Assembly: GCA_902780695.1 (NCBI GenBank)
Contig: CACZGM010000032.1
Span: 1-42,164 of the forward strand
Direction: 5' to 3'
DNA: 42,164 bases
From: an uncultured Ruminococcus sp.
Lineage (GTDB): Bacteria > Bacillota > Clostridia > Oscillospirales > Ruminococcaceae
The notes under the pieces are model-generated. The model saw only the letters and a program-made list of their open reading frames with translations, was not told the DNA's origin and did not search any database. A program made the translations under genes and the position numbers. Within the stretch, counting starts at the first letter, position 1. The number at the start of each line of letters is the position of its first letter. Below are positions 1-42,164 of the stretch, piece after piece.

Positions 1-4
1 ACAA

Positions 5-35
5 AACTGACTCCGCTTGAGTTGCGAAGTCAGTT
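5..35 (-). terminator. Probable terminator of the mobilization operon
   Basis: Read on the minus strand, AACTGACT and AGTCAGTT form an 8-bp stem around a 15-nt loop, and the second arm runs into TTTTGT. It lies about 100 bp beyond the relaxase stop codon. The loop is long and the T-run short, so strength is uncertain. Positions 36-135 hold no gene I can support. Confidence 0.45.
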
Positions 36-135
36 CGTTGCTTAATTTATTTTACCATAGGGGCTTTTTTGTGCTGTACGCACAAATTGGGGCGGTTCAC
101 TGTCGGGGGAGTCCCTTTTTTAGTAATAATAAGAT

Positions 136-1506
136 TTATTCCAACTCGTCCGGACGCTTGCGTTTTCGTTCCTGCTGTCCGTACTCCGTGCCTAAGATCA
201 TATCGACATTCTTCTTCACGTCCTGTATTTCGGATAGGCTCGTCCGTTCATCACAATACTTGTCGTAGAGCCTGTCTTTCTCTTCTTTGAGTTTTCTCTG
301 TTCAGCTCTCAATTCTTTGAGAAGCGGCAGTTTGCCGGACGGACAGTTCTTCAATATATACCGCTTGGCAGCTTCATAGACTATGAATTCTGTGGTATGC
401 TCACGCTTGTATTTTTCCTTATCCTTGACCTCGGACAGCTTATCGACTACGGCTTTTGTTTTTCGGTAGTTGTCGATATTCTGTATATCTTCTTCGAGCT
501 TCTTTATCCGGCGTTCGGTGTCTTTAATGGTGATCTGCGTCTGTGAAAAAACAGCTTTCTTTCCCTCTGCTGCGGCGGCAAGGTCTGCATAGTTCATCAG
601 ATTATGCTCGGTAAGGAAATTGACAGTTTTAGCGGCTGTTTTAAGGTTCTGTATCTTCGCCCAATACTCAAATCCTGCTGTGCTTTGCTGCTGATTTTTG
701 ATAGCAGCTTCAATGTCTATGAGAATAGAAACGTGATGTCCGTCACCCGTGTCAATCAGCTTTGCGCCCCTGATGCGGCTCCTGATCTGTTCCTCGGTAT
801 AGGCACTCCCCAAACGCTTGGCGCGGGTAAATCTTTCCTGTCCCTGCGCTCGGAATGCTATATGCTTTCCCTCTTTGATTTCATAGCCGGTGGAGCGCAT
901 AAGTGAGAGAAATTCGTCCCAATCCCTCGCCTTGATTATGCAACGGTCAATATTCTGCTTGAGTAAATCTTTCCAACTCCGTTCTTCTTTGGAGACAAGG
1001 GTTTCGTAATAAGACTTGCCTTGTTCCTTTGGCTCTTTGATCACGGAAAGACCGTATTCCTGACAAAGAGAGTCGCTTATTTTGCGAATATTGTAGTAGC
1101 TGCTCGGGCTGCTGTTATACTTTTTGTGGTCGGTCATACTCACGGAATTCCACACTATATGATTATGGACGTGACCACGATCTATATGAGTAGCGACAAC
1201 ATACTGATACTTGCCTTTCAGAACCTTATCGGCAAGCTCTATTCCGATCTTATGAGCCGTTTCGTAATCAACCTCACCCGGCTCGAACGATTGAATAAGA
1301 TGAAAGGCAAGATAGCCCTTTAACGCCTGAGTAGCCCCTTGCTTGTTCGCGTCTTTCTTAATCAAGTCAAATTCGTAGGCAGACGTGGTAGGAGAACAGC
1401 AGTAGCCGGTGCAAAGTTTACGCTCACTTGTTTTCCTGTCGTCTATGATATAGTCAATAGCTTTTGTCAAGGAAGTTTCGATAGGATGGATTTTAGTAAC
1501 TGCCAT
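136..1506 (-). CDS. MobP-type relaxase (MobA/VirD2-like nickase)
   Basis: 456 aa. It is expected to nick oriT, stay covalently bound through a tyrosine, and lead the strand into a recipient. The metal-binding motif is clear: His107-x-Asp109, then His112, His114 and His116 in a THIDRGHVHNHIVWN context, which is relaxase motif III. Tyr19 in KAIDYI is the likely catalytic tyrosine. The C-terminal half (about 300-456) is charged and coiled-coil-like, as is usual behind MOBP catalytic domains. I place the start at the ATG at 1506 because the protein then begins MAVTKIHPIETS, typical of the family; an upstream in-frame start would add 39 residues unlike relaxases. It overlaps the end of mobC by 40 bp, so the two are cotranscribed and probably translationally coupled. 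The family call is firm, the subfamily less so. Confidence 0.92.
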   Translation of the reverse strand: MAVTKIHPIETSLTKAIDYIIDDRKTSERKLCTGYCCSPTTSAYEFDLIKKDANKQGATQALKGYLAFHLIQSFEPGEVDYETAHKIGIELADKVLKGKYQYVVATHIDRGHVHNHIVWNSVSMTDHKKYNSSPSSYYNIRKISDSLCQEYGLSVIKEPKEQGKSYYETLVSKEERSWKDLLKQNIDRCIIKARDWDEFLSLMRSTGYEIKEGKHIAFRAQGQERFTRAKRLGSAYTEEQIRSRIRGAKLIDTGDGHHVSILIDIEAAIKNQQQSTAGFEYWAKIQNLKTAAKTVNFLTEHNLMNYADLAAAAEGKKAVFSQTQITIKDTERRIKKLEEDIQNIDNYRKTKAVVDKLSEVKDKEKYKREHTTEFIVYEAAKRYILKNCPSGKLPLLKELRAEQRKLKEEKDRLYDKYCDERTSLSEIQDVKKNVDMILGTEYGQQERKRKRPDELE

Positions 1507-1796
1507 ATTTCTTCCTGATCCTTTCTGATCTGACGTATATCTTCTGCATAAGCAGTGTTTGTACTGTTCACACGTTTTGCTATCTGATTGATGTTTTGTC
1601 CTATAGCTTCGATTTGCCTGCAAATCTCCGGTACGCCTTCAATATTTACTCTGTACAGAAATCCGTCCTGCGAGATTTTTCGCATAAAATCTCCGAGGTT
1701 TGTGGTTCCTACAAGAGCCATTCTTTGATGAATTACATCACGTTCCTGTTCGGTGACATAGAATTTCATTTGTATCGGTCTTGACCGTTCTCCCAT
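1467..1796 (-). CDS. MobC-like relaxosome accessory protein
   Basis: 109 aa. MobC-family proteins bind oriT and help the relaxase open the strands. The N-terminus (about residues 5-45) has the basic, strand-then-helix look of a ribbon-helix-helix domain, and the middle (about 65-85) carries the RQIEAIGQNINQIAKRVN stretch typical of this family, which usually ends in a short coiled coil. It lies upstream of and overlaps the relaxase, the standard mobC-mobA order. The ATG at 1796 leaves about 70 bp to the oriT-like palindromes, so the protein probably acts next door. Confidence 0.88.
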   Translation of the reverse strand: MGERSRPIQMKFYVTEQERDVIHQRMALVGTTNLGDFMRKISQDGFLYRVNIEGVPEICRQIEAIGQNINQIAKRVNSTNTAYAEDIRQIRKDQEEIWQLLKSILSKLP

Positions 1797-1866
1797 TCCC
1801 TTTATCCTTTCAAAAATATACTTTTCAAATCATTCTTCCAAAACAAATTTTCCAAATATCGGGGGT

Positions 1867-1951
1867 TTGGGGTTCACCCCAACAAGCTAAGTTTTTCGGG
1901 GCGGACGAGTAGCGGAAACTCCCGAAAACGGTGATTTGAGTACTCAAATCA
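1867..1951. other. Candidate origin of transfer (oriT) with three inverted repeats
   Basis: Three inverted repeats sit just upstream of mobC: TTGGGG-TTCA-CCCCAA (1867-1882), TTTTCGGG with CCCGAAAA 20 bp apart (1893-1928), and the perfect 20-bp palindrome TGATTTGAGTACTCAAATCA (1932-1951). Clusters like this next to mobC and relaxase genes are where oriT lies in many mobilizable elements. I cannot place the nic site. The rest of 1797-2014 has no gene. Confidence 0.5.
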
Positions 1952-2014
1952 TATGCTTGCTATTCTTCCGTCAGCCTGTATTGGCTGATTACCTTTTTCG
2001 GTAAATAAAATCAG

Positions 2015-2551
2015 TCAAACGGCTTTTTTATCATCATTTCTTCCAGTATCGTAATTGATTACATCATCATTAAATTCATACTTTTCAGCTTTCAATATTC
2101 CCATAAAATGAAGATAAAAGCAGGCAACAGCATTATTGAAATGGCGGAAATATGTTGCTCTCGATAATTCAAGAATATCCGCTATGTCATCGTGCGAATA
2201 CTTGAAATTGTCAAAATAAAATCTCCAAAGGATTTCATAATAAATGAATCCGTTTTCGGGATAGAACTTCACGGCATTGACAGATTTTTCAAGAAGCTCC
2301 AGCAGCGATAATGTTGAGTGACAGCTTTCAAGAGTATCGTTATATGCCTGTGTGTTTATGTCCGGCTCAAAGTCCACAAGAGAGTTTATGAACTCCGAGA
2401 GGTGCTTGCGGCTTGTCGTGTATATATCTTCGTCAAGATATACTATCCTATTGTTCACGTTATGCAGCACTTTTCTGTAAAGAGAAAGTAAGGTCTTTAC
2501 AGCGGAAACGGTTTCCTTTGAACATTCCAATCCGGTACTTTTCAGCTTCAT
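2015..2551 (-). CDS. HTH-containing protein of the mobile element, sigma-like C-terminus
   Basis: 178 aa of unknown exact role. The C-terminal third (about 115-160) reads like a helix-turn-helix: a YYEILWRFYFDNFKYS helix, then HDDIADILELSRATYFRHFN, where the second helix resembles those of sigma-70 region 4 or ArpU-type phage regulators. The N-terminal 110 residues are helical with no recognised domain. I chose the ATG at 2551 because GGAGGAG lies 6 bases before it; an upstream TTG at 2566 has no such site. It is read from the minus promoter at 2639-2667 and may share that transcript with mobC and the relaxase, which would tie it to mobilization control. Function is inferred from position and the HTH only. 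Confidence 0.7.
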   Translation of the reverse strand: MKLKSTGLECSKETVSAVKTLLSLYRKVLHNVNNRIVYLDEDIYTTSRKHLSEFINSLVDFEPDINTQAYNDTLESCHSTLSLLELLEKSVNAVKFYPENGFIYYEILWRFYFDNFKYSHDDIADILELSRATYFRHFNNAVACFYLHFMGILKAEKYEFNDDVINYDTGRNDDKKAV

Positions 2552-2584
2552 TTCTGACTCCTCCAAAAAAAATTCTGAAATGAC

Positions 2585-2613
2585 TTGACAACTTGTATAT
2601 TATATGCTACAAT
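2585..2613 (+). promoter_or_regulatory. Promoter of the XRE repressor gene
   Basis: TTGACA (2585-2590), a 17-bp spacer, then TACAAT (2608-2613). Transcription would start near 2620 and read into the XRE gene. It faces the minus promoter at 2639-2667, and TGAACAA direct repeats (2619-2625, 2628-2634) lie between the two -10 boxes. Confidence 0.8.
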
Positions 2614-2618
2614 GTTGG

Positions 2619-2634
2619 TGAACAAAATGAACAA
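2619..2634. promoter_or_regulatory. Candidate repressor operator between facing promoters
   Basis: Two direct copies of TGAACAA, 9 bp apart, fill the gap between the -10 boxes of the two opposing promoters. An inverted TGTTCA follows at 2673-2678. A protein bound here would cover both start points. The XRE protein encoded next door is the natural candidate, but binding is inference. Confidence 0.45.
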
Positions 2635-2638
2635 GATC

Positions 2639-2667
2639 ATTATAATCGCAAATACTTAAATTGTCAA
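2639..2667 (-). promoter_or_regulatory. Promoter reading toward the HTH protein and mobilization genes
   Basis: On the minus strand this is TTGACA (2667-2662), a 17-bp spacer and TATAAT (2644-2639), a perfect consensus. The start point would be near 2632, reading left over the XRE promoter. It is the likely promoter for 2015-2551 and perhaps mobC-relaxase. Confidence 0.8.
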
Positions 2668-2716
2668 TAGCCTGTTCAGCGATTTGTTATTTATCACAAA
2701 ATTTATTGGAGGAAAT

Positions 2717-3124
2717 ATGGAATTTAAGGAACGCTTAACGAAATTAAGAAGAATGAGAGGAATGTCACAGTCAGACCTTGCGCTTGCCACAGGTTTGACC
2801 GCCCGCTCGATCAAGAACTACGAATCCGGTGACCGTATGCCTAAATCCGATACGATCTATAAGCTCGCTATCGCTCTTGATGTTGACGAGAAAGCTCTTG
2901 TTACCGATGAGGAATTTTTCATCATTGAAGCCAACGATAAGTATGGGTCGCGTGGCAAAGCCTCTGCACAGAAACTTATCGAAAACGCACAGGCACTGTT
3001 TGCCGGAGGCAGTCTGACTGATGAGGACAAGAGCGCTGTTCTTGAAGCTATTCAAGAAGCATATTGGAAATCGAAACTTACAAATAAGAAATATACACCG
3101 AAGAAATACCGGAAAGAAAATTAA
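2717..3124 (+). CDS. XRE-family (Cro/CI-type) repressor of the mobile element
   Basis: 135 aa. Residues 3-60 form a classic HTH_3 domain (RLTKLRRMRGMSQSDLALATG, then LTARSIKNYESGDRMP). The C-terminal half is short and helical and ends with an AGGSLTDEDKSAVLEAIQEAYW segment shared in outline with the XRE protein at 20541-20963. Such repressors keep integrative elements silent and are removed by a partner ImmA/IrrE protease, here the next gene. I start at the ATG at 2717, which follows GGAGG with good spacing; a longer reading from 2684 has no ribosome site. It is transcribed from 2585-2613 and probably controls both facing promoters. Confidence 0.9.
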   Translation: MEFKERLTKLRRMRGMSQSDLALATGLTARSIKNYESGDRMPKSDTIYKLAIALDVDEKALVTDEEFFIIEANDKYGSRGKASAQKLIENAQALFAGGSLTDEDKSAVLEAIQEAYWKSKLTNKKYTPKKYRKEN

Positions 3125-3254
3125 GAAAAATTTCGGACTGTCCTGCGGATGAAACAGTAGTTTGTGATATAATGATTATAGAGCTGATAACAGCCAAATG
3201 AAAAATGAAATGTCGTCTGAATAACAGATGTGTATGATGAAAGAAGTGATATAT

Positions 3255-3758
3255 ATGTTGCGGGATAAGATATATGATTTCACCAATAAGATAAAGAAAC
3301 AGTTTCGCACCAATGACCCCTATCAGCTTGCAAAGTATTTGGGCATTGATGTAGCGTATAAACATTTCGGCAATCTTAAAGGAATGTACACTGTAGTAAA
3401 CAGGTGCAGTTTTATATATCTTCACGATGAATTGGACGAGGCTACAGAGAAGCTCGTCCTGACCCACGAACTCGGACATCACTTCTTTCACAAAGATTTA
3501 GCTGAAATGGGGTTACAGGAATACAGCCTTTATGATATGACCTCAAAGCCGGAAATGGAGGCTAATATCTTCGCAGCAAATATGCTGATAAGTGATGATG
3601 ACATACTCTTTTTCGGCAATCAGGATTACACAAGCGAGCAGGCAGCCAGTGAATTATCTGTACCTAATCAATTAGTTCAGATCAAGCTTATGGATATGAA
3701 CAGACGAGGTTACGATTTTAAACTGAGCATTATTCCTCGTGCTGATTTTCTCGGTTGA
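3255..3758 (+). CDS. ImmA/IrrE-type zinc metallopeptidase
   Basis: 167 aa. The zinc motif HExxH is present as LTHELGHHFFHK near residue 75, followed downstream by EMEANIFAANMLI, the third-ligand helix of the IrrE family. In ICEBs1 of Bacillus subtilis, ImmA cleaves the ImmR repressor after DNA damage or quorum signals and releases the element. By analogy this protein should cut the XRE repressor encoded just before it. The MLRDK start at 3255 is preferred over an upstream in-frame ATG because it has an AAGAAGTG site and matches family N-termini. A gap of about 130 bp separates it from the repressor gene. Confidence 0.9.
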   Translation: MLRDKIYDFTNKIKKQFRTNDPYQLAKYLGIDVAYKHFGNLKGMYTVVNRCSFIYLHDELDEATEKLVLTHELGHHFFHKDLAEMGLQEYSLYDMTSKPEMEANIFAANMLISDDDILFFGNQDYTSEQAASELSVPNQLVQIKLMDMNRRGYDFKLSIIPRADFLG

Positions 3759-3789
3759 TAAACCATAGGCTTGCGGATCGGAGAAGAAT

Positions 3790-4782
3790 ATGTCTGAAAA
3801 CGTAAAAACGCCTAATCAAAGATTAAAACTATTATATCTGTATAAGATACTGTTTGAAAAAACAGATGCAACACATTGTATCTCAATGCCCGATATTATT
3901 TCGGAATTGGAGCAGTACGGAATATCGGCAGCGCGAAAAGCTCTTTATGATGACATTGAGGCTTTGCGTACTTTTGGTGTTGATATAGTTTATTCCAAAG
4001 GCACCTCCTCCGGCTATCGTATCGACTCTCGCTTGTTTGAACTGTCAGAACTAAAACTTTTGGCTGACGGTATTTCGTCATCTCGTTTTTTGACGGAGCA
4101 TAAATCCAATGAGATAATAAAGAAGCTCGCAACTCTTACAAGTACCTATTCCGGGAAAGAAATAGGCAGACAGTTGTATGTAACAAACAGACTCAAATCC
4201 GGCAATGATAAGATATGCAATAATGTAGATAAGATAAATCAAGCTATCCGAGATAAACGGAAGATAGGATTTAAGTATTTTGATTACGATCTGAACAAGA
4301 AGAAAAAGTATCGTGACCGGCTGCATATTTGCTCTCCTTACGCTATGGCTTGGAATAATGAGCAGTATTACCTTGTGGCAATGTATGATAAATATCCTGA
4401 TACCCTCACGAACTTTCGTGTTGACAGAATGGAAAATGTACAAGTCGCAGATGTAAAATCTGAGCCTGTTCCGAAAAACTTTTCCTTGTTCGATTATCTT
4501 AAATCTTCATTCTCAATGTTCAGCGGAAAGTCTGAATCCGTAACATTGAGATTTTCCAATCAACTAATAAATCCTGTCTTAGATCGTTTTGGTAAAGATA
4601 TAATGGTATTCCCATACGACGAGGACAGCTTTATAGTGCATACGGATATTAAAACGGAGCAGCCTGCGCCTTTCTTTGGTTGGCTGTTCCAGTTTAGCGA
4701 TAAAGCAGAGATCATTACTCCGATAAATCTGCGGGAAGAATTTCAAAAAATGCTTCGGAAAGTGAGTGAATTATACATCTGA
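3790..4782 (+). CDS. WYL-domain transcriptional regulator (element copy)
   Basis: 330 aa. The N-terminal 75 residues are a winged helix (MPDIISELEQYGISAARKALYDDIEALRTFG), the DNA-binding part of YafY/DeoR-like regulators. The WYL domain follows at about 145-230, with the signature near NNEQYYLVAMYD and ending NFRVDRMENV. The C-terminus (about 240-330) is the WCX extension with FGWLFQFSDKAEIITP. WYL domains bind ligands, often nucleic acids or nucleotides, and the proteins act as repressors or activators. The gene starts 31 bp after immA, so it probably joins that transcript. Five 11-bp iterons and a strong promoter begin 6 bp after its stop codon and are its most likely target. A second WYL protein of similar build lies at 14889-15860. 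Confidence 0.93.
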   Translation: MSENVKTPNQRLKLLYLYKILFEKTDATHCISMPDIISELEQYGISAARKALYDDIEALRTFGVDIVYSKGTSSGYRIDSRLFELSELKLLADGISSSRFLTEHKSNEIIKKLATLTSTYSGKEIGRQLYVTNRLKSGNDKICNNVDKINQAIRDKRKIGFKYFDYDLNKKKKYRDRLHICSPYAMAWNNEQYYLVAMYDKYPDTLTNFRVDRMENVQVADVKSEPVPKNFSLFDYLKSSFSMFSGKSESVTLRFSNQLINPVLDRFGKDIMVFPYDEDSFIVHTDIKTEQPAPFFGWLFQFSDKAEIITPINLREEFQKMLRKVSELYI

Positions 4783-4788
4783 AAACGT

Positions 4789-4843
4789 GAGACTAAAATG
4801 AGACTAAAATGAGACTGATTTGATACTGACAAGAGACTTTCAA
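4789..4843 (+). repeat. Five 11-bp iterons, GA(G/T)ACT, phased on the DNA helix
   Basis: GAGACT or GATACT starts at 4789, 4800, 4811, 4822 and 4833, exactly every 11 bp. The first two units are identical (GAGACTAAAAT) and later ones vary after the hexamer. The fourth unit overlaps the -35 box at 4826-4831. Such phasing puts each site on the same helix face and suggests cooperative binding of a multimeric regulator, most simply the WYL protein just upstream. Confidence 0.85.
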
Positions 4844-4854
4844 TATGTTATAAT
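4826..4854 (+). promoter_or_regulatory. Promoter embedded in the iteron array
   Basis: CTGACA (4826-4831), a 17-bp spacer and TATAAT (4849-4854). The start point would be near 4861. The -35 box lies inside iterons four and five, so iteron binding should directly affect this promoter. Confidence 0.8.
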
Positions 4855-4908
4855 GTATATGCTGGCAGAATATACTCTGTTGCATATACAAAACTGAATA
4901 TGTTATCT

Positions 4909-4938
4909 GCCCTGCCGTGTTATCGGTGGGGCGTTTTT
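4909..4938 (+). terminator. Terminator-like hairpin 1 after the iteron promoter
   Basis: A nine-pair stem with two GU wobbles closes a TGTTAT loop and is followed by GTTTTTG. It would end transcripts from 4861 after roughly 75 nt. Confidence 0.6.
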
Positions 4939-4980
4939 GTGTTGCAATAAATCTGCCGGCAAATACGCCGCAGCATTGAA

Positions 4981-5014
4981 GGGTTTACGGGTTTAATTCC
5001 GTAAGCCCTTTTTT
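4981..5014 (+). terminator. Intrinsic terminator 2
   Basis: GGGTTTACGG (4981-4990) pairs with CCGTAAGCCC (4999-5008), one GU pair, followed directly by six T. This is a strong intrinsic terminator ahead of the gene at 5129. Confidence 0.8.
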
Positions 5015-5128
5015 GTTGCCCGAAAACGGGAGCAGAATATGAGAAAGTACAGTGAGGCAGTAGCTCGGTATCCCTGAAAATCTGATTTGTTCGTTACCAA
5101 CAAATACAGATTTTCGGAGGATACCTAA

Positions 5129-5722
5129 ATGAAAGATTTTCAGTACACAGATTATGGAATTAACCACGCAAACAAGGACGCTATCGTTTACAGATTTGCT
5201 AATGGTGAAGTCCGTGAAATAACCGCTGCTGATTTTGGCGGCGACGAGAACGAGTTCCGCAAGTGGAAAGAACTGTCGGACAATGATCTTCACGTTGAGT
5301 TTAATCACACAAAGCGTATTAGCAGAAGGAATGTGTCTATCGACGGATTGGATGATACGCAGCTATGTAGCCTGCCTTCAGTGGAAGATGAGCTTGTAGA
5401 AAAAGAAAATGATGAAGAACTTGCGGTGGAAATGAGAGACTTTTTTGAATCTCTCACGGAAGTACAGAGACGACGTTTTATTCTTTATGCTCTGTATGGA
5501 AAAACGCAGTGTGAAATTGCACAAATCGAGGGGGCGACACAACCGAGAATTCATAATTCTATTGTACAAATTGAACAAAAATTAAAAAAATCACTGAATG
5601 ACAGGGATAAAAACGGCTCGAAAATGGTAGTGAGTGAAAGGCTTAGATGTTATGAGTCTTATTTCAAGAAAGCCACTGAGGATTTGGAGAATAGGAAGAA
5701 GAAAAAGTTCTCCGGTGAGTAA
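5129..5722 (+). CDS. Sigma-70 region 4-like DNA-binding protein of the element
   Basis: 197 aa. The N-terminal 90 residues are acidic and unrecognised. Residues about 95-155 read like sigma region 4: FFESLTEVQRRRFILYALYG, then KTQCEIAQIEGATQPRIHNS as the helix-turn-helix. The tail is basic and coiled-coil-like. No region 2 is visible, so it is not a complete sigma factor. Proteins of this build are common in Clostridia conjugative elements and phages as regulators of late or transfer genes. The ATG has GGAGG 9 bases upstream. It lies downstream of the WYL-iteron promoter and terminator 4981-5014, so expression may depend on read-through. The role is inferred. Confidence 0.75.
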   Translation: MKDFQYTDYGINHANKDAIVYRFANGEVREITAADFGGDENEFRKWKELSDNDLHVEFNHTKRISRRNVSIDGLDDTQLCSLPSVEDELVEKENDEELAVEMRDFFESLTEVQRRRFILYALYGKTQCEIAQIEGATQPRIHNSIVQIEQKLKKSLNDRDKNGSKMVVSERLRCYESYFKKATEDLENRKKKKFSGE

Positions 5723-6147
5723 TCACAAAACAGGTGGTTGTAGCATTACCTTTCAGCTCTTTGAAAACTGAATAACATCGTATAATTTACTTTCCTCTTG
5801 CAGCCCTGCGGGGCAAGCGGGAAAAAGAATACGCCACGATGTCATTGGTCTTGAACAGTTTACAGCCAGCGGAACATTGAAGTAATTGACAAGAGAGCGC
5901 TATGAGCTGAACCTTAGAGATCATACCGGCGGAGCGAGTAATATTCTTTTGAAATAATGGGCGGCTACCATTAGCGCGATGACAGGCAAGAGGGATAATG
6001 ATACTTCCGTTCTGACGCGAAAGCGTAACGGCTGCACCACAGGAATGGGCAGAGGGTCGTCCCCCTATGAGAAAGTTCAGCAAACTTCCGGATTATACGT
6101 TTCCCTCGTTCGGGGTGTCGTGGACAAATAGAACGTATATGCAGGAG
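5723..6147 (+). other. 425-bp stretch without a convincing gene, possible structured RNA
   Basis: No frame gives a protein I can support. Local hairpins are visible: TTGC-AG-CCC-TGC-GGG-GCAA near 5807-5825, and ACGC-GAAA-GCGT (6015-6026), a GNRA-type tetraloop. The region is richer in G and C than the adjoining sigma-like gene. A 50-codon plus-strand reading from the ATG at 5979 and a 98-codon minus reading (5787-6083) exist, but neither has a recognised domain. It could be an untranslated leader, an RNA gene or an unrecognised cis site. Confidence 0.35.
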
Positions 6148-6179
6148 ACAAGTGCTGCTGTAATGACAGCACTTGTTTA
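6148..6179 (+). terminator. Hairpin before the toxin gene
   Basis: ACAAGTGCTG (6148-6157) pairs with CAGCACTTGT (6167-6176) around a 9-nt loop, followed by TTAC. The stem is strong but the T-run is short. It could terminate the preceding untranslated stretch. Confidence 0.5.
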
Positions 6180-6221
6180 CATAGGGTTTTCTCTATGAAT
6201 ACATTGCAAAGGACTGATACA

Positions 6222-6578
6222 ATGTTTCGGGTCAATAGAGGAGAAGTCTATCTCACGTTTTTGAACGGAGAAGGCAGCGAGCAGAGAGGCGCACGTCCCG
6301 CGCTGATCGTTCAGAATAATGTCGGCAATCGTCACAGCCCTACTACCATAATAGTACCGCTGACAACATCTGTTAAAAAGTGCGAGCTGCCCGTTCACGT
6401 TACTGTTCAAAACACCAATCTTTTCAAGGAGTCAATTGTGCTGTGTGAACAGATACAGGTAATTGACAAAAGCAAGTTGGTCAAGCCCATTTGCAGGCTG
6501 ACAGATGATGAAATGGCAGAGGTCAACAAAGCTCTCGCGGTAAGCGTGGGTGATTATGAGCTGCCGGACAAAAGGTAA
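6222..6578 (+). CDS. MazF/PemK-family toxin (endoribonuclease)
   Basis: 118 aa. The N-terminus VNRGEVYLTFLNGEGSEQRGARPALIVQNN is the MazF core: the first strand, the loop with the conserved RPALIVQN, and later IIVPLTTS and ESIVLCEQIQVIDKSKL. These enzymes cut RNA at short sequences and are normally held by a MazE antitoxin. The start at 6222 has AAAGGA 8 bases before it; an upstream ATG at 6195 has none. No antitoxin gene lies upstream. The Bro-type gene starts 18 bp downstream and could be the partner or simply share the operon. Possibly the protein stabilises the element, or it is a solitary toxin under other control. Confidence 0.9.
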   Translation: MFRVNRGEVYLTFLNGEGSEQRGARPALIVQNNVGNRHSPTTIIVPLTTSVKKCELPVHVTVQNTNLFKESIVLCEQIQVIDKSKLVKPICRLTDDEMAEVNKALAVSVGDYELPDKR

Positions 6579-6596
6579 ATATGGAGGAAACATAAT

Positions 6597-7433
6597 ATGG
6601 AAACCAATATGCAGATTTTTGAGAACGCACATTTCGGTAAGATCAGGACGCTCGATATTAACGGCGAGGTTTGGTTCGTTGGTAAGGATATATGCCTTGC
6701 TTTCGGTGATACGAACCACAATCGCAGCCTTTCAAGAGTAGATGAAGCCGATAGAAAGACAGAATACATTTCGACAAATGGAGGAAAGCAGCGCTTTACC
6801 ATAATCAATGAAAGCGGTCTGTATTCCTTGCTGTTTACAATGACTCCGCGAAAAGCTCACAAGGGGGTACGTTATGAGTACCCCCTTGGCGTTGAAGACC
6901 GAGTTAATCAGCTTCGTGAGTTCAAAAGGTGGGTCACTTCTGAGGTTTTACCGTCAATCAGGAAACACGGCGCTTATATCACAGACGAACTCCTTGAAGA
7001 GATCGCCGCAAACAAGAAAGCAGCTGAGAAGCTCTTCCGTGACCTGAAAGCCGAGAAGAAAAAGAATCGTGATCTGAAAGAACTGCTCGACGTAAGTGAG
7101 CCTAAGTGTGATTTTTACGACAAGGTTTTGCAGGCGCAGGGGTTAATACCGATGACGGCAATATCAAAAGATTACGGAATGTCCGCTACAAGAATGAATG
7201 CAATGCTTTATGCTTTTGGTGTTCAGTACAAGATGCACTCCGGTCCGTGGGTACTTTATGCTCCGTATCAGGATTTGGGATATACCAAAACAATAACTAT
7301 CTTCCCGCGATATGACCGTGAAAATCCGATACTCGTTATGTATTGGACTCACGCCGGAAGAGAGTTTCTTTACCGGTTCCTGAAGGAGCGCGATATTCTG
7401 CCGGTATCGGAAACGACTGATAATAACAACTGA
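6597..7433 (+). CDS. Bro-N / KilAC phage-antirepressor-like protein
   Basis: 278 aa. Residues 1-115 are a Bro-N domain (IRTLDINGEVWFVGKDICLAFGDTN, then NESGLYSLLFTM and FKRWVTSEVLPSIRKHGAYI). A lysine-rich coiled coil follows (about 130-165), and the C-terminus (about 168-265) is a KilAC-type DNA-binding domain (YDKVLQAQGLIPMTAISKDYGMSATRMNAMLY). Such proteins are antirepressors in phages and occur in integrative elements. GGAGG lies just before the ATG. The same operon carries mazF and the small genes that follow, so it may counter the XRE repressor or regulate excision. Domain calls are firm and the target is unknown. Confidence 0.92.
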   Translation: METNMQIFENAHFGKIRTLDINGEVWFVGKDICLAFGDTNHNRSLSRVDEADRKTEYISTNGGKQRFTIINESGLYSLLFTMTPRKAHKGVRYEYPLGVEDRVNQLREFKRWVTSEVLPSIRKHGAYITDELLEEIAANKKAAEKLFRDLKAEKKKNRDLKELLDVSEPKCDFYDKVLQAQGLIPMTAISKDYGMSATRMNAMLYAFGVQYKMHSGPWVLYAPYQDLGYTKTITIFPRYDRENPILVMYWTHAGREFLYRFLKERDILPVSETTDNNN

Positions 7434-7449
7434 AAGGATACTTAAAGCT

Positions 7450-7638
7450 ATGAAAACAGATATTTATGAGATCACGGTAACTCCGCTGAATCCTTCGGCG
7501 GCTGCGGAAAAGGCTTTGAAGGAATACAGCGAACAACTCAACAAAGCCTGCGAGATCGAACAGGCGTTCTACTTCAAGTACGGTTCATTTATGCCGGACG
7601 ATCTATTTCAGAAGATAGTTGAGATAATAACAAGATAA
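7450..7638 (+). CDS. Small protein, paralogue A of a tandem pair
   Basis: 62 aa, function unknown. The second half (LNKACEIEQAFYFKYGSFMPDDLFQKIVEIITR) matches the corresponding part of the 59-aa protein at 7716-7895 (KALEITCKIEKIFFKLHGELMPNELFNEVFDLIY) at many positions, so the two arose by duplication. It is mostly helical with no membrane segment. It follows the Bro-type gene by 16 bp and probably belongs to the same transcript. Confidence 0.65.
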   Translation: MKTDIYEITVTPLNPSAAAEKALKEYSEQLNKACEIEQAFYFKYGSFMPDDLFQKIVEIITR

Positions 7639-7650
7639 GCAATACGCAAA

Positions 7651-7682
7651 GTGCCGCAGGCGAATACCAACGCTTGCGGCAC
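7651..7682 (+). other. Strong hairpin between the two small paralogues
   Basis: GTGCCGCAGGCG and CGCTTGCGGCAC form a 12-bp stem with one GU pair and an 8-nt loop. No T-run follows, so it looks more like an mRNA stability or processing element than a terminator. Confidence 0.5.
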
Positions 7683-7715
7683 AGTTATATAAGGGTATGA
7701 AAGGAAATACATAAA

Positions 7716-7895
7716 ATGAGCAGAGCAAAGTTTTTAGCAGTAAAATACGCAAAGTACGATATAGGCAGGGTCACAAGCTATGACAAGGCGTTAGAGATAA
7801 CGTGCAAGATAGAGAAGATCTTCTTCAAGCTCCACGGCGAGCTTATGCCGAATGAGCTTTTCAACGAGGTCTTTGATTTGATATATGCAGGATAA
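7716..7895 (+). CDS. Small protein, paralogue B of a tandem pair
   Basis: 59 aa, beginning MSRAKFLAVKYAKYD, function unknown. It aligns over its last 35 residues with the 62-aa protein at 7450-7638, sharing the cysteine-isoleucine-glutamate core, the aromatic FF/FYF patch and the MP-(N/D)-(E/D)-LF motif. An AAAGGAAA site precedes the ATG by about 9 bases. It was probably made by duplication inside the element and may serve with its paralogue as a small regulator or recombination directionality partner, but nothing in the sequence proves this. Confidence 0.6.
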   Translation: MSRAKFLAVKYAKYDIGRVTSYDKALEITCKIEKIFFKLHGELMPNELFNEVFDLIYAG

Positions 7896-7924
7896 TAAAT
7901 ACAGTACATAAAGGAGCAGTTATT

Positions 7925-8287
7925 ATGAGTACCAAAGAGAAAAATGAGATAATCTCGCAGATATTTATGCTTCTGAGCAAGCTCGTTGAGTATGATGCCA
8001 CCAATGGAGCGAGTGCAATAACCGGGGTTCCTGTTTTGGTTCCAGAAGCTGAGCCTGTGACTCAGCCGGCAGAACAGAATAGCACTGGTCGCGATGAGCC
8101 GATGGAGATGCTCACAATCAAAGAATGCACTGAGCTTGTAAAAGGTCTGTCGAGCAATACAATCAGGAAGCTTATAGCTCGCGGCGAGTTGGATTATGTA
8201 AGAGCCGGCTGTGGTAATAATGGAAAAATACTCATTTCCAAAGCCAATCTTATAGCTTTGTTCTCCAAAAAGGGAGATAAGGCATAA
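7925..8287 (+). CDS. Excisionase-like helix-turn-helix protein
   Basis: 120 aa. The C-terminal half (about 60-118) is an excisionase/MerR-type winged helix: MLTIKECTELVKGLSSNTIRKLIARGELDYVR, then NNGKILISKANLIALF. The N-terminal 55 residues form a helix and a proline-rich linker. A small HTH protein of this kind directly before an integrase is usually the excisionase (Xis), which bends DNA at the attachment sites and favours excision. AAGGAG lies before the ATG. The integrase has its own promoter (8335-8363), so Xis and Int can be made at different times. Confidence 0.8.
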   Translation: MSTKEKNEIISQIFMLLSKLVEYDATNGASAITGVPVLVPEAEPVTQPAEQNSTGRDEPMEMLTIKECTELVKGLSSNTIRKLIARGELDYVRAGCGNNGKILISKANLIALFSKKGDKA

Positions 8288-8334
8288 AAGATCACAAAAA
8301 ATCAGACTTGACAATGAAAACTGCCCGCAAGCTC

Positions 8335-8363
8335 TTGACTTTAAAGCGCGAAAGCTGTATAAT
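8335..8363 (+). promoter_or_regulatory. Integrase promoter
   Basis: TTGACT (8335-8340), a 17-bp spacer and TATAAT (8358-8363), with a start near 8370 and the integrase ATG at 8409. It separates integrase expression from the upstream regulatory operon. Confidence 0.8.
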
Positions 8364-8408
8364 ATGGGTAGTGAGTAGTCATTGTCTGAATATTGGAGGA
8401 ATTCAGAT

Positions 8409-9620
8409 ATGGCAAATATTAGAAAACGCGGCAATTCATATCAGATTAGGGTTAGCTGCGGTTTAGACACAAAAGGTAATCAGGTTTTTAAGACAAAGAC
8501 TTGGAAGCCTGACCCCTCTATGACGCCCAAACAGGCAGAAAAAGAAGCAAACAGACAAGCCGTACTCTTTGAAGACGAATGTATGAAAGGCTATACTGTG
8601 ACGAGTGTCAAGTTTGAAGTGTTGGCAGAACGTTGGTTTGAAGAATATGGAAAGCTCAACCTTCGTAAGACTACATACGAACGTATGAAGCAGCTCTCAA
8701 AGAGAATATACCCTGCGATTGGGTATATTAAGGTTGACAAGCTGACAAGCCGGCAGATACAGCAGTTTATATCCGATCTTGCTCTCAACGGCAAGAATTT
8801 ACAGACGGGTAAACCGCTGTCCCGTAAGACGGTAGTACACCATTTCAGCTTTATTTCCGATGTTCTGTCCTATGCAGTCAGAATGGAGATGATCCACGAA
8901 AACCCTTGCTGCCGTGTTATAGTACCCAAGGGCGAGAAGAAAGAGAAGGAAATCTATACCCTCGATGAGGTCAGAAAGCTGTTCTCTATTGTTGAAACAG
9001 CTCCGATGAAGTATAGGACATTCTTTATACTTTCCGTGTACAGCGGATTCCGCAGGGGCGAGATGTTAGGGCTTGAGTGGAAAGATGTTGACTTTGACAA
9101 CAATGTAATAAGTGTACGGAGAACTTCCAATTACACAAAAGCAGACGGTTACTTTACCGATACGACAAAAACCAAGAAGTCACAGCGTTCTATGAAGTTT
9201 CCTGATCTTGTAATGGACTTGCTTTCAGATTGGAAATCCGAGCAGGAGCAGCAGGCAATACTTATGGGAAGCAAGTGGGTCAACACTGACAGGCTGTTTA
9301 CAAAGGACAATGGAGAACCGATGTTTCCGACTATGCCGTATAAATGGCTCGAAAAGCTCTGTGAAAGGAACGAGTTACCGTTTTACGGCATTCACAGCAT
9401 TCGTCATTTTTACGCAAGCTCTTTAATCAACGCCAATGTCGATGTAGCTACGGTCTCTAATGCATTAGGACATAGCGCTATTTCTACGACAACCGGCATT
9501 TATCTCCATGCTTTTCAGGAAGCAAACGCAAGAGCAAGCGAGGCTATCGCCTCGGTACTCAACTTTGGTCCGAAAAAAGAAGATACGGCAAAAGGCAATA
9601 GGGAAGATATAGCAAGTTAG
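8409..9620 (+). CDS. int: Tyrosine recombinase (integrase) of the mobile element
   Basis: 403 aa. An AP2-like arm-binding domain lies at about 1-60 (IRKRGNSYQIRVSCGLDTKGN), a core-binding SAM-like domain at about 65-175, and the catalytic domain at about 180-385. The catalytic set is visible: Arg in VYSGFRRGEMLGLEW, His-x-x-Arg in HSIRHFYASSL, and GHSAISTTTGIYLH with the nucleophile Tyr. It should integrate and excise the element at a tRNA gene. GGAGGA lies 8 bases before the ATG at 8409; the longer frame from 8382 has no site. The gene is the last in the element. Four TATGGACA repeats and tRNA-Pro follow immediately, the usual int-att-tRNA order. Confidence 0.95.
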   Translation: MANIRKRGNSYQIRVSCGLDTKGNQVFKTKTWKPDPSMTPKQAEKEANRQAVLFEDECMKGYTVTSVKFEVLAERWFEEYGKLNLRKTTYERMKQLSKRIYPAIGYIKVDKLTSRQIQQFISDLALNGKNLQTGKPLSRKTVVHHFSFISDVLSYAVRMEMIHENPCCRVIVPKGEKKEKEIYTLDEVRKLFSIVETAPMKYRTFFILSVYSGFRRGEMLGLEWKDVDFDNNVISVRRTSNYTKADGYFTDTTKTKKSQRSMKFPDLVMDLLSDWKSEQEQQAILMGSKWVNTDRLFTKDNGEPMFPTMPYKWLEKLCERNELPFYGIHSIRHFYASSLINANVDVATVSNALGHSAISTTTGIYLHAFQEANARASEAIASVLNFGPKKEDTAKGNREDIAS

Positions 9621-9641
9621 AACAAGCAAAAACGAGGTTTT

Positions 9642-9690
9642 TATGGACAAAATACCCCGGGTATGGACAGGTATGGACAAACTATGGACA
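9642..9690. repeat. Four TATGGACA direct repeats, probable integrase arm sites
   Basis: TATGGACA occurs at 9642-9649, 9662-9669, 9672-9679 and 9683-9690, with start spacings of 20, 10 and 11 bp, so all four lie on one face of the helix. They sit between the integrase stop and the tRNA-Pro 3' end. Arm-type sites of tyrosine integrases have exactly this placement. Confidence 0.75.
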
Positions 9691-9760
9691 AAGCCCCTTT
9701 TACCGAGAAATAAGAAATCCGCAGAGCCGCTCTACAAGCGGTCCCACGGACTCTAAACGG
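9691..9760. other. Probable attachment-site side of the element (attR or attL)
   Basis: This 70-bp stretch joins the arm repeats to the tRNA-Pro CCA end. It contains CCGCT-CTACA-AGCGG (9728-9742). On the minus strand, directly after CCA, a TTTAGAG stretch followed by TCCGT resembles an anticodon-loop half of a class II tRNA. The exact core cannot be set because the other junction is outside the window. Confidence 0.4.
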
Positions 9761-9837
9761 TGGTCGAGGTGACGGGACTTGAACCCACGGCCTCTGCGTC
9801 CCGAACGCAGCGCTCTACCAAACTGAGCCACACCTCG
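9761..9837 (-). tRNA. tRNA-Pro (CGG)
   Basis: 77 nt including an encoded CCA. The acceptor stem starts CGAGGTG and pairs with the CACCTCG end. The anticodon arm is CTGCG-TTCGGGA-CGCAG with anticodon CGG, and the T arm contains GGTTCAAGTCC. It is the second gene of a two-tRNA minus-strand operon, and its 3' end faces the mobile element, which fits its use as the integration site. Confidence 0.95.
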
Positions 9838-9844
9838 ATATCTC

Positions 9845-9931
9845 TGGTGCGGATGACGGGACTTGAACCCACACGACATTGCTGCCACTGGCACCTGAAG
9901 CCAGCGCGTCTGCCAATTCCGCCACATCCGC
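9845..9931 (-). tRNA. tRNA-Leu (CAG)
   Basis: 87 nt including CCA, with the long variable arm of class II tRNAs. The anticodon arm CTGGC-TTCAGGT-GCCAG gives anticodon CAG. The 5' end GCGGATG pairs with the CATCCGC end. It is separated from tRNA-Pro by 7 nt and read from the promoter at 9955-9983. Confidence 0.95.
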
Positions 9932-9954
9932 GTATTCCAAAGACTGTATCAAAT

Positions 9955-9983
9955 ATTATAGCACAACTTCCGGCAAAAATCAA
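9955..9983 (-). promoter_or_regulatory. Promoter of the tRNA-Leu/tRNA-Pro operon
   Basis: On the minus strand: TTGATT (9983-9978), a 17-bp spacer, and TATAAT (9960-9955). The start would fall about 15 bp before tRNA-Leu. Confidence 0.8.
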
Positions 9984-10090
9984 GTGTTTTTTGAAAAAAA
10001 TCCAACATTTTTTTAAAATACAGTAAAACCCGCTGTGTGAAGCTGTTTGCGGCGATCCGAATTCAGGAGATCGAGGCTTTTTTCTGTGAT

Positions 10091-10124
10091 CCTGTTCCCA
10101 AAATGGAAGGGAACAGGCGTTTTT
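10091..10124 (+). terminator. Orphan terminator ahead of gltX
   Basis: CCTGTTCCC (10091-10099) pairs with GGGAACAGG (10109-10117), followed by CGTTTTT. No plus-strand gene lies between it and the tRNA region, so it may block read-through from upstream into gltX. The rest of 9984-10159 shows no gene. Confidence 0.7.
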
Positions 10125-10159
10125 AATTGAGGATATTCTGAGCCGTAAAGCTAAAGTTC

Positions 10160-10188
10160 TTGACAAAAGGGGTTATTTGGAATATAAT
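10160..10188 (+). promoter_or_regulatory. gltX promoter
   Basis: TTGACA (10160-10165), a 17-bp spacer and TATAAT (10183-10188): a full consensus promoter about 40 bp upstream of the gltX ribosome site. Confidence 0.88.
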
Positions 10189-10237
10189 ATACACTATAGT
10201 ATTATGTCTTGAAACAGAAAGGAAGCAAAACCAAGCC

Positions 10238-11695
10238 ATGTCAAAAGAATTCGTAACAAGATTTGCACCGAGCCCCACGGGATTTATGCACATAGGCAAC
10301 CTTCGCACTGCGCTGTATGCGTTCCTGCTTGCGAGAGCCAATAACGGAAAATTCATACTCCGTATCGAGGACACAGATCAGGAGCGTCTTGTCGAGGGCG
10401 CTGTCGATGTGATATACAGCACGCTTGAAATGACGGGAATGACTCACGATGAAGGACCCGATATAGGTGGTCCCAACGGTCCGTATGTGCAGAGCGAGCG
10501 CAAGGATATATATATGAAGTACGCAAAGGAGCTCGTCGAAAAGGGCGGAGCATACTACTGTTTCTGCTCCAAGGAGCGTCTTGAAAAGCTGCACGAGGAC
10601 GGTGATCTCGGAGCCGGATACGACCGTCACTGCCGCAATCTGCCGAAAGAAGAGGTCGAAAAGAACCTTGCAGCGGGAATGCCCTTTGTTATCCGTCAGA
10701 AAATGCCGCTTGAGGGCAGCACCGGCTATGACGACAGTGTTTTCGGGCATATCGAAATCGAGAATGCCGAGATGCAGGATCAGATACTCATAAAGGCGGA
10801 CGGCTTCCCGACATACAATTTCTGCCACGTTATAGACGATCATCTTATGGGAGTCACCCATGTTGTACGCGGCAGCGAATACCTCACATCCACACCTAAA
10901 TATGTTCTGCTCTATGACGCGTTCGGCTGGGAAAGACCGGTTTACTGCCACCTCCCGCTGCTCATGGGTAAGGATGCTGACGGCAATGTAAGCAAACTCT
11001 CCAAGCGCCACGGTTCGGTCAGCTTCCAGGAGCTTGTGAAGAACGGCTATCTCCCGCAGGCTATCATCAACTATATGGCATTTACAGGCTGGTGTCCGAA
11101 AGACACGAACGAGGAATTCTTCACCATAGACGAGCTTACAAAGGTGTTCTCGATAGACGGAATAAGCAAATCCCCGGCGGTGTTCGATTACGAGAAGCTG
11201 CTGTGGTTCAATAACCATTATATCAAGGAGATGCCGCTGGACGAGTTCATGGCAAAGGCAAAGCCGTATTACAGCGAGGAATATGCCGCATTTGCAGACA
11301 ATGAAAAGCTGGCAAAGCTGATACAGACGCGTATCTCGGTATTCCCGGAAGTGAATGAAAAGGCGGAGTTTGTAAAGGGTCTGCCGGATTACGACACGGA
11401 GCTTTTCGTGAACAAGAAGAATAAGACGACAATCGAGCAGTGCGCGGATATCATCGAATACTCTCTGCCGAAACTGAAAGATGTTTCCGACTGGAGCAAC
11501 GATACGCTGTTTGAGCTGCTCAAGGGTATAGCCGAAGAAAAGGGTGTAAAAGCCGGTGCAGTTATGTGGGCAATACGCATCGGTGTTTCCGGTCTTGCGG
11601 TAACTCCCGGCGGTGCTACAGAGCTTATGGAGATACTCGGAAAGGACGAGAGCATCAAGCGTCTTGAAACGAGCCTTGAGAAAATCAGGAATTAA
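10238..11695 (+). CDS. gltX: Glutamyl-tRNA synthetase
   Basis: 485 aa, the normal bacterial length. It attaches glutamate to tRNA-Glu (and often tRNA-Gln for later amidation) in the cytosol. The class I HIGH motif is present in RFAPSPTGFMHIGNLRTALYAF near residue 15, and the KMSKS loop reads KLSKRHG near 255. The C-terminal 150 residues form the helical anticodon-binding cage. The ATG at 10238 follows AAAGGAAG; a longer frame from 10160 would start inside the promoter. A MetRS-family gene follows after 93 bp with its own ribosome site and no terminator between, so the two probably share a transcript. Confidence 0.97.
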   Translation: MSKEFVTRFAPSPTGFMHIGNLRTALYAFLLARANNGKFILRIEDTDQERLVEGAVDVIYSTLEMTGMTHDEGPDIGGPNGPYVQSERKDIYMKYAKELVEKGGAYYCFCSKERLEKLHEDGDLGAGYDRHCRNLPKEEVEKNLAAGMPFVIRQKMPLEGSTGYDDSVFGHIEIENAEMQDQILIKADGFPTYNFCHVIDDHLMGVTHVVRGSEYLTSTPKYVLLYDAFGWERPVYCHLPLLMGKDADGNVSKLSKRHGSVSFQELVKNGYLPQAIINYMAFTGWCPKDTNEEFFTIDELTKVFSIDGISKSPAVFDYEKLLWFNNHYIKEMPLDEFMAKAKPYYSEEYAAFADNEKLAKLIQTRISVFPEVNEKAEFVKGLPDYDTELFVNKKNKTTIEQCADIIEYSLPKLKDVSDWSNDTLFELLKGIAEEKGVKAGAVMWAIRIGVSGLAVTPGGATELMEILGKDESIKRLETSLEKIRN

Positions 11696-11788
11696 GGATT
11701 CTGGTGCCGCTTGTGCGAGGATCTATCTTCCTCTGCAGTCGGCGGGGGATAATACGAAACAAATAAAGATATTCGGAGGAACAACAGA

Positions 11789-13834
11789 ATGGGTAAGGAC
11801 AACAACAATTTCGTCCCGCACGAGATACCGCGTCCGGAGTGGCCGAAGCGCGCTATAATCACCGGCGGTATGCCTTACGGCAACAAAACGCTGCACTTCG
11901 GACACGTCGGCGGTGTATTCGTGTTTGCGGACGTTTACGCGCGTTTCCTGCGTGACCGTATCGGCAAGGACAATGTTATATTTGTTTCCGGTACGGACTG
12001 CTACGGCTCGCCTATCGCAGAGGGTTACCGCAAGCTCGTTGAATCTGAAGGTTTCAGCGGCGATATACGCGATTATGTCCGCCGCAATCATGAGGCGCAG
12101 AAAAAGACACTGGGCGATTATATGATAAGCCTTGATATTTTCGGCGCTTCCGGACTCGACCGCACAGCCGAGATTCACAACGAGGAATCCGATCTGTTTA
12201 TCCGTAAGCTGTACGAGAACGGACACCTCCGCAAGATCAGCACAAAGCAGTTCTACGACGAGAAAGCGGGCTGCTTCTTAAACGGCAGACAGGTAATAGG
12301 AAAATGTCCGGTTGACGGCTGCCAGTCAGAAAAGGGATACGCGGACGAGTGTGACCTTGGACATCAGTATATGCCGGAGAACCTCATCGACCCGAAGAGT
12401 ACGCTCACGGGTGAGACTCCGATAATGAAGGACGTTGACAACTGGTATTTCGATCTGCCGGCGTACAATGCTCTGCTAAAGGAGTACGTTGCCCGCATAC
12501 AGAAACAGAAGAACATCAGACCTCTCGTTCACAAGACGATAGCGGAGTTTTTGCAGGACCCGGTTATCCACATCAAGAACGAGCTGCTGGATAAGTACAG
12601 CGAAGTCAAGGACAAAATGCCGGAGCATGAGTTCATTGAGGAAAAGAAAAAGCCATCGTTCACGATAAAGTTCGCAGAGCTCGACGAGATGAACAAAGCC
12701 TGCGAAGTGCTTTCCGCAAACGGTATCAGATTCCGTACCGGAAAGACTCTCGTTCCGTTCCGTCTTACAGGCAATATCGAATGGGGAGTACCCGCTCCTG
12801 TGCTCGAAGGCGAAGAGCCGCTTACAGTATGGGTATGGCCCGAGTCTTTGTGGGCTCCGATCTCGTTCACAAAAGCGGCACTTGAGCAGAAGGGCAGGAG
12901 CATGGACGAATGGCGCGACTTCTGGTGCAGCAGGGACGCGCAGGTATATCAGTTCATCGGAGCCGATAACATTTACTTTTACGGTGTAGCCGAAATGGGA
13001 ATGTTCATGGCGCTGCAGGGGAAGGACGGCAATGTTTCCGACCCGCCCGACGGTGAGATGCAGCTCCCGGTGCTCTGCGCAAACAATCATATTCTGTTCC
13101 TTAACGCCAAGGCTTCGAGTTCCGGCAAGATAAGACCTCCCATGGCGGACGAGCTGCTCGATTACTACACTCCGGAGCAGCTTCGTATGCACTTCCTCGG
13201 ACTTGGTCTCGGTCAGCGCAGTGTCAGCTTCAACCCGAAGCCCCTCGACCCGACTATCGAACCCGGCAGTCCCGAAGCGGAGCAGCCCGATCCTGTTGTA
13301 AAGGACGGTTTCCTGCTGTCGAACGTATTCAACCGCATAATCCGTACCTGTATATACACCACACAGAAGTATTACGACGGTGTGATGCCTGTCGGTGAGA
13401 TCGAGGAGCAGGTGCTTGCGGACGCAAAGAAAGCTGTACTCGACTACGAGCGTTTCATGTACAGATTTGAGTTCCACCAGGCAACCTACGTTCTTGACAG
13501 CTATATCCGCAAGGCAAGCAAGTATATGGCGAAGAACCTCGGAGATGCGGATAAGAACGAAGATGATGCTCTGCGCAGAAAGACGCTGATAAACGTATTC
13601 CATATGATACGCACAGCTGCCGTACTGCTTCATCCGATGGCTCCCAAGGGTACGGAGATGATACTTGAATATATGCAGCTCGGTGAGGATTTCTGGAGCT
13701 GGGACAAGATATTCGACCCGATCTCAGCGTTTACAGGCGGTTCCGATCATAAGCTGAAATTCCTGGAGCCCCGCGTTGACTTCTTCACACGTCACCCCTC
13801 ACAGTTTGCTTCGGACAGCGAAGATAACGAATGA
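11789..13834 (+). CDS. metG: Methionyl-tRNA synthetase family protein with an altered KMSKS loop
   Basis: 681 aa. The Rossmann fold opens with ITGGMPYGNKTLHFGHVGGVF, whose HFGH replaces HIGH. A zinc-knuckle segment follows (CPVDGCQSEKGYADECDLGH, about 170-190), then PENLIDPKSTLTGETPIMKD, all MetRS features. The anticodon-binding region near 560-640 is present, but no C-terminal tRNA-binding (EMAP) domain. The KMSKS position reads NAKASSSGKI, so the Met and second Lys are changed. The middle insert (about 225-330) is longer than in typical enzymes. It may be the main MetRS of this lineage or a specialised second copy; without the genome I cannot tell. GGAGGA precedes the ATG. Confidence 0.82.
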   Translation: MGKDNNNFVPHEIPRPEWPKRAIITGGMPYGNKTLHFGHVGGVFVFADVYARFLRDRIGKDNVIFVSGTDCYGSPIAEGYRKLVESEGFSGDIRDYVRRNHEAQKKTLGDYMISLDIFGASGLDRTAEIHNEESDLFIRKLYENGHLRKISTKQFYDEKAGCFLNGRQVIGKCPVDGCQSEKGYADECDLGHQYMPENLIDPKSTLTGETPIMKDVDNWYFDLPAYNALLKEYVARIQKQKNIRPLVHKTIAEFLQDPVIHIKNELLDKYSEVKDKMPEHEFIEEKKKPSFTIKFAELDEMNKACEVLSANGIRFRTGKTLVPFRLTGNIEWGVPAPVLEGEEPLTVWVWPESLWAPISFTKAALEQKGRSMDEWRDFWCSRDAQVYQFIGADNIYFYGVAEMGMFMALQGKDGNVSDPPDGEMQLPVLCANNHILFLNAKASSSGKIRPPMADELLDYYTPEQLRMHFLGLGLGQRSVSFNPKPLDPTIEPGSPEAEQPDPVVKDGFLLSNVFNRIIRTCIYTTQKYYDGVMPVGEIEEQVLADAKKAVLDYERFMYRFEFHQATYVLDSYIRKASKYMAKNLGDADKNEDDALRRKTLINVFHMIRTAAVLLHPMAPKGTEMILEYMQLGEDFWSWDKIFDPISAFTGGSDHKLKFLEPRVDFFTRHPSQFASDSEDNE

Positions 13835-13842
13835 CAGCTGAA

Positions 13843-13886
13843 AAAGGCTCTGTATTGCCGCGAAAAGCAATACAGAGCCTTTTATG
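13843..13886. terminator. Bidirectional terminator between metG and the STAS gene
   Basis: AAAGGCTCTGTATTGC (13843-13858) pairs perfectly with GCAATACAGAGCCTTT (13867-13882), with T or A runs on each side. It can end both metG and the convergent STAS gene. Confidence 0.88.
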
Positions 13887-13918
13887 ATGCTATGAATCCG
13901 GCGGCAGTGCATACCGGG

Positions 13919-14218
13919 TCACTTTATTTTCAGAAACTGAACGAATCCTGACAGTCTGAATACTTCCATTACATCGCTGTTTACATTGCAAACCGTAAAC
14001 GAGCCGCCGATATCCAGCATTTCCTGATCGATGTAGAGCATCACACGCAGTCCTGCTGATGAGATGTATGTTACTCCTGCCATATCTATAACGACATCGT
14101 TCACACCGTCTTTATTTGCAACATATGCTTTTTCCAGGTCTGTGGAGGAAAGCGTATTCAGATCTCCTTCTACTATCAGTTTCAGGCTGCTGTTGTCTTT
14201 TTCTGCTGTTACTGTCAT
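13919..14218 (-). CDS. STAS-domain anti-anti-sigma factor (RsbV/SpoIIAA-like)
   Basis: 99 aa, a single STAS domain: LIVEGDLNTLSSTDLEKAY, then DVVIDMAGVTYISSAGLRVMLYIDQEM with the conserved phospho-acceptor serine in TYISSAGLR. Such proteins bind an RsbW-type kinase when unphosphorylated and so free a sigma factor or other target; PP2C phosphatases reactivate them. I start at the ATG at 14218, which follows GAGGGTGA; a GTG at 14227 is less well placed. It stands alone, with its own promoter at 14281-14309. The SpoIIE phosphatase at 32877 and the MATE-ATPase fusion at 36193 are possible partners in this window. Confidence 0.9.
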   Translation of the reverse strand: MTVTAEKDNSSLKLIVEGDLNTLSSTDLEKAYVANKDGVNDVVIDMAGVTYISSAGLRVMLYIDQEMLDIGGSFTVCNVNSDVMEVFRLSGFVQFLKIK

Positions 14219-14280
14219 TTTTATCACCCTCGCATTATATTTGATTCAGTGCCTGTTCGGTAATTAGTAATAACAAATAT

Positions 14281-14309
14281 ATTATATAGTAAAAATGCCT
14301 ATTTGTCAA
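14281..14309 (-). promoter_or_regulatory. Promoter of the STAS gene
   Basis: Minus strand: TTGACA (14309-14304), 17-bp spacer, TATAAT (14286-14281). This full consensus lies about 60 bp before the ATG. Confidence 0.85.
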
Positions 14310-14378
14310 GCGGAAAATGGATAAAATGTTGTATGAAAAGTATAGTGCCGGAAGTAGGGAACCGCTTTAAAAACTATA

Positions 14379-14414
14379 CAGCCCGAAAACGGTATTGATG
14401 CCGCTTTCGGGCTG
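14379..14414. terminator. Hairpin downstream of the receiver remnant
   Basis: CAGCCCGAAAACGG (14379-14392) pairs with CCGCTTTCGGGCTG (14401-14414) with one mismatch. It lies just 3' of the broken response-regulator fragment on the minus strand and is probably that gene's old terminator. Confidence 0.6.
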
Positions 14415-14437
14415 CTGTTTATCAATTTCTGCGTCAG

Positions 14438-14643
14438 TCAGACTATCAGTTTTTCGAGCGTCCGCAGCAGTTCGGCTGCATCTGCGGGCTTTGAGAAGTG
14501 TGCGTTTATTCCGGCGCTTGCCGTTCTGTGTGCGTCGTATTCCACGTCATTTGCGGTAAGAGCTATTATCGGTATGCCTGCCGCGTCCTCACGTGGCATT
14601 GATCTGATTATCCTTGTCGCTTCCATACCGTCCATTATCGGCA
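14438..14643 (-). pseudogene. Truncated receiver (REC) domain of a lost two-component protein
   Basis: Reading from the edge of the inverted repeat, the frame encodes MPIMDGMEATRIIRS, then GIPIIALTANDV and AHFSKPADAAELLRTLEKLI. This is the second half of a REC domain, with the conserved Thr/Ala switch and the Lys of FSKP, as found at the C-terminus of hybrid histidine kinases. The half with the phospho-acceptor Asp and everything upstream is missing. The break falls at the outer end of the inverted repeat (14644), and no matching N-terminal part appears on the far side, so the insertion came with a deletion. An in-frame ATG inside the repeat would only give a chimeric 90-residue product. Confidence 0.8.
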
Positions 14644-14728
14644 TAGGTCGGAATGAGCTTGACATCAAGGAATGTGTCCGCTTTGCGGATTTCGGAACAA
14701 CAACTGCCATAAGGCAGTTGTTGAGGAC
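14644..14728 (+). repeat. Left terminal inverted repeat
   Basis: It contains the hairpin CAACTGCC-ATAA-GGCAGTTG (extendable outward) and CCGC-TTT-GCGG. Its outer 27 bp, starting TAGGTCGGAATGAGC, match the reverse complement of the right copy exactly. Confidence 0.85.
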
Positions 14729-14734
14729 ACATTA

Positions 14735-14763
14735 TTTACAAATGTTTCTGTTAGTGGTATAAT
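14735..14763 (+). promoter_or_regulatory. Promoter of the second WYL gene
   Basis: TTTACA (14735-14740), a 17-bp spacer and TATAAT (14758-14763), just inside the left repeat. The leader to the ATG at 14889 is about 120 nt with no supported gene. Confidence 0.82.
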
Positions 14764-14888
14764 CATATTGGTTGTTATGTGTCTGATGAAGTCATTTGCA
14801 CCGGGAAGAGATATGCACGCAGAGCTGAAAGACCTGTGCAGATACCCGTCCGGGATGATAGCCATTATACAATATGTGAGGTAACAGC

Positions 14889-15860
14889 ATGGAACATGAA
14901 AGAATAATCCACATCTACGACTACCTTTGCCGCAACACCGACGAGGAGCATAGCGCGTCCTGCAGGGATATACAGGATTACCTCGCAAAGACCGCGAATC
15001 TGACCGGGGTCTCGCCGCTTACGATACGGCGCGACATTGACAGGCTATGCGCTGCTGGGAACGATATCCGCAGGATAAACGGGCCGCATAACACCGCGCT
15101 TTACTGCCTTATAGACAAGGGTTTCACGTTCAACGAGATACGCTTTATGGTGGATTCTATATCGATCAACAAATTCCTTTCCGCGGAGCAGAAAAAGAAG
15201 CTGATACACAAATTCGAGGGTATGTGCACCGACGCGGAGATGAGAAATCTTATCAGCCGCATATCGCTGAACAGCACTGCCGTACCGTCGCTTGACCTGC
15301 TCGAAAATCTCGACAAGATCCACCGTATGATCTCCGAACGCCTTAAGATCAATTTCAAGTACGGCAAATTCGACACGAAAAAGCAGATGAATTACTACGA
15401 CAAGAGCCGCGAGATGATACCCGTGCGTGTTGTCTATTTCGACGAGCATTTCTATCTGCGCTGCTTCAATGAAGAAAACGGGCAGTTCCGCACTTACCGT
15501 ATCGACCGTATGAAAGACATCACCGCAGGGAAGAAGAGCCGCAGAAAAGTTCCCGAGGATAAGAAGTACGACGGATTTGTCGTGGATATGTTCGCTCCCG
15601 ACCGGTTCGAGTATGTAACTATGCGCGTCAGACGGTATCTGCTTGACGAGATGCTCGAACAGCTCGGCGAGTACGGGTCGTTCAGGGACGATCCCGACAA
15701 TGCCGACAGCGTTCTCGTCCGCGCAAAGGCAGGGATCAATGACAGGTTTTATCTGTGGGTGCTGAAATACGGTGAAAGCGTTGAGATAACCGCGCCTGCC
15801 GACATACGAAAAGAATTTGCGGAAAAACTTATAAAAATTTCTGAAATGTACTCAGTCTGA
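14889..15860 (+). CDS. WYL-domain transcriptional regulator (inverted-repeat unit copy)
   Basis: 323 aa. A winged helix occupies about 1-80 (ASCRDIQDYLAKTANLTG, then VSPLTIRRDIDRLCAAG). The WYL domain is at about 140-225 (SREMIPVRVVYFDEHFYLRC to FRTYRIDRMKDI), and the WCX part runs to the end (FYLWVLKYGESVEITAPADI). Layout and length match the element copy at 3790-4782, but identity looks low outside the motifs. GAGGT lies 7 bases before the ATG. It is the only gene inside the inverted-repeat unit. A TATAAT box follows its stop codon by 23 bp and points into the right repeat, so it may control an RNA made from that repeat, or its own unit. Known WYL proteins include ligand-responsive regulators of CRISPR and defence loci; no cas gene is near. 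Confidence 0.92.
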   Translation: MEHERIIHIYDYLCRNTDEEHSASCRDIQDYLAKTANLTGVSPLTIRRDIDRLCAAGNDIRRINGPHNTALYCLIDKGFTFNEIRFMVDSISINKFLSAEQKKKLIHKFEGMCTDAEMRNLISRISLNSTAVPSLDLLENLDKIHRMISERLKINFKYGKFDTKKQMNYYDKSREMIPVRVVYFDEHFYLRCFNEENGQFRTYRIDRMKDITAGKKSRRKVPEDKKYDGFVVDMFAPDRFEYVTMRVRRYLLDEMLEQLGEYGSFRDDPDNADSVLVRAKAGINDRFYLWVLKYGESVEITAPADIRKEFAEKLIKISEMYSV

Positions 15861-15883
15861 TAACTTTTGAAAGACTGATGCGC

Positions 15884-15889
15884 TATAAT
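15884..15889 (+). promoter_or_regulatory. -10 box reading into the right inverted repeat
   Basis: TATAAT at 15884-15889 would start transcription near 15896, one base before the repeat begins. The -35 region (TAACTT at 15861) is poor, so activation by a regulator would be needed. The element WYL gene at 3790 is also followed by a promoter with TATAATGTA, as here. Confidence 0.5.
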
Positions 15890-15896
15890 GTAATGC

Positions 15897-15985
15897 GTCC
15901 TCAACAACTGCCTTATGGCAGTTGTTGTTCCTAAATCCGCAATGCGGATTTAGGAAAGCCTTGATGTCAAGCTCATTCCGACCTA
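15897..15985 (-). repeat. Right terminal inverted repeat with stable hairpins
   Basis: It holds CAACAACTGCC-TTAT-GGCAGTTGTTG (15902-15927), CCTAAATCCGC-AAT-GCGGATTTAGG (about 15931-15955) and CTTGATGTCAAG. Its end is part of CCGACC-TAC-GGTCGG (15978-15992). As RNA this would be a row of tight hairpins. Confidence 0.85.
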
Positions 15986-15996
15986 CGGTCGGACAA

Positions 15997-16040
15997 AAGT
16001 GCAAGAAAAATTTGATTATTCTGGAATTTTCCTTGCACTT
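15997..16040. other. Hairpin outside the right inverted repeat
   Basis: AAGTGCAAG (15997-16005) pairs with CTTGCACTT (16032-16040); the stem extends by AAAA/TTTT after one mismatch. It could end a transcript from 15896 or be unrelated. Positions 16041-16127 show only the ribosome site of the next gene. Confidence 0.5.
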
Positions 16041-16127
16041 GAAGCCTGTTCACGATTGATGAGCAGACATTAATGTAGTTACGGAAGAAAAAGCTGTGCT
16101 GTTCTGTTTCTGAAAGGAGTGCATGGT

Positions 16128-16763
16128 ATGAGTAAGTCAGATATCAGGCTCATAATAAAGGTTTTTCTGATCTCTTTTGCAGTGATTGCCGTTGTATACG
16201 GAGGATTTTATCTGATAAGCAGAGTATATGTTCAGAGTATAAAAGACCAGAAATATTACACTGCTCAGAGCAATTACAATTCCGCTGTGCAGCTCATTCA
16301 GGACGGGGATTACAAAGGTGCCGCCGAAATACTCGGAAAAACAGGACAAAAAGAGTTTGAAGACAGCGACAAACTGAGACAATATGCATGGGCGCTTTAT
16401 TATTATTATGATACCAAAAACTATTCAGAGGCGTACCTTCATCTTGAAAAGTGCATTGATACCATAAGACAGCACACGGAGTTTCCTTCTCCCGACAAGT
16501 TGATGGAGGAGATAAAACCGCTTGCGGATAAACAAAGAGAAGACACTCTGAAAGAAATTGAGGAAAAGAACAGAAAAATAGCCGAACAGAATGCCAAAAA
16601 GCAGGAAACGACAGCGTCAAGGAAGTATTACCCGTACAGTCCGGACGACGAATATGATGTCAGCGATTATTACAGCGCCGAGGATTTCTACGATGACCAC
16701 TATGACGATTTCTTTGACTACTACGATGCCGAGGATTATTACAACGACCACGGAGGATTCTGA
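16128..16763 (+). CDS. Membrane-anchored helical protein with Asp/Tyr-rich tail
   Basis: 211 aa, not recognised as a named family. One transmembrane helix lies at about 9-31 (IKVFLISFAVIAVVYGGFYLI). Residues 40-140 are helical and TPR-like, with QLIQDGDYKGAAEILGK and a run of tyrosines in ALYYYYDTKNYSEAYLHLEKC. A charged coiled coil follows (about 140-165). The last 45 residues are almost only Asp, Tyr, Glu and Phe (DDHYDDFFDYYDAEDYYND). The tail could bind metal or a basic surface; this is a guess. I start at the ATG at 16128 because AAGGAG lies 8 bases before it; a GTG at 16119 overlaps that site. It is a single gene ended by 16769-16806. Confidence 0.8.
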   Translation: MSKSDIRLIIKVFLISFAVIAVVYGGFYLISRVYVQSIKDQKYYTAQSNYNSAVQLIQDGDYKGAAEILGKTGQKEFEDSDKLRQYAWALYYYYDTKNYSEAYLHLEKCIDTIRQHTEFPSPDKLMEEIKPLADKQREDTLKEIEEKNRKIAEQNAKKQETTASRKYYPYSPDDEYDVSDYYSAEDFYDDHYDDFFDYYDAEDYYNDHGGF

Positions 16764-16768
16764 AAAAC

Positions 16769-16806
16769 AATGCGCACAAAGACCGTTCAGTGTCTTTGTG
16801 CGCATT
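16769..16806. terminator. Bidirectional terminator
   Basis: AATGCGCACAAAGAC (16769-16783) pairs perfectly with GTCTTTGTGCGCATT (16792-16806), flanked by A-rich and T-rich runs. It serves the membrane protein gene on the plus strand and the convergent SRAP operon on the minus strand. Confidence 0.85.
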
Positions 16807-16864
16807 TGTTTTGCCGCCGCTTAGTCCGCGTTCGGCAGCGGCTCTATGAGAATAGGCGTTCCGG

Positions 16865-17512
16865 TCAGTTGCCGGAACGGTTTATCACCTTTTCCGTCAC
16901 AAGATCGGTCAGTGCGTTTTCCGTGACCTTTTCCGGCTCACCGTCCGGGGCTATCCATTCATCTATCTCTGACTCCGGCAGTATCACCGGCATTCTGTCG
17001 TGTATCGTGCTTACAGCTTCACAGGGTTTTCTGGTGAGTACAACAAATGCGGGATATCTGAACCCGTTTATCTCTTCCATCTGATACAGCCCCGCGAGCC
17101 ATGTTATCTCCGCATCTCTCGGCTGTATCGCGTACTTTTCGCCGGTCTTTTTTCTGCCGTTCGGGAGGTCATAGTGCTGCCACTCGAAGTACCACGATGC
17201 CGGAATTATGCAGCGGCGGCGGTACCACGAATCGCGGAATGTCGGCTTCTCGGCGGCGGTCTCGATGCGCGCGTTCACGACCGGCTGTTTCAGACCCGGA
17301 ACATGAAAACCCCACTGCATCGGGAAAACGGTGCGACGCCCGTTCTTGTCGGGAGCTATGACTGCCGCGATATCGGTGGGTCTTATCTCACCGCTCATGG
17401 AAAGCGGACGCGACAGGTTTATCATCATCTGCTGCGCGAACGAAACCTGCTTTGCGGCGGTAATTATCGGTTTCAGCTCTTTGTCAATGTCGGCGTAAAA
17501 TCTGGTACACAT
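16865..17512 (-). CDS. SOS response-associated peptidase (SRAP, YedK/HMCES family)
   Basis: 215 aa. SRAP proteins crosslink to abasic sites in single-stranded DNA through the N-terminal cysteine and shield them. Cys2 directly follows the initiator Met (MCTRF), as required after Met removal. The other active-site positions are visible: Asn80 in VVNARIET, Glu110 in SWYFEW, and His in STIHDRMPVIL. It is the last gene of a six-gene operon headed by an XRE repressor and an ImmA-type protease, and starts 1 bp after the GNAT stop. Its company with a Y-family polymerase fits a DNA-damage role. A hairpin, CGTTCCGG with CCGGAACG, spans the stop codon. Confidence 0.95.
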   Translation of the reverse strand: MCTRFYADIDKELKPIITAAKQVSFAQQMMINLSRPLSMSGEIRPTDIAAVIAPDKNGRRTVFPMQWGFHVPGLKQPVVNARIETAAEKPTFRDSWYRRRCIIPASWYFEWQHYDLPNGRKKTGEKYAIQPRDAEITWLAGLYQMEEINGFRYPAFVVLTRKPCEAVSTIHDRMPVILPESEIDEWIAPDGEPEKVTENALTDLVTEKVINRSGN

Positions 17513-17513
17513 A

Positions 17514-18062
17514 TCATTCCTCGAATATTTTCAGCGTGATAAACAACATTCTGATACCCATAAAAGTCCGCATAAGATCGCGGTATTCCTTGTTTCTCAC
17601 ACGCCCGTTTATACTCATAAGATCAAAGATTACATTTGCTTCCTGCATCTTCTGACCCGTATGTATGAAACCGGCGTTTACATAAAAGTGCAGTCTCCTG
17701 ACCCGCTGGTCATAGTTGCCGTATTTTTCATCGATCTCTTCTATCGCGAGGAACAGCCTCCTGCCTTTGTAGTATTCCTGCGCGGATCTGAGTATCGCTG
17801 TCCCGCAGCCTTTTCCGCGCATATTATCATCTACTGCGAAATAAAAAACATAGCTAAGGTCAAGACGGTTCACGACATAGAGGAAACCTACCCACTCGTC
17901 ACCGTCGCGGCAGCTGAAAAAGTCCACATTTTTCTTTTGCGCACCGCGCAGAAGAATGAAGAAAGGTGCGCGTTCATCTGCGGGAAAAGCGGTATTGTAG
18001 AGTCGTTTGATCTTTTCAATATCGCTCTTGTCATTCTTTATATCAACAAAACGGATATTCAT
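17514..18062 (-). CDS. GNAT-family N-acetyltransferase
   Basis: 182 aa. The acetyl-CoA pyrophosphate-binding motif is MRGKGCGTAILRSA near residue 84, preceded by the beta-4 strand SYVFYFAVDD and followed by LFLAIEEID and the RLHFYVNAGFIHTG segment typical of the fold. The substrate cannot be read from the sequence. Its ATG overlaps the stop of the YolD-like gene by 4 bp, and SRAP begins 1 bp after its own stop, so all three are translated together. Within a damage operon it might modify a protein, a small molecule or an antibiotic. Confidence 0.9.
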   Translation of the reverse strand: MNIRFVDIKNDKSDIEKIKRLYNTAFPADERAPFFILLRGAQKKNVDFFSCRDGDEWVGFLYVVNRLDLSYVFYFAVDDNMRGKGCGTAILRSAQEYYKGRRLFLAIEEIDEKYGNYDQRVRRLHFYVNAGFIHTGQKMQEANVIFDLMSINGRVRNKEYRDLMRTFMGIRMLFITLKIFEE

Positions 18063-18550
18063 TCCGTGATCTCCTTTATTTCAAGTATATCAGAGAAAAC
18101 TATCTTCTCCCCGCCGACGGTGATCATCCGTCTGACTGTATCAATACCGTTCAGCACGCCTTTGGTTTCGGCATACTGTCCGCGGCAGCCGTAAGCGTCA
18201 TTCTCCTTGTCTGTGCATGGTACGAAATGCGTCACGCTGACAGTCACATTGTTCTCGCGGGCGGAACTGCCGTTGTGAACAAGCTCCAGCAGACCTGCTA
18301 TTCTGCTGTCAAGCTCGGCGCATTCGTCCTCGGAAAGCTCAATCCGTTCGCAGTACAGCTCGTCCTTCGCTTCGACGGCTTCACTAAAGCCTTTGAGAGC
18401 GTCGAACGGGCTGAATATTTTTGCCCGCTTGCCGTGCGGCATTGCCGGGTGCCTGACCGCGAAGCTGTCGCTGACAGCGTGAAAGGGTCTGCCGTGCCTC
18501 AGCACATCGGTGTATTTGAAATTATCGGGGACTGCCATATATCCGAGCAT
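18059..18550 (-). CDS. YolD-like protein
   Basis: 163 aa. The N-terminus HGRPFHAVSDSFAVRHPAMPHGKRAKIFSPFDALKGF is the hallmark of YolD-like proteins, small factors usually encoded beside a Y-family polymerase of the UvrX type in Firmicutes. The C-terminal half, with VTHFVPCTDKENDAYG and GVLNGIDTVRRMITVGGEKIVFSDI, also fits that family, where an SH3-like strand set is usual. The partner polymerase gene ends 46 bp upstream. AAGGAG sits 8 bases before the ATG. It probably helps or limits the polymerase, but its biochemical action is not settled for the family. Confidence 0.85.
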   Translation of the reverse strand: MLGYMAVPDNFKYTDVLRHGRPFHAVSDSFAVRHPAMPHGKRAKIFSPFDALKGFSEAVEAKDELYCERIELSEDECAELDSRIAGLLELVHNGSSARENNVTVSVTHFVPCTDKENDAYGCRGQYAETKGVLNGIDTVRRMITVGGEKIVFSDILEIKEITE

Positions 18551-18596
18551 TTCCGTTCTCCTTTCCGCAAAACCGGCGCGGAAAAGAACAGACCGG

Positions 18597-20018
18597 CTAT
18601 GCGCGGTGTCCGCCGATCTGGGTATTCCGCTCTTTTGTTGTCGCGCCCTGCAGATAGTTCATTCCGTGCAGAACGGCATTCTTGCCGAACTTTGCGCGGA
18701 CGCTCTGCATAGCCGCCTGCAATTGCTTTTCTTTATTCATTTTGTCGTAATCCGTAAAAAAGTCGAGCTGATAAAAGCCTTCGTCGGGGACCACATCTGC
18801 CGCGCAGATACCGAGCTTCCGGAACAGAAGTCTGTTGTCTGTCTTTCTTTCGATGTCCGGCATTATGACTTCGGTGATGAATTTCGATAAATTCGTTCGT
18901 TCCAATGTCACAGCCGTTCCCGTCGCGTGCTTCGGGTGAAGTCTGCCGTAGAAATCCACACATACAGCGCCGTTATACTCCGGACAGTATTCCAGCGATT
19001 TCCAGTCGTAGCTTACCCACCAGACGAAAGTTCGGGCAATAACGTTTTTCTCAAACATCTCGGTCGCAAGCACATCGATCATCTCGCGGAAAACGAGGTG
19101 CGCCTCGTCGTACTTGTACGGGCGCGGAAGCACCTGGCTGTGTGACAGGGAATGTCCGTCCGTGCGATAAGTCTTGATGTCGTGCATCGTGACCGGTTCG
19201 ATGCCCCATGCGTGGTCTATCATGATCTCGCCGTCTATGCCGAATTCCTTGTAGAACCATTCCTCGTTCGTTATTGAATACCGCGCCACATCTCCCATTG
19301 TGTGCATCCCGTTTTTCTCAAGCCGCGCGGATTTTCCCATTCCGACCTGCCAGAAGTCGGTCAGCGGCGTGTGATCCCAGAGCAGGTATTTGTAGCTGTC
19401 CTCGTTGAGTTCCGCTATACGCACGCCGTCCTTGTCGGGCTTTGCTTTTTTCGCCACGATGTCCATTGCGACCTTTGCGAGATACATATTCGTGCCGATG
19501 CCGACAGTAGCCGTTATCCCCGTGGCTGCCAGGACTTCCCGCAGCATAGTCATTGCCATGATATGAGCGGGGTGTCTGCCGGTTCGTTCGGCTTCTTCTT
19601 GGTATCGGTGCAGATATTTCGTGCAGTCCACAAAGCTCTCGTCGATGCTGTAAACGTGAATATCCTCGGGCGCGGCATAATGCAGAAGTATCGAGTATAT
19701 CTGCGCCGAAACACGCTCATATTCAGCCATTCGCGGCGTTGCAATGATGAAATCCACGATGCGGCGGGTGCGTATCTCATAGTCCGCGATCTTCTGTTTC
19801 GCTTCAAACAGTCGGGGTCTGCCGGGAACGCCCATTGCTTTCAGTGCGGGAGACACCGCAAGACATATCGTCTGATCAGAGCGCGTCGGGTCGGCAACGA
19901 GGAGCTTCGCCGTCAGCGGATCAAGCCCTCTTGCGACACATTCGACACTCGCGTAGAACGACTTCATGTCGATAGCGATATATGCACGGTTTTCAGAATC
20001 CTTCTCCATATTGAACAT
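18597..20018 (-). CDS. Y-family DNA polymerase (UvrX/UmuC/DinB-like)
   Basis: 473 aa. The palm carboxylates are in YIAIDMKSFYASVECVARGLDP near residue 20 and YSIDESFVDCTKYL near 125. The HhH thumb is suggested around 200-240, and a little-finger domain follows at about 260-400. It is a translesion polymerase for damaged templates. Length and the YolD partner place it with the UvrX group rather than DinB. It overlaps the protease gene by 26 bp. Two starts are close, 20018 and 20009; both give MEKDSENRAYIAIDMK, so only three residues depend on the choice. No catalytic residue looks lost. Confidence 0.94.
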   Translation of the reverse strand: MFNMEKDSENRAYIAIDMKSFYASVECVARGLDPLTAKLLVADPTRSDQTICLAVSPALKAMGVPGRPRLFEAKQKIADYEIRTRRIVDFIIATPRMAEYERVSAQIYSILLHYAAPEDIHVYSIDESFVDCTKYLHRYQEEAERTGRHPAHIMAMTMLREVLAATGITATVGIGTNMYLAKVAMDIVAKKAKPDKDGVRIAELNEDSYKYLLWDHTPLTDFWQVGMGKSARLEKNGMHTMGDVARYSITNEEWFYKEFGIDGEIMIDHAWGIEPVTMHDIKTYRTDGHSLSHSQVLPRPYKYDEAHLVFREMIDVLATEMFEKNVIARTFVWWVSYDWKSLEYCPEYNGAVCVDFYGRLHPKHATGTAVTLERTNLSKFITEVIMPDIERKTDNRLLFRKLGICAADVVPDEGFYQLDFFTDYDKMNKEKQLQAAMQSVRAKFGKNAVLHGMNYLQGATTKERNTQIGGHRA

Positions 20019-20544
20019 CCATATTCCGCATAAAATCCGGGCTTGCGGACTTCGGCGCGAGCAGATCGTAGCCTTTGTGCTCCATAAGCTGCAGCTTCAT
20101 ATCGACAAGCTCTGCGGGAACATACAACTTTGAAGCGATATCAAAATATGTCCTGCTTTCCTCTATGGCTTCAAGAACATCGTTATCCGGCAGAAGTAGC
20201 TCGGCGGCGAAGAAATTCGCTTCTTTTTCGCAGTCATCTGCCTCGTTGAAATAGCCGACATCGAGGAACCCGCGCTCGCCGATATCCGTATGAAGCACCG
20301 CGTGACCAAGCTCATGCGCGGTTATTATGCGCCGGAATGTATCGGTAAGCTCGCTGTTTACGGTTATCACACTGATACCAAGTCTTCGGATAAAGAAACC
20401 CTTGCACGCCTGTTTTGCCGCGCCCATAGGCTCGTATTCGAGGATAATGCCAAGATCACGGCAGAGCCTTCCGGGGTCGCTCTCGTCGCATTCATCTATG
20501 ATCCCGCGCACTTTGTCTATGATAAGATCAAAGTTCAAGGTCAT
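19993..20544 (-). CDS. ImmA/IrrE-type metallopeptidase of the damage operon
   Basis: 183 aa. The zinc motif is in IITAHELGHAVLHTD near residue 75, followed by CEKEANFFAAELLLPD, the third ligand helix. This is the same family as 3255-3758 but only distantly similar in the rest. It overlaps the repressor stop by 4 bp and the polymerase start by 26 bp. In ICEBs1 and in Deinococcus IrrE/DdrO, such proteases cut an XRE repressor after DNA damage. Here the repressor is the preceding gene, so the protease probably switches on its own operon. Confidence 0.92.
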   Translation of the reverse strand: MTLNFDLIIDKVRGIIDECDESDPGRLCRDLGIILEYEPMGAAKQACKGFFIRRLGISVITVNSELTDTFRRIITAHELGHAVLHTDIGERGFLDVGYFNEADDCEKEANFFAAELLLPDNDVLEAIEESRTYFDIASKLYVPAELVDMKLQLMEHKGYDLLAPKSASPDFMRNMDVQYGEGF

Positions 20545-20963
20545 TCCTCCCCGCCGCGCTTTGCGGATTCCTCACGGCATCTTATATAAGCCTTGTTCAT
20601 GGCTTTAAGGAATTTGTCCTTTTCTTCCTGCGGCAGCTTTCCGCCGGCGAAGAACGCCGTAGCCGCAGAAAACAGCTCGGACATATCCTTTGCGGCTTTT
20701 CTGCCGTATTTCTTCTTTATGTCATTGACGTAGCTTTCTTCGAGCGACGTTATCTGCGGCAGCTCGGCACTGTCGTCGGCAAGTATATCCGGATCTATCT
20801 TAAAATACTCTGCGATGCGGTCAAGGATCCTGCGCTGCGGTGCCACCTCGCCGAGCTCATACTTGATGATTGAGCGTCTTGTTATGCCGAGCTCGGCCGC
20901 AAGCTGATCCTGCGTAAGCTCGTTTTCTTCTCTTAACTGTCTTATTTTATCCGCAAATGTCAT
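20541..20963 (-). CDS. XRE-family repressor heading the damage operon
   Basis: 140 aa. HTH_3 at about 3-58: FADKIRQLREENELTQDQLAAELG, then ITRRSIIKYELGEVAPQRRI. The C-terminal part (about 70-140) ends AGGKLPQEEKDKFLKAMNKAY, resembling the tail of the mobile-element repressor at 2717. I start at the ATG at 20963, preceded by AAAGGCGG; the longer frame from 21044 would begin above the promoter's start point. Two perfect ATTCAC-N6-GTGAAT palindromes flank its promoter, consistent with autorepression. Cleavage by the next gene's protease would release six genes at once. Confidence 0.92.
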   Translation of the reverse strand: MTFADKIRQLREENELTQDQLAAELGITRRSIIKYELGEVAPQRRILDRIAEYFKIDPDILADDSAELPQITSLEESYVNDIKKKYGRKAAKDMSELFSAATAFFAGGKLPQEEKDKFLKAMNKAYIRCREESAKRGGEE

Positions 20964-20983
20964 AGAAATACCGCCTTTCGCTG

Positions 20984-21001
20984 ATTCACTGTTCTGTGAA
21001 T
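20984..21001. promoter_or_regulatory. Operator 1 of the damage operon
   Basis: ATTCAC-TGTTCT-GTGAAT, a perfect 6-6-6 palindrome covering the start point just downstream of the -10 box. Its twin at 21050-21067 has the same arms. Confidence 0.85.
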
Positions 21002-21003
21002 AT

Positions 21004-21032
21004 ATTATAACCGATATTTTCGTGTTTGTCAA
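21004..21032 (-). promoter_or_regulatory. Promoter of the XRE-ImmA-polymerase operon
   Basis: Minus strand: TTGACA (21032-21027), a 17-bp spacer and TATAAT (21009-21004), an exact consensus. The start is expected near 20997, inside operator 1. Confidence 0.9.
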
Positions 21033-21049
21033 TAGTTTTTGCAAAATTA

Positions 21050-21067
21050 ATTCACGGATGTGTGAAT
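21050..21067. promoter_or_regulatory. Operator 2 of the damage operon
   Basis: ATTCAC-GGATGT-GTGAAT, the second perfect palindrome, 18 bp upstream of the -35 box and 66 bp from operator 1 (start to start). That distance is close to six helical turns and would allow looping. Confidence 0.85.
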
Positions 21068-21212
21068 TGATTGTGCGAACCGGGTCTTATGCCGGTTACG
21101 GTGAGATAAGCAGGGAAGGGGAGATCATCAGGCATCATGCTTGGACAATTCCCGATATAGAATCATAAAAACAGGATCGCTGCGCTGTAATAGGGATATA
21201 TTACATACAAAA

Positions 21213-21240
21213 GACCGCCGGGTATTACCTCGGCGGCCTT
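21213..21240 (-). terminator. glgP terminator
   Basis: Read on the minus strand, GGCCGCCGAGGT pairs with ACCCGGCGGTC around a short loop, then TTTTG. It lies about 20 bp after the glgP stop. Confidence 0.8.
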
Positions 21241-21262
21241 TAAAGTTATATAGCCTTTATTA

Positions 21263-23659
21263 TCAGTAGATCCTCCAGATATCCTTTGCGTAGTCGGTAA
21301 CTGCACGGTCGGCGGAGAAGATGCCTGCACCTGCGATATTGGCGAGAGACATCTTGTTCCACTTGAGGATATCTCTGTATGTCTCGCTTGCCTTTGCCTG
21401 AGTTCCGCGGTAGCTGTCGAAGTCTGCAAGGCACATATACTGATCGACATATCTGATCGCGTTTGCGACTTCATCAAAGGTAGCACCGTTGAATCCGCGG
21501 TACATAGCGTCGATAGCGCCTCTGATGATATCGTTTCTGTCGTAGTAGCCGTCCGGCGAATATCCGTTGGACTTCATTACGCCTACTTCGGGAGTGGACA
21601 TACCGAAGATGAAGATATTGTCGTCGCCTACCTGCTCGTGTATTTCAACGTTCGCACCGTCGTAGGTTCCCATGGTGATCGCGCCGTTGAGCATCAGCTT
21701 CATATTACCCGTACCGCTCGCTTCAGTACCCGCGAGGGATATCTGTTCGGATATTTCGGCAGCCGGCATAAGAATCTCCGAAAGAGTAACGCGGTAGTCT
21801 TCAAGGAAGATAACGCTCAGCTTCTGGTTCAGCTTCGGATCTTTTTTGAGCTCCTCGCCGATGCACCATATCAGCTTGATTATCTGCTTTGCCATATAGT
21901 ATCCGGGAGCAGCCTTTGAAGCGAAGATATAGGTCTTTGGCTGGAAGTCCGCATCGGGATTGCTGCGCAGATAGTTGAAATCAGCGATGATGTTCAGGGC
22001 GTTGAGCTGCTGACGCTTGTATTCGTGCAGACGCTTTACCTGTACATCGAAGATGCTGTCGGGATTGAGCTTCGTGCCTGTGGAAGAGAGGACATACTTT
22101 GCAAAGTCCTCCTTGTTCGCGCGTTTGATGTCCGCGAGCTTTTTCAGCACCTCGCTGTCGTTCTCGAAGGCTCTGAACTTCTTCAGCTCGCCGCCGTCCT
22201 TCTTGAAACCGTCACCGATGCATTCGGAGAGCAGCTTTGTGAGGCGCGGGTTGGACTGAAGCAGCCAGCGGCGGTACGCGATACCGTTCGTTACATTGGT
22301 GAACTTGTAAGGCGTGAGCTCATACTCGTCGTGGAAAACGCTGTCCTTGATGATCTGGCTGTGCAGCTTGGAAACGCCGTTTACGGAGTGCGAAGCCGCA
22401 ACGCACAGTGTAGCCATTTTGATCTTGTTATTCTGGAAGATCGACATATTCTCGACTTTCTCGTAGGGAAGAGTCTCGGAGAGCTTCTCACAGTAGCGTC
22501 TGTTGATCTCGCAGATTATCGAATAGATTCTCGGCAGTATTCTCTCAATGAGGTTCTGATCCCACTTTTCGAGAGCTTCCGCCATAACGGTATGGTTCGT
22601 GTAAGCGAATGTCTTGCACACGATATCCCACGACTTGGTCCAGTCATATCCGCAGTCGTCGAGAAGTATTCTCATAAGCTCCGGTACCGCGAGAGTCGGG
22701 TGAGTGTCGTTGATGTGGATAGCTACCTTATCCGGCAGATTCTCAAGCGTGCCGTAAACATTCATGTGTCTCATTACGATATCGCCTATCGAAGCCGCGC
22801 ACATGAAGTACTGCTGACGCAGACGCAGAGCCTTGCCTTCAAGGTGATTGTCGTTCGGGTAGAGCACCTTTGTGAGGGAGTGGGCGATATTGTTTGCGCC
22901 GAGTGCTGTTGTGTAGTCACCGGAGTTGAACGCGCTCATGTCGAAGGACATACTCTTGGCGTCCCACAGACGCAGCTTGGAAACACCCTCGCTGTCATAT
23001 CCAGAAACATACATATCATAAGGCACCGCGAGAACGGTGTTGTAGTTTACATGGGAAATATGGTGATAGTCATTGTCCCAGTATTCGCGTACTTCGCCGT
23101 CGAAATGCACCTCGACAGCCTGATCCTCAACGGGTATCAGCCATGCACCGCCGCCCGGGAGCCAGTTGTCGGGAAGCTCTGTCTGCCAGCCGTCAATTAT
23201 CTTCTGCTTGAATATACCGTACTCATAGAGCAGGGAATAGCCGGTCGCGGGATAAGCGCAGGTAGCCATACCGTCCATGTAGCAGGCTGCAAGACGGCCG
23301 AGACCGCCGTTTCCGAGACCCGCATCGGGTTCCTCGTCATAAATGGCTTCGGGCTTTATCTTGTATTCGTCTTTAAGGATCTTCTCGACCGTTTCATTGA
23401 GTCCGATGTTGTAGAGCGAAGTCTTGAGCGAGCGTCCCATAAGGAACTCCATAGAGATGTAATATACCTGTTTCTTACCGACGGAGTTGCACTTTGTCAT
23501 AAACAAGTGGCGCTTTTCACGCAGATGTTCAACAACGATCTTCGAGAGAGCCTTGTATATCTGTGTGCTTGTTGCCTCTGCCGGTCCTATTCTGAAATCG
23601 AGTTCGAGCGTATCCTTCAGCTTTTTGCTGAGCTGCTCGGGTGTATAAGGTGATGTCAT
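21263..23659 (-). CDS. glgP: Glycogen/alpha-glucan phosphorylase
   Basis: 798 aa, normal for GT35 enzymes, which release glucose-1-phosphate from glycogen or maltodextrin using pyridoxal phosphate. The N-terminus holds YYISMEFLMGRSL and DAGLGNGGLGRLAACYMDGMA. The C-terminal domain has VKRLHEYKRQ and the PLP-binding EASGTGNMKLMLNGAITMGT with the Schiff-base lysine, followed by GTYDGANVEI. Nothing is missing. It is a single gene with its own promoter (23721-23749) and terminator. It sits between the damage operon and a flagellar-type pair with no clear functional link. Confidence 0.97.
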   Translation of the reverse strand: MTSPYTPEQLSKKLKDTLELDFRIGPAEATSTQIYKALSKIVVEHLREKRHLFMTKCNSVGKKQVYYISMEFLMGRSLKTSLYNIGLNETVEKILKDEYKIKPEAIYDEEPDAGLGNGGLGRLAACYMDGMATCAYPATGYSLLYEYGIFKQKIIDGWQTELPDNWLPGGGAWLIPVEDQAVEVHFDGEVREYWDNDYHHISHVNYNTVLAVPYDMYVSGYDSEGVSKLRLWDAKSMSFDMSAFNSGDYTTALGANNIAHSLTKVLYPNDNHLEGKALRLRQQYFMCAASIGDIVMRHMNVYGTLENLPDKVAIHINDTHPTLAVPELMRILLDDCGYDWTKSWDIVCKTFAYTNHTVMAEALEKWDQNLIERILPRIYSIICEINRRYCEKLSETLPYEKVENMSIFQNNKIKMATLCVAASHSVNGVSKLHSQIIKDSVFHDEYELTPYKFTNVTNGIAYRRWLLQSNPRLTKLLSECIGDGFKKDGGELKKFRAFENDSEVLKKLADIKRANKEDFAKYVLSSTGTKLNPDSIFDVQVKRLHEYKRQQLNALNIIADFNYLRSNPDADFQPKTYIFASKAAPGYYMAKQIIKLIWCIGEELKKDPKLNQKLSVIFLEDYRVTLSEILMPAAEISEQISLAGTEASGTGNMKLMLNGAITMGTYDGANVEIHEQVGDDNIFIFGMSTPEVGVMKSNGYSPDGYYDRNDIIRGAIDAMYRGFNGATFDEVANAIRYVDQYMCLADFDSYRGTQAKASETYRDILKWNKMSLANIAGAGIFSADRAVTDYAKDIWRIY

Positions 23660-23720
23660 ATCATTACCTGTCCCTTCCTGTTAGTGGGCATAATATGCCG
23701 TAACTATCACATACATATGA

Positions 23721-23749
23721 ATTATACCACATTTTACGCGTGATTTCAA
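23721..23749 (-). promoter_or_regulatory. glgP promoter
   Basis: Minus strand: TTGAAA (23749-23744), 17-bp spacer, TATAAT (23726-23721). The start is about 55 bp before the glgP ATG. Positions 23750-24002 hold no gene I can support. Confidence 0.82.
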
Positions 23750-24002
23750 CAGTTTTTCGATATTACTGCGTATTTTCAGTTTTTTTGTAAAATATCTCCA
23801 TAATTTAACGAGCCTTTTCGGCAACAAGAAACAAAAAATATCGTATAAAATATCGCCCGTTCGTCAATGTGCACAATACATCTGCGGCGGACAGCCTGCG
23901 CTCTGCGGCTGCCGTATCATATTGGATGCACGCCGGACAGCCATTTCTCCGATATTATAATAGTACAGCGGTATTCTGCCGCATGACTGCCGGGGTATCT
24001 TG

Positions 24003-24302
24003 TCATTTTCTGCGTGTCGCGAGTTTCTTTGTCTCGTTTGAGGTGAATACTACCTCCGCATAGATCGCGGCAACTATCTGGTAAAGCTCCTGCGGGATAG
24101 ATTCACCGGAATTGAGCATTACGAGCAGGGCGGCGGTGCTGTCGTCGCGGTAAATCGGGACACCGTTAGCGTCTGCGATATTCACTATTCTCTGTGCGAG
24201 CTCTCCGAGACCGGATGCTACAACGACAGGAGCATAGTTCAGATTAGGGTTGTATTTTAATGCGACGGCTGCTTTCTGGCCGTAATTCTTACGCCTTGAC
24301 AT
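24003..24302 (-). CDS. FlhB C-terminal-like protein (YlqH/FlhB2 type)
   Basis: 99 aa. It matches the cytoplasmic C-terminal domain of flagellar or type III export protein FlhB: AVALKYNPNLNYAPVVVASGLGELAQRIV, then ANGVPIYRDDSTAALL and GESIPQELYQIVAAIYAEVV. The NPTH self-cleavage motif of full FlhB is not present (NPNL instead), and there are no membrane helices. Such short forms (YlqH of B. subtilis) occur beside a YlqG protein, as here, where the two genes overlap by 14 bp. They may substitute for or compete with the FlhB domain in export switching. Confidence 0.88.
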   Translation of the reverse strand: MSRRKNYGQKAAVALKYNPNLNYAPVVVASGLGELAQRIVNIADANGVPIYRDDSTAALLVMLNSGESIPQELYQIVAAIYAEVVFTSNETKKLATRRK

Positions 24303-26319
24303 TAAGACCGGACCTCCTTTCGGACAGCTTGGGGAATATCTGTGTCAAGTTATGCGGCTCTTTCAGCACACCGGTACTGAAATCCGAGATCGAATACTTT
24401 GTGCCTGCCGCGATACGGTTTATCTTCTCGACCACGCCGCCCACGTTCTTTGCAAAGCTCGTCGGGTGGAGCAGGCTTACCCGCACGGTGTTGTCGTTGG
24501 CATAAACATCCACCTCAAAACGCCCGTATGTGTCAACATCAAAAGTAAGGAACAGGTGGTGGTGGCTGCCGCCGCCTTTGCCGGTGGCACCGGATTCGTC
24601 GTTGTTATCTACCCACAGCTCCCCGAAAGCACGGGTGTTTTCGATCTGCACGGGCAGGATATAGTGCGCAAGCGGTGTCATTACTCCGGGCGCGTTTATC
24701 ATACTCTGGAGCAGGTTTGACGCGTTGAAGCTGTCTATGGATTTAAGAGCAGGGTGGTTGATGTTCTTCTCGACAAAATCCGTAAGTGCCTGTATTGAGC
24801 TTGATTTCTGCTGTTGCTGCTGTCTGCCCTGTACCTGCTGCTGCATCTGTCGGGTGTTCTCTTCCGGCATGAACCGCGGTTCGTCTTCGTCACGGCCGTC
24901 GTTCATGTGGTTCACAGCTTCCTCCAGGACTTCATAGACCTTGTCTTTGAGCGTGTTGTCGGGCATTGCCTCAAGAAAGCTGTTCAGAAAATCGACCATC
25001 TGTTCGGGCGTGTTTATCTGTCCGAGCTGTGCGTCCAGCGCCTGACGCACGTTGTTGTCCTCGATTATCGAATCGAGCACCGCCTTGATGGTCTCCTCCG
25101 GGCTTGCCGCACCGTTGTGGAGCATATTCACGAATCCGGTGAAGTCCATTTCATCAAGTCCGTTCTGTGCAATGTAGTCATTATTACCAAGCACGTTTGT
25201 GAGATATGACGAAATTGTACTCCCGGGTTGGTACTCATTACCTAAAATATCATTTTGGACTTGATTTTTTTGTTCATTTGTAGTATAATTATCATTAGGA
25301 ATTTTCTGCCCATCCTGCATCTGTGCCTCGCCGGCCTGACGCTGACTTGGATCAGCAGCAAATTTCGGGTCGAAATCGTTGGCATAATCAACCGGTTCCT
25401 CGTCGCGGAGTTCCTTCGGAAGAAGGTCGGGATTTGCTTTGAGCAGCTTGTTGAGCAGTATCTCGAAGCTCTTTGAAAGCTCGTTGCGAAGCTCGTAGGA
25501 CGGTATAAGCGTCAGAAGCTGCTGGAAATTCTCGCGGAGCATCGACGTATTCGTGTTGAATTTTGAGAGATTGTGCGTGACTATCGGCAGGAGCGTCTGT
25601 GTGTGGCTGTCGTTCAGCAGACTGTCGGACAGGCTCTGCATAAGCTCGGAGGTCTCGTCGCGCAGCTGCTGGAAATTGTACTGTGCATCGTCAGAACCCC
25701 AGCGCTCGGCAAGGCTCGTGAGCCTGCCGGAAAGTCCCCTGTTGGGAGAGAAATACTCGGCGAGGAAGCGCAGATTAGCCGATACCGCGGTGGTTATCTC
25801 CCTGCGGTTCTGTGTGAAGTTTATCGCCTTGAGCATATTGCCGATAGCTTCCTTCTGGTCGGGGTCGGCGTCCTTGGCTATCTCACGCAGCAGATCATAG
25901 AACTTGTCGCCGGAGAACATGGTGTTCTCCTTCTCCTGATCGGTCATCTCCTTCACGAGATCCTTGGCGGGGATATAAAGTGAGGCAGAGAGCTGTTCAA
26001 GCTCACCGACAAGCTCGGTATAGCCGTTGAGCTTCGCGGTGCTTAAGAGATTGGTGTCGATGATATCCTTGACGGTCTCGACGGCAAGAGTCTGGTTCTT
26101 GGAGCTGGTTATGGCAAGCGGGATCAGATCCTTCTGACCCATTGTTGTCTGAGCGTTATTGCCGGCGTTCTTCTCGTTGACAGCCTGAAGCTGCTCTTCA
26201 CGCGGAGTACCGCTTACTGAGAATTGTTCGCCGCCCTGCTCGGAGTTGCGGTTGTTGAGAGCTGTGTTGCTGAATCCCTTACCTGCCGACGTCACGTCGC
26301 GGATATTGGAAATTGGCAT
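24289..26319 (-). CDS. Large YlqG-like protein, possibly related to hook-length control
   Basis: 676 aa, mostly helical, rich in Gln, Asn and Asp with no membrane segment. The last 130 residues (LPVQIENTRAFGELWVDNN, HHHLFLTFDVDTYGRFEVDVYANDNTVRVSLLHP) resemble the C-terminal domain of flagellar hook-length control proteins (FliK type). A glutamine-rich, low-complexity linker lies at about 490-515. Its pairing with the FlhB C-terminal gene matches the ylqG-ylqH order in Bacillus. I prefer the ATG at 26319, 9 bases after AAGGA, to the one at 26328, which touches that site. The remainder could be a spacer or ruler; function is not shown. Confidence 0.75.
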   Translation of the reverse strand: MPISNIRDVTSAGKGFSNTALNNRNSEQGGEQFSVSGTPREEQLQAVNEKNAGNNAQTTMGQKDLIPLAITSSKNQTLAVETVKDIIDTNLLSTAKLNGYTELVGELEQLSASLYIPAKDLVKEMTDQEKENTMFSGDKFYDLLREIAKDADPDQKEAIGNMLKAINFTQNRREITTAVSANLRFLAEYFSPNRGLSGRLTSLAERWGSDDAQYNFQQLRDETSELMQSLSDSLLNDSHTQTLLPIVTHNLSKFNTNTSMLRENFQQLLTLIPSYELRNELSKSFEILLNKLLKANPDLLPKELRDEEPVDYANDFDPKFAADPSQRQAGEAQMQDGQKIPNDNYTTNEQKNQVQNDILGNEYQPGSTISSYLTNVLGNNDYIAQNGLDEMDFTGFVNMLHNGAASPEETIKAVLDSIIEDNNVRQALDAQLGQINTPEQMVDFLNSFLEAMPDNTLKDKVYEVLEEAVNHMNDGRDEDEPRFMPEENTRQMQQQVQGRQQQQQKSSSIQALTDFVEKNINHPALKSIDSFNASNLLQSMINAPGVMTPLAHYILPVQIENTRAFGELWVDNNDESGATGKGGGSHHHLFLTFDVDTYGRFEVDVYANDNTVRVSLLHPTSFAKNVGGVVEKINRIAAGTKYSISDFSTGVLKEPHNLTQIFPKLSERRSGLNVKA

Positions 26320-26575
26320 CTCGATCATTCCTTCCCTGCTGAAATCAGCCGCATATACTTTAATAAATATATATTATCACAAAAAATCATAATTTGCAAC
26401 ACGGAATTATAGGAAATCAATAAATTTCATTACTATTGACGAAAATATTTGTAGCAAGTCACAAACATTGGGCAAAATGCGAAGATTTCTTCGCTATGAT
26501 ATAAAAGTAACTTTATATATCACAGCACGCGCCGCGCTGCAGCCGGCAATGTGCGGAAAGGCAATGGAAATTTTT

Positions 26576-28693
26576 ATGGCTAAAGTTGAACCCGGAATGG
26601 AAGCAATGGTCGATGTTTATATCTTTGAAACAACGGCACTGCTCGAACAGCTCGACGAGATCCTTCTCAGAACGGAAAAGGCGAACGAATTTACGGAGGA
26701 AGACATAAACGAGATCTTCCGCATAATGCATACCGTAAAAGGCTCGTCCGCTATGATGGGATTTGAAAATCTCCAGGTGCTCGCCCATAAGGGAGAGGAT
26801 ATGTTCTTTATCATAAGAGAGAACCCCGAGAAAATGACCGATGTTGGATTCGTCTATGACCTCGTGTTCCAGATGTCTGACCTGTTCAAGGCGGAGATCG
26901 ATATGATACAGAATGACGACAACTATGAGCCTACCGATTTCTCGGATATGCTCGCAAAGCTCGAAAAGGGCGCAAAGATGCTCAAGGGAGAACTTGACGG
27001 GATAATCGCCGAGGAGAGCGCCGCGGCTGCTGCGGCAGAAGCTCCGGCTGCGGTTCCGGCCGCAGATCCCGACTGCACGACCGTCAGAGTTTTCTTCGAG
27101 GACGGCTGCAAGATGGAGAATATCCGCGCGTTCATGCTTATAAATAATGTAAAGGAGTCCGTTGACGACGTTGAGATCGTCGGCTATGTGCCGGACGATA
27201 TCGAGTCCAATCAGGATTCCGCAAATACTATCATAGACAACGGCTTCCTGCTGTCTTTCCGCGCTCCTGACCCGAAGACGGTGTTCTCGGCTATCGAAAA
27301 CTCGCTGAACGTACAGTCCTATGAGGTCATAGAAGCGAATGCGGAACAGAAAGCCGCCGAGACCGCTCCGGCTGAGGAAGCTGCACCTGTCAAGCAGCAG
27401 ACTGCCGAGGCCGGCGAGCCCGCAGCTCCGAGCGCACCCGCACCTGCCGCAGCAAAACCGGCGGAAAAGCCGAAGAGCGAGCAGAAGGCAGCTCCCGCGG
27501 CATCTTCCGGCGGCGGAAAGCAGAGCCTTATCAGCGTGAACCTCCAGAAGCTCGACCAGCTCCATGATATCGTAGGTGAGATCATCACTACCGAGTCCAT
27601 GGTCATATCCAACCCCGAACTTGAGGGTCTGCGCCTTGAGAGCTTCACAAAGTCCGCGAGAGAGCTTCGCAAGCTGACCGCAGACTTACAGGATACGGTT
27701 ATGTCTATAAGAATGGTACCGCTGACCGGACCGTTCCAGAAGATGAACCGTATCGTAAGAGATATGAAAGTTAAGCTCAACAAGGACGTTGAGCTCGTTA
27801 TAGAGGGCGATACCACCGAGGTTGACAAGTCTATCGTCGATAATCTGAACGATCCGCTGATGCACCTTGTAAGAAACTGCATGGATCACGGCATTGAGGA
27901 TACCGCAGAGGAGAGAACTGCCCATGGCAAGCCCGCCAAGGGAACGATAAAGCTCTCCGCTATGAGCTCCTCCGGTGAGGTAATCATCACGATCTCTGAC
28001 GACGGACGCGGCATCGATACGGAAAAGGTAATAGCAAAGGCAGAGCGCAACGGTCTGCTGGTGAAGCCCGCTTCCGAATACAGTGAGCGCGAGATACAGA
28101 ACATGATACTTCTGCCCGGTTTCTCGACAAACGACGTTGTCACCGAGTACAGCGGCAGGGGCGTAGGAATGGACGTTGTAAAATCCAACCTCAGCAAAAT
28201 GGGCGGTACGCTCACCGTTGAATCCAAGAAGGGCGTAGGTACCTCCTTCATAATCAAGATACCGCTCACACTTGCGATAGTGGACGGAATGGAAATAATG
28301 GTCGGCGACGCGGAATTCACCGTGCCGATCTCTGTAATAAAGGAAAGCTTCATAGTAAAGCGTGACCAGATACTCAACGATACCAAGCGCGGCGAGATGA
28401 TAATGATACGCGGCGTGTGCTACCCGATGCTCAGACTCAACGAGAAGTTCGGCCTTTATTCCGAAGTCAGCGACATCGAGGACGGCATCGTGCTTCTGAT
28501 AGAATCCGAGAACAGAGGTATCTGCCTCTTCGCGGACAAGCTCATAGGAGAGCAGCAGGTCGTAGTAAAGCCTTTCCCGAAGTACCTTTCGCAGTATGAC
28601 ATAAAGGGTCAGGGACTTTCCGGCTGTACGATCATGGGCGACGGAAGCATCTCTCTTATCATTGACGTCAATAATCTGATAGGTACACACTAA
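26576..28693 (+). CDS. cheA: Chemotaxis histidine kinase CheA
   Basis: 705 aa. P1 (HPt) at about 1-110 with phospho-acceptor His52 in MHTVKGSSAMMGF; a P2-like domain at about 165-255; an Ala/Pro-rich linker to about 325; P3 dimerisation at about 325-390; P4 ATPase with NCMDHGIED (N box), DDGRGID (G1) and GRGVGMDVV (G2); P5 CheW-like at about 560-705. The start is taken at 26576 (MAKVEPGMEA). The longer frame from 26468 and a start at 26564 are less likely, but the ribosome site is weak for all. It heads a plus-strand cluster with cheW, cheR and cheB. No MCP or cheY is nearby. No clear sigma-70 or sigma-28 promoter is visible upstream. Confidence 0.95.
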   Translation: MAKVEPGMEAMVDVYIFETTALLEQLDEILLRTEKANEFTEEDINEIFRIMHTVKGSSAMMGFENLQVLAHKGEDMFFIIRENPEKMTDVGFVYDLVFQMSDLFKAEIDMIQNDDNYEPTDFSDMLAKLEKGAKMLKGELDGIIAEESAAAAAAEAPAAVPAADPDCTTVRVFFEDGCKMENIRAFMLINNVKESVDDVEIVGYVPDDIESNQDSANTIIDNGFLLSFRAPDPKTVFSAIENSLNVQSYEVIEANAEQKAAETAPAEEAAPVKQQTAEAGEPAAPSAPAPAAAKPAEKPKSEQKAAPAASSGGGKQSLISVNLQKLDQLHDIVGEIITTESMVISNPELEGLRLESFTKSARELRKLTADLQDTVMSIRMVPLTGPFQKMNRIVRDMKVKLNKDVELVIEGDTTEVDKSIVDNLNDPLMHLVRNCMDHGIEDTAEERTAHGKPAKGTIKLSAMSSSGEVIITISDDGRGIDTEKVIAKAERNGLLVKPASEYSEREIQNMILLPGFSTNDVVTEYSGRGVGMDVVKSNLSKMGGTLTVESKKGVGTSFIIKIPLTLAIVDGMEIMVGDAEFTVPISVIKESFIVKRDQILNDTKRGEMIMIRGVCYPMLRLNEKFGLYSEVSDIEDGIVLLIESENRGICLFADKLIGEQQVVVKPFPKYLSQYDIKGQGLSGCTIMGDGSISLIIDVNNLIGTH

Positions 28694-28708
28694 AGGGAGG
28701 CTTTACCG

Positions 28709-29230
28709 ATGGATATAAAAGAATTATTTGCTAAACAGGAAGAGATCAAGCGGAAAAATCTCAACGCCAAGAACGAGAAGGAGAGCGAGATCACCAAGGT
28801 CATGACCTTCTACATCGGCGATCAGGTCTACGGCATTGAGATCCCCTCTGTAATTGAGATCATCGGTGTTCCGCATATCACCGTTGTTCCCGGCATACCC
28901 TATTATATCAAGGGTATAATCAATGTACGAAGCAAGGTCGTTCCTGTAATTGATATGAGAAGCCGCTTCGGCAAGGAAGAAAAGGAATATACCGACCGCA
29001 CCAACACCATAATCATCGAGGAAGCGGGAGTTTCCGTCGGTGTCATCGTCGATGAGGTCATCGGCGTTATTCCCGTGTTCCAGAAGAACATCGCCAATTC
29101 CCCCGACCGCATAGGCGTAAATGACAACAAATTCATCAAGTACCTGCTTGAAATGCCCGACGGCATCAAGCTCGTGCTCGACGTTGCAAAGCTCATCTAC
29201 GACGGAGATATGTACCTTACGGACGAATAA
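28709..29230 (+). CDS. cheW: Chemotaxis coupling protein CheW
   Basis: 173 aa. It links CheA to chemoreceptors. The CheW beta-barrel covers about 25-165: VMTFYIGDQVYGIEIPSVIEI, then VPGIPYYIKGIINVRSKVVPVIDMRSRFG and GVSVGVIVDEVIGVIPV. The N-terminal 25 residues are a charged helix (LFAKQEEIKRKNLNAKNEKE) longer than in most CheW proteins. GGGAGG lies 8 bases before the ATG, and the gene starts 15 bp after cheA. Confidence 0.95.
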   Translation: MDIKELFAKQEEIKRKNLNAKNEKESEITKVMTFYIGDQVYGIEIPSVIEIIGVPHITVVPGIPYYIKGIINVRSKVVPVIDMRSRFGKEEKEYTDRTNTIIIEEAGVSVGVIVDEVIGVIPVFQKNIANSPDRIGVNDNKFIKYLLEMPDGIKLVLDVAKLIYDGDMYLTDE

Positions 29231-29242
29231 TGTTAAGGAGAA

Positions 29243-29259
29243 GGCTTCACCGCGAAGCC
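29243..29259 (+). promoter_or_regulatory. Hairpin between the ribosome site and start of cheR
   Basis: AAGGAG lies at 29235-29240 but the cheR ATG is at 29270. GGCTTC-ACCGC-GAAGCC (29243-29259) fits between them, so folding would shorten the effective spacing from 29 to about 12 bases. No closer ribosome site is seen. Confidence 0.5.
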
Positions 29260-29269
29260 GTTTGGCAAA

Positions 29270-30091
29270 ATGCAGGTTAAGATAAACGATACCGAGTTTA
29301 ACCGCCTTGTTGGCTTTGTGCATGACAACTACGGCATCAATCTGTCGCAGAAGCGTGTCCTCATAGAGGGGAGACTCGGAAATGAGCTCAGAGCAAGAGG
29401 GTATGACGATTACAAGCCGTATCTCGATATGGTATTCTCGGATACCAGCGGAACGGAAGTAGTCAATCTTCTTAACAAGCTCACCACGAACCATACATAT
29501 TTTCGCCGTGAGCCCGAGCATTACACGTTTATGAAAGATGTGTTCCTGCCGGAGATAAAGCAGAAGAACGCCGCCACAAAGACGATCTATATATGGAGCG
29601 CGGCGTGTTCGAGCGGTGAGGAGCCTTATACCAATGAGATTGAGATGATGGAGTTCTTCGGTGCGGATGCGGCAAACTGGGATACAAAGATCCTCGCTAC
29701 CGATATCTCGCGCAAGGTGCTTGCGAAAGCACAGCAGGGAGTTTATCATCAGGACAGCATGAAGAATCTCGATCCGAAGGTCGTGAAGAAATACTTCATA
29801 CCGCTGGAAAACAGCTGCTACCGTGTCAATGACGAGCTTAAAAAGCGCGTAGTGTTCAAGGTGTTCAATCTCATGGAGCCCATTCCGTACAGAAAGCACC
29901 CGTTTGATCTTATTTTCTGCCGCAATGTAATGATATACTTTGATTCGGACACAAAGAACGCACTTGTGAACAGGTTTTATGATGTTATCCGCCCGGGCGG
30001 ATATCTGTTCATAGGTCATGCGGAGAGCATTCCGAGAGACGCTACAAAGTTTGAGTATGTCAAGCCTGCTATCTACCGCAAACCGCTGTAA
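29270..30091 (+). CDS. cheR: Chemotaxis methyltransferase CheR
   Basis: 273 aa. It methylates receptor glutamates using S-adenosylmethionine. The N-terminal helical domain (about 1-75) carries NYGINLSQKRVLIEGRL. The SAM-binding domain has IYIWSAACSSGEEPYTNEI (the CSSGEEPY motif), then ILATDISRKVLAKAQQGVYH and FDLIFCRNVMIYFD. The usual length and all key motifs are present. The ATG is preceded by a hairpin that sits between a distant AAGGAG and the start, unusual in this window. CheB follows after about 50 bp. Confidence 0.95.
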   Translation: MQVKINDTEFNRLVGFVHDNYGINLSQKRVLIEGRLGNELRARGYDDYKPYLDMVFSDTSGTEVVNLLNKLTTNHTYFRREPEHYTFMKDVFLPEIKQKNAATKTIYIWSAACSSGEEPYTNEIEMMEFFGADAANWDTKILATDISRKVLAKAQQGVYHQDSMKNLDPKVVKKYFIPLENSCYRVNDELKKRVVFKVFNLMEPIPYRKHPFDLIFCRNVMIYFDSDTKNALVNRFYDVIRPGGYLFIGHAESIPRDATKFEYVKPAIYRKPL

Positions 30092-30139
30092 TGTTTGACG
30101 GCTACACCTGAATATACAGAAAAGAAAGGGTGCATGAAA

Positions 30140-31162
30140 ATGGCAATCAGAGTTCTTACCGTCGATGATTCGATACTTTTCAGAACGGTCATAAAAACCG
30201 AATTTGCGAAGATCGACGATATTGATATTATAGATACCGCGGCAAATGCTGCGGAAGCGGAAGAAAAGATAATGCGCCTCAATCCCGATGTCGTTACAAT
30301 GGACGTCGAGATGCCGGGTATGAACGGTATAGATTTTATCAGATCGTTCATTCCGAAGAAGAGAGTGCCTTTCATTGTCATAACTTCCTCGCCGACACGG
30401 GCGTTCGACGCTATCAGCGCCGGAGCCGTTGAATTTATGAAAAAGCCGCTCGTTCACAATTCCGCGGAAATGTCGTCGTTCGCTAACAAGCTCGCATCGA
30501 CTATCAGATTTTCCGCAAAAGCGAACGTGCATACAATGCCGGTAAGACCTATTGCCACACCGGCTGCCATAAATCTGCCCACATCGGGAGGAAGAGCAAA
30601 TACGGTCATTGCGCTCGGCGCAAGTACGGGCGGAACGGAAGCTCTTATCGAAGTCGTTAAGCGCCTTCCCGCAAACTCACCGCCTGTCGTTATCGTACAG
30701 CATATGCCGCCGGGATTTACACAGATGTACGCGGAGAGACTCGACAAGATATGCGCTATGAGTGCCAAGGAAGCACAGGACGGCGACAGACTGCGCCCGG
30801 GACTTATAATAGTCGGCGCGGGCGGATATCAGATGCGTCTCTGCAAGGACGCGAGAGGGTATTTTATCAGCAGCAAGCCGGGTCCGAAGGTTTCCGGACA
30901 CTGCCCGTCCGTTGATGTGCTTTTCGAGAGCGTTTCCGAGGTCGCAGGCAATCGTGCGGTAGGTGCTATACTCACGGGCATGGGTGCCGACGGTGCGGAG
31001 GGTCTGCTTAAAATGCGCAAGCGCGGCGCTTACACTATCGGACAGGACGAGGCGACCTGCGTGGTTTACGGTATGCCGGGAGTTGCGTTCAAGCTCGGCG
31101 CGGTAATGAAGCAGCTGCCGCTTGACAAGATCGCCGATGAGATAATCGCGAAGGTAAAATGA
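30140..31162 (+). CDS. cheB: Chemotaxis methylesterase CheB
   Basis: 340 aa. The receiver domain (1-120) has the acidic pair Asp9-Asp10, phospho-acceptor Asp55 in VVTMDVEMPGMNG, and Lys102 in FMKKPL. The methylesterase domain (about 150-340) shows the catalytic triad: Ser162 in LGASTGGTEA, His188 in VIVQHMPPGFT and Asp284 in AILTGMGADGAEG. It removes methyl groups from receptors when phosphorylated by CheA. I start at 30140 (MAIRVLTVDDS) because the GAAAGGG site is then 9 bases away; the ATG at 30134 is too close. It overlaps gtrA by 4 bp. Confidence 0.95.
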   Translation: MAIRVLTVDDSILFRTVIKTEFAKIDDIDIIDTAANAAEAEEKIMRLNPDVVTMDVEMPGMNGIDFIRSFIPKKRVPFIVITSSPTRAFDAISAGAVEFMKKPLVHNSAEMSSFANKLASTIRFSAKANVHTMPVRPIATPAAINLPTSGGRANTVIALGASTGGTEALIEVVKRLPANSPPVVIVQHMPPGFTQMYAERLDKICAMSAKEAQDGDRLRPGLIIVGAGGYQMRLCKDARGYFISSKPGPKVSGHCPSVDVLFESVSEVAGNRAVGAILTGMGADGAEGLLKMRKRGAYTIGQDEATCVVYGMPGVAFKLGAVMKQLPLDKIADEIIAKVK

Positions 31163-31731
31163 ACGAGGGTAAAGCTGAGAAAAACTCAAAGGCTGCGGCG
31201 GTCATACAGTTTATAAAATTCGGGATAGTCGGTGTTTCAAATACGCTGGTGAATTATCTTGTCTATCTGCTGTTCTTTTCGATAGGAGTTCCGTATCTTA
31301 TCGCGAATGCGCTGGGATTTATCGTGAGCGTTCTGAATGCTTACTTCTGGGGCAGCAGGTTCGTTTTCAAGGAGGACAAGACCAAAGAGCGCCGTGTCTG
31401 GTGGAAAGTGCTTCTTAAGACCTACGCGTCGTATCTTCTCGGATTTTTCATTAACTCGTTCCTGCTGTGGGTATGGGTAGATGTCATAAATGTAGGGCAG
31501 TACTGCGGATTTGTCGGTGATATGATAAACGCGGTCACAGGCATTGCCGGAATACAGCCGAAGGAATTTACCGCCGGGACGCTTTCCGGCATTATAGGGC
31601 CGATAATAAACATTTTTGTTGTGGTACCAATCAATTTCGTTATAAATAAATTCTGGGCGTACCGTCAGAAAAAATTGCCGTCGGACGCTAAAGTTTCTGA
31701 AAATAATGACGATATAACAAGTGAGAGTTGA
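31159..31731 (+). CDS. GtrA-family membrane protein
   Basis: 190 aa with four predicted membrane helices: about 14-34 (FIKFGIVGVSNTLVNYLVYLLFF), 40-60 (YLIANALGFIVSVLNAYFWG), 85-107 and 140-168. GtrA proteins are often thought to move lipid-linked sugars across the membrane for surface polysaccharides. The loop between helices 3 and 4 is longer than usual (about 30 residues). Its ATG overlaps the cheB stop by 4 bp, which couples it to the chemotaxis operon. That is an odd location for a polysaccharide gene and may reflect flagellar glycosylation or chance. Confidence 0.88.
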   Translation: MNEGKAEKNSKAAAVIQFIKFGIVGVSNTLVNYLVYLLFFSIGVPYLIANALGFIVSVLNAYFWGSRFVFKEDKTKERRVWWKVLLKTYASYLLGFFINSFLLWVWVDVINVGQYCGFVGDMINAVTGIAGIQPKEFTAGTLSGIIGPIINIFVVVPINFVINKFWAYRQKKLPSDAKVSENNDDITSES

Positions 31732-31764
31732 CCGGAAACAAGAGGCTGAAAGGAGCTGATATTT

Positions 31765-32463
31765 ATGATCAGTGTAGGAAGAGTAATGGAGCAGTCCGCG
31801 CAGACTTACGCGACGCAGCCCAAGTCCTCCGAGCAGGTATCCGAAAGAAAGACCAGCACCCTTGCCGCGGACAGCACGGATCAGTATGTGAAATCGGGTT
31901 CATCGTTCACGCCGGCATATACAAAGGCGACTGTTACCGACAACAGAGCGGGTACCGCGCACACAGGCACTTCTCCCGACAGTAATGCTGAAGCACAGCT
32001 TGAAAAGAGACGCGCGGACGAGGCTGCACAGAAAAAGGTCGGCAATACCGATGTTCCGAAGTACGCGAACACTATACAGGCAAAGAACGATCTGATGAAG
32101 GATATGGTACGGAATATGTTCCGCGGTCAGGTCGATAACGAGAACAGAACCGACGCTATGAAGGAGCTTGACGAGATACTCAGCTCGTTCGGTGAAGAGG
32201 AACACGAGGAAGGCTACTGGGATGCCGACAAGACCGCGTCCAGGATCCTTGACTTTGCGAAGGAGCTTGCGGGTGACGACAAGGAAATGCTCGATACGCT
32301 CAAGAATGCGTTTGAGACAGGTTTCCGGGACAGTGAGAAGCTGTTCGGCGGAAACGGAAAGCTGCCTGAGGTAAGCTACGAGACACGCGATCTTGTGCAG
32401 AAAGGCTTTGACGACTGGGCAAACGAACTTGCGGGATCAACTGCGGTCGCTACGCAGGGCTGA
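31765..32463 (+). CDS. Unknown protein at the end of the che operon
   Basis: 232 aa, not recognised. The first 90 residues are Ser, Thr and Ala-rich and look disordered (SVGRVMEQSAQTYATQPKSSEQVSERK). The rest (about 95-225) is helical and acidic, with a core NDLMKDMVRNMFRGQ and EILSSFGEEEHEEGYWDADKTASRILDFAKELAGDDKEML. No signal peptide or membrane helix is present. AAAGGAG lies before the ATG. Cotranscription with chemotaxis genes and a style like the YlqG protein suggest a motility-related cytoplasmic factor, but that is inference. A strong terminator follows. Confidence 0.75.
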   Translation: MISVGRVMEQSAQTYATQPKSSEQVSERKTSTLAADSTDQYVKSGSSFTPAYTKATVTDNRAGTAHTGTSPDSNAEAQLEKRRADEAAQKKVGNTDVPKYANTIQAKNDLMKDMVRNMFRGQVDNENRTDAMKELDEILSSFGEEEHEEGYWDADKTASRILDFAKELAGDDKEMLDTLKNAFETGFRDSEKLFGGNGKLPEVSYETRDLVQKGFDDWANELAGSTAVATQG

Positions 32464-32473
32464 ACACAAAACT

Positions 32474-32510
32474 AACAGCTTGCTGTGATTATCACAGCAA
32501 GCTGTTTTTT
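32474..32510 (+). terminator. Terminator of the che-gtrA operon
   Basis: AACAGCTTGCTGTGA (32474-32488) pairs perfectly with TCACAGCAAGCTGTT (32492-32506), loop TTA, followed by a run of T. A strong intrinsic terminator. Confidence 0.92.
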
Positions 32511-32601
32511 GTATATAGATCGTTATTATCGCCAGCCCCCATTCATTTTCTGCAGAGCGAGCCATAGCAGAAAACTCTGAAATACTGCAATTTAATTTAT
32601 C

Positions 32602-32766
32602 GGAAGTTTCTTTTTATGCGCGCATCGTGCGCGCTTTTGGAAACTTCCTTACAGCATCGTGCTGTAGGGTGTCCAGCCCCCTTTTTTACAACAGGAAGTT
32701 GTACAGAAGGTTTCCAAAGGCGCGCACGACGCGCGCATACAAGAAACCTTCGATATAGGGGGCTGG
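32602..32766. repeat. Hairpin-rich dispersed repeat, copy 1
   Basis: Nested inverted repeats. GGAAGTTTC/GAAACTTCC (32602-32648) encloses GCGCGC-ATCGT-GCGCGC. ACAGC/GCTGT follows at 32651-32665. CCAGCCCCC/GGGGGCTGG (32673-32766) encloses TACAAC-AGGAA-GTTGTA and AAGGTTTC/GAAACCTT, the latter again around GCGCGC-ACGAC-GCGCGC. A partial inverted copy lies at 41973-42030. The rest of 32511-32876 holds further stems (GTCCGGG/CCCGGAC at 32771-32791) and no supported gene. Confidence 0.8.
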
Positions 32767-32851
32767 CGGGGTCCGGGGTGTCTTCCCGGACGCGGGGAGG
32801 TGGCGCTTGCGCCGGAGAGGCTGACCGACAGACTCAGCGCCCCGTCTCGAT

Positions 32852-32878
32852 ATCTCTTGAAATCTCTTAAAATCTCTC
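32852..32878. repeat. Three 10-bp iterons ATCTCTT
   Basis: ATCTCTT at 32852 and 32862, and ATCTCTC at 32872, exactly 10 bp apart, ending on the stop codon of the phosphatase gene. It may be a protein site or part of a transcript end. The function is not known. Confidence 0.55.
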
Positions 32879-34490
32879 AGATCTTTCCGTTATATCTGAA
32901 GCCGAGCATGGTGAGGTCATCGAACTGTGGAGCGCTGCCGACGAAGGCATCGACGGCTTCTTTCACGTTGCGGAGTATTGTTTCGGGCTCGGCGTCGGGC
33001 TGTTTGTTGAGGGCTTCGAGCATTCTCTCGTTTCCGAAAAGAACATTGTTCGCGTCTGTAGCCTCGGGAACACCGTCGGTGTAAACGAATATGCTGTCAC
33101 CAGGGAAGATCTCAAAATCGTGCTCGCGGAAACGCATACCCTCCATAGTTGCAACAGCGGGGGAGTGACGGTATTCGACAAGCTCATATCTGCCGTCTGC
33201 GCGTCTTAGGGTCGGGTGCTCATGACCGGCGTTCGCTGCCTTGCCTTTACCCGTGGATATCTCGATTATAGCAAGCCATACCGTAACGAACAGCTCGGCA
33301 TCGTTGCCCTCACAGAGCTGTTCATTCGCGCTTGAGAGTATTTTTGCAGGGCTGAGTTCTCCGGACATTGCACGGTCCTTTATAAGCGTTTTGGCTATTA
33401 CCATGAACAGCGCGGCGGGAACTCCCTTGCCTGAAACGTCCGCCATTACAAGAGCGATGTGATCGTCGTCAATGAGGAAGAAATCATAGAAGTCGCCGCC
33501 GACTTCCTTTGCGGGCGTCATTGTGGCGTAAATATCAAATTCCTTTCTGTCGGGGAAGGGAGGGAAAATGGAAGGAAGCATATTTGCCTGTATCTGTGTG
33601 GCAACGTTGAGCTCCGCACCGATACGCTCCTTCTCCGCTGTGACCTTGGTGAGGTTGTCGATATAGCTGATGATATCGGACTCCATCTTTTTTACGGAGC
33701 GAGCGAGAACGCCTATCTCAAATCTCGCATTCACAGCCTTGATATCGCTGCCTTCCTCGTGGTCGTCGGCAAATCTCTCCGCTTCCTTTGTTATTTCGAG
33801 GATAGGCGATACTATGCTGCGGTTGAGGTAAAGCGCGTAGGCGAGTATCGCGATAACGAGAAGTCCGGCGGAGATCAGGATAACGTGGCTTACATAAGTG
33901 GAACGCGCCTCTTCGAGTATCGTCATCGGCTTCTGCACTCCGATTACCGCGACTACATTTCCGTTCGAGTCCTTTACACCGAGTCCGGCAGTCGTATGAG
34001 CCTCGGTCTCCGTGTATGTATAGAGGTACTTTTCGGCTCTGCCGCCAGTCTGCATGATATGCTCAAGGTCATCTGTGTACTGGGGGTCAAGGTCGGCGCT
34101 TACCATACCGAGAGGATACCTGTCAAATCCGAGCTTCGGGTTTACCGAATCATAGATGTAGGTTATATTCCTGTAATTGTCGGATATGGCACCGACATAG
34201 ATAAAGTCACAGTCGGACGAAGCCGTTAGGTCATCCAACTGTTTCTGTATGCGGTTGAATTCGTCATCGGGCGTGTTAGCGGCGAGGTAATCCGCGAATT
34301 TGTCCGGGTTGAGATATGTTTTCGCGATCTCCGCGGTCTCGTATGCGCTGTTGTTGTACTGCTTTTCAAGTACCGCAGTGAACTCCCGGTAACCGAGATA
34401 TGATACCGTCGATGTCAGGACCATGATAACGAGTGCCATGCCTGCGATAAGAATAATAGAAATGCCTTTTTTATGCTTTTTGCGTTCCAT
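32877..34490 (-). CDS. Membrane sensor phosphatase: Cache-like, HAMP and SpoIIE/PP2C domains
   Basis: 537 aa. TM1 at about 9-31, an extracellular sensor of about 145 residues (Cache-like), TM2 at about 200-220, HAMP at about 222-275, a short coiled coil, then a SpoIIE-type PP2C domain at about 300-537. Metal-binding motifs are visible: KEVGGDFYDFFLID, LVMADVSGKGVPAALFM, FVYTDGVPEATD and FDDLTMLGF. It should dephosphorylate a STAS protein in response to an external signal, like RsbU/RsbP. It is the last gene of a five-gene coupled operon; its ATG overlaps the GH3 gene by 20 bp. The STAS protein at 13919-14218 is one possible substrate. Confidence 0.94.
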   Translation of the reverse strand: MERKKHKKGISIILIAGMALVIMVLTSTVSYLGYREFTAVLEKQYNNSAYETAEIAKTYLNPDKFADYLAANTPDDEFNRIQKQLDDLTASSDCDFIYVGAISDNYRNITYIYDSVNPKLGFDRYPLGMVSADLDPQYTDDLEHIMQTGGRAEKYLYTYTETEAHTTAGLGVKDSNGNVVAVIGVQKPMTILEEARSTYVSHVILISAGLLVIAILAYALYLNRSIVSPILEITKEAERFADDHEEGSDIKAVNARFEIGVLARSVKKMESDIISYIDNLTKVTAEKERIGAELNVATQIQANMLPSIFPPFPDRKEFDIYATMTPAKEVGGDFYDFFLIDDDHIALVMADVSGKGVPAALFMVIAKTLIKDRAMSGELSPAKILSSANEQLCEGNDAELFVTVWLAIIEISTGKGKAANAGHEHPTLRRADGRYELVEYRHSPAVATMEGMRFREHDFEIFPGDSIFVYTDGVPEATDANNVLFGNERMLEALNKQPDAEPETILRNVKEAVDAFVGSAPQFDDLTMLGFRYNGKI

Positions 34491-36150
34491 TGATTTTCTT
34501 CTCCTTAAATTGTTCGAACCAGATTATCCGTTCTTTGTCGTTAACTATACGCAGCGGCTTGGACTGATCCGTGCGCCTGCCTTCGCTCCTGCATTTTTCG
34601 TCATATTTCGCTATGGTACCCATGTGCAGTTTTGTTATGGAGGGCTCGGATATCTCGAAGACCTCTCTTGCAAAACTGTAATTAATGCTTGATTCACGAA
34701 GGCAGCTGTCAAATATGGAAGGAAAGCTCTCGTCCGTTTCGTCCGGCGTTTCGAGGAAAAGCTCGTACCCGGGCGGGAAGATATCGTAGTTTCCCGAAAT
34801 GAAGTAGCCGTTTGCGGTGATCCCTGTCTTTTTCATGAAGAGCTGCATCGCATTCTCAAATTGCAGTGTGTTCAGCTTTTCGTCCGACACGTTCAGAACT
34901 ACATCCTTGCGGTAGCATATCCTGATTATCGGAGCTTCCCCGTATTTGCCGGTCACTTCGACTATATCAGCCAGGTCGTACCTGTATAGTCCGGAAACGG
35001 TCGTAATTATAAGGTCGTATCTTTCGCCTTTCTCCAGCTCACGCATGGTGACGAGCTCTTTCGGTTCGCCGAGCTTGTTGATGTGCCGGAATTCAAAGTA
35101 GCAGGCATCGGGAAGCAGAACATACCTGTTTTTCAGGGACATCTCCGGGGCAATGCCGATGATGCTCTCGGAGGCGGCATACGCAAAATTGTGTATCGGT
35201 ATATCACCGATCATATTTCCGATATTGTCTCCGTGTGTTCCGAACAGGTCGCCGGTTATCAGCTTGATGTATTTCAGCTTCGGCCATATCTTTCTGAGCA
35301 TATTGTTCTCAAGATCACCGACAGGCAGCGAGCGCAGATACTCTGCGCGTTCCGGAGCCGGCGGCAGGTTTTTCTTTAGGTAATCCTTCCAATGTTCGCT
35401 GACATTGAAGCAGTCGCTCACCGTGCCGTTTTCCGTATCCCGGAGCAGACTGTCCCAGTTGTTGAGTATGAATCTGAATATCGGCGAAGCCCGGTGCGCA
35501 AATATGCCGTGTATAGCTGTGATATCCGGGTCCGCGAGCGCAAACCGTACCTTGACATAAAGCATATTGTCGAGGTCGTCGGGGAACATCGCTTCCTCCG
35601 GAGCCGAGAACACCGAGCAGTCAAGCCTGCCGTCCTTAAACGCGGTCTGGTAATATATACCGGAGCGGATCCCGTTAGGCGTTCCGTCGGGCATCTCCGT
35701 CATAAACACATCACCGAGACTGAAAATGTGTCCGAAAAGCTCATTTTCGCTGTTATGCGGTATAGCTTCACTTATCATGCCCGCTATCGCGTCCTCAAAG
35801 TACAGCTTCTGCAGGTCGATGTCCTCTCTGCATATCGGGATATATTTCGGTTCTCCGGTGCTTCCGGAGCTTATGTTGTAGAATACGGGCGGCGCGGCTG
35901 TGAGTATATTCCGCTGACCTTCCGTGATCTTTCCGATGTATGTGTCGTAATCGGAAAACGTTGTGAGCGGAACCTTGCCGCGGTAGCTTCCGATATCCGA
36001 AACAGAGGAAAAACCGTACTTCTGTCCATACTCGGTGCCGCTGTTTTCCCGCATGATACGTCTGATCAGCTTATCCTGCTCCTCGTATGCGTTGCCGCAC
36101 ACAGAGCGGAAGTGAGCCAGAGCATTATGTATTTCAGATGAACTGTACAA
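34471..36150 (-). CDS. GH3-family adenylating enzyme
   Basis: 559 aa. GH3 proteins adenylate a carboxylic acid and join it to an amino acid or other amine; plant members act on auxin and jasmonate. The ATP motif is ISSGSTGEPKYIP near residue 95. The second is YAASESIIGI near 330 and the third TTVSGLYRYDLADIVEV near 405. The C-terminal domain (about 440-559) is present. Substrates of bacterial GH3 enzymes are mostly unknown. It lies between the MATE-ATPase fusion and the sensor phosphatase, 42 bp after the first and overlapping the second by 20 bp, so its product may be the cargo of the transporter or a signal read by the phosphatase's outer domain. Confidence 0.9.
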   Translation of the reverse strand: MYSSSEIHNALAHFRSVCGNAYEEQDKLIRRIMRENSGTEYGQKYGFSSVSDIGSYRGKVPLTTFSDYDTYIGKITEGQRNILTAAPPVFYNISSGSTGEPKYIPICREDIDLQKLYFEDAIAGMISEAIPHNSENELFGHIFSLGDVFMTEMPDGTPNGIRSGIYYQTAFKDGRLDCSVFSAPEEAMFPDDLDNMLYVKVRFALADPDITAIHGIFAHRASPIFRFILNNWDSLLRDTENGTVSDCFNVSEHWKDYLKKNLPPAPERAEYLRSLPVGDLENNMLRKIWPKLKYIKLITGDLFGTHGDNIGNMIGDIPIHNFAYAASESIIGIAPEMSLKNRYVLLPDACYFEFRHINKLGEPKELVTMRELEKGERYDLIITTVSGLYRYDLADIVEVTGKYGEAPIIRICYRKDVVLNVSDEKLNTLQFENAMQLFMKKTGITANGYFISGNYDIFPPGYELFLETPDETDESFPSIFDSCLRESSINYSFAREVFEISEPSITKLHMGTIAKYDEKCRSEGRRTDQSKPLRIVNDKERIIWFEQFKEKKINGTQKA

Positions 36151-36192
36151 AGAATTCCTCCTTGTCCCGGCACAGGATGTTGAAGTGCCTGT

Positions 36193-37929
36193 TTATAACA
36201 GAATGATAAGCGCATTCATTCCGAGAACGCGTCTGTAAACTGTGGATTTTACAAGTTTTTTTATCATCACTATTCCCATAAACTTATCGTCGTCATCGTC
36301 GAATGAAAGCGGGTCAAAGTCAATGCCGTCATATCTTATGCGTATGCCCGTGGCATCGTCGAGCGCAAATACCCTTATGTCGAAATTGATGTCTGAAGTG
36401 CCGTTTTCCTGCGTGATGAGCGTCAGCATCTCTTCCATAGCGAGGCTTATACGCACGGTCTGCTTCATATTCATTCCGTTTTCTTCACAGAATCCGGTTA
36501 TCTTCTCACACGCGGAGCAGATGTCGTTCGGGTCGCCGATGAGCGAGAAATTTATGACCTTTCCGCTCTTTTCAAGGGACAGGTCCTCAAGCAGGTATCT
36601 GCTGCTGTTCTTTATTCTTTTGTGAGCTATACCCGTGACAGCAAACCATACCGCAAGCGTAAGTATCTCCGCTGCCGGAAGAAACAGCCACGGTATCATG
36701 TCGGTGATGCAGAATATGAAGATCGCTGCAGCCGCGAAAACGAAGGAGCGCAGTGTTATGATCATATTCGACAGCATCGGACGTGAAGATATGTTGTAGA
36801 AAGTTGAGAACATACTGTTCATCAGAGCGGGGAAAAGGCTCACCGCAAGACACAGCATAGGTACGAACATCGGTATATTGATGCCGTACATTATACGGAT
36901 AAGGTCGGAGCCGGCAGTGATCAGAAGTCCGAAAAGCGCCGAGAACACGATACCGCTGCAGAACTCGATATTCATCACTATGCGCAGGCTCTTGGTATCA
37001 TGCTCACCGTGGAACACACCGAGCATTGCCGAGCCCGCCTGCGGTACGCCTACGGTCACCGCGTCCGAAAAAGCGGCAATGCCGTTTATTACGGAGAATA
37101 CCGCGAGAGCGCCGCTTCCGCCATATTTTGCGAGAACGTAATTCATGAACAGCAGCTTTATTGTCTGCATAAGGTTGTTTATCGCTGCGGGGCTACCGGT
37201 AGCGGCGATCTTCAGAAGCTGCTTGCTTGTGGGGAGAGCTGCCTTCAGTCTGAAGGATGTCTTTCCGCGGTGAAGTGCGAAGAAACCGAGAACACAGGCG
37301 ACGGCGGTTGAGATCACGCTTGCGAGCGCCGCACCGAAAACGCCCATATCCATTACGAACATAAATAATATGTCGAGCAGCACATTTCCGATGCCCATAA
37401 CAGTCATCATGACCGTTACGGTCTTGTTTTTGCCGTCAAGGCGCAGAAACCAGAACGGTATGTATATCAGTATCTTCGGAGCCGCGCCGATAAGCGTGAC
37501 TATCGTATAATCAAACACCATAGGGCGCACAGCATCATCGGCGCACAGCAGCTCCGCTATCGGAGCGGAGAGGAAAATACCGGCGGCCATTGCCGCTGCC
37601 GAAGCTATAAGGCAGGTCGATACTGCCGTGCCGTAGAATCTCTGCGCTTCATCGATATTGTCGTCTCCTATCGCCTGCGAAGCGGATATCGCCGTACCGG
37701 ACACGAAGAACGAGCCGAGTATGCAGAGAACAAGATACACCGGGATACAGAGATTTATGGCTGCAAGACCGCCTTCGCCGGCTTTCTGACCTACGATGAT
37801 ACCGTCGGCTATGATATTTATGCAGCCTCCGAGTATGGTTAGCATACACGGTATAAGCGCGGAGTTGTATGCTTTTGTCAGGAACTTCTTATCCTGAACC
37901 AGTACATTGTTGCGAGATGTCTTATCCAT
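36193..37929 (-). CDS. MATE transporter fused to a C-terminal RsbW-like ATPase domain
   Basis: 578 aa. The first 440 residues are a MATE (NorM/DinF-type) exporter with 12 predicted helices (TILGGCINIIADGIIVGQKAG to the tenth to twelfth helices at about 385-430). Ordinary MATE proteins end near 450. Here about 125 more residues form a HATPase_c_2-like domain: MKQTVRISLAMEEMLTLITQ (N-box position, where the usual Asn reads Thr), IRIRYDGIDFDP (G1) and KFMGIVMIKKLVKSTVYRRVLG (G2 lid). RsbW-type domains are kinases of STAS proteins or sigma inhibitors. A transporter tied to one is, to my knowledge, undescribed. It overlaps the PrsW gene by 8 bp. The fusion has no sign of frameshift or stop. Confidence 0.9.
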   Translation of the reverse strand: MDKTSRNNVLVQDKKFLTKAYNSALIPCMLTILGGCINIIADGIIVGQKAGEGGLAAINLCIPVYLVLCILGSFFVSGTAISASQAIGDDNIDEAQRFYGTAVSTCLIASAAAMAAGIFLSAPIAELLCADDAVRPMVFDYTIVTLIGAAPKILIYIPFWFLRLDGKNKTVTVMMTVMGIGNVLLDILFMFVMDMGVFGAALASVISTAVACVLGFFALHRGKTSFRLKAALPTSKQLLKIAATGSPAAINNLMQTIKLLFMNYVLAKYGGSGALAVFSVINGIAAFSDAVTVGVPQAGSAMLGVFHGEHDTKSLRIVMNIEFCSGIVFSALFGLLITAGSDLIRIMYGINIPMFVPMLCLAVSLFPALMNSMFSTFYNISSRPMLSNMIITLRSFVFAAAAIFIFCITDMIPWLFLPAAEILTLAVWFAVTGIAHKRIKNSSRYLLEDLSLEKSGKVINFSLIGDPNDICSACEKITGFCEENGMNMKQTVRISLAMEEMLTLITQENGTSDINFDIRVFALDDATGIRIRYDGIDFDPLSFDDDDDKFMGIVMIKKLVKSTVYRRVLGMNALIILL

Positions 37930-38569
37930 TGTTGTTTCTCGCTTTTCTGCGCCTTATCAGCAATCTGACCGTGAGCGGAATGAACACCGCCGCGGGCATT
38001 ATAAGCGCCGCAGCTCGGAACTGCGACTGCACGAGCACATTGAAGGTCGCGTGGAATATGATAGAGAGTGTAAGTAACGAGAACGTTCCGCAGAAGAACA
38101 GCTTCCTGCGCTTGCGGATATAGCTCATGCCCATGCCGACCGCAGCTGTGCAGGCACCGTGCATCAGCGCGGCACCGACAACTCTGGTCAGCGCCCAGGC
38201 AATCGTCACATTTGATATCTGCTGTGTAAGTATTACCGCGTTTTCCAGCACCGCAAAGCCTACGCCGAGCGCGAACGCTATCGACAGCAGTGTTTCTCTG
38301 TCGTCGGAGAACAGCACCGCGAAATACAGCACCGGTATCGCTTTCATAAGCTCCTCGCTTATCGGGGTTATGTTGGTGGTGACATACATACCGTCGCCGC
38401 CGAAAAGCTCCAGCATCCACTGGTTCACACCGCCCGCAACAAGGCAGACAGTGGCTCCGATTATCATATAGCCGAGGAACAGCTTCGATCTTTTGTCAGG
38501 CAGGATAAAAAGCATGGGTATCATCGGAAGCGCTATGCATATATAGAGTATGCCGCTCATTTGCTCCAT
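37922..38569 (-). CDS. PrsW-like intramembrane protease
   Basis: 215 aa with about seven membrane helices. PrsW cleaves the anti-sigma factor RsiW in B. subtilis as the first step of a membrane stress pathway. The signature residues are visible: Glu72-Glu73-x-x-Lys76 in ITPISEELMKAIPVLY, then ALGVGFAVLENAV, MHGACTAAVGMGM and SIIFHATFNV, giving the EExxK and two His motifs of the family. It overlaps both neighbours (8 bp with the MATE fusion, 13 bp with the preceding membrane protein), so translation is coupled. No RsiW-like substrate is encoded nearby. Confidence 0.9.
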   Translation of the reverse strand: MEQMSGILYICIALPMIPMLFILPDKRSKLFLGYMIIGATVCLVAGGVNQWMLELFGGDGMYVTTNITPISEELMKAIPVLYFAVLFSDDRETLLSIAFALGVGFAVLENAVILTQQISNVTIAWALTRVVGAALMHGACTAAVGMGMSYIRKRRKLFFCGTFSLLTLSIIFHATFNVLVQSQFRAAALIMPAAVFIPLTVRLLIRRRKARNNNG

Positions 38570-39219
38570 GCCCGCACCCCCTTGTCAAGAGCCGGTATCA
38601 GTGCGGCTGATACTATTGTTTCCAGTATGATCGCCGTTACGATAAGCCATTCGGTCTGATATGCTATCGCTCCCATTTCAAGCATACAGAGTATTCCGTA
38701 AGAGAACGCGAGTATGTTGAACAGCCGCAGACAGCTTACAACGCCGTAATCTATATCGGGAATGAATATATGCTTCATGTGGAAGTACGATGCGGAACCG
38801 ATGGACAGCGCGACTATTCCGTCCGTTATTTTCTCAACATCGGTAGTGTCACTCAACACTATCGCCGCATACATCAGAACTGTAAAAATAGTGCCGGAAA
38901 GTGCTATTATGCGGTATTTGCGTAAATCTCTGCTTCCGTCGTCCACAAGCGAGTCTATCTGGCCGTAGTTTGAAGAGAAGAAGAACGAGAACGCGCCTAT
39001 CGTGCCGAGTGTGCCGACATGGAATATACCCATGACCGGCAGTCCGGTGATATGTCTTGCGAGGATATACGCGCGTCCGAGCATTATACAGCCCACACCG
39101 AGAACTATCATCGACGCGTACAGGGGTCTGTGCGGTTTGAGGTACCGCACGGCACCGTAGGTGAACCCACCGGCTGCGGAAAGAGTCAGAGCAATATTAA
39201 GAATAAGAATAGGATCCAT
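38557..39219 (-). CDS. Multi-TM protein of unknown function heading the operon
   Basis: 220 aa with about seven predicted helices (LILNIALTLSAAGGFTYGAV; LYASMIVLGVGCIMLGRAYIL; ITGLPVMGIFHVGTLGTIGAFSFFFSSNYG; and four more). A charged loop, DSLVDDGSRDLRKYR, joins helices 3 and 4. I recognise no family. The frame is open to 39279, but I start at the ATG at 39219 where CGGAGA lies 5 bases before. It is the first gene of the operon and overlaps the PrsW-like gene by 13 bp. It could be a sensor, a PrsW partner or a 7TM-type receptor. Confidence 0.8.
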   Translation of the reverse strand: MDPILILNIALTLSAAGGFTYGAVRYLKPHRPLYASMIVLGVGCIMLGRAYILARHITGLPVMGIFHVGTLGTIGAFSFFFSSNYGQIDSLVDDGSRDLRKYRIIALSGTIFTVLMYAAIVLSDTTDVEKITDGIVALSIGSASYFHMKHIFIPDIDYGVVSCLRLFNILAFSYGILCMLEMGAIAYQTEWLIVTAIILETIVSAALIPALDKGVRAWSK

Positions 39220-39282
39220 AATATCTCCGTTTCTTATAAATCTGTTCTGTGTGTTCCGGCAGATCCCGGACATACACAATAT

Positions 39283-39311
39283 ATTATATCACAAGTCGTC
39301 CGTTTTTGCAA
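39283..39311 (-). promoter_or_regulatory. Promoter of the 7TM-PrsW-MATE-GH3-SpoIIE operon
   Basis: Minus strand: TTGCAA (39311-39306), 17-bp spacer and TATAAT (39288-39283). The start is near 39276 and the leader about 57 nt. Confidence 0.78.
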
Positions 39312-39360
39312 CATAAAAATGCAGAGTTTTGGCATTTTATTGCAGCACTGAATCGGTGAA

Positions 39361-39397
39361 AAAGCGTATTTGGAAACTGAAAGCGCATATTTGGAAA
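39361..39397 (+). repeat. Direct repeat upstream of the thi promoter
   Basis: AAAGCGTATTTGGAAA (39361-39376) and AAAGCGCATATTTGGAAA (39380-39397) are near-identical direct copies ending just before the -35 box at 39404. Confidence 0.6.
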
Positions 39398-39403
39398 AAA
39401 CAC

Positions 39404-39432
39404 TTGCATTTTTCCGGGAAATAGTGTATAAT
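39404..39432 (+). promoter_or_regulatory. Promoter of the thiamine operon
   Basis: TTGCAT (39404-39409), a 17-bp spacer and TATAAT (39427-39432), about 50 bp upstream of the TPP riboswitch. It is divergent from the promoter at 39283-39311. Confidence 0.82.
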
Positions 39433-39485
39433 ATCATTGTTAAAAAACGGACGAGAAGCAGCGATTGACGATCTCCTGTCGTCAA

Positions 39486-39576
39486 TTGTTCGGGCGGGAG
39501 CTTGTGTTACAGGCTGAGATAAGGGTAATGACCCTTGACCGTGAACCTGATTTGGGTAATGCCAACGTAGGGACAA
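39486..39576 (+). ncRNA. TPP riboswitch (THI element)
   Basis: The conserved TPP aptamer cores are present in order: CGGGAGC, ACAGGCTGAGAT, GACCCTTGACCGTGAACCTGA, TTGGGTAATGCCAACGTAGGGA. The ends TTGTTC and GGACAA close the P1 stem. It binds thiamine diphosphate and turns expression down. A terminator-like hairpin follows at 39594-39624 and the thiW start 220 bp later, so control is probably at transcription termination. Confidence 0.95.
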
Positions 39577-39593
39577 ACATATATGCTTGTTTG

Positions 39594-39624
39594 CGGAGGC
39601 TGCCTGCGGGTTAGTCTCCGTTTT
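39594..39624 (+). terminator. Riboswitch-controlled terminator
   Basis: CGGAG-GCT and AGT-CTCCG pair around the loop (39594-39620), followed by TTTT. It lies 18 bp past the aptamer, the expected position for the OFF hairpin. Positions 39625-39795 are leader with no supported gene. Confidence 0.65.
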
Positions 39625-39795
39625 GCGTGAAAGAAAGGAAGTGAATGACTGTCCCGACGGTCTCGGGCGGATAGAAGGGGAGCGCCTTGTGTCTGTATTT
39701 TGCGAGGGAACCCGTGTTTCGGGGTGAGAGGGAGAAAGTGATCTCCGACCGGCGGAATGATATTATTCCGAAAAAAGCGAAAGAAGGAATTACTT

Positions 39796-40521
39796 ATGAA
39801 GAACTCGAAGGTTCTCAAAATGGCAGTGCTCTCCATGCTCGTTGCTCTCGGTGTCGTCATTTCCCCGATACTGCGCGTGGAGGGTATGTGCCCCATGGCA
39901 CATTTTATCAACATCGTATGCTCGGTACTGCTCGGACCGTGGTACTCGCTGCTGTGCGCGACGCTTATCGGCATTATCCGCATGGCGCTTATGGGCATAC
40001 CGCCGCTCGCGCTTACCGGTGCGGTATTCGGCGCTTTCCTGTCGGGCGTTTTTTACAGAATGTCAAAGGGCAGGATAATTGCCGCCGTTCTCGGTGAGGT
40101 CATCGGCACCGGCATTATCGGCGCAATCGTTTCTTACCCCGTGATGACTTTCCTGTGGGGAAAAGAGGGTCTCAGCTGGCTGTTTTATATCCCGTCGTTC
40201 ACCGCGGGTACGCTCATCGGCGGCAGCATAGCTTTTATCTTCCTGAGAAAGCTCGCAGATAACGGAATGCTCCCGAAAATGCAGGGTGCTCTCGGTTCAC
40301 AGACCTTTTCCGACAAGCGGAGCGTCGTATCCACAACATTAACGATAGCCGCGTTCGGCGCGATAGCGTTCATCGTGACAGAAATACTTATGAACATTTT
40401 CAGCCTTACCGACCCGATCTGGCAGTATATAGCCTACGGTTCGCTCGGGGCATTTGCCGCGGCGGCGGTGATATATTTCATCGTGAAAAAAGCGGGGAGG
40501 GAGAAAGCGGTTGATAAATGA
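39796..40521 (+). CDS. thiW: ThiW, thiazole-precursor ECF transporter S component
   Basis: 241 aa with about six membrane helices. ThiW proteins import the thiazole precursor hydroxyethylthiazole. The sequence has the family start (VLKMAVLSMLVALGVVISPILRVEGMCPMAHFINIVCSVLLGPWYSLLCA). It would pair with a shared ECF energy module encoded elsewhere. The ATG at 39796 has AAGGA 9 bases before it; a longer frame from 39757 lacks a site. It is the first gene behind the TPP riboswitch. The next gene, thiM, starts 11 bp before its end, so the two are coupled. Confidence 0.92.
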   Translation: MKNSKVLKMAVLSMLVALGVVISPILRVEGMCPMAHFINIVCSVLLGPWYSLLCATLIGIIRMALMGIPPLALTGAVFGAFLSGVFYRMSKGRIIAAVLGEVIGTGIIGAIVSYPVMTFLWGKEGLSWLFYIPSFTAGTLIGGSIAFIFLRKLADNGMLPKMQGALGSQTFSDKRSVVSTTLTIAAFGAIAFIVTEILMNIFSLTDPIWQYIAYGSLGAFAAAAVIYFIVKKAGREKAVDK

Positions 40522-41308
40522 TATAAGGCGCTCCGTGAGGGAACGCGCCCCGCTTATACACTGCATAACAAATCCTATATCCATTAACCAGTGCGCAAAC
40601 GTCATCCTCGCGGCGGGAGCCCGTCCGATGATGGCGGAGCACCCGGACGAAGCCGCGGTGATAACCCGTACCGCGGGAGCAGTGATGCTCAATCTCGGCA
40701 ATTTTACCGATGTGCGCGGCAAGTCGATGATGATATCGGCGCGGACGGCGCGAGAGAACGGGATACCGTTCATTCTTGACGTGTGCGGCGCGGCCTGTCT
40801 CACAACGAGACGGGACTATGCGCTGTCGCTTATTGCGGAATCTGTCCCGTCTGTGATAAAGGGCAATTATTCCGAGATAAACGCGCTGTGCAACGCGCAT
40901 TACAGCTCTTCGGGCGTTGATGCCGATGCCTCGCTCGGAACGCCGGAGCTTGACACTGCCGCTGTGCGTCTTGCACGCGAATACGGCACCGCGGTGCTTG
41001 CAAGCGGAAAGACAGATATAGTCACCGACGGGAAGCGTCTGATACACATATACAACGGCAGTCCGCAGCTTGCGGCCGTTACCGGCACCGGCTGTATGCA
41101 GGGGGCTCTCTGCGCGGCATATCTCTCCGCGGGGACGGCACTTGACGCTGCTGTGGGAGCCTGTGCGGTATTTGGCATCTGCGGCAGACTCGCAGAAACG
41201 GAAAAAGGAAGCGGCACATTTTTCACCGGACTTATGGACGCGCTTTCAACGATAGGCGACAACGATATAGAAAAATACACAGATACGGAGGAAACGGTTC
41301 TTGAATAA
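40511..41308 (+). CDS. thiM: Hydroxyethylthiazole kinase
   Basis: 265 aa. It phosphorylates 4-methyl-5-(2-hydroxyethyl)thiazole to the form used by ThiE. Motifs: PLIHCITNPISINQCANVILAAGARPMMAEHPDEA near the N-terminus, the substrate segment PFILDVCGAAC, VIKGNYSEI, and the ATP/anion-hole motif AAVTGTGCMQGALC near residue 195. It begins with TTG at 40511, overlapping thiW by 11 bp, with GGGAG 7 bases upstream; the ATG at 40518 is out of frame. It is salvage-type: no thiC or thiazole synthesis gene is present here. Confidence 0.94.
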   Translation: MINDIRRSVRERAPLIHCITNPISINQCANVILAAGARPMMAEHPDEAAVITRTAGAVMLNLGNFTDVRGKSMMISARTARENGIPFILDVCGAACLTTRRDYALSLIAESVPSVIKGNYSEINALCNAHYSSSGVDADASLGTPELDTAAVRLAREYGTAVLASGKTDIVTDGKRLIHIYNGSPQLAAVTGTGCMQGALCAAYLSAGTALDAAVGACAVFGICGRLAETEKGSGTFFTGLMDALSTIGDNDIEKYTDTEETVLE

Positions 41309-41936
41309 ACCCGACACAAGACTGTATTTCATAACAGACAGCACCCCGTACAGCGAGGAAGAGTTCCTTTCCCGCACGGAAGCGGCTCTGCGCGGCGGAG
41401 TCACGCTTATACAGCTGCGCGAGAAGGAGCGCACTGCCCGCGAATACCTGTCGCTTGCCCGGAAGGTACACGCACTTGCCCAGCGGTACAGCGTTCCGCT
41501 TATCATAGATGACAGGCTCGATGTGGCAATGGCAGCCGACACTGAGGGAGTGCATCTCGGTCAGAGCGATCTGCCGATATCCGCCGCCCGCCGTATATGG
41601 GGCGCGGATAAGATCGTCGGCGCTACGGCAAAGACCGTTGAGCAGGCAAAGGAAGCGTATGAGCAGGGTGCGGATTATCTCGGCGTAGGAGCTATCTATC
41701 CCACGACCACAAAGGTAAAGACGATACTTACATCGACTGAAACGCTTGCGGAGATCTGCAAGGCTGTTCCGATACCGGTGAACGCCATAGGCGGACTGAA
41801 CAAGGACAACATAGACGTTCTGAAAGGCATACCGATAGCCGGTATATGCGCCGTTTCCGCAATAATGAAAGCAGCCGATCCGGAGCTTGCCGTCCGCGAG
41901 CTTTCGGAAGCTGTGCGTTTGAAACTCGGTTTCTGA
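41301..41936 (+). CDS. thiE: Thiamine phosphate synthase
   Basis: 211 aa, a TIM barrel that joins HMP-pyrophosphate and thiazole phosphate to make thiamine monophosphate. It has GVTLIQLREKERT, the phosphate-binding LIIDDRLDVAMAADTEGVHLGQSDLP, VGATAKTVEQAKEAYEQGADYLGVGAIYPTTTK, and GIAGICAVSAIM near the end. It starts with TTG at 41301, overlapping thiM by 8 bp, with CGGAGG 8 bases before. It is the last thi gene in the window; no thiD is seen in 39404-42164. Confidence 0.94.
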   Translation: MNKPDTRLYFITDSTPYSEEEFLSRTEAALRGGVTLIQLREKERTAREYLSLARKVHALAQRYSVPLIIDDRLDVAMAADTEGVHLGQSDLPISAARRIWGADKIVGATAKTVEQAKEAYEQGADYLGVGAIYPTTTKVKTILTSTETLAEICKAVPIPVNAIGGLNKDNIDVLKGIPIAGICAVSAIMKAADPELAVRELSEAVRLKLGF

Positions 41937-41972
41937 GCAATGGGGAAACTGTCTCCGGCTTTTCGGGGCGCT

Positions 41973-42030
41973 GTCCGGCTGCTTGTATGCGCGCCTTTGG
42001 AAACCTTCTGTACAAAAAAGCGTGCCGGAC
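41973..42030. repeat. Hairpin repeat, copy 2 (partial)
   Basis: GTCCGGC (41973-41979) and GCCGGAC (42024-42030) enclose TTGTATGCGCGC then CTTTGGAAACCTTC and TGTAC. This is the reverse complement of 32702-32742 with 11 bp missing between GCGCGC and CTTTGG, so the inner hairpin is halved. It lies about 40 bp after thiE. Confidence 0.8.
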
Positions 42031-42124
42031 ACACTAAACCTATCTCACCTTTACACGGAGATTTGAAAGATGCTGATTTCTATATAATTTAGCGCGAAGC
42101 GATTAAAGTTTTTTGGAAAGGGGT

Positions 42125-42163
42125 TTGGGGAATAACCTTTTGTACACAAAAGGTTTTCCCCAA
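42125..42163. repeat. Near-perfect 18-bp inverted repeat at the window end
   Basis: TTGGGGAA-T-AACCTTTTGT-AC-ACAAAAGGTT-TTCCCCAA has one unpaired T on the left and an AC centre. It is a long palindrome without a T-run. It may belong to the same repeat set or mark a downstream element. The stretch 42031-42124 has no supported gene. Confidence 0.6.
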
Positions 42164-42164
42164 G

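Follow-up and report, generated by a model that had tools for sequence, protein, structure and literature searches.

Gene layout of the locus

Do five closely packed genes in the genome of an uncultured Ruminococcus sp. form one signaling pathway, or do they belong to more than one unit? We analyzed a stretch of 42,164 nucleotides from this genome (contig CACZGM010000032.1; here, the window), in which all five open reading frames (ORFs) were confirmed on the minus strand between positions 32877 and 39219 (Table 1). Of the four junctions between the five genes, three are overlaps (13, 8, and 20 bp), one fewer than counted in the initial annotation, and the fourth is a 42-bp gap. A promoter-like site upstream of the first gene and a hairpin beyond the last one, both of them consensus matches only, would be compatible with a single transcript.

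TABLE 1 Features of the five-gene locus in the window
Feature	Coordinates	Strand	Basis
7TM membrane protein gene	39219-38557	-	ORF; no Pfam family; directly before PrsW in 12/12 orthologous loci
PrsW-like protease gene	38569-37922	-	PF13367, 2e-17; accessory
MATE gene with C-terminal degenerate HATPase (RsbW-like) tail, 578 aa	37929-36193	-	MatE, 1e-17
MATE tail, residues 447-578	36196-36591	-	Degenerate GHKL/HATPase
GH3-family acyl-acid amido synthetase gene, 559 aa, TTG start	36150-34471	-	Pfam GH3 domains
SpoIIE-type sensor phosphatase gene, 537 aa	34490-32877	-	SpoIIE, 9e-44; HAMP weak
Promoter-like site upstream of 7TM gene	39311-39283	-	Pattern scan, 10/12 consensus positions; consensus match only
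15-bp hairpin 3' of phosphatase gene	32506-32474	.	Pattern scan; terminator-like on both strands

A conserved core and an accessory pair

Comparison with relatives divided the window genes into two units, namely, a 7TM-PrsW pair and a core made up of the tailed MATE, GH3, and SpoIIE-type phosphatase genes. We removed 9 duplicates from 116 loci and, for the tree, 6 short GH3s from the resulting 107; clade A was defined by a BLAST score of >300 bits, which agrees with the tree. Neighboring genes were labeled with hidden Markov models built from these same operons, part of the labels being checked with Pfam, and gene overlaps outside the window are approximate because the ORFs were called mechanically.

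The MATE-GH3-SpoIIE order was found in 31 of the 33 clade A loci fully readable on both sides, window included, although relatedness among the loci means that such counts are not independent. Among the 42 distinct loci of the clade, the tailed MATE gene lay directly upstream of GH3 in 36 of the 40 readable there, and the SpoIIE gene was next downstream in 34 of the 36 readable on that side. GH3 was kept without MATE or SpoIIE in L106 and L110, and an ABC exporter replaced MATE in L101. In a second clade of GH3s, with 17 tree rows, the order was MATE-GH3-SpoIIE in 6 and GH3-MATE-SpoIIE in 5. Within the genus, the GH3-type MATE tail (matches of at least 774 bits, the next one being 294 bits) was present in exactly those 14 of 71 genomes that carry the linked-type GH3 (Fisher, 4e-15, uncorrected for relatedness). 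The MATE-tail/GH3/SpoIIE operon is conserved among gut and rumen bacteria, and the proposal that these three genes are tied to a partner switch was supported: HATPase and STAS genes were each nearby in 22 of the 33 clade A loci with both flanks readable. Cultured commensals with such a locus are Petralouisia muris and Lachnospiraceae bacterium 3-1 (L100 and L097). Both the short STAS and the HATPase were absent nearby in 6 of the 31 core loci, the window being one of these six.

The 7TM and PrsW genes occurred in 12 of the 71 genus genomes, always paired, and adjoined the MATE/GH3/SpoIIE genes in the window and in just one relative. In 9 of these 12 genomes, the pair was on a contig other than that of the linked GH3, or the linked GH3 was absent; G234 and G242 had the pair and no GH3. 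PrsW and MATE were separated by 342 bp in G218; in G197, the interval is ca. 3.2 kb and contains genes on the opposite strand. No PrsW gene was near in 30 of the 33 clade A loci whose two flanks could be read. On this distribution, we rejected the five genes as a single conserved unit. The initial annotation had named separation of the five genes in related genomes as refuting its proposal; such separation was not seen for MATE, GH3, and SpoIIE, whose clustering is not due to chance, but was seen for 7TM and PrsW. The latter two, read at first as members of the pathway, are a separate, accessory pair, neighbors of the conserved unit and not parts of it. PrsW was nonetheless more common in genomes with a linked GH3 (9/14 versus 3/57; Fisher, 5e-6, uncorrected for relatedness), and STAS or PP2C genes were found near some PrsW loci (L260, L262, and L268).

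The window PrsW protein shares with its family the Pfam domain and conserved Glu/His/Asn positions (among its 12 orthologues, the 10 that were aligned all have E72, E73, K76, E109, H137, H173, and N177), of which we take the Glu and His positions to be the catalytic motif. It differs from the family in falling under the NCBIfam cut-off (NF033739, 27.4 versus 225 bits) and in lying outside the conserved unit. Its partner, called 7TM, is a membrane protein in which, at the one hydropathy threshold used, we counted four strong segments, a number that neither supports nor contradicts seven.

Degenerate HATPase tails on two classes of transporter

The MATE tail of the window matched HATPase_c_2 weakly (0.0038, under the Pfam cut-off) and was homologous to stand-alone HATPases in hhalign (probability, 95.9; E value, 5.8e-9). 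In it, the N-box Asn and the G1-box Asp are replaced and the lid is shortened. Both residues were lost in all 46 readable GH3-linked MATE tails (the 48 GH3-adjacent rows included one unreadable row and one paralogue, one gene away, that keeps Asn and Asp), and the ATP-binding Asn was kept in 44 of 44 stand-alone HATPases. The dN/dS values of the tail (0.02 to 0.13 in the 7 computable pairs of 8) indicate purifying selection. The RsbW-like domain described at first is therefore a HATPase homologue, but one without the ATP-binding residues, and it is unlikely to be a kinase; with both residues lost in 46/46 tails, we rejected its assignment as an active RsbW kinase. A profile search of the PDB with the tail returned nothing credible, just two matches at chance level.

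Another 21 tail rows were not beside GH3. Three of them (L201, L228, and L229) are GH3-type MATE genes that are truncated where the stretch or contig ends or that lie on a different contig from their GH3, and both residues were kept in 10 of 18 MATE-tail paralogues away from GH3. MATE-HATPase paralogues adjoin NRPS-type enzymes with a terminal reductase, and STAS genes lie beside MATE-tail genes outside GH3 loci too (L231 to L233). In the literature, we found no HATPase or anti-sigma domain fused to the MATE family and, among the matches listed, no published set of MATE, HATPase, STAS, and SpoIIE.

A tail homologous to that of MATE (probability, 98.1) was found on ABC ATPases of amino-acid transporters, and such tailed ATPases were beside 12 of the 42 clade A loci. 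In 20 distinct copies of the ABC tail, Asp was lost in all and Asn in 17; one of the three that retain Asn belongs to the window genome, whose ABC tails are at C118, C58, C32, C11, and C54. Matches of at least 96 bits were obtained in 13 of the 14 genomes with a linked GH3 and in 5 of the 57 others of the genus, this line having been chosen after inspection of the list; at an E value of ≤0.001, 24 of the 71 genomes match the ABC tail, some of them via MATE tails.

Phosphatase, STAS, and HATPase

The window phosphatase has two transmembrane segments (9-27 and 203-221) flanking an outer region, followed by HAMP and PP2C domains. HAMP was matched in 27 of 27 orthologues, weakly in the window protein, and the PP2C Asp positions, to which we assign a metal role, did not vary in either of two alignments (17 and 27 orthologues). 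The Cache domain attributed to this protein in the initial annotation was rejected, as no Cache profile matched it; nor was there one among the 25 of 44 families listed for the 27 orthologues. The two-segment layout has room for a Cache domain, and a more distant relative (L028) possesses one.

At GH3 loci, 31 of 32 short STAS proteins keep the Ser of partner-switch STAS domains, presumably the phosphosite position; the STAS row of L067 was unmatched and looks frame-shifted. Both STAS and the HATPase kinase are absent from the window operon itself, and the best-matching STAS-HATPase pair of the genome is on another contig, C72. The C72 STAS keeps the Ser; its identity is 70 to 75% with operon STAS proteins and 85% with the copies that G197 and G218 carry as orphans. 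In the tree of HATPases, the orphan pairs and the operon HATPases from the nearest relatives are not neighbors. Contig C72 probably supplies the missing STAS and HATPase, a pairing that is not proven, since the genome gives 18 STAS matches and also encodes several paralogues of SpoIIE and of the HATPase.

Among solved structures, RsbW is the closest to the HATPase. In one relative (L098), a sigma-70-like gene directly precedes STAS, which would fit a classical switch; besides it, no sigma factor was noticed in the conserved unit, where the neighbor labels had no sigma model. Of the sigma-type partner switch proposed earlier, the phosphatase unit, with STAS and an RsbW-like HATPase nearby in many relatives, is supported.

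The GH3 enzyme

The window enzyme matched the N, M, and C domains of GH3 in Pfam (3e-53, 3e-21, and 9e-11), and a profile built from 21 relatives matched GH3 structures from plants along almost its entire length (4b2g, 4.9e-94). Its SSGSTGEPK, YAASE, and GLYRYDLAD stretches align with the three nucleotide motifs whose positions are given in PMC12493201. The family motifs agree with the earlier reading as an acyl-amide synthetase, and the enzyme probably makes acyl-amino-acid amides. We found no GH3 product from gut Clostridia in the literature among the matches listed. With GH3 amido synthetases such as JAR1 and GH3.12 and with bacterial OlsH, the window enzyme shares the GH3 profile over almost its whole length and the three motifs; in contrast to them, it is encoded together with an exporter and a signaling module in one operon. 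OlsH (NF052613) was its best NCBIfam match, but the score of 67 bits fell short of the 620-bit cut-off, and its identification as OlsH was rejected.

Elsewhere, the neighborhoods of GH3 genes vary. In an unlinked clade of 41 rows, the typed neighbors were mixed (condensation domain, ABC exporter, glycosyltransferase, HAD, RimK-like ligase, and acyltransferase, with four without a family), and we rejected a single function by association for all GH3s. Within that clade, STAS and SpoIIE phosphatase genes follow GH3 in L028, and L125 has STAS and PP2C genes on the opposite strand. AgrC/AgrA-like or GGDEF-HD proteins are the partners in other groups of GH3; in one distant group, the GGDEF-HD neighbor is absent in one of six tree rows (L039).

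A model and its alternatives

Starting from what was observed (gene content and linkage, loss of ATP-binding residues from a tail under purifying selection, the related ABC tails, and a STAS-HATPase pair elsewhere), we tentatively favor, as a possibility somewhat short of probable, a small-molecule operon controlled directly by a partner switch. In such an operon, GH3 would adenylate a carboxylic acid and couple it to an amino acid (or another amine), and the resulting N-acyl amide would be exported by the MATE protein. The phosphatase would sense a ligand outside the cell, possibly the exported amide, and dephosphorylate STAS, which the RsbW-like HATPase, encoded in the window genome presumably on C72, would rephosphorylate. 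The MATE tail, hardly able to bind ATP any more, would serve as a docking surface for STAS, the phosphorylation state of which could set transport activity without a sigma factor. A common STAS pool could also act on the amino-acid ABC tails, linking substrate uptake to product export. In its widest form, this model would make the degenerate RsbW-like tails of MATE and amino-acid ABC transporters in gut and rumen Clostridia receivers of STAS proteins regulated by phosphorylation, through which a partner switch gates transport directly, the gated exporter of this operon releasing a GH3-made acyl-amino-acid signal that is read back by the SpoIIE sensor and that would be the bacterial equivalent of the hormone conjugates made by GH3 enzymes; taken jointly, these claims are unlikely to hold in full.

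A classical switch, in which the target of STAS, HATPase, and SpoIIE is a sigma factor encoded elsewhere and the tail is just an extra sponge for STAS or HATPase or a structural or dimerization domain, we likewise consider unlikely. The apparently intact partner-switch parts, the gene order in L098, and the structural proximity of the HATPase to RsbW speak for it; the lack of any other sigma gene noticed at the loci tells weakly against it, given labels without a sigma model, and an output through sigma alone would leave degenerate tails on two unrelated transporter classes unexplained. Rather unlikely, too, is detoxification or nutrient handling, with GH3 conjugating a harmful plant or host acid, MATE expelling it, the phosphatase acting as a stress sensor, and no signal molecule involved. 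Plant GH3s conjugate benzoates and hormones (according to the molecule names of the matched structures), many MATE models are drug exporters, and rumen and gut are named as sources. Nevertheless, the NRPS-type neighbors of the MATE-HATPase paralogues, as well as the AgrC/AgrA-like or GGDEF-HD partners of other GH3 groups, lean toward purpose-made molecules.

Two further explanations appear much less probable. If GH3 acted like OlsH, which makes N-acyl ornithine (PMC12493201), MATE could be the flippase of a membrane amino-lipid, and one relative (L111) has an acyltransferase gene nearby; even so, the score far under the OlsH cut-off and the usual gene order, without an O-acyltransferase (as judged from operon labels with no OlsI model), make this highly improbable. 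Least probable of all, and already disfavored, is the original five-gene chain, with PrsW and the 7TM protein relaying a signal to a sigma-type partner switch: the overlapping genes with their plausible single transcript, the PrsW enrichment in linked-GH3 genomes, and the STAS or PP2C genes near PrsW are offset by the separation of the pair from a linked GH3 in most genomes that have it, the intervals between PrsW and MATE, and the rarity of PrsW at clade A loci.

Comparison with known systems

With SpoIIE/SpoIIAA/SpoIIAB and RsbU/V/W, the direct-control model shares a sensor PP2C phosphatase, a Ser-bearing STAS, and an RsbW-like HATPase with an intact ATP site, co-encoded in many relatives. 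It differs in that the conserved unit has no recognized sigma factor and in that a degenerate HATPase is fused to a MATE exporter, with related copies on ABC ATPases. A phospho-switch best known for gene control may here control transporters directly. The operon also offers a genetic handle on the products of bacterial GH3 enzymes in gut Clostridia.

Several partner switches have a STAS output without an identified target, and SypA and HmpV are noncanonical STAS proteins without known targets, according to PMC8256260. Like these two, the STAS proteins described here have an output for which no known sigma factor accounts, but in their case the transporter tail, a candidate target, is encoded beside STAS. 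A conserved, receiver-like transporter tail adjoining STAS genes is a concrete candidate for a STAS target. As a precedent for STAS acting on a transporter via its ATPase subunit, MlaB of MlaFEDB binds and stabilizes the ABC ATPase (PMC7367683). According to the same paper, MlaB contacts the nucleotide-binding domain itself, and its phosphorylation is left open, in contrast to the HATPase-like tail and the kinase and phosphatase genes found here; if our reading is true, STAS-controlled transport of the MlaB type would be extended to a full phospho-switch.

Layout of the operon

The window represents bases 1 to 42164 of a 56.8-kb contig in a genome of 3.29 Mb. The five minus-strand open reading frames are present where the initial annotation placed them, with three overlaps and a single gap, i.e., one overlap fewer than it had counted. 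By pattern match only, a promoter-like site lies upstream of the first gene (7TM) and a 15-bp hairpin downstream of the last (SpoIIE). Pfam confirmed the SpoIIE/PP2C, GH3 (three domains), MatE, and PrsW families; the HATPase-like tail of the MATE protein scored under its Pfam cut-off, and the 7TM protein had no Pfam match. The NCBIfam models OlsH (against the GH3 enzyme) and PrsW equivalog (against the PrsW-like protein) both fell far under cut-off. A profile of 21 GH3 relatives matched plant GH3 structures over nearly its full length (4b2g, 4.9e-94), and the named relatives nearest to the GH3 locus were "Ruminococcaceae bacterium UBA3215," at 70% identity, and the goat-abomasum "Ruminiclostridium sp. 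RGIG1478," at 54%. A ThiW-like thiamine-precursor transporter gene is also found beside the operon.

Positions of the operon genes and of other features discussed (L, fetched loci; C, contigs of the window genome)
Feature	Locus	Coordinates	Strand	Remark
7TM gene	window	39219-38557	minus
PrsW gene	window	38569-37922	minus	7TM/PrsW junction, overlap 13 bp
MATE-tail gene	window	37929-36193	minus	PrsW/MATE junction, overlap 8 bp
GH3 gene	window	36150-34471	minus	MATE/GH3 junction, gap 42 bp
SpoIIE phosphatase gene	window	34490-32877	minus	GH3/SpoIIE junction, overlap 20 bp
ThiW-like transporter gene	window	39757-40521	plus	divergent from operon
Orphan STAS gene	window	13919-14227	minus	102 aa, YISSAGL motif
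Amino-acid ABC transporter, degenerate tail	L295 (C32)	7249-10667		~14 kb past 7TM start
NRPS-type gene and MATE-HATPase paralogue	L299 (C65)	373-8000		overlap 4 bp
ABC exporter	L101	135-2363
STAS-domain protein	L064	13844-15082		leucine-carboxyl-methyltransferase domain
STAS-domain protein	L099	257-1447		phosphotransferase (APH) domain
MATE and tail	L143	11597-13303		two adjacent genes
Sigma-70-like gene	L098	7390-7926		4 bp before STAS
Hungatella GH3 locus	L106	7576-11662
Hungatella GH3 locus	L110	5792-9833
GGDEF-HD gene after GH3	L036, L037, L038, L041			short overlap
GGDEF-HD gene after GH3	L035			gap 36 bp

Conservation of the MATE, GH3, and SpoIIE genes

GH3 is patchily distributed, occurring in 16 of 197 family-sample genomes, 16 of 71 genus genomes, and 13 of 394 order-sample genomes (the samples overlap, and the window genome is counted in each). 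A collection of 84,980 species, each represented by a single genome, was also scanned, and the best 80 of 404 relatives were kept. The 116 GH3 loci, less 9 duplicates, gave 107 distinct ones, 42 of which, the window included, constitute clade A. Here, a tailed MATE gene was immediately upstream of GH3 in 36 of the 40 loci readable there, and SpoIIE was the next gene downstream in 34/36. Both flanking genes were present in 31 of the 33 loci readable on both sides, so that the proposed association of GH3, MATE, and SpoIIE stood, while PrsW, placed in the same set, accompanied them in 3. Of these 33 loci, 22 also contained a HATPase, either fused or stand-alone, 22 had a short STAS gene, and 11 had a tailed amino-acid ABC transporter, the usual clade A order being STAS, MATE-tail, GH3, SpoIIE, HATPase. 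STAS and HATPase were both near in 19 of the 31 core loci, and neither was near in 6.

These parts recur in a second GH3 clade of 17 tree rows, with MATE upstream in 6, the arrangement GH3-MATE-SpoIIE in 5, SpoIIE without an adjacent MATE in 5 (the contig ends there in L082), and 1 row cut by a contig end. No MATE-tail gene was found beside GH3 in a third group (41 rows); nonetheless, STAS and phosphatase genes are nearby in two of its loci (L028 and L125). In one clade A locus (L101), an ABC exporter takes the MATE position before GH3 and SpoIIE. A complete STAS/MATE/GH3/SpoIIE-HATPase set (L105) comes from an assembly named Spirochaetaceae, perhaps through transfer or mis-binning.

PrsW orthologues (at least 65% identity) were detected in 12 of the 71 genus genomes, each time preceded by the 7TM gene. 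This pair adjoins the GH3 unit in only 2 of the 12, the window genome and G218 (342-bp gap); in G197, it lies ~3.2 kb away with opposite-strand genes between, and in the other nine genomes, the pair is on a different contig from the linked GH3 or the linked GH3 is absent. The five genes thus do not form one conserved unit, and their operon amounts to two units joined locally. PrsW was commoner with linked-type GH3 (9/14 versus 3/57 genus genomes), an excess that may be the effect of one subclade.

Candidate STAS and HATPase partners in the window genome

Where PrsW is near the unit (in the window genome, G218, and G197), neither a short STAS nor a HATPase gene is close to the unit; in G218, 7TM is preceded by a 412-aa protein containing a STAS domain. 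Profile searches of the window genome gave 18 STAS and 8 HATPase-like matches. The best STAS and the best HATPase-like match lie side by side on contig C72, where the 16 kb fetched contained no phosphatase gene. G197 and G218 also carry such a pair. In FastTree phylogenies, in which several supports are weak, the three orphan HATPases clustered together (0.95), not beside the HATPases from operons of the nearest relatives, and all three orphan STAS copies grouped with two STAS from operons in a small clade (0.91). The C72 STAS shares 70 to 75% identity with operon STAS and 85% with the two other orphan copies. Judging from sequence, the C72 pair is a likely trans partner of the window operon; the genome has further SpoIIE-STAS-HATPase sets.

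Other STAS genes were seen as well. The orphan STAS gene in the window is distant from the operon STAS group, two STAS-domain proteins of ~400 aa carry additional domains (L064 and L099), and several STAS proteins of this size stand in tandem in the window genome (L193, G000:C2).

Degenerate HATPase tails on MATE and ABC transporters

By hhalign, the tail of the MATE protein is related to HATPases of the stand-alone type (prob, 95.9; E, 5.8e-9), with Leu replacing the N-box Asn, Tyr replacing the G1 Asp, and a shortened lid. Among 126 distinct domains compared, both residues were kept in 44/44 stand-alone and 6/6 SpoIIE-fused HATPases. In readable GH3-linked MATE tails, Asn was kept in 0/46 and Asp in 0/46, and 10/18 MATE-HATPase paralogues away from GH3 retained both. 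Mean identity over 22 sequences was 55% for the tail and 56% for the MATE body, and tail dN/dS was 0.02 to 0.13 in the 7 of 8 pairs computable. Conserved but stripped of the residues for ATP binding, the tail may serve as a binding platform. The MATE body and its tail were called separately in L143, by natural split or frameshift.

An amino-acid-type ABC transporter with a tailed ATPase adjoins 12 of the 42 clade A loci (Pfam SBP_bac_3 and BPD_transp_1 in the loci checked, L027, L098, and L111). The C-terminal domain of this ATPase is homologous to the tail of the MATE protein (prob, 98.1; E, 1.2e-13) and to HATPases (prob, 96.9). Of 20 distinct tails linked to the ATPase (NBD), with the identical L068 and L098 tails counted once, none kept the Asp and 3 kept the Asn, namely, that on C54 of the window genome and the second copy in each of L103 and L148; the 12 tails adjoining GH3 units of clade A have lost both residues, as has that of L077. 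By score, with matches typed in part, tail matches of at least 96 bits occurred in 13/14 linked-type GH3 genus genomes versus 5/57 others. The window genome has tailed ABC transporters on C118, C58, C11, and C54 (fused), as well as on C32, the window's own contig, near the contig end and outside the window, and a tail standing alone on C35. Of the eight named genomes chosen, seven contain a clade A GH3; in 6 of the 7, the tail match was strong (1.3e-39 or better), and the seventh (G624) matched only via a 584-aa frame, probably its MATE. Acetobacterium bakii, one of the eight, gave no tail match.

GH3 product, signaling neighbors, and comparison with known systems

MATE-HATPase paralogues adjoin, by position, NRPS-type enzymes in L092, L095, L097, L100, and L114 (Pfam-checked, with terminal reductase, for L095 and L100). 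The NRPS-type gene on C65 of the window genome, overlapping such a paralogue, encodes condensation, AMP-binding, carrier, and terminal reductase domains (1955 aa within the stretch fetched). GH3 requires an amine, e.g., an amino acid, and linked transporters may supply it. Two Hungatella loci of clade A are without MATE and SpoIIE; a GHKL kinase and a LytTR regulator precede GH3 (by Pfam in L106, by position and length in L110), an arrangement that we label "Agr-like." In a distant GH3 group, a GGDEF-HD protein gene is next in 5/6 distinct rows, with a 7TM region recognized in 4 of 5. The genomic neighborhoods suggest that the predicted amide is likely made for a purpose; the location of GH3 beside three kinds of sensor fits a signal role but does not show one.

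Tentatively, and with a little less than even confidence, we propose that GH3 would synthesize an amide, that MATE would export it, and that a phospho-switch would control the system by acting through the degenerate tails. Chief among the rivals is a sigma-type output of the classical kind, for which L098 offers a sigma-70-like gene just before STAS, downstream of a radical-SAM gene. MlaB is a precedent for a STAS protein acting on a transporter (PMC7367683). Some STAS proteins are described as having no known target (PMC8256260), and a bacterial GH3 has been shown to make N-acyl ornithine (PMC12493201). Among the literature matches listed, none dealt with this gene set or described the fusion of a MATE protein with an anti-sigma-like domain. 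Every part is separately of a known kind, and gating of a transporter by a partner switch would be the bold case.
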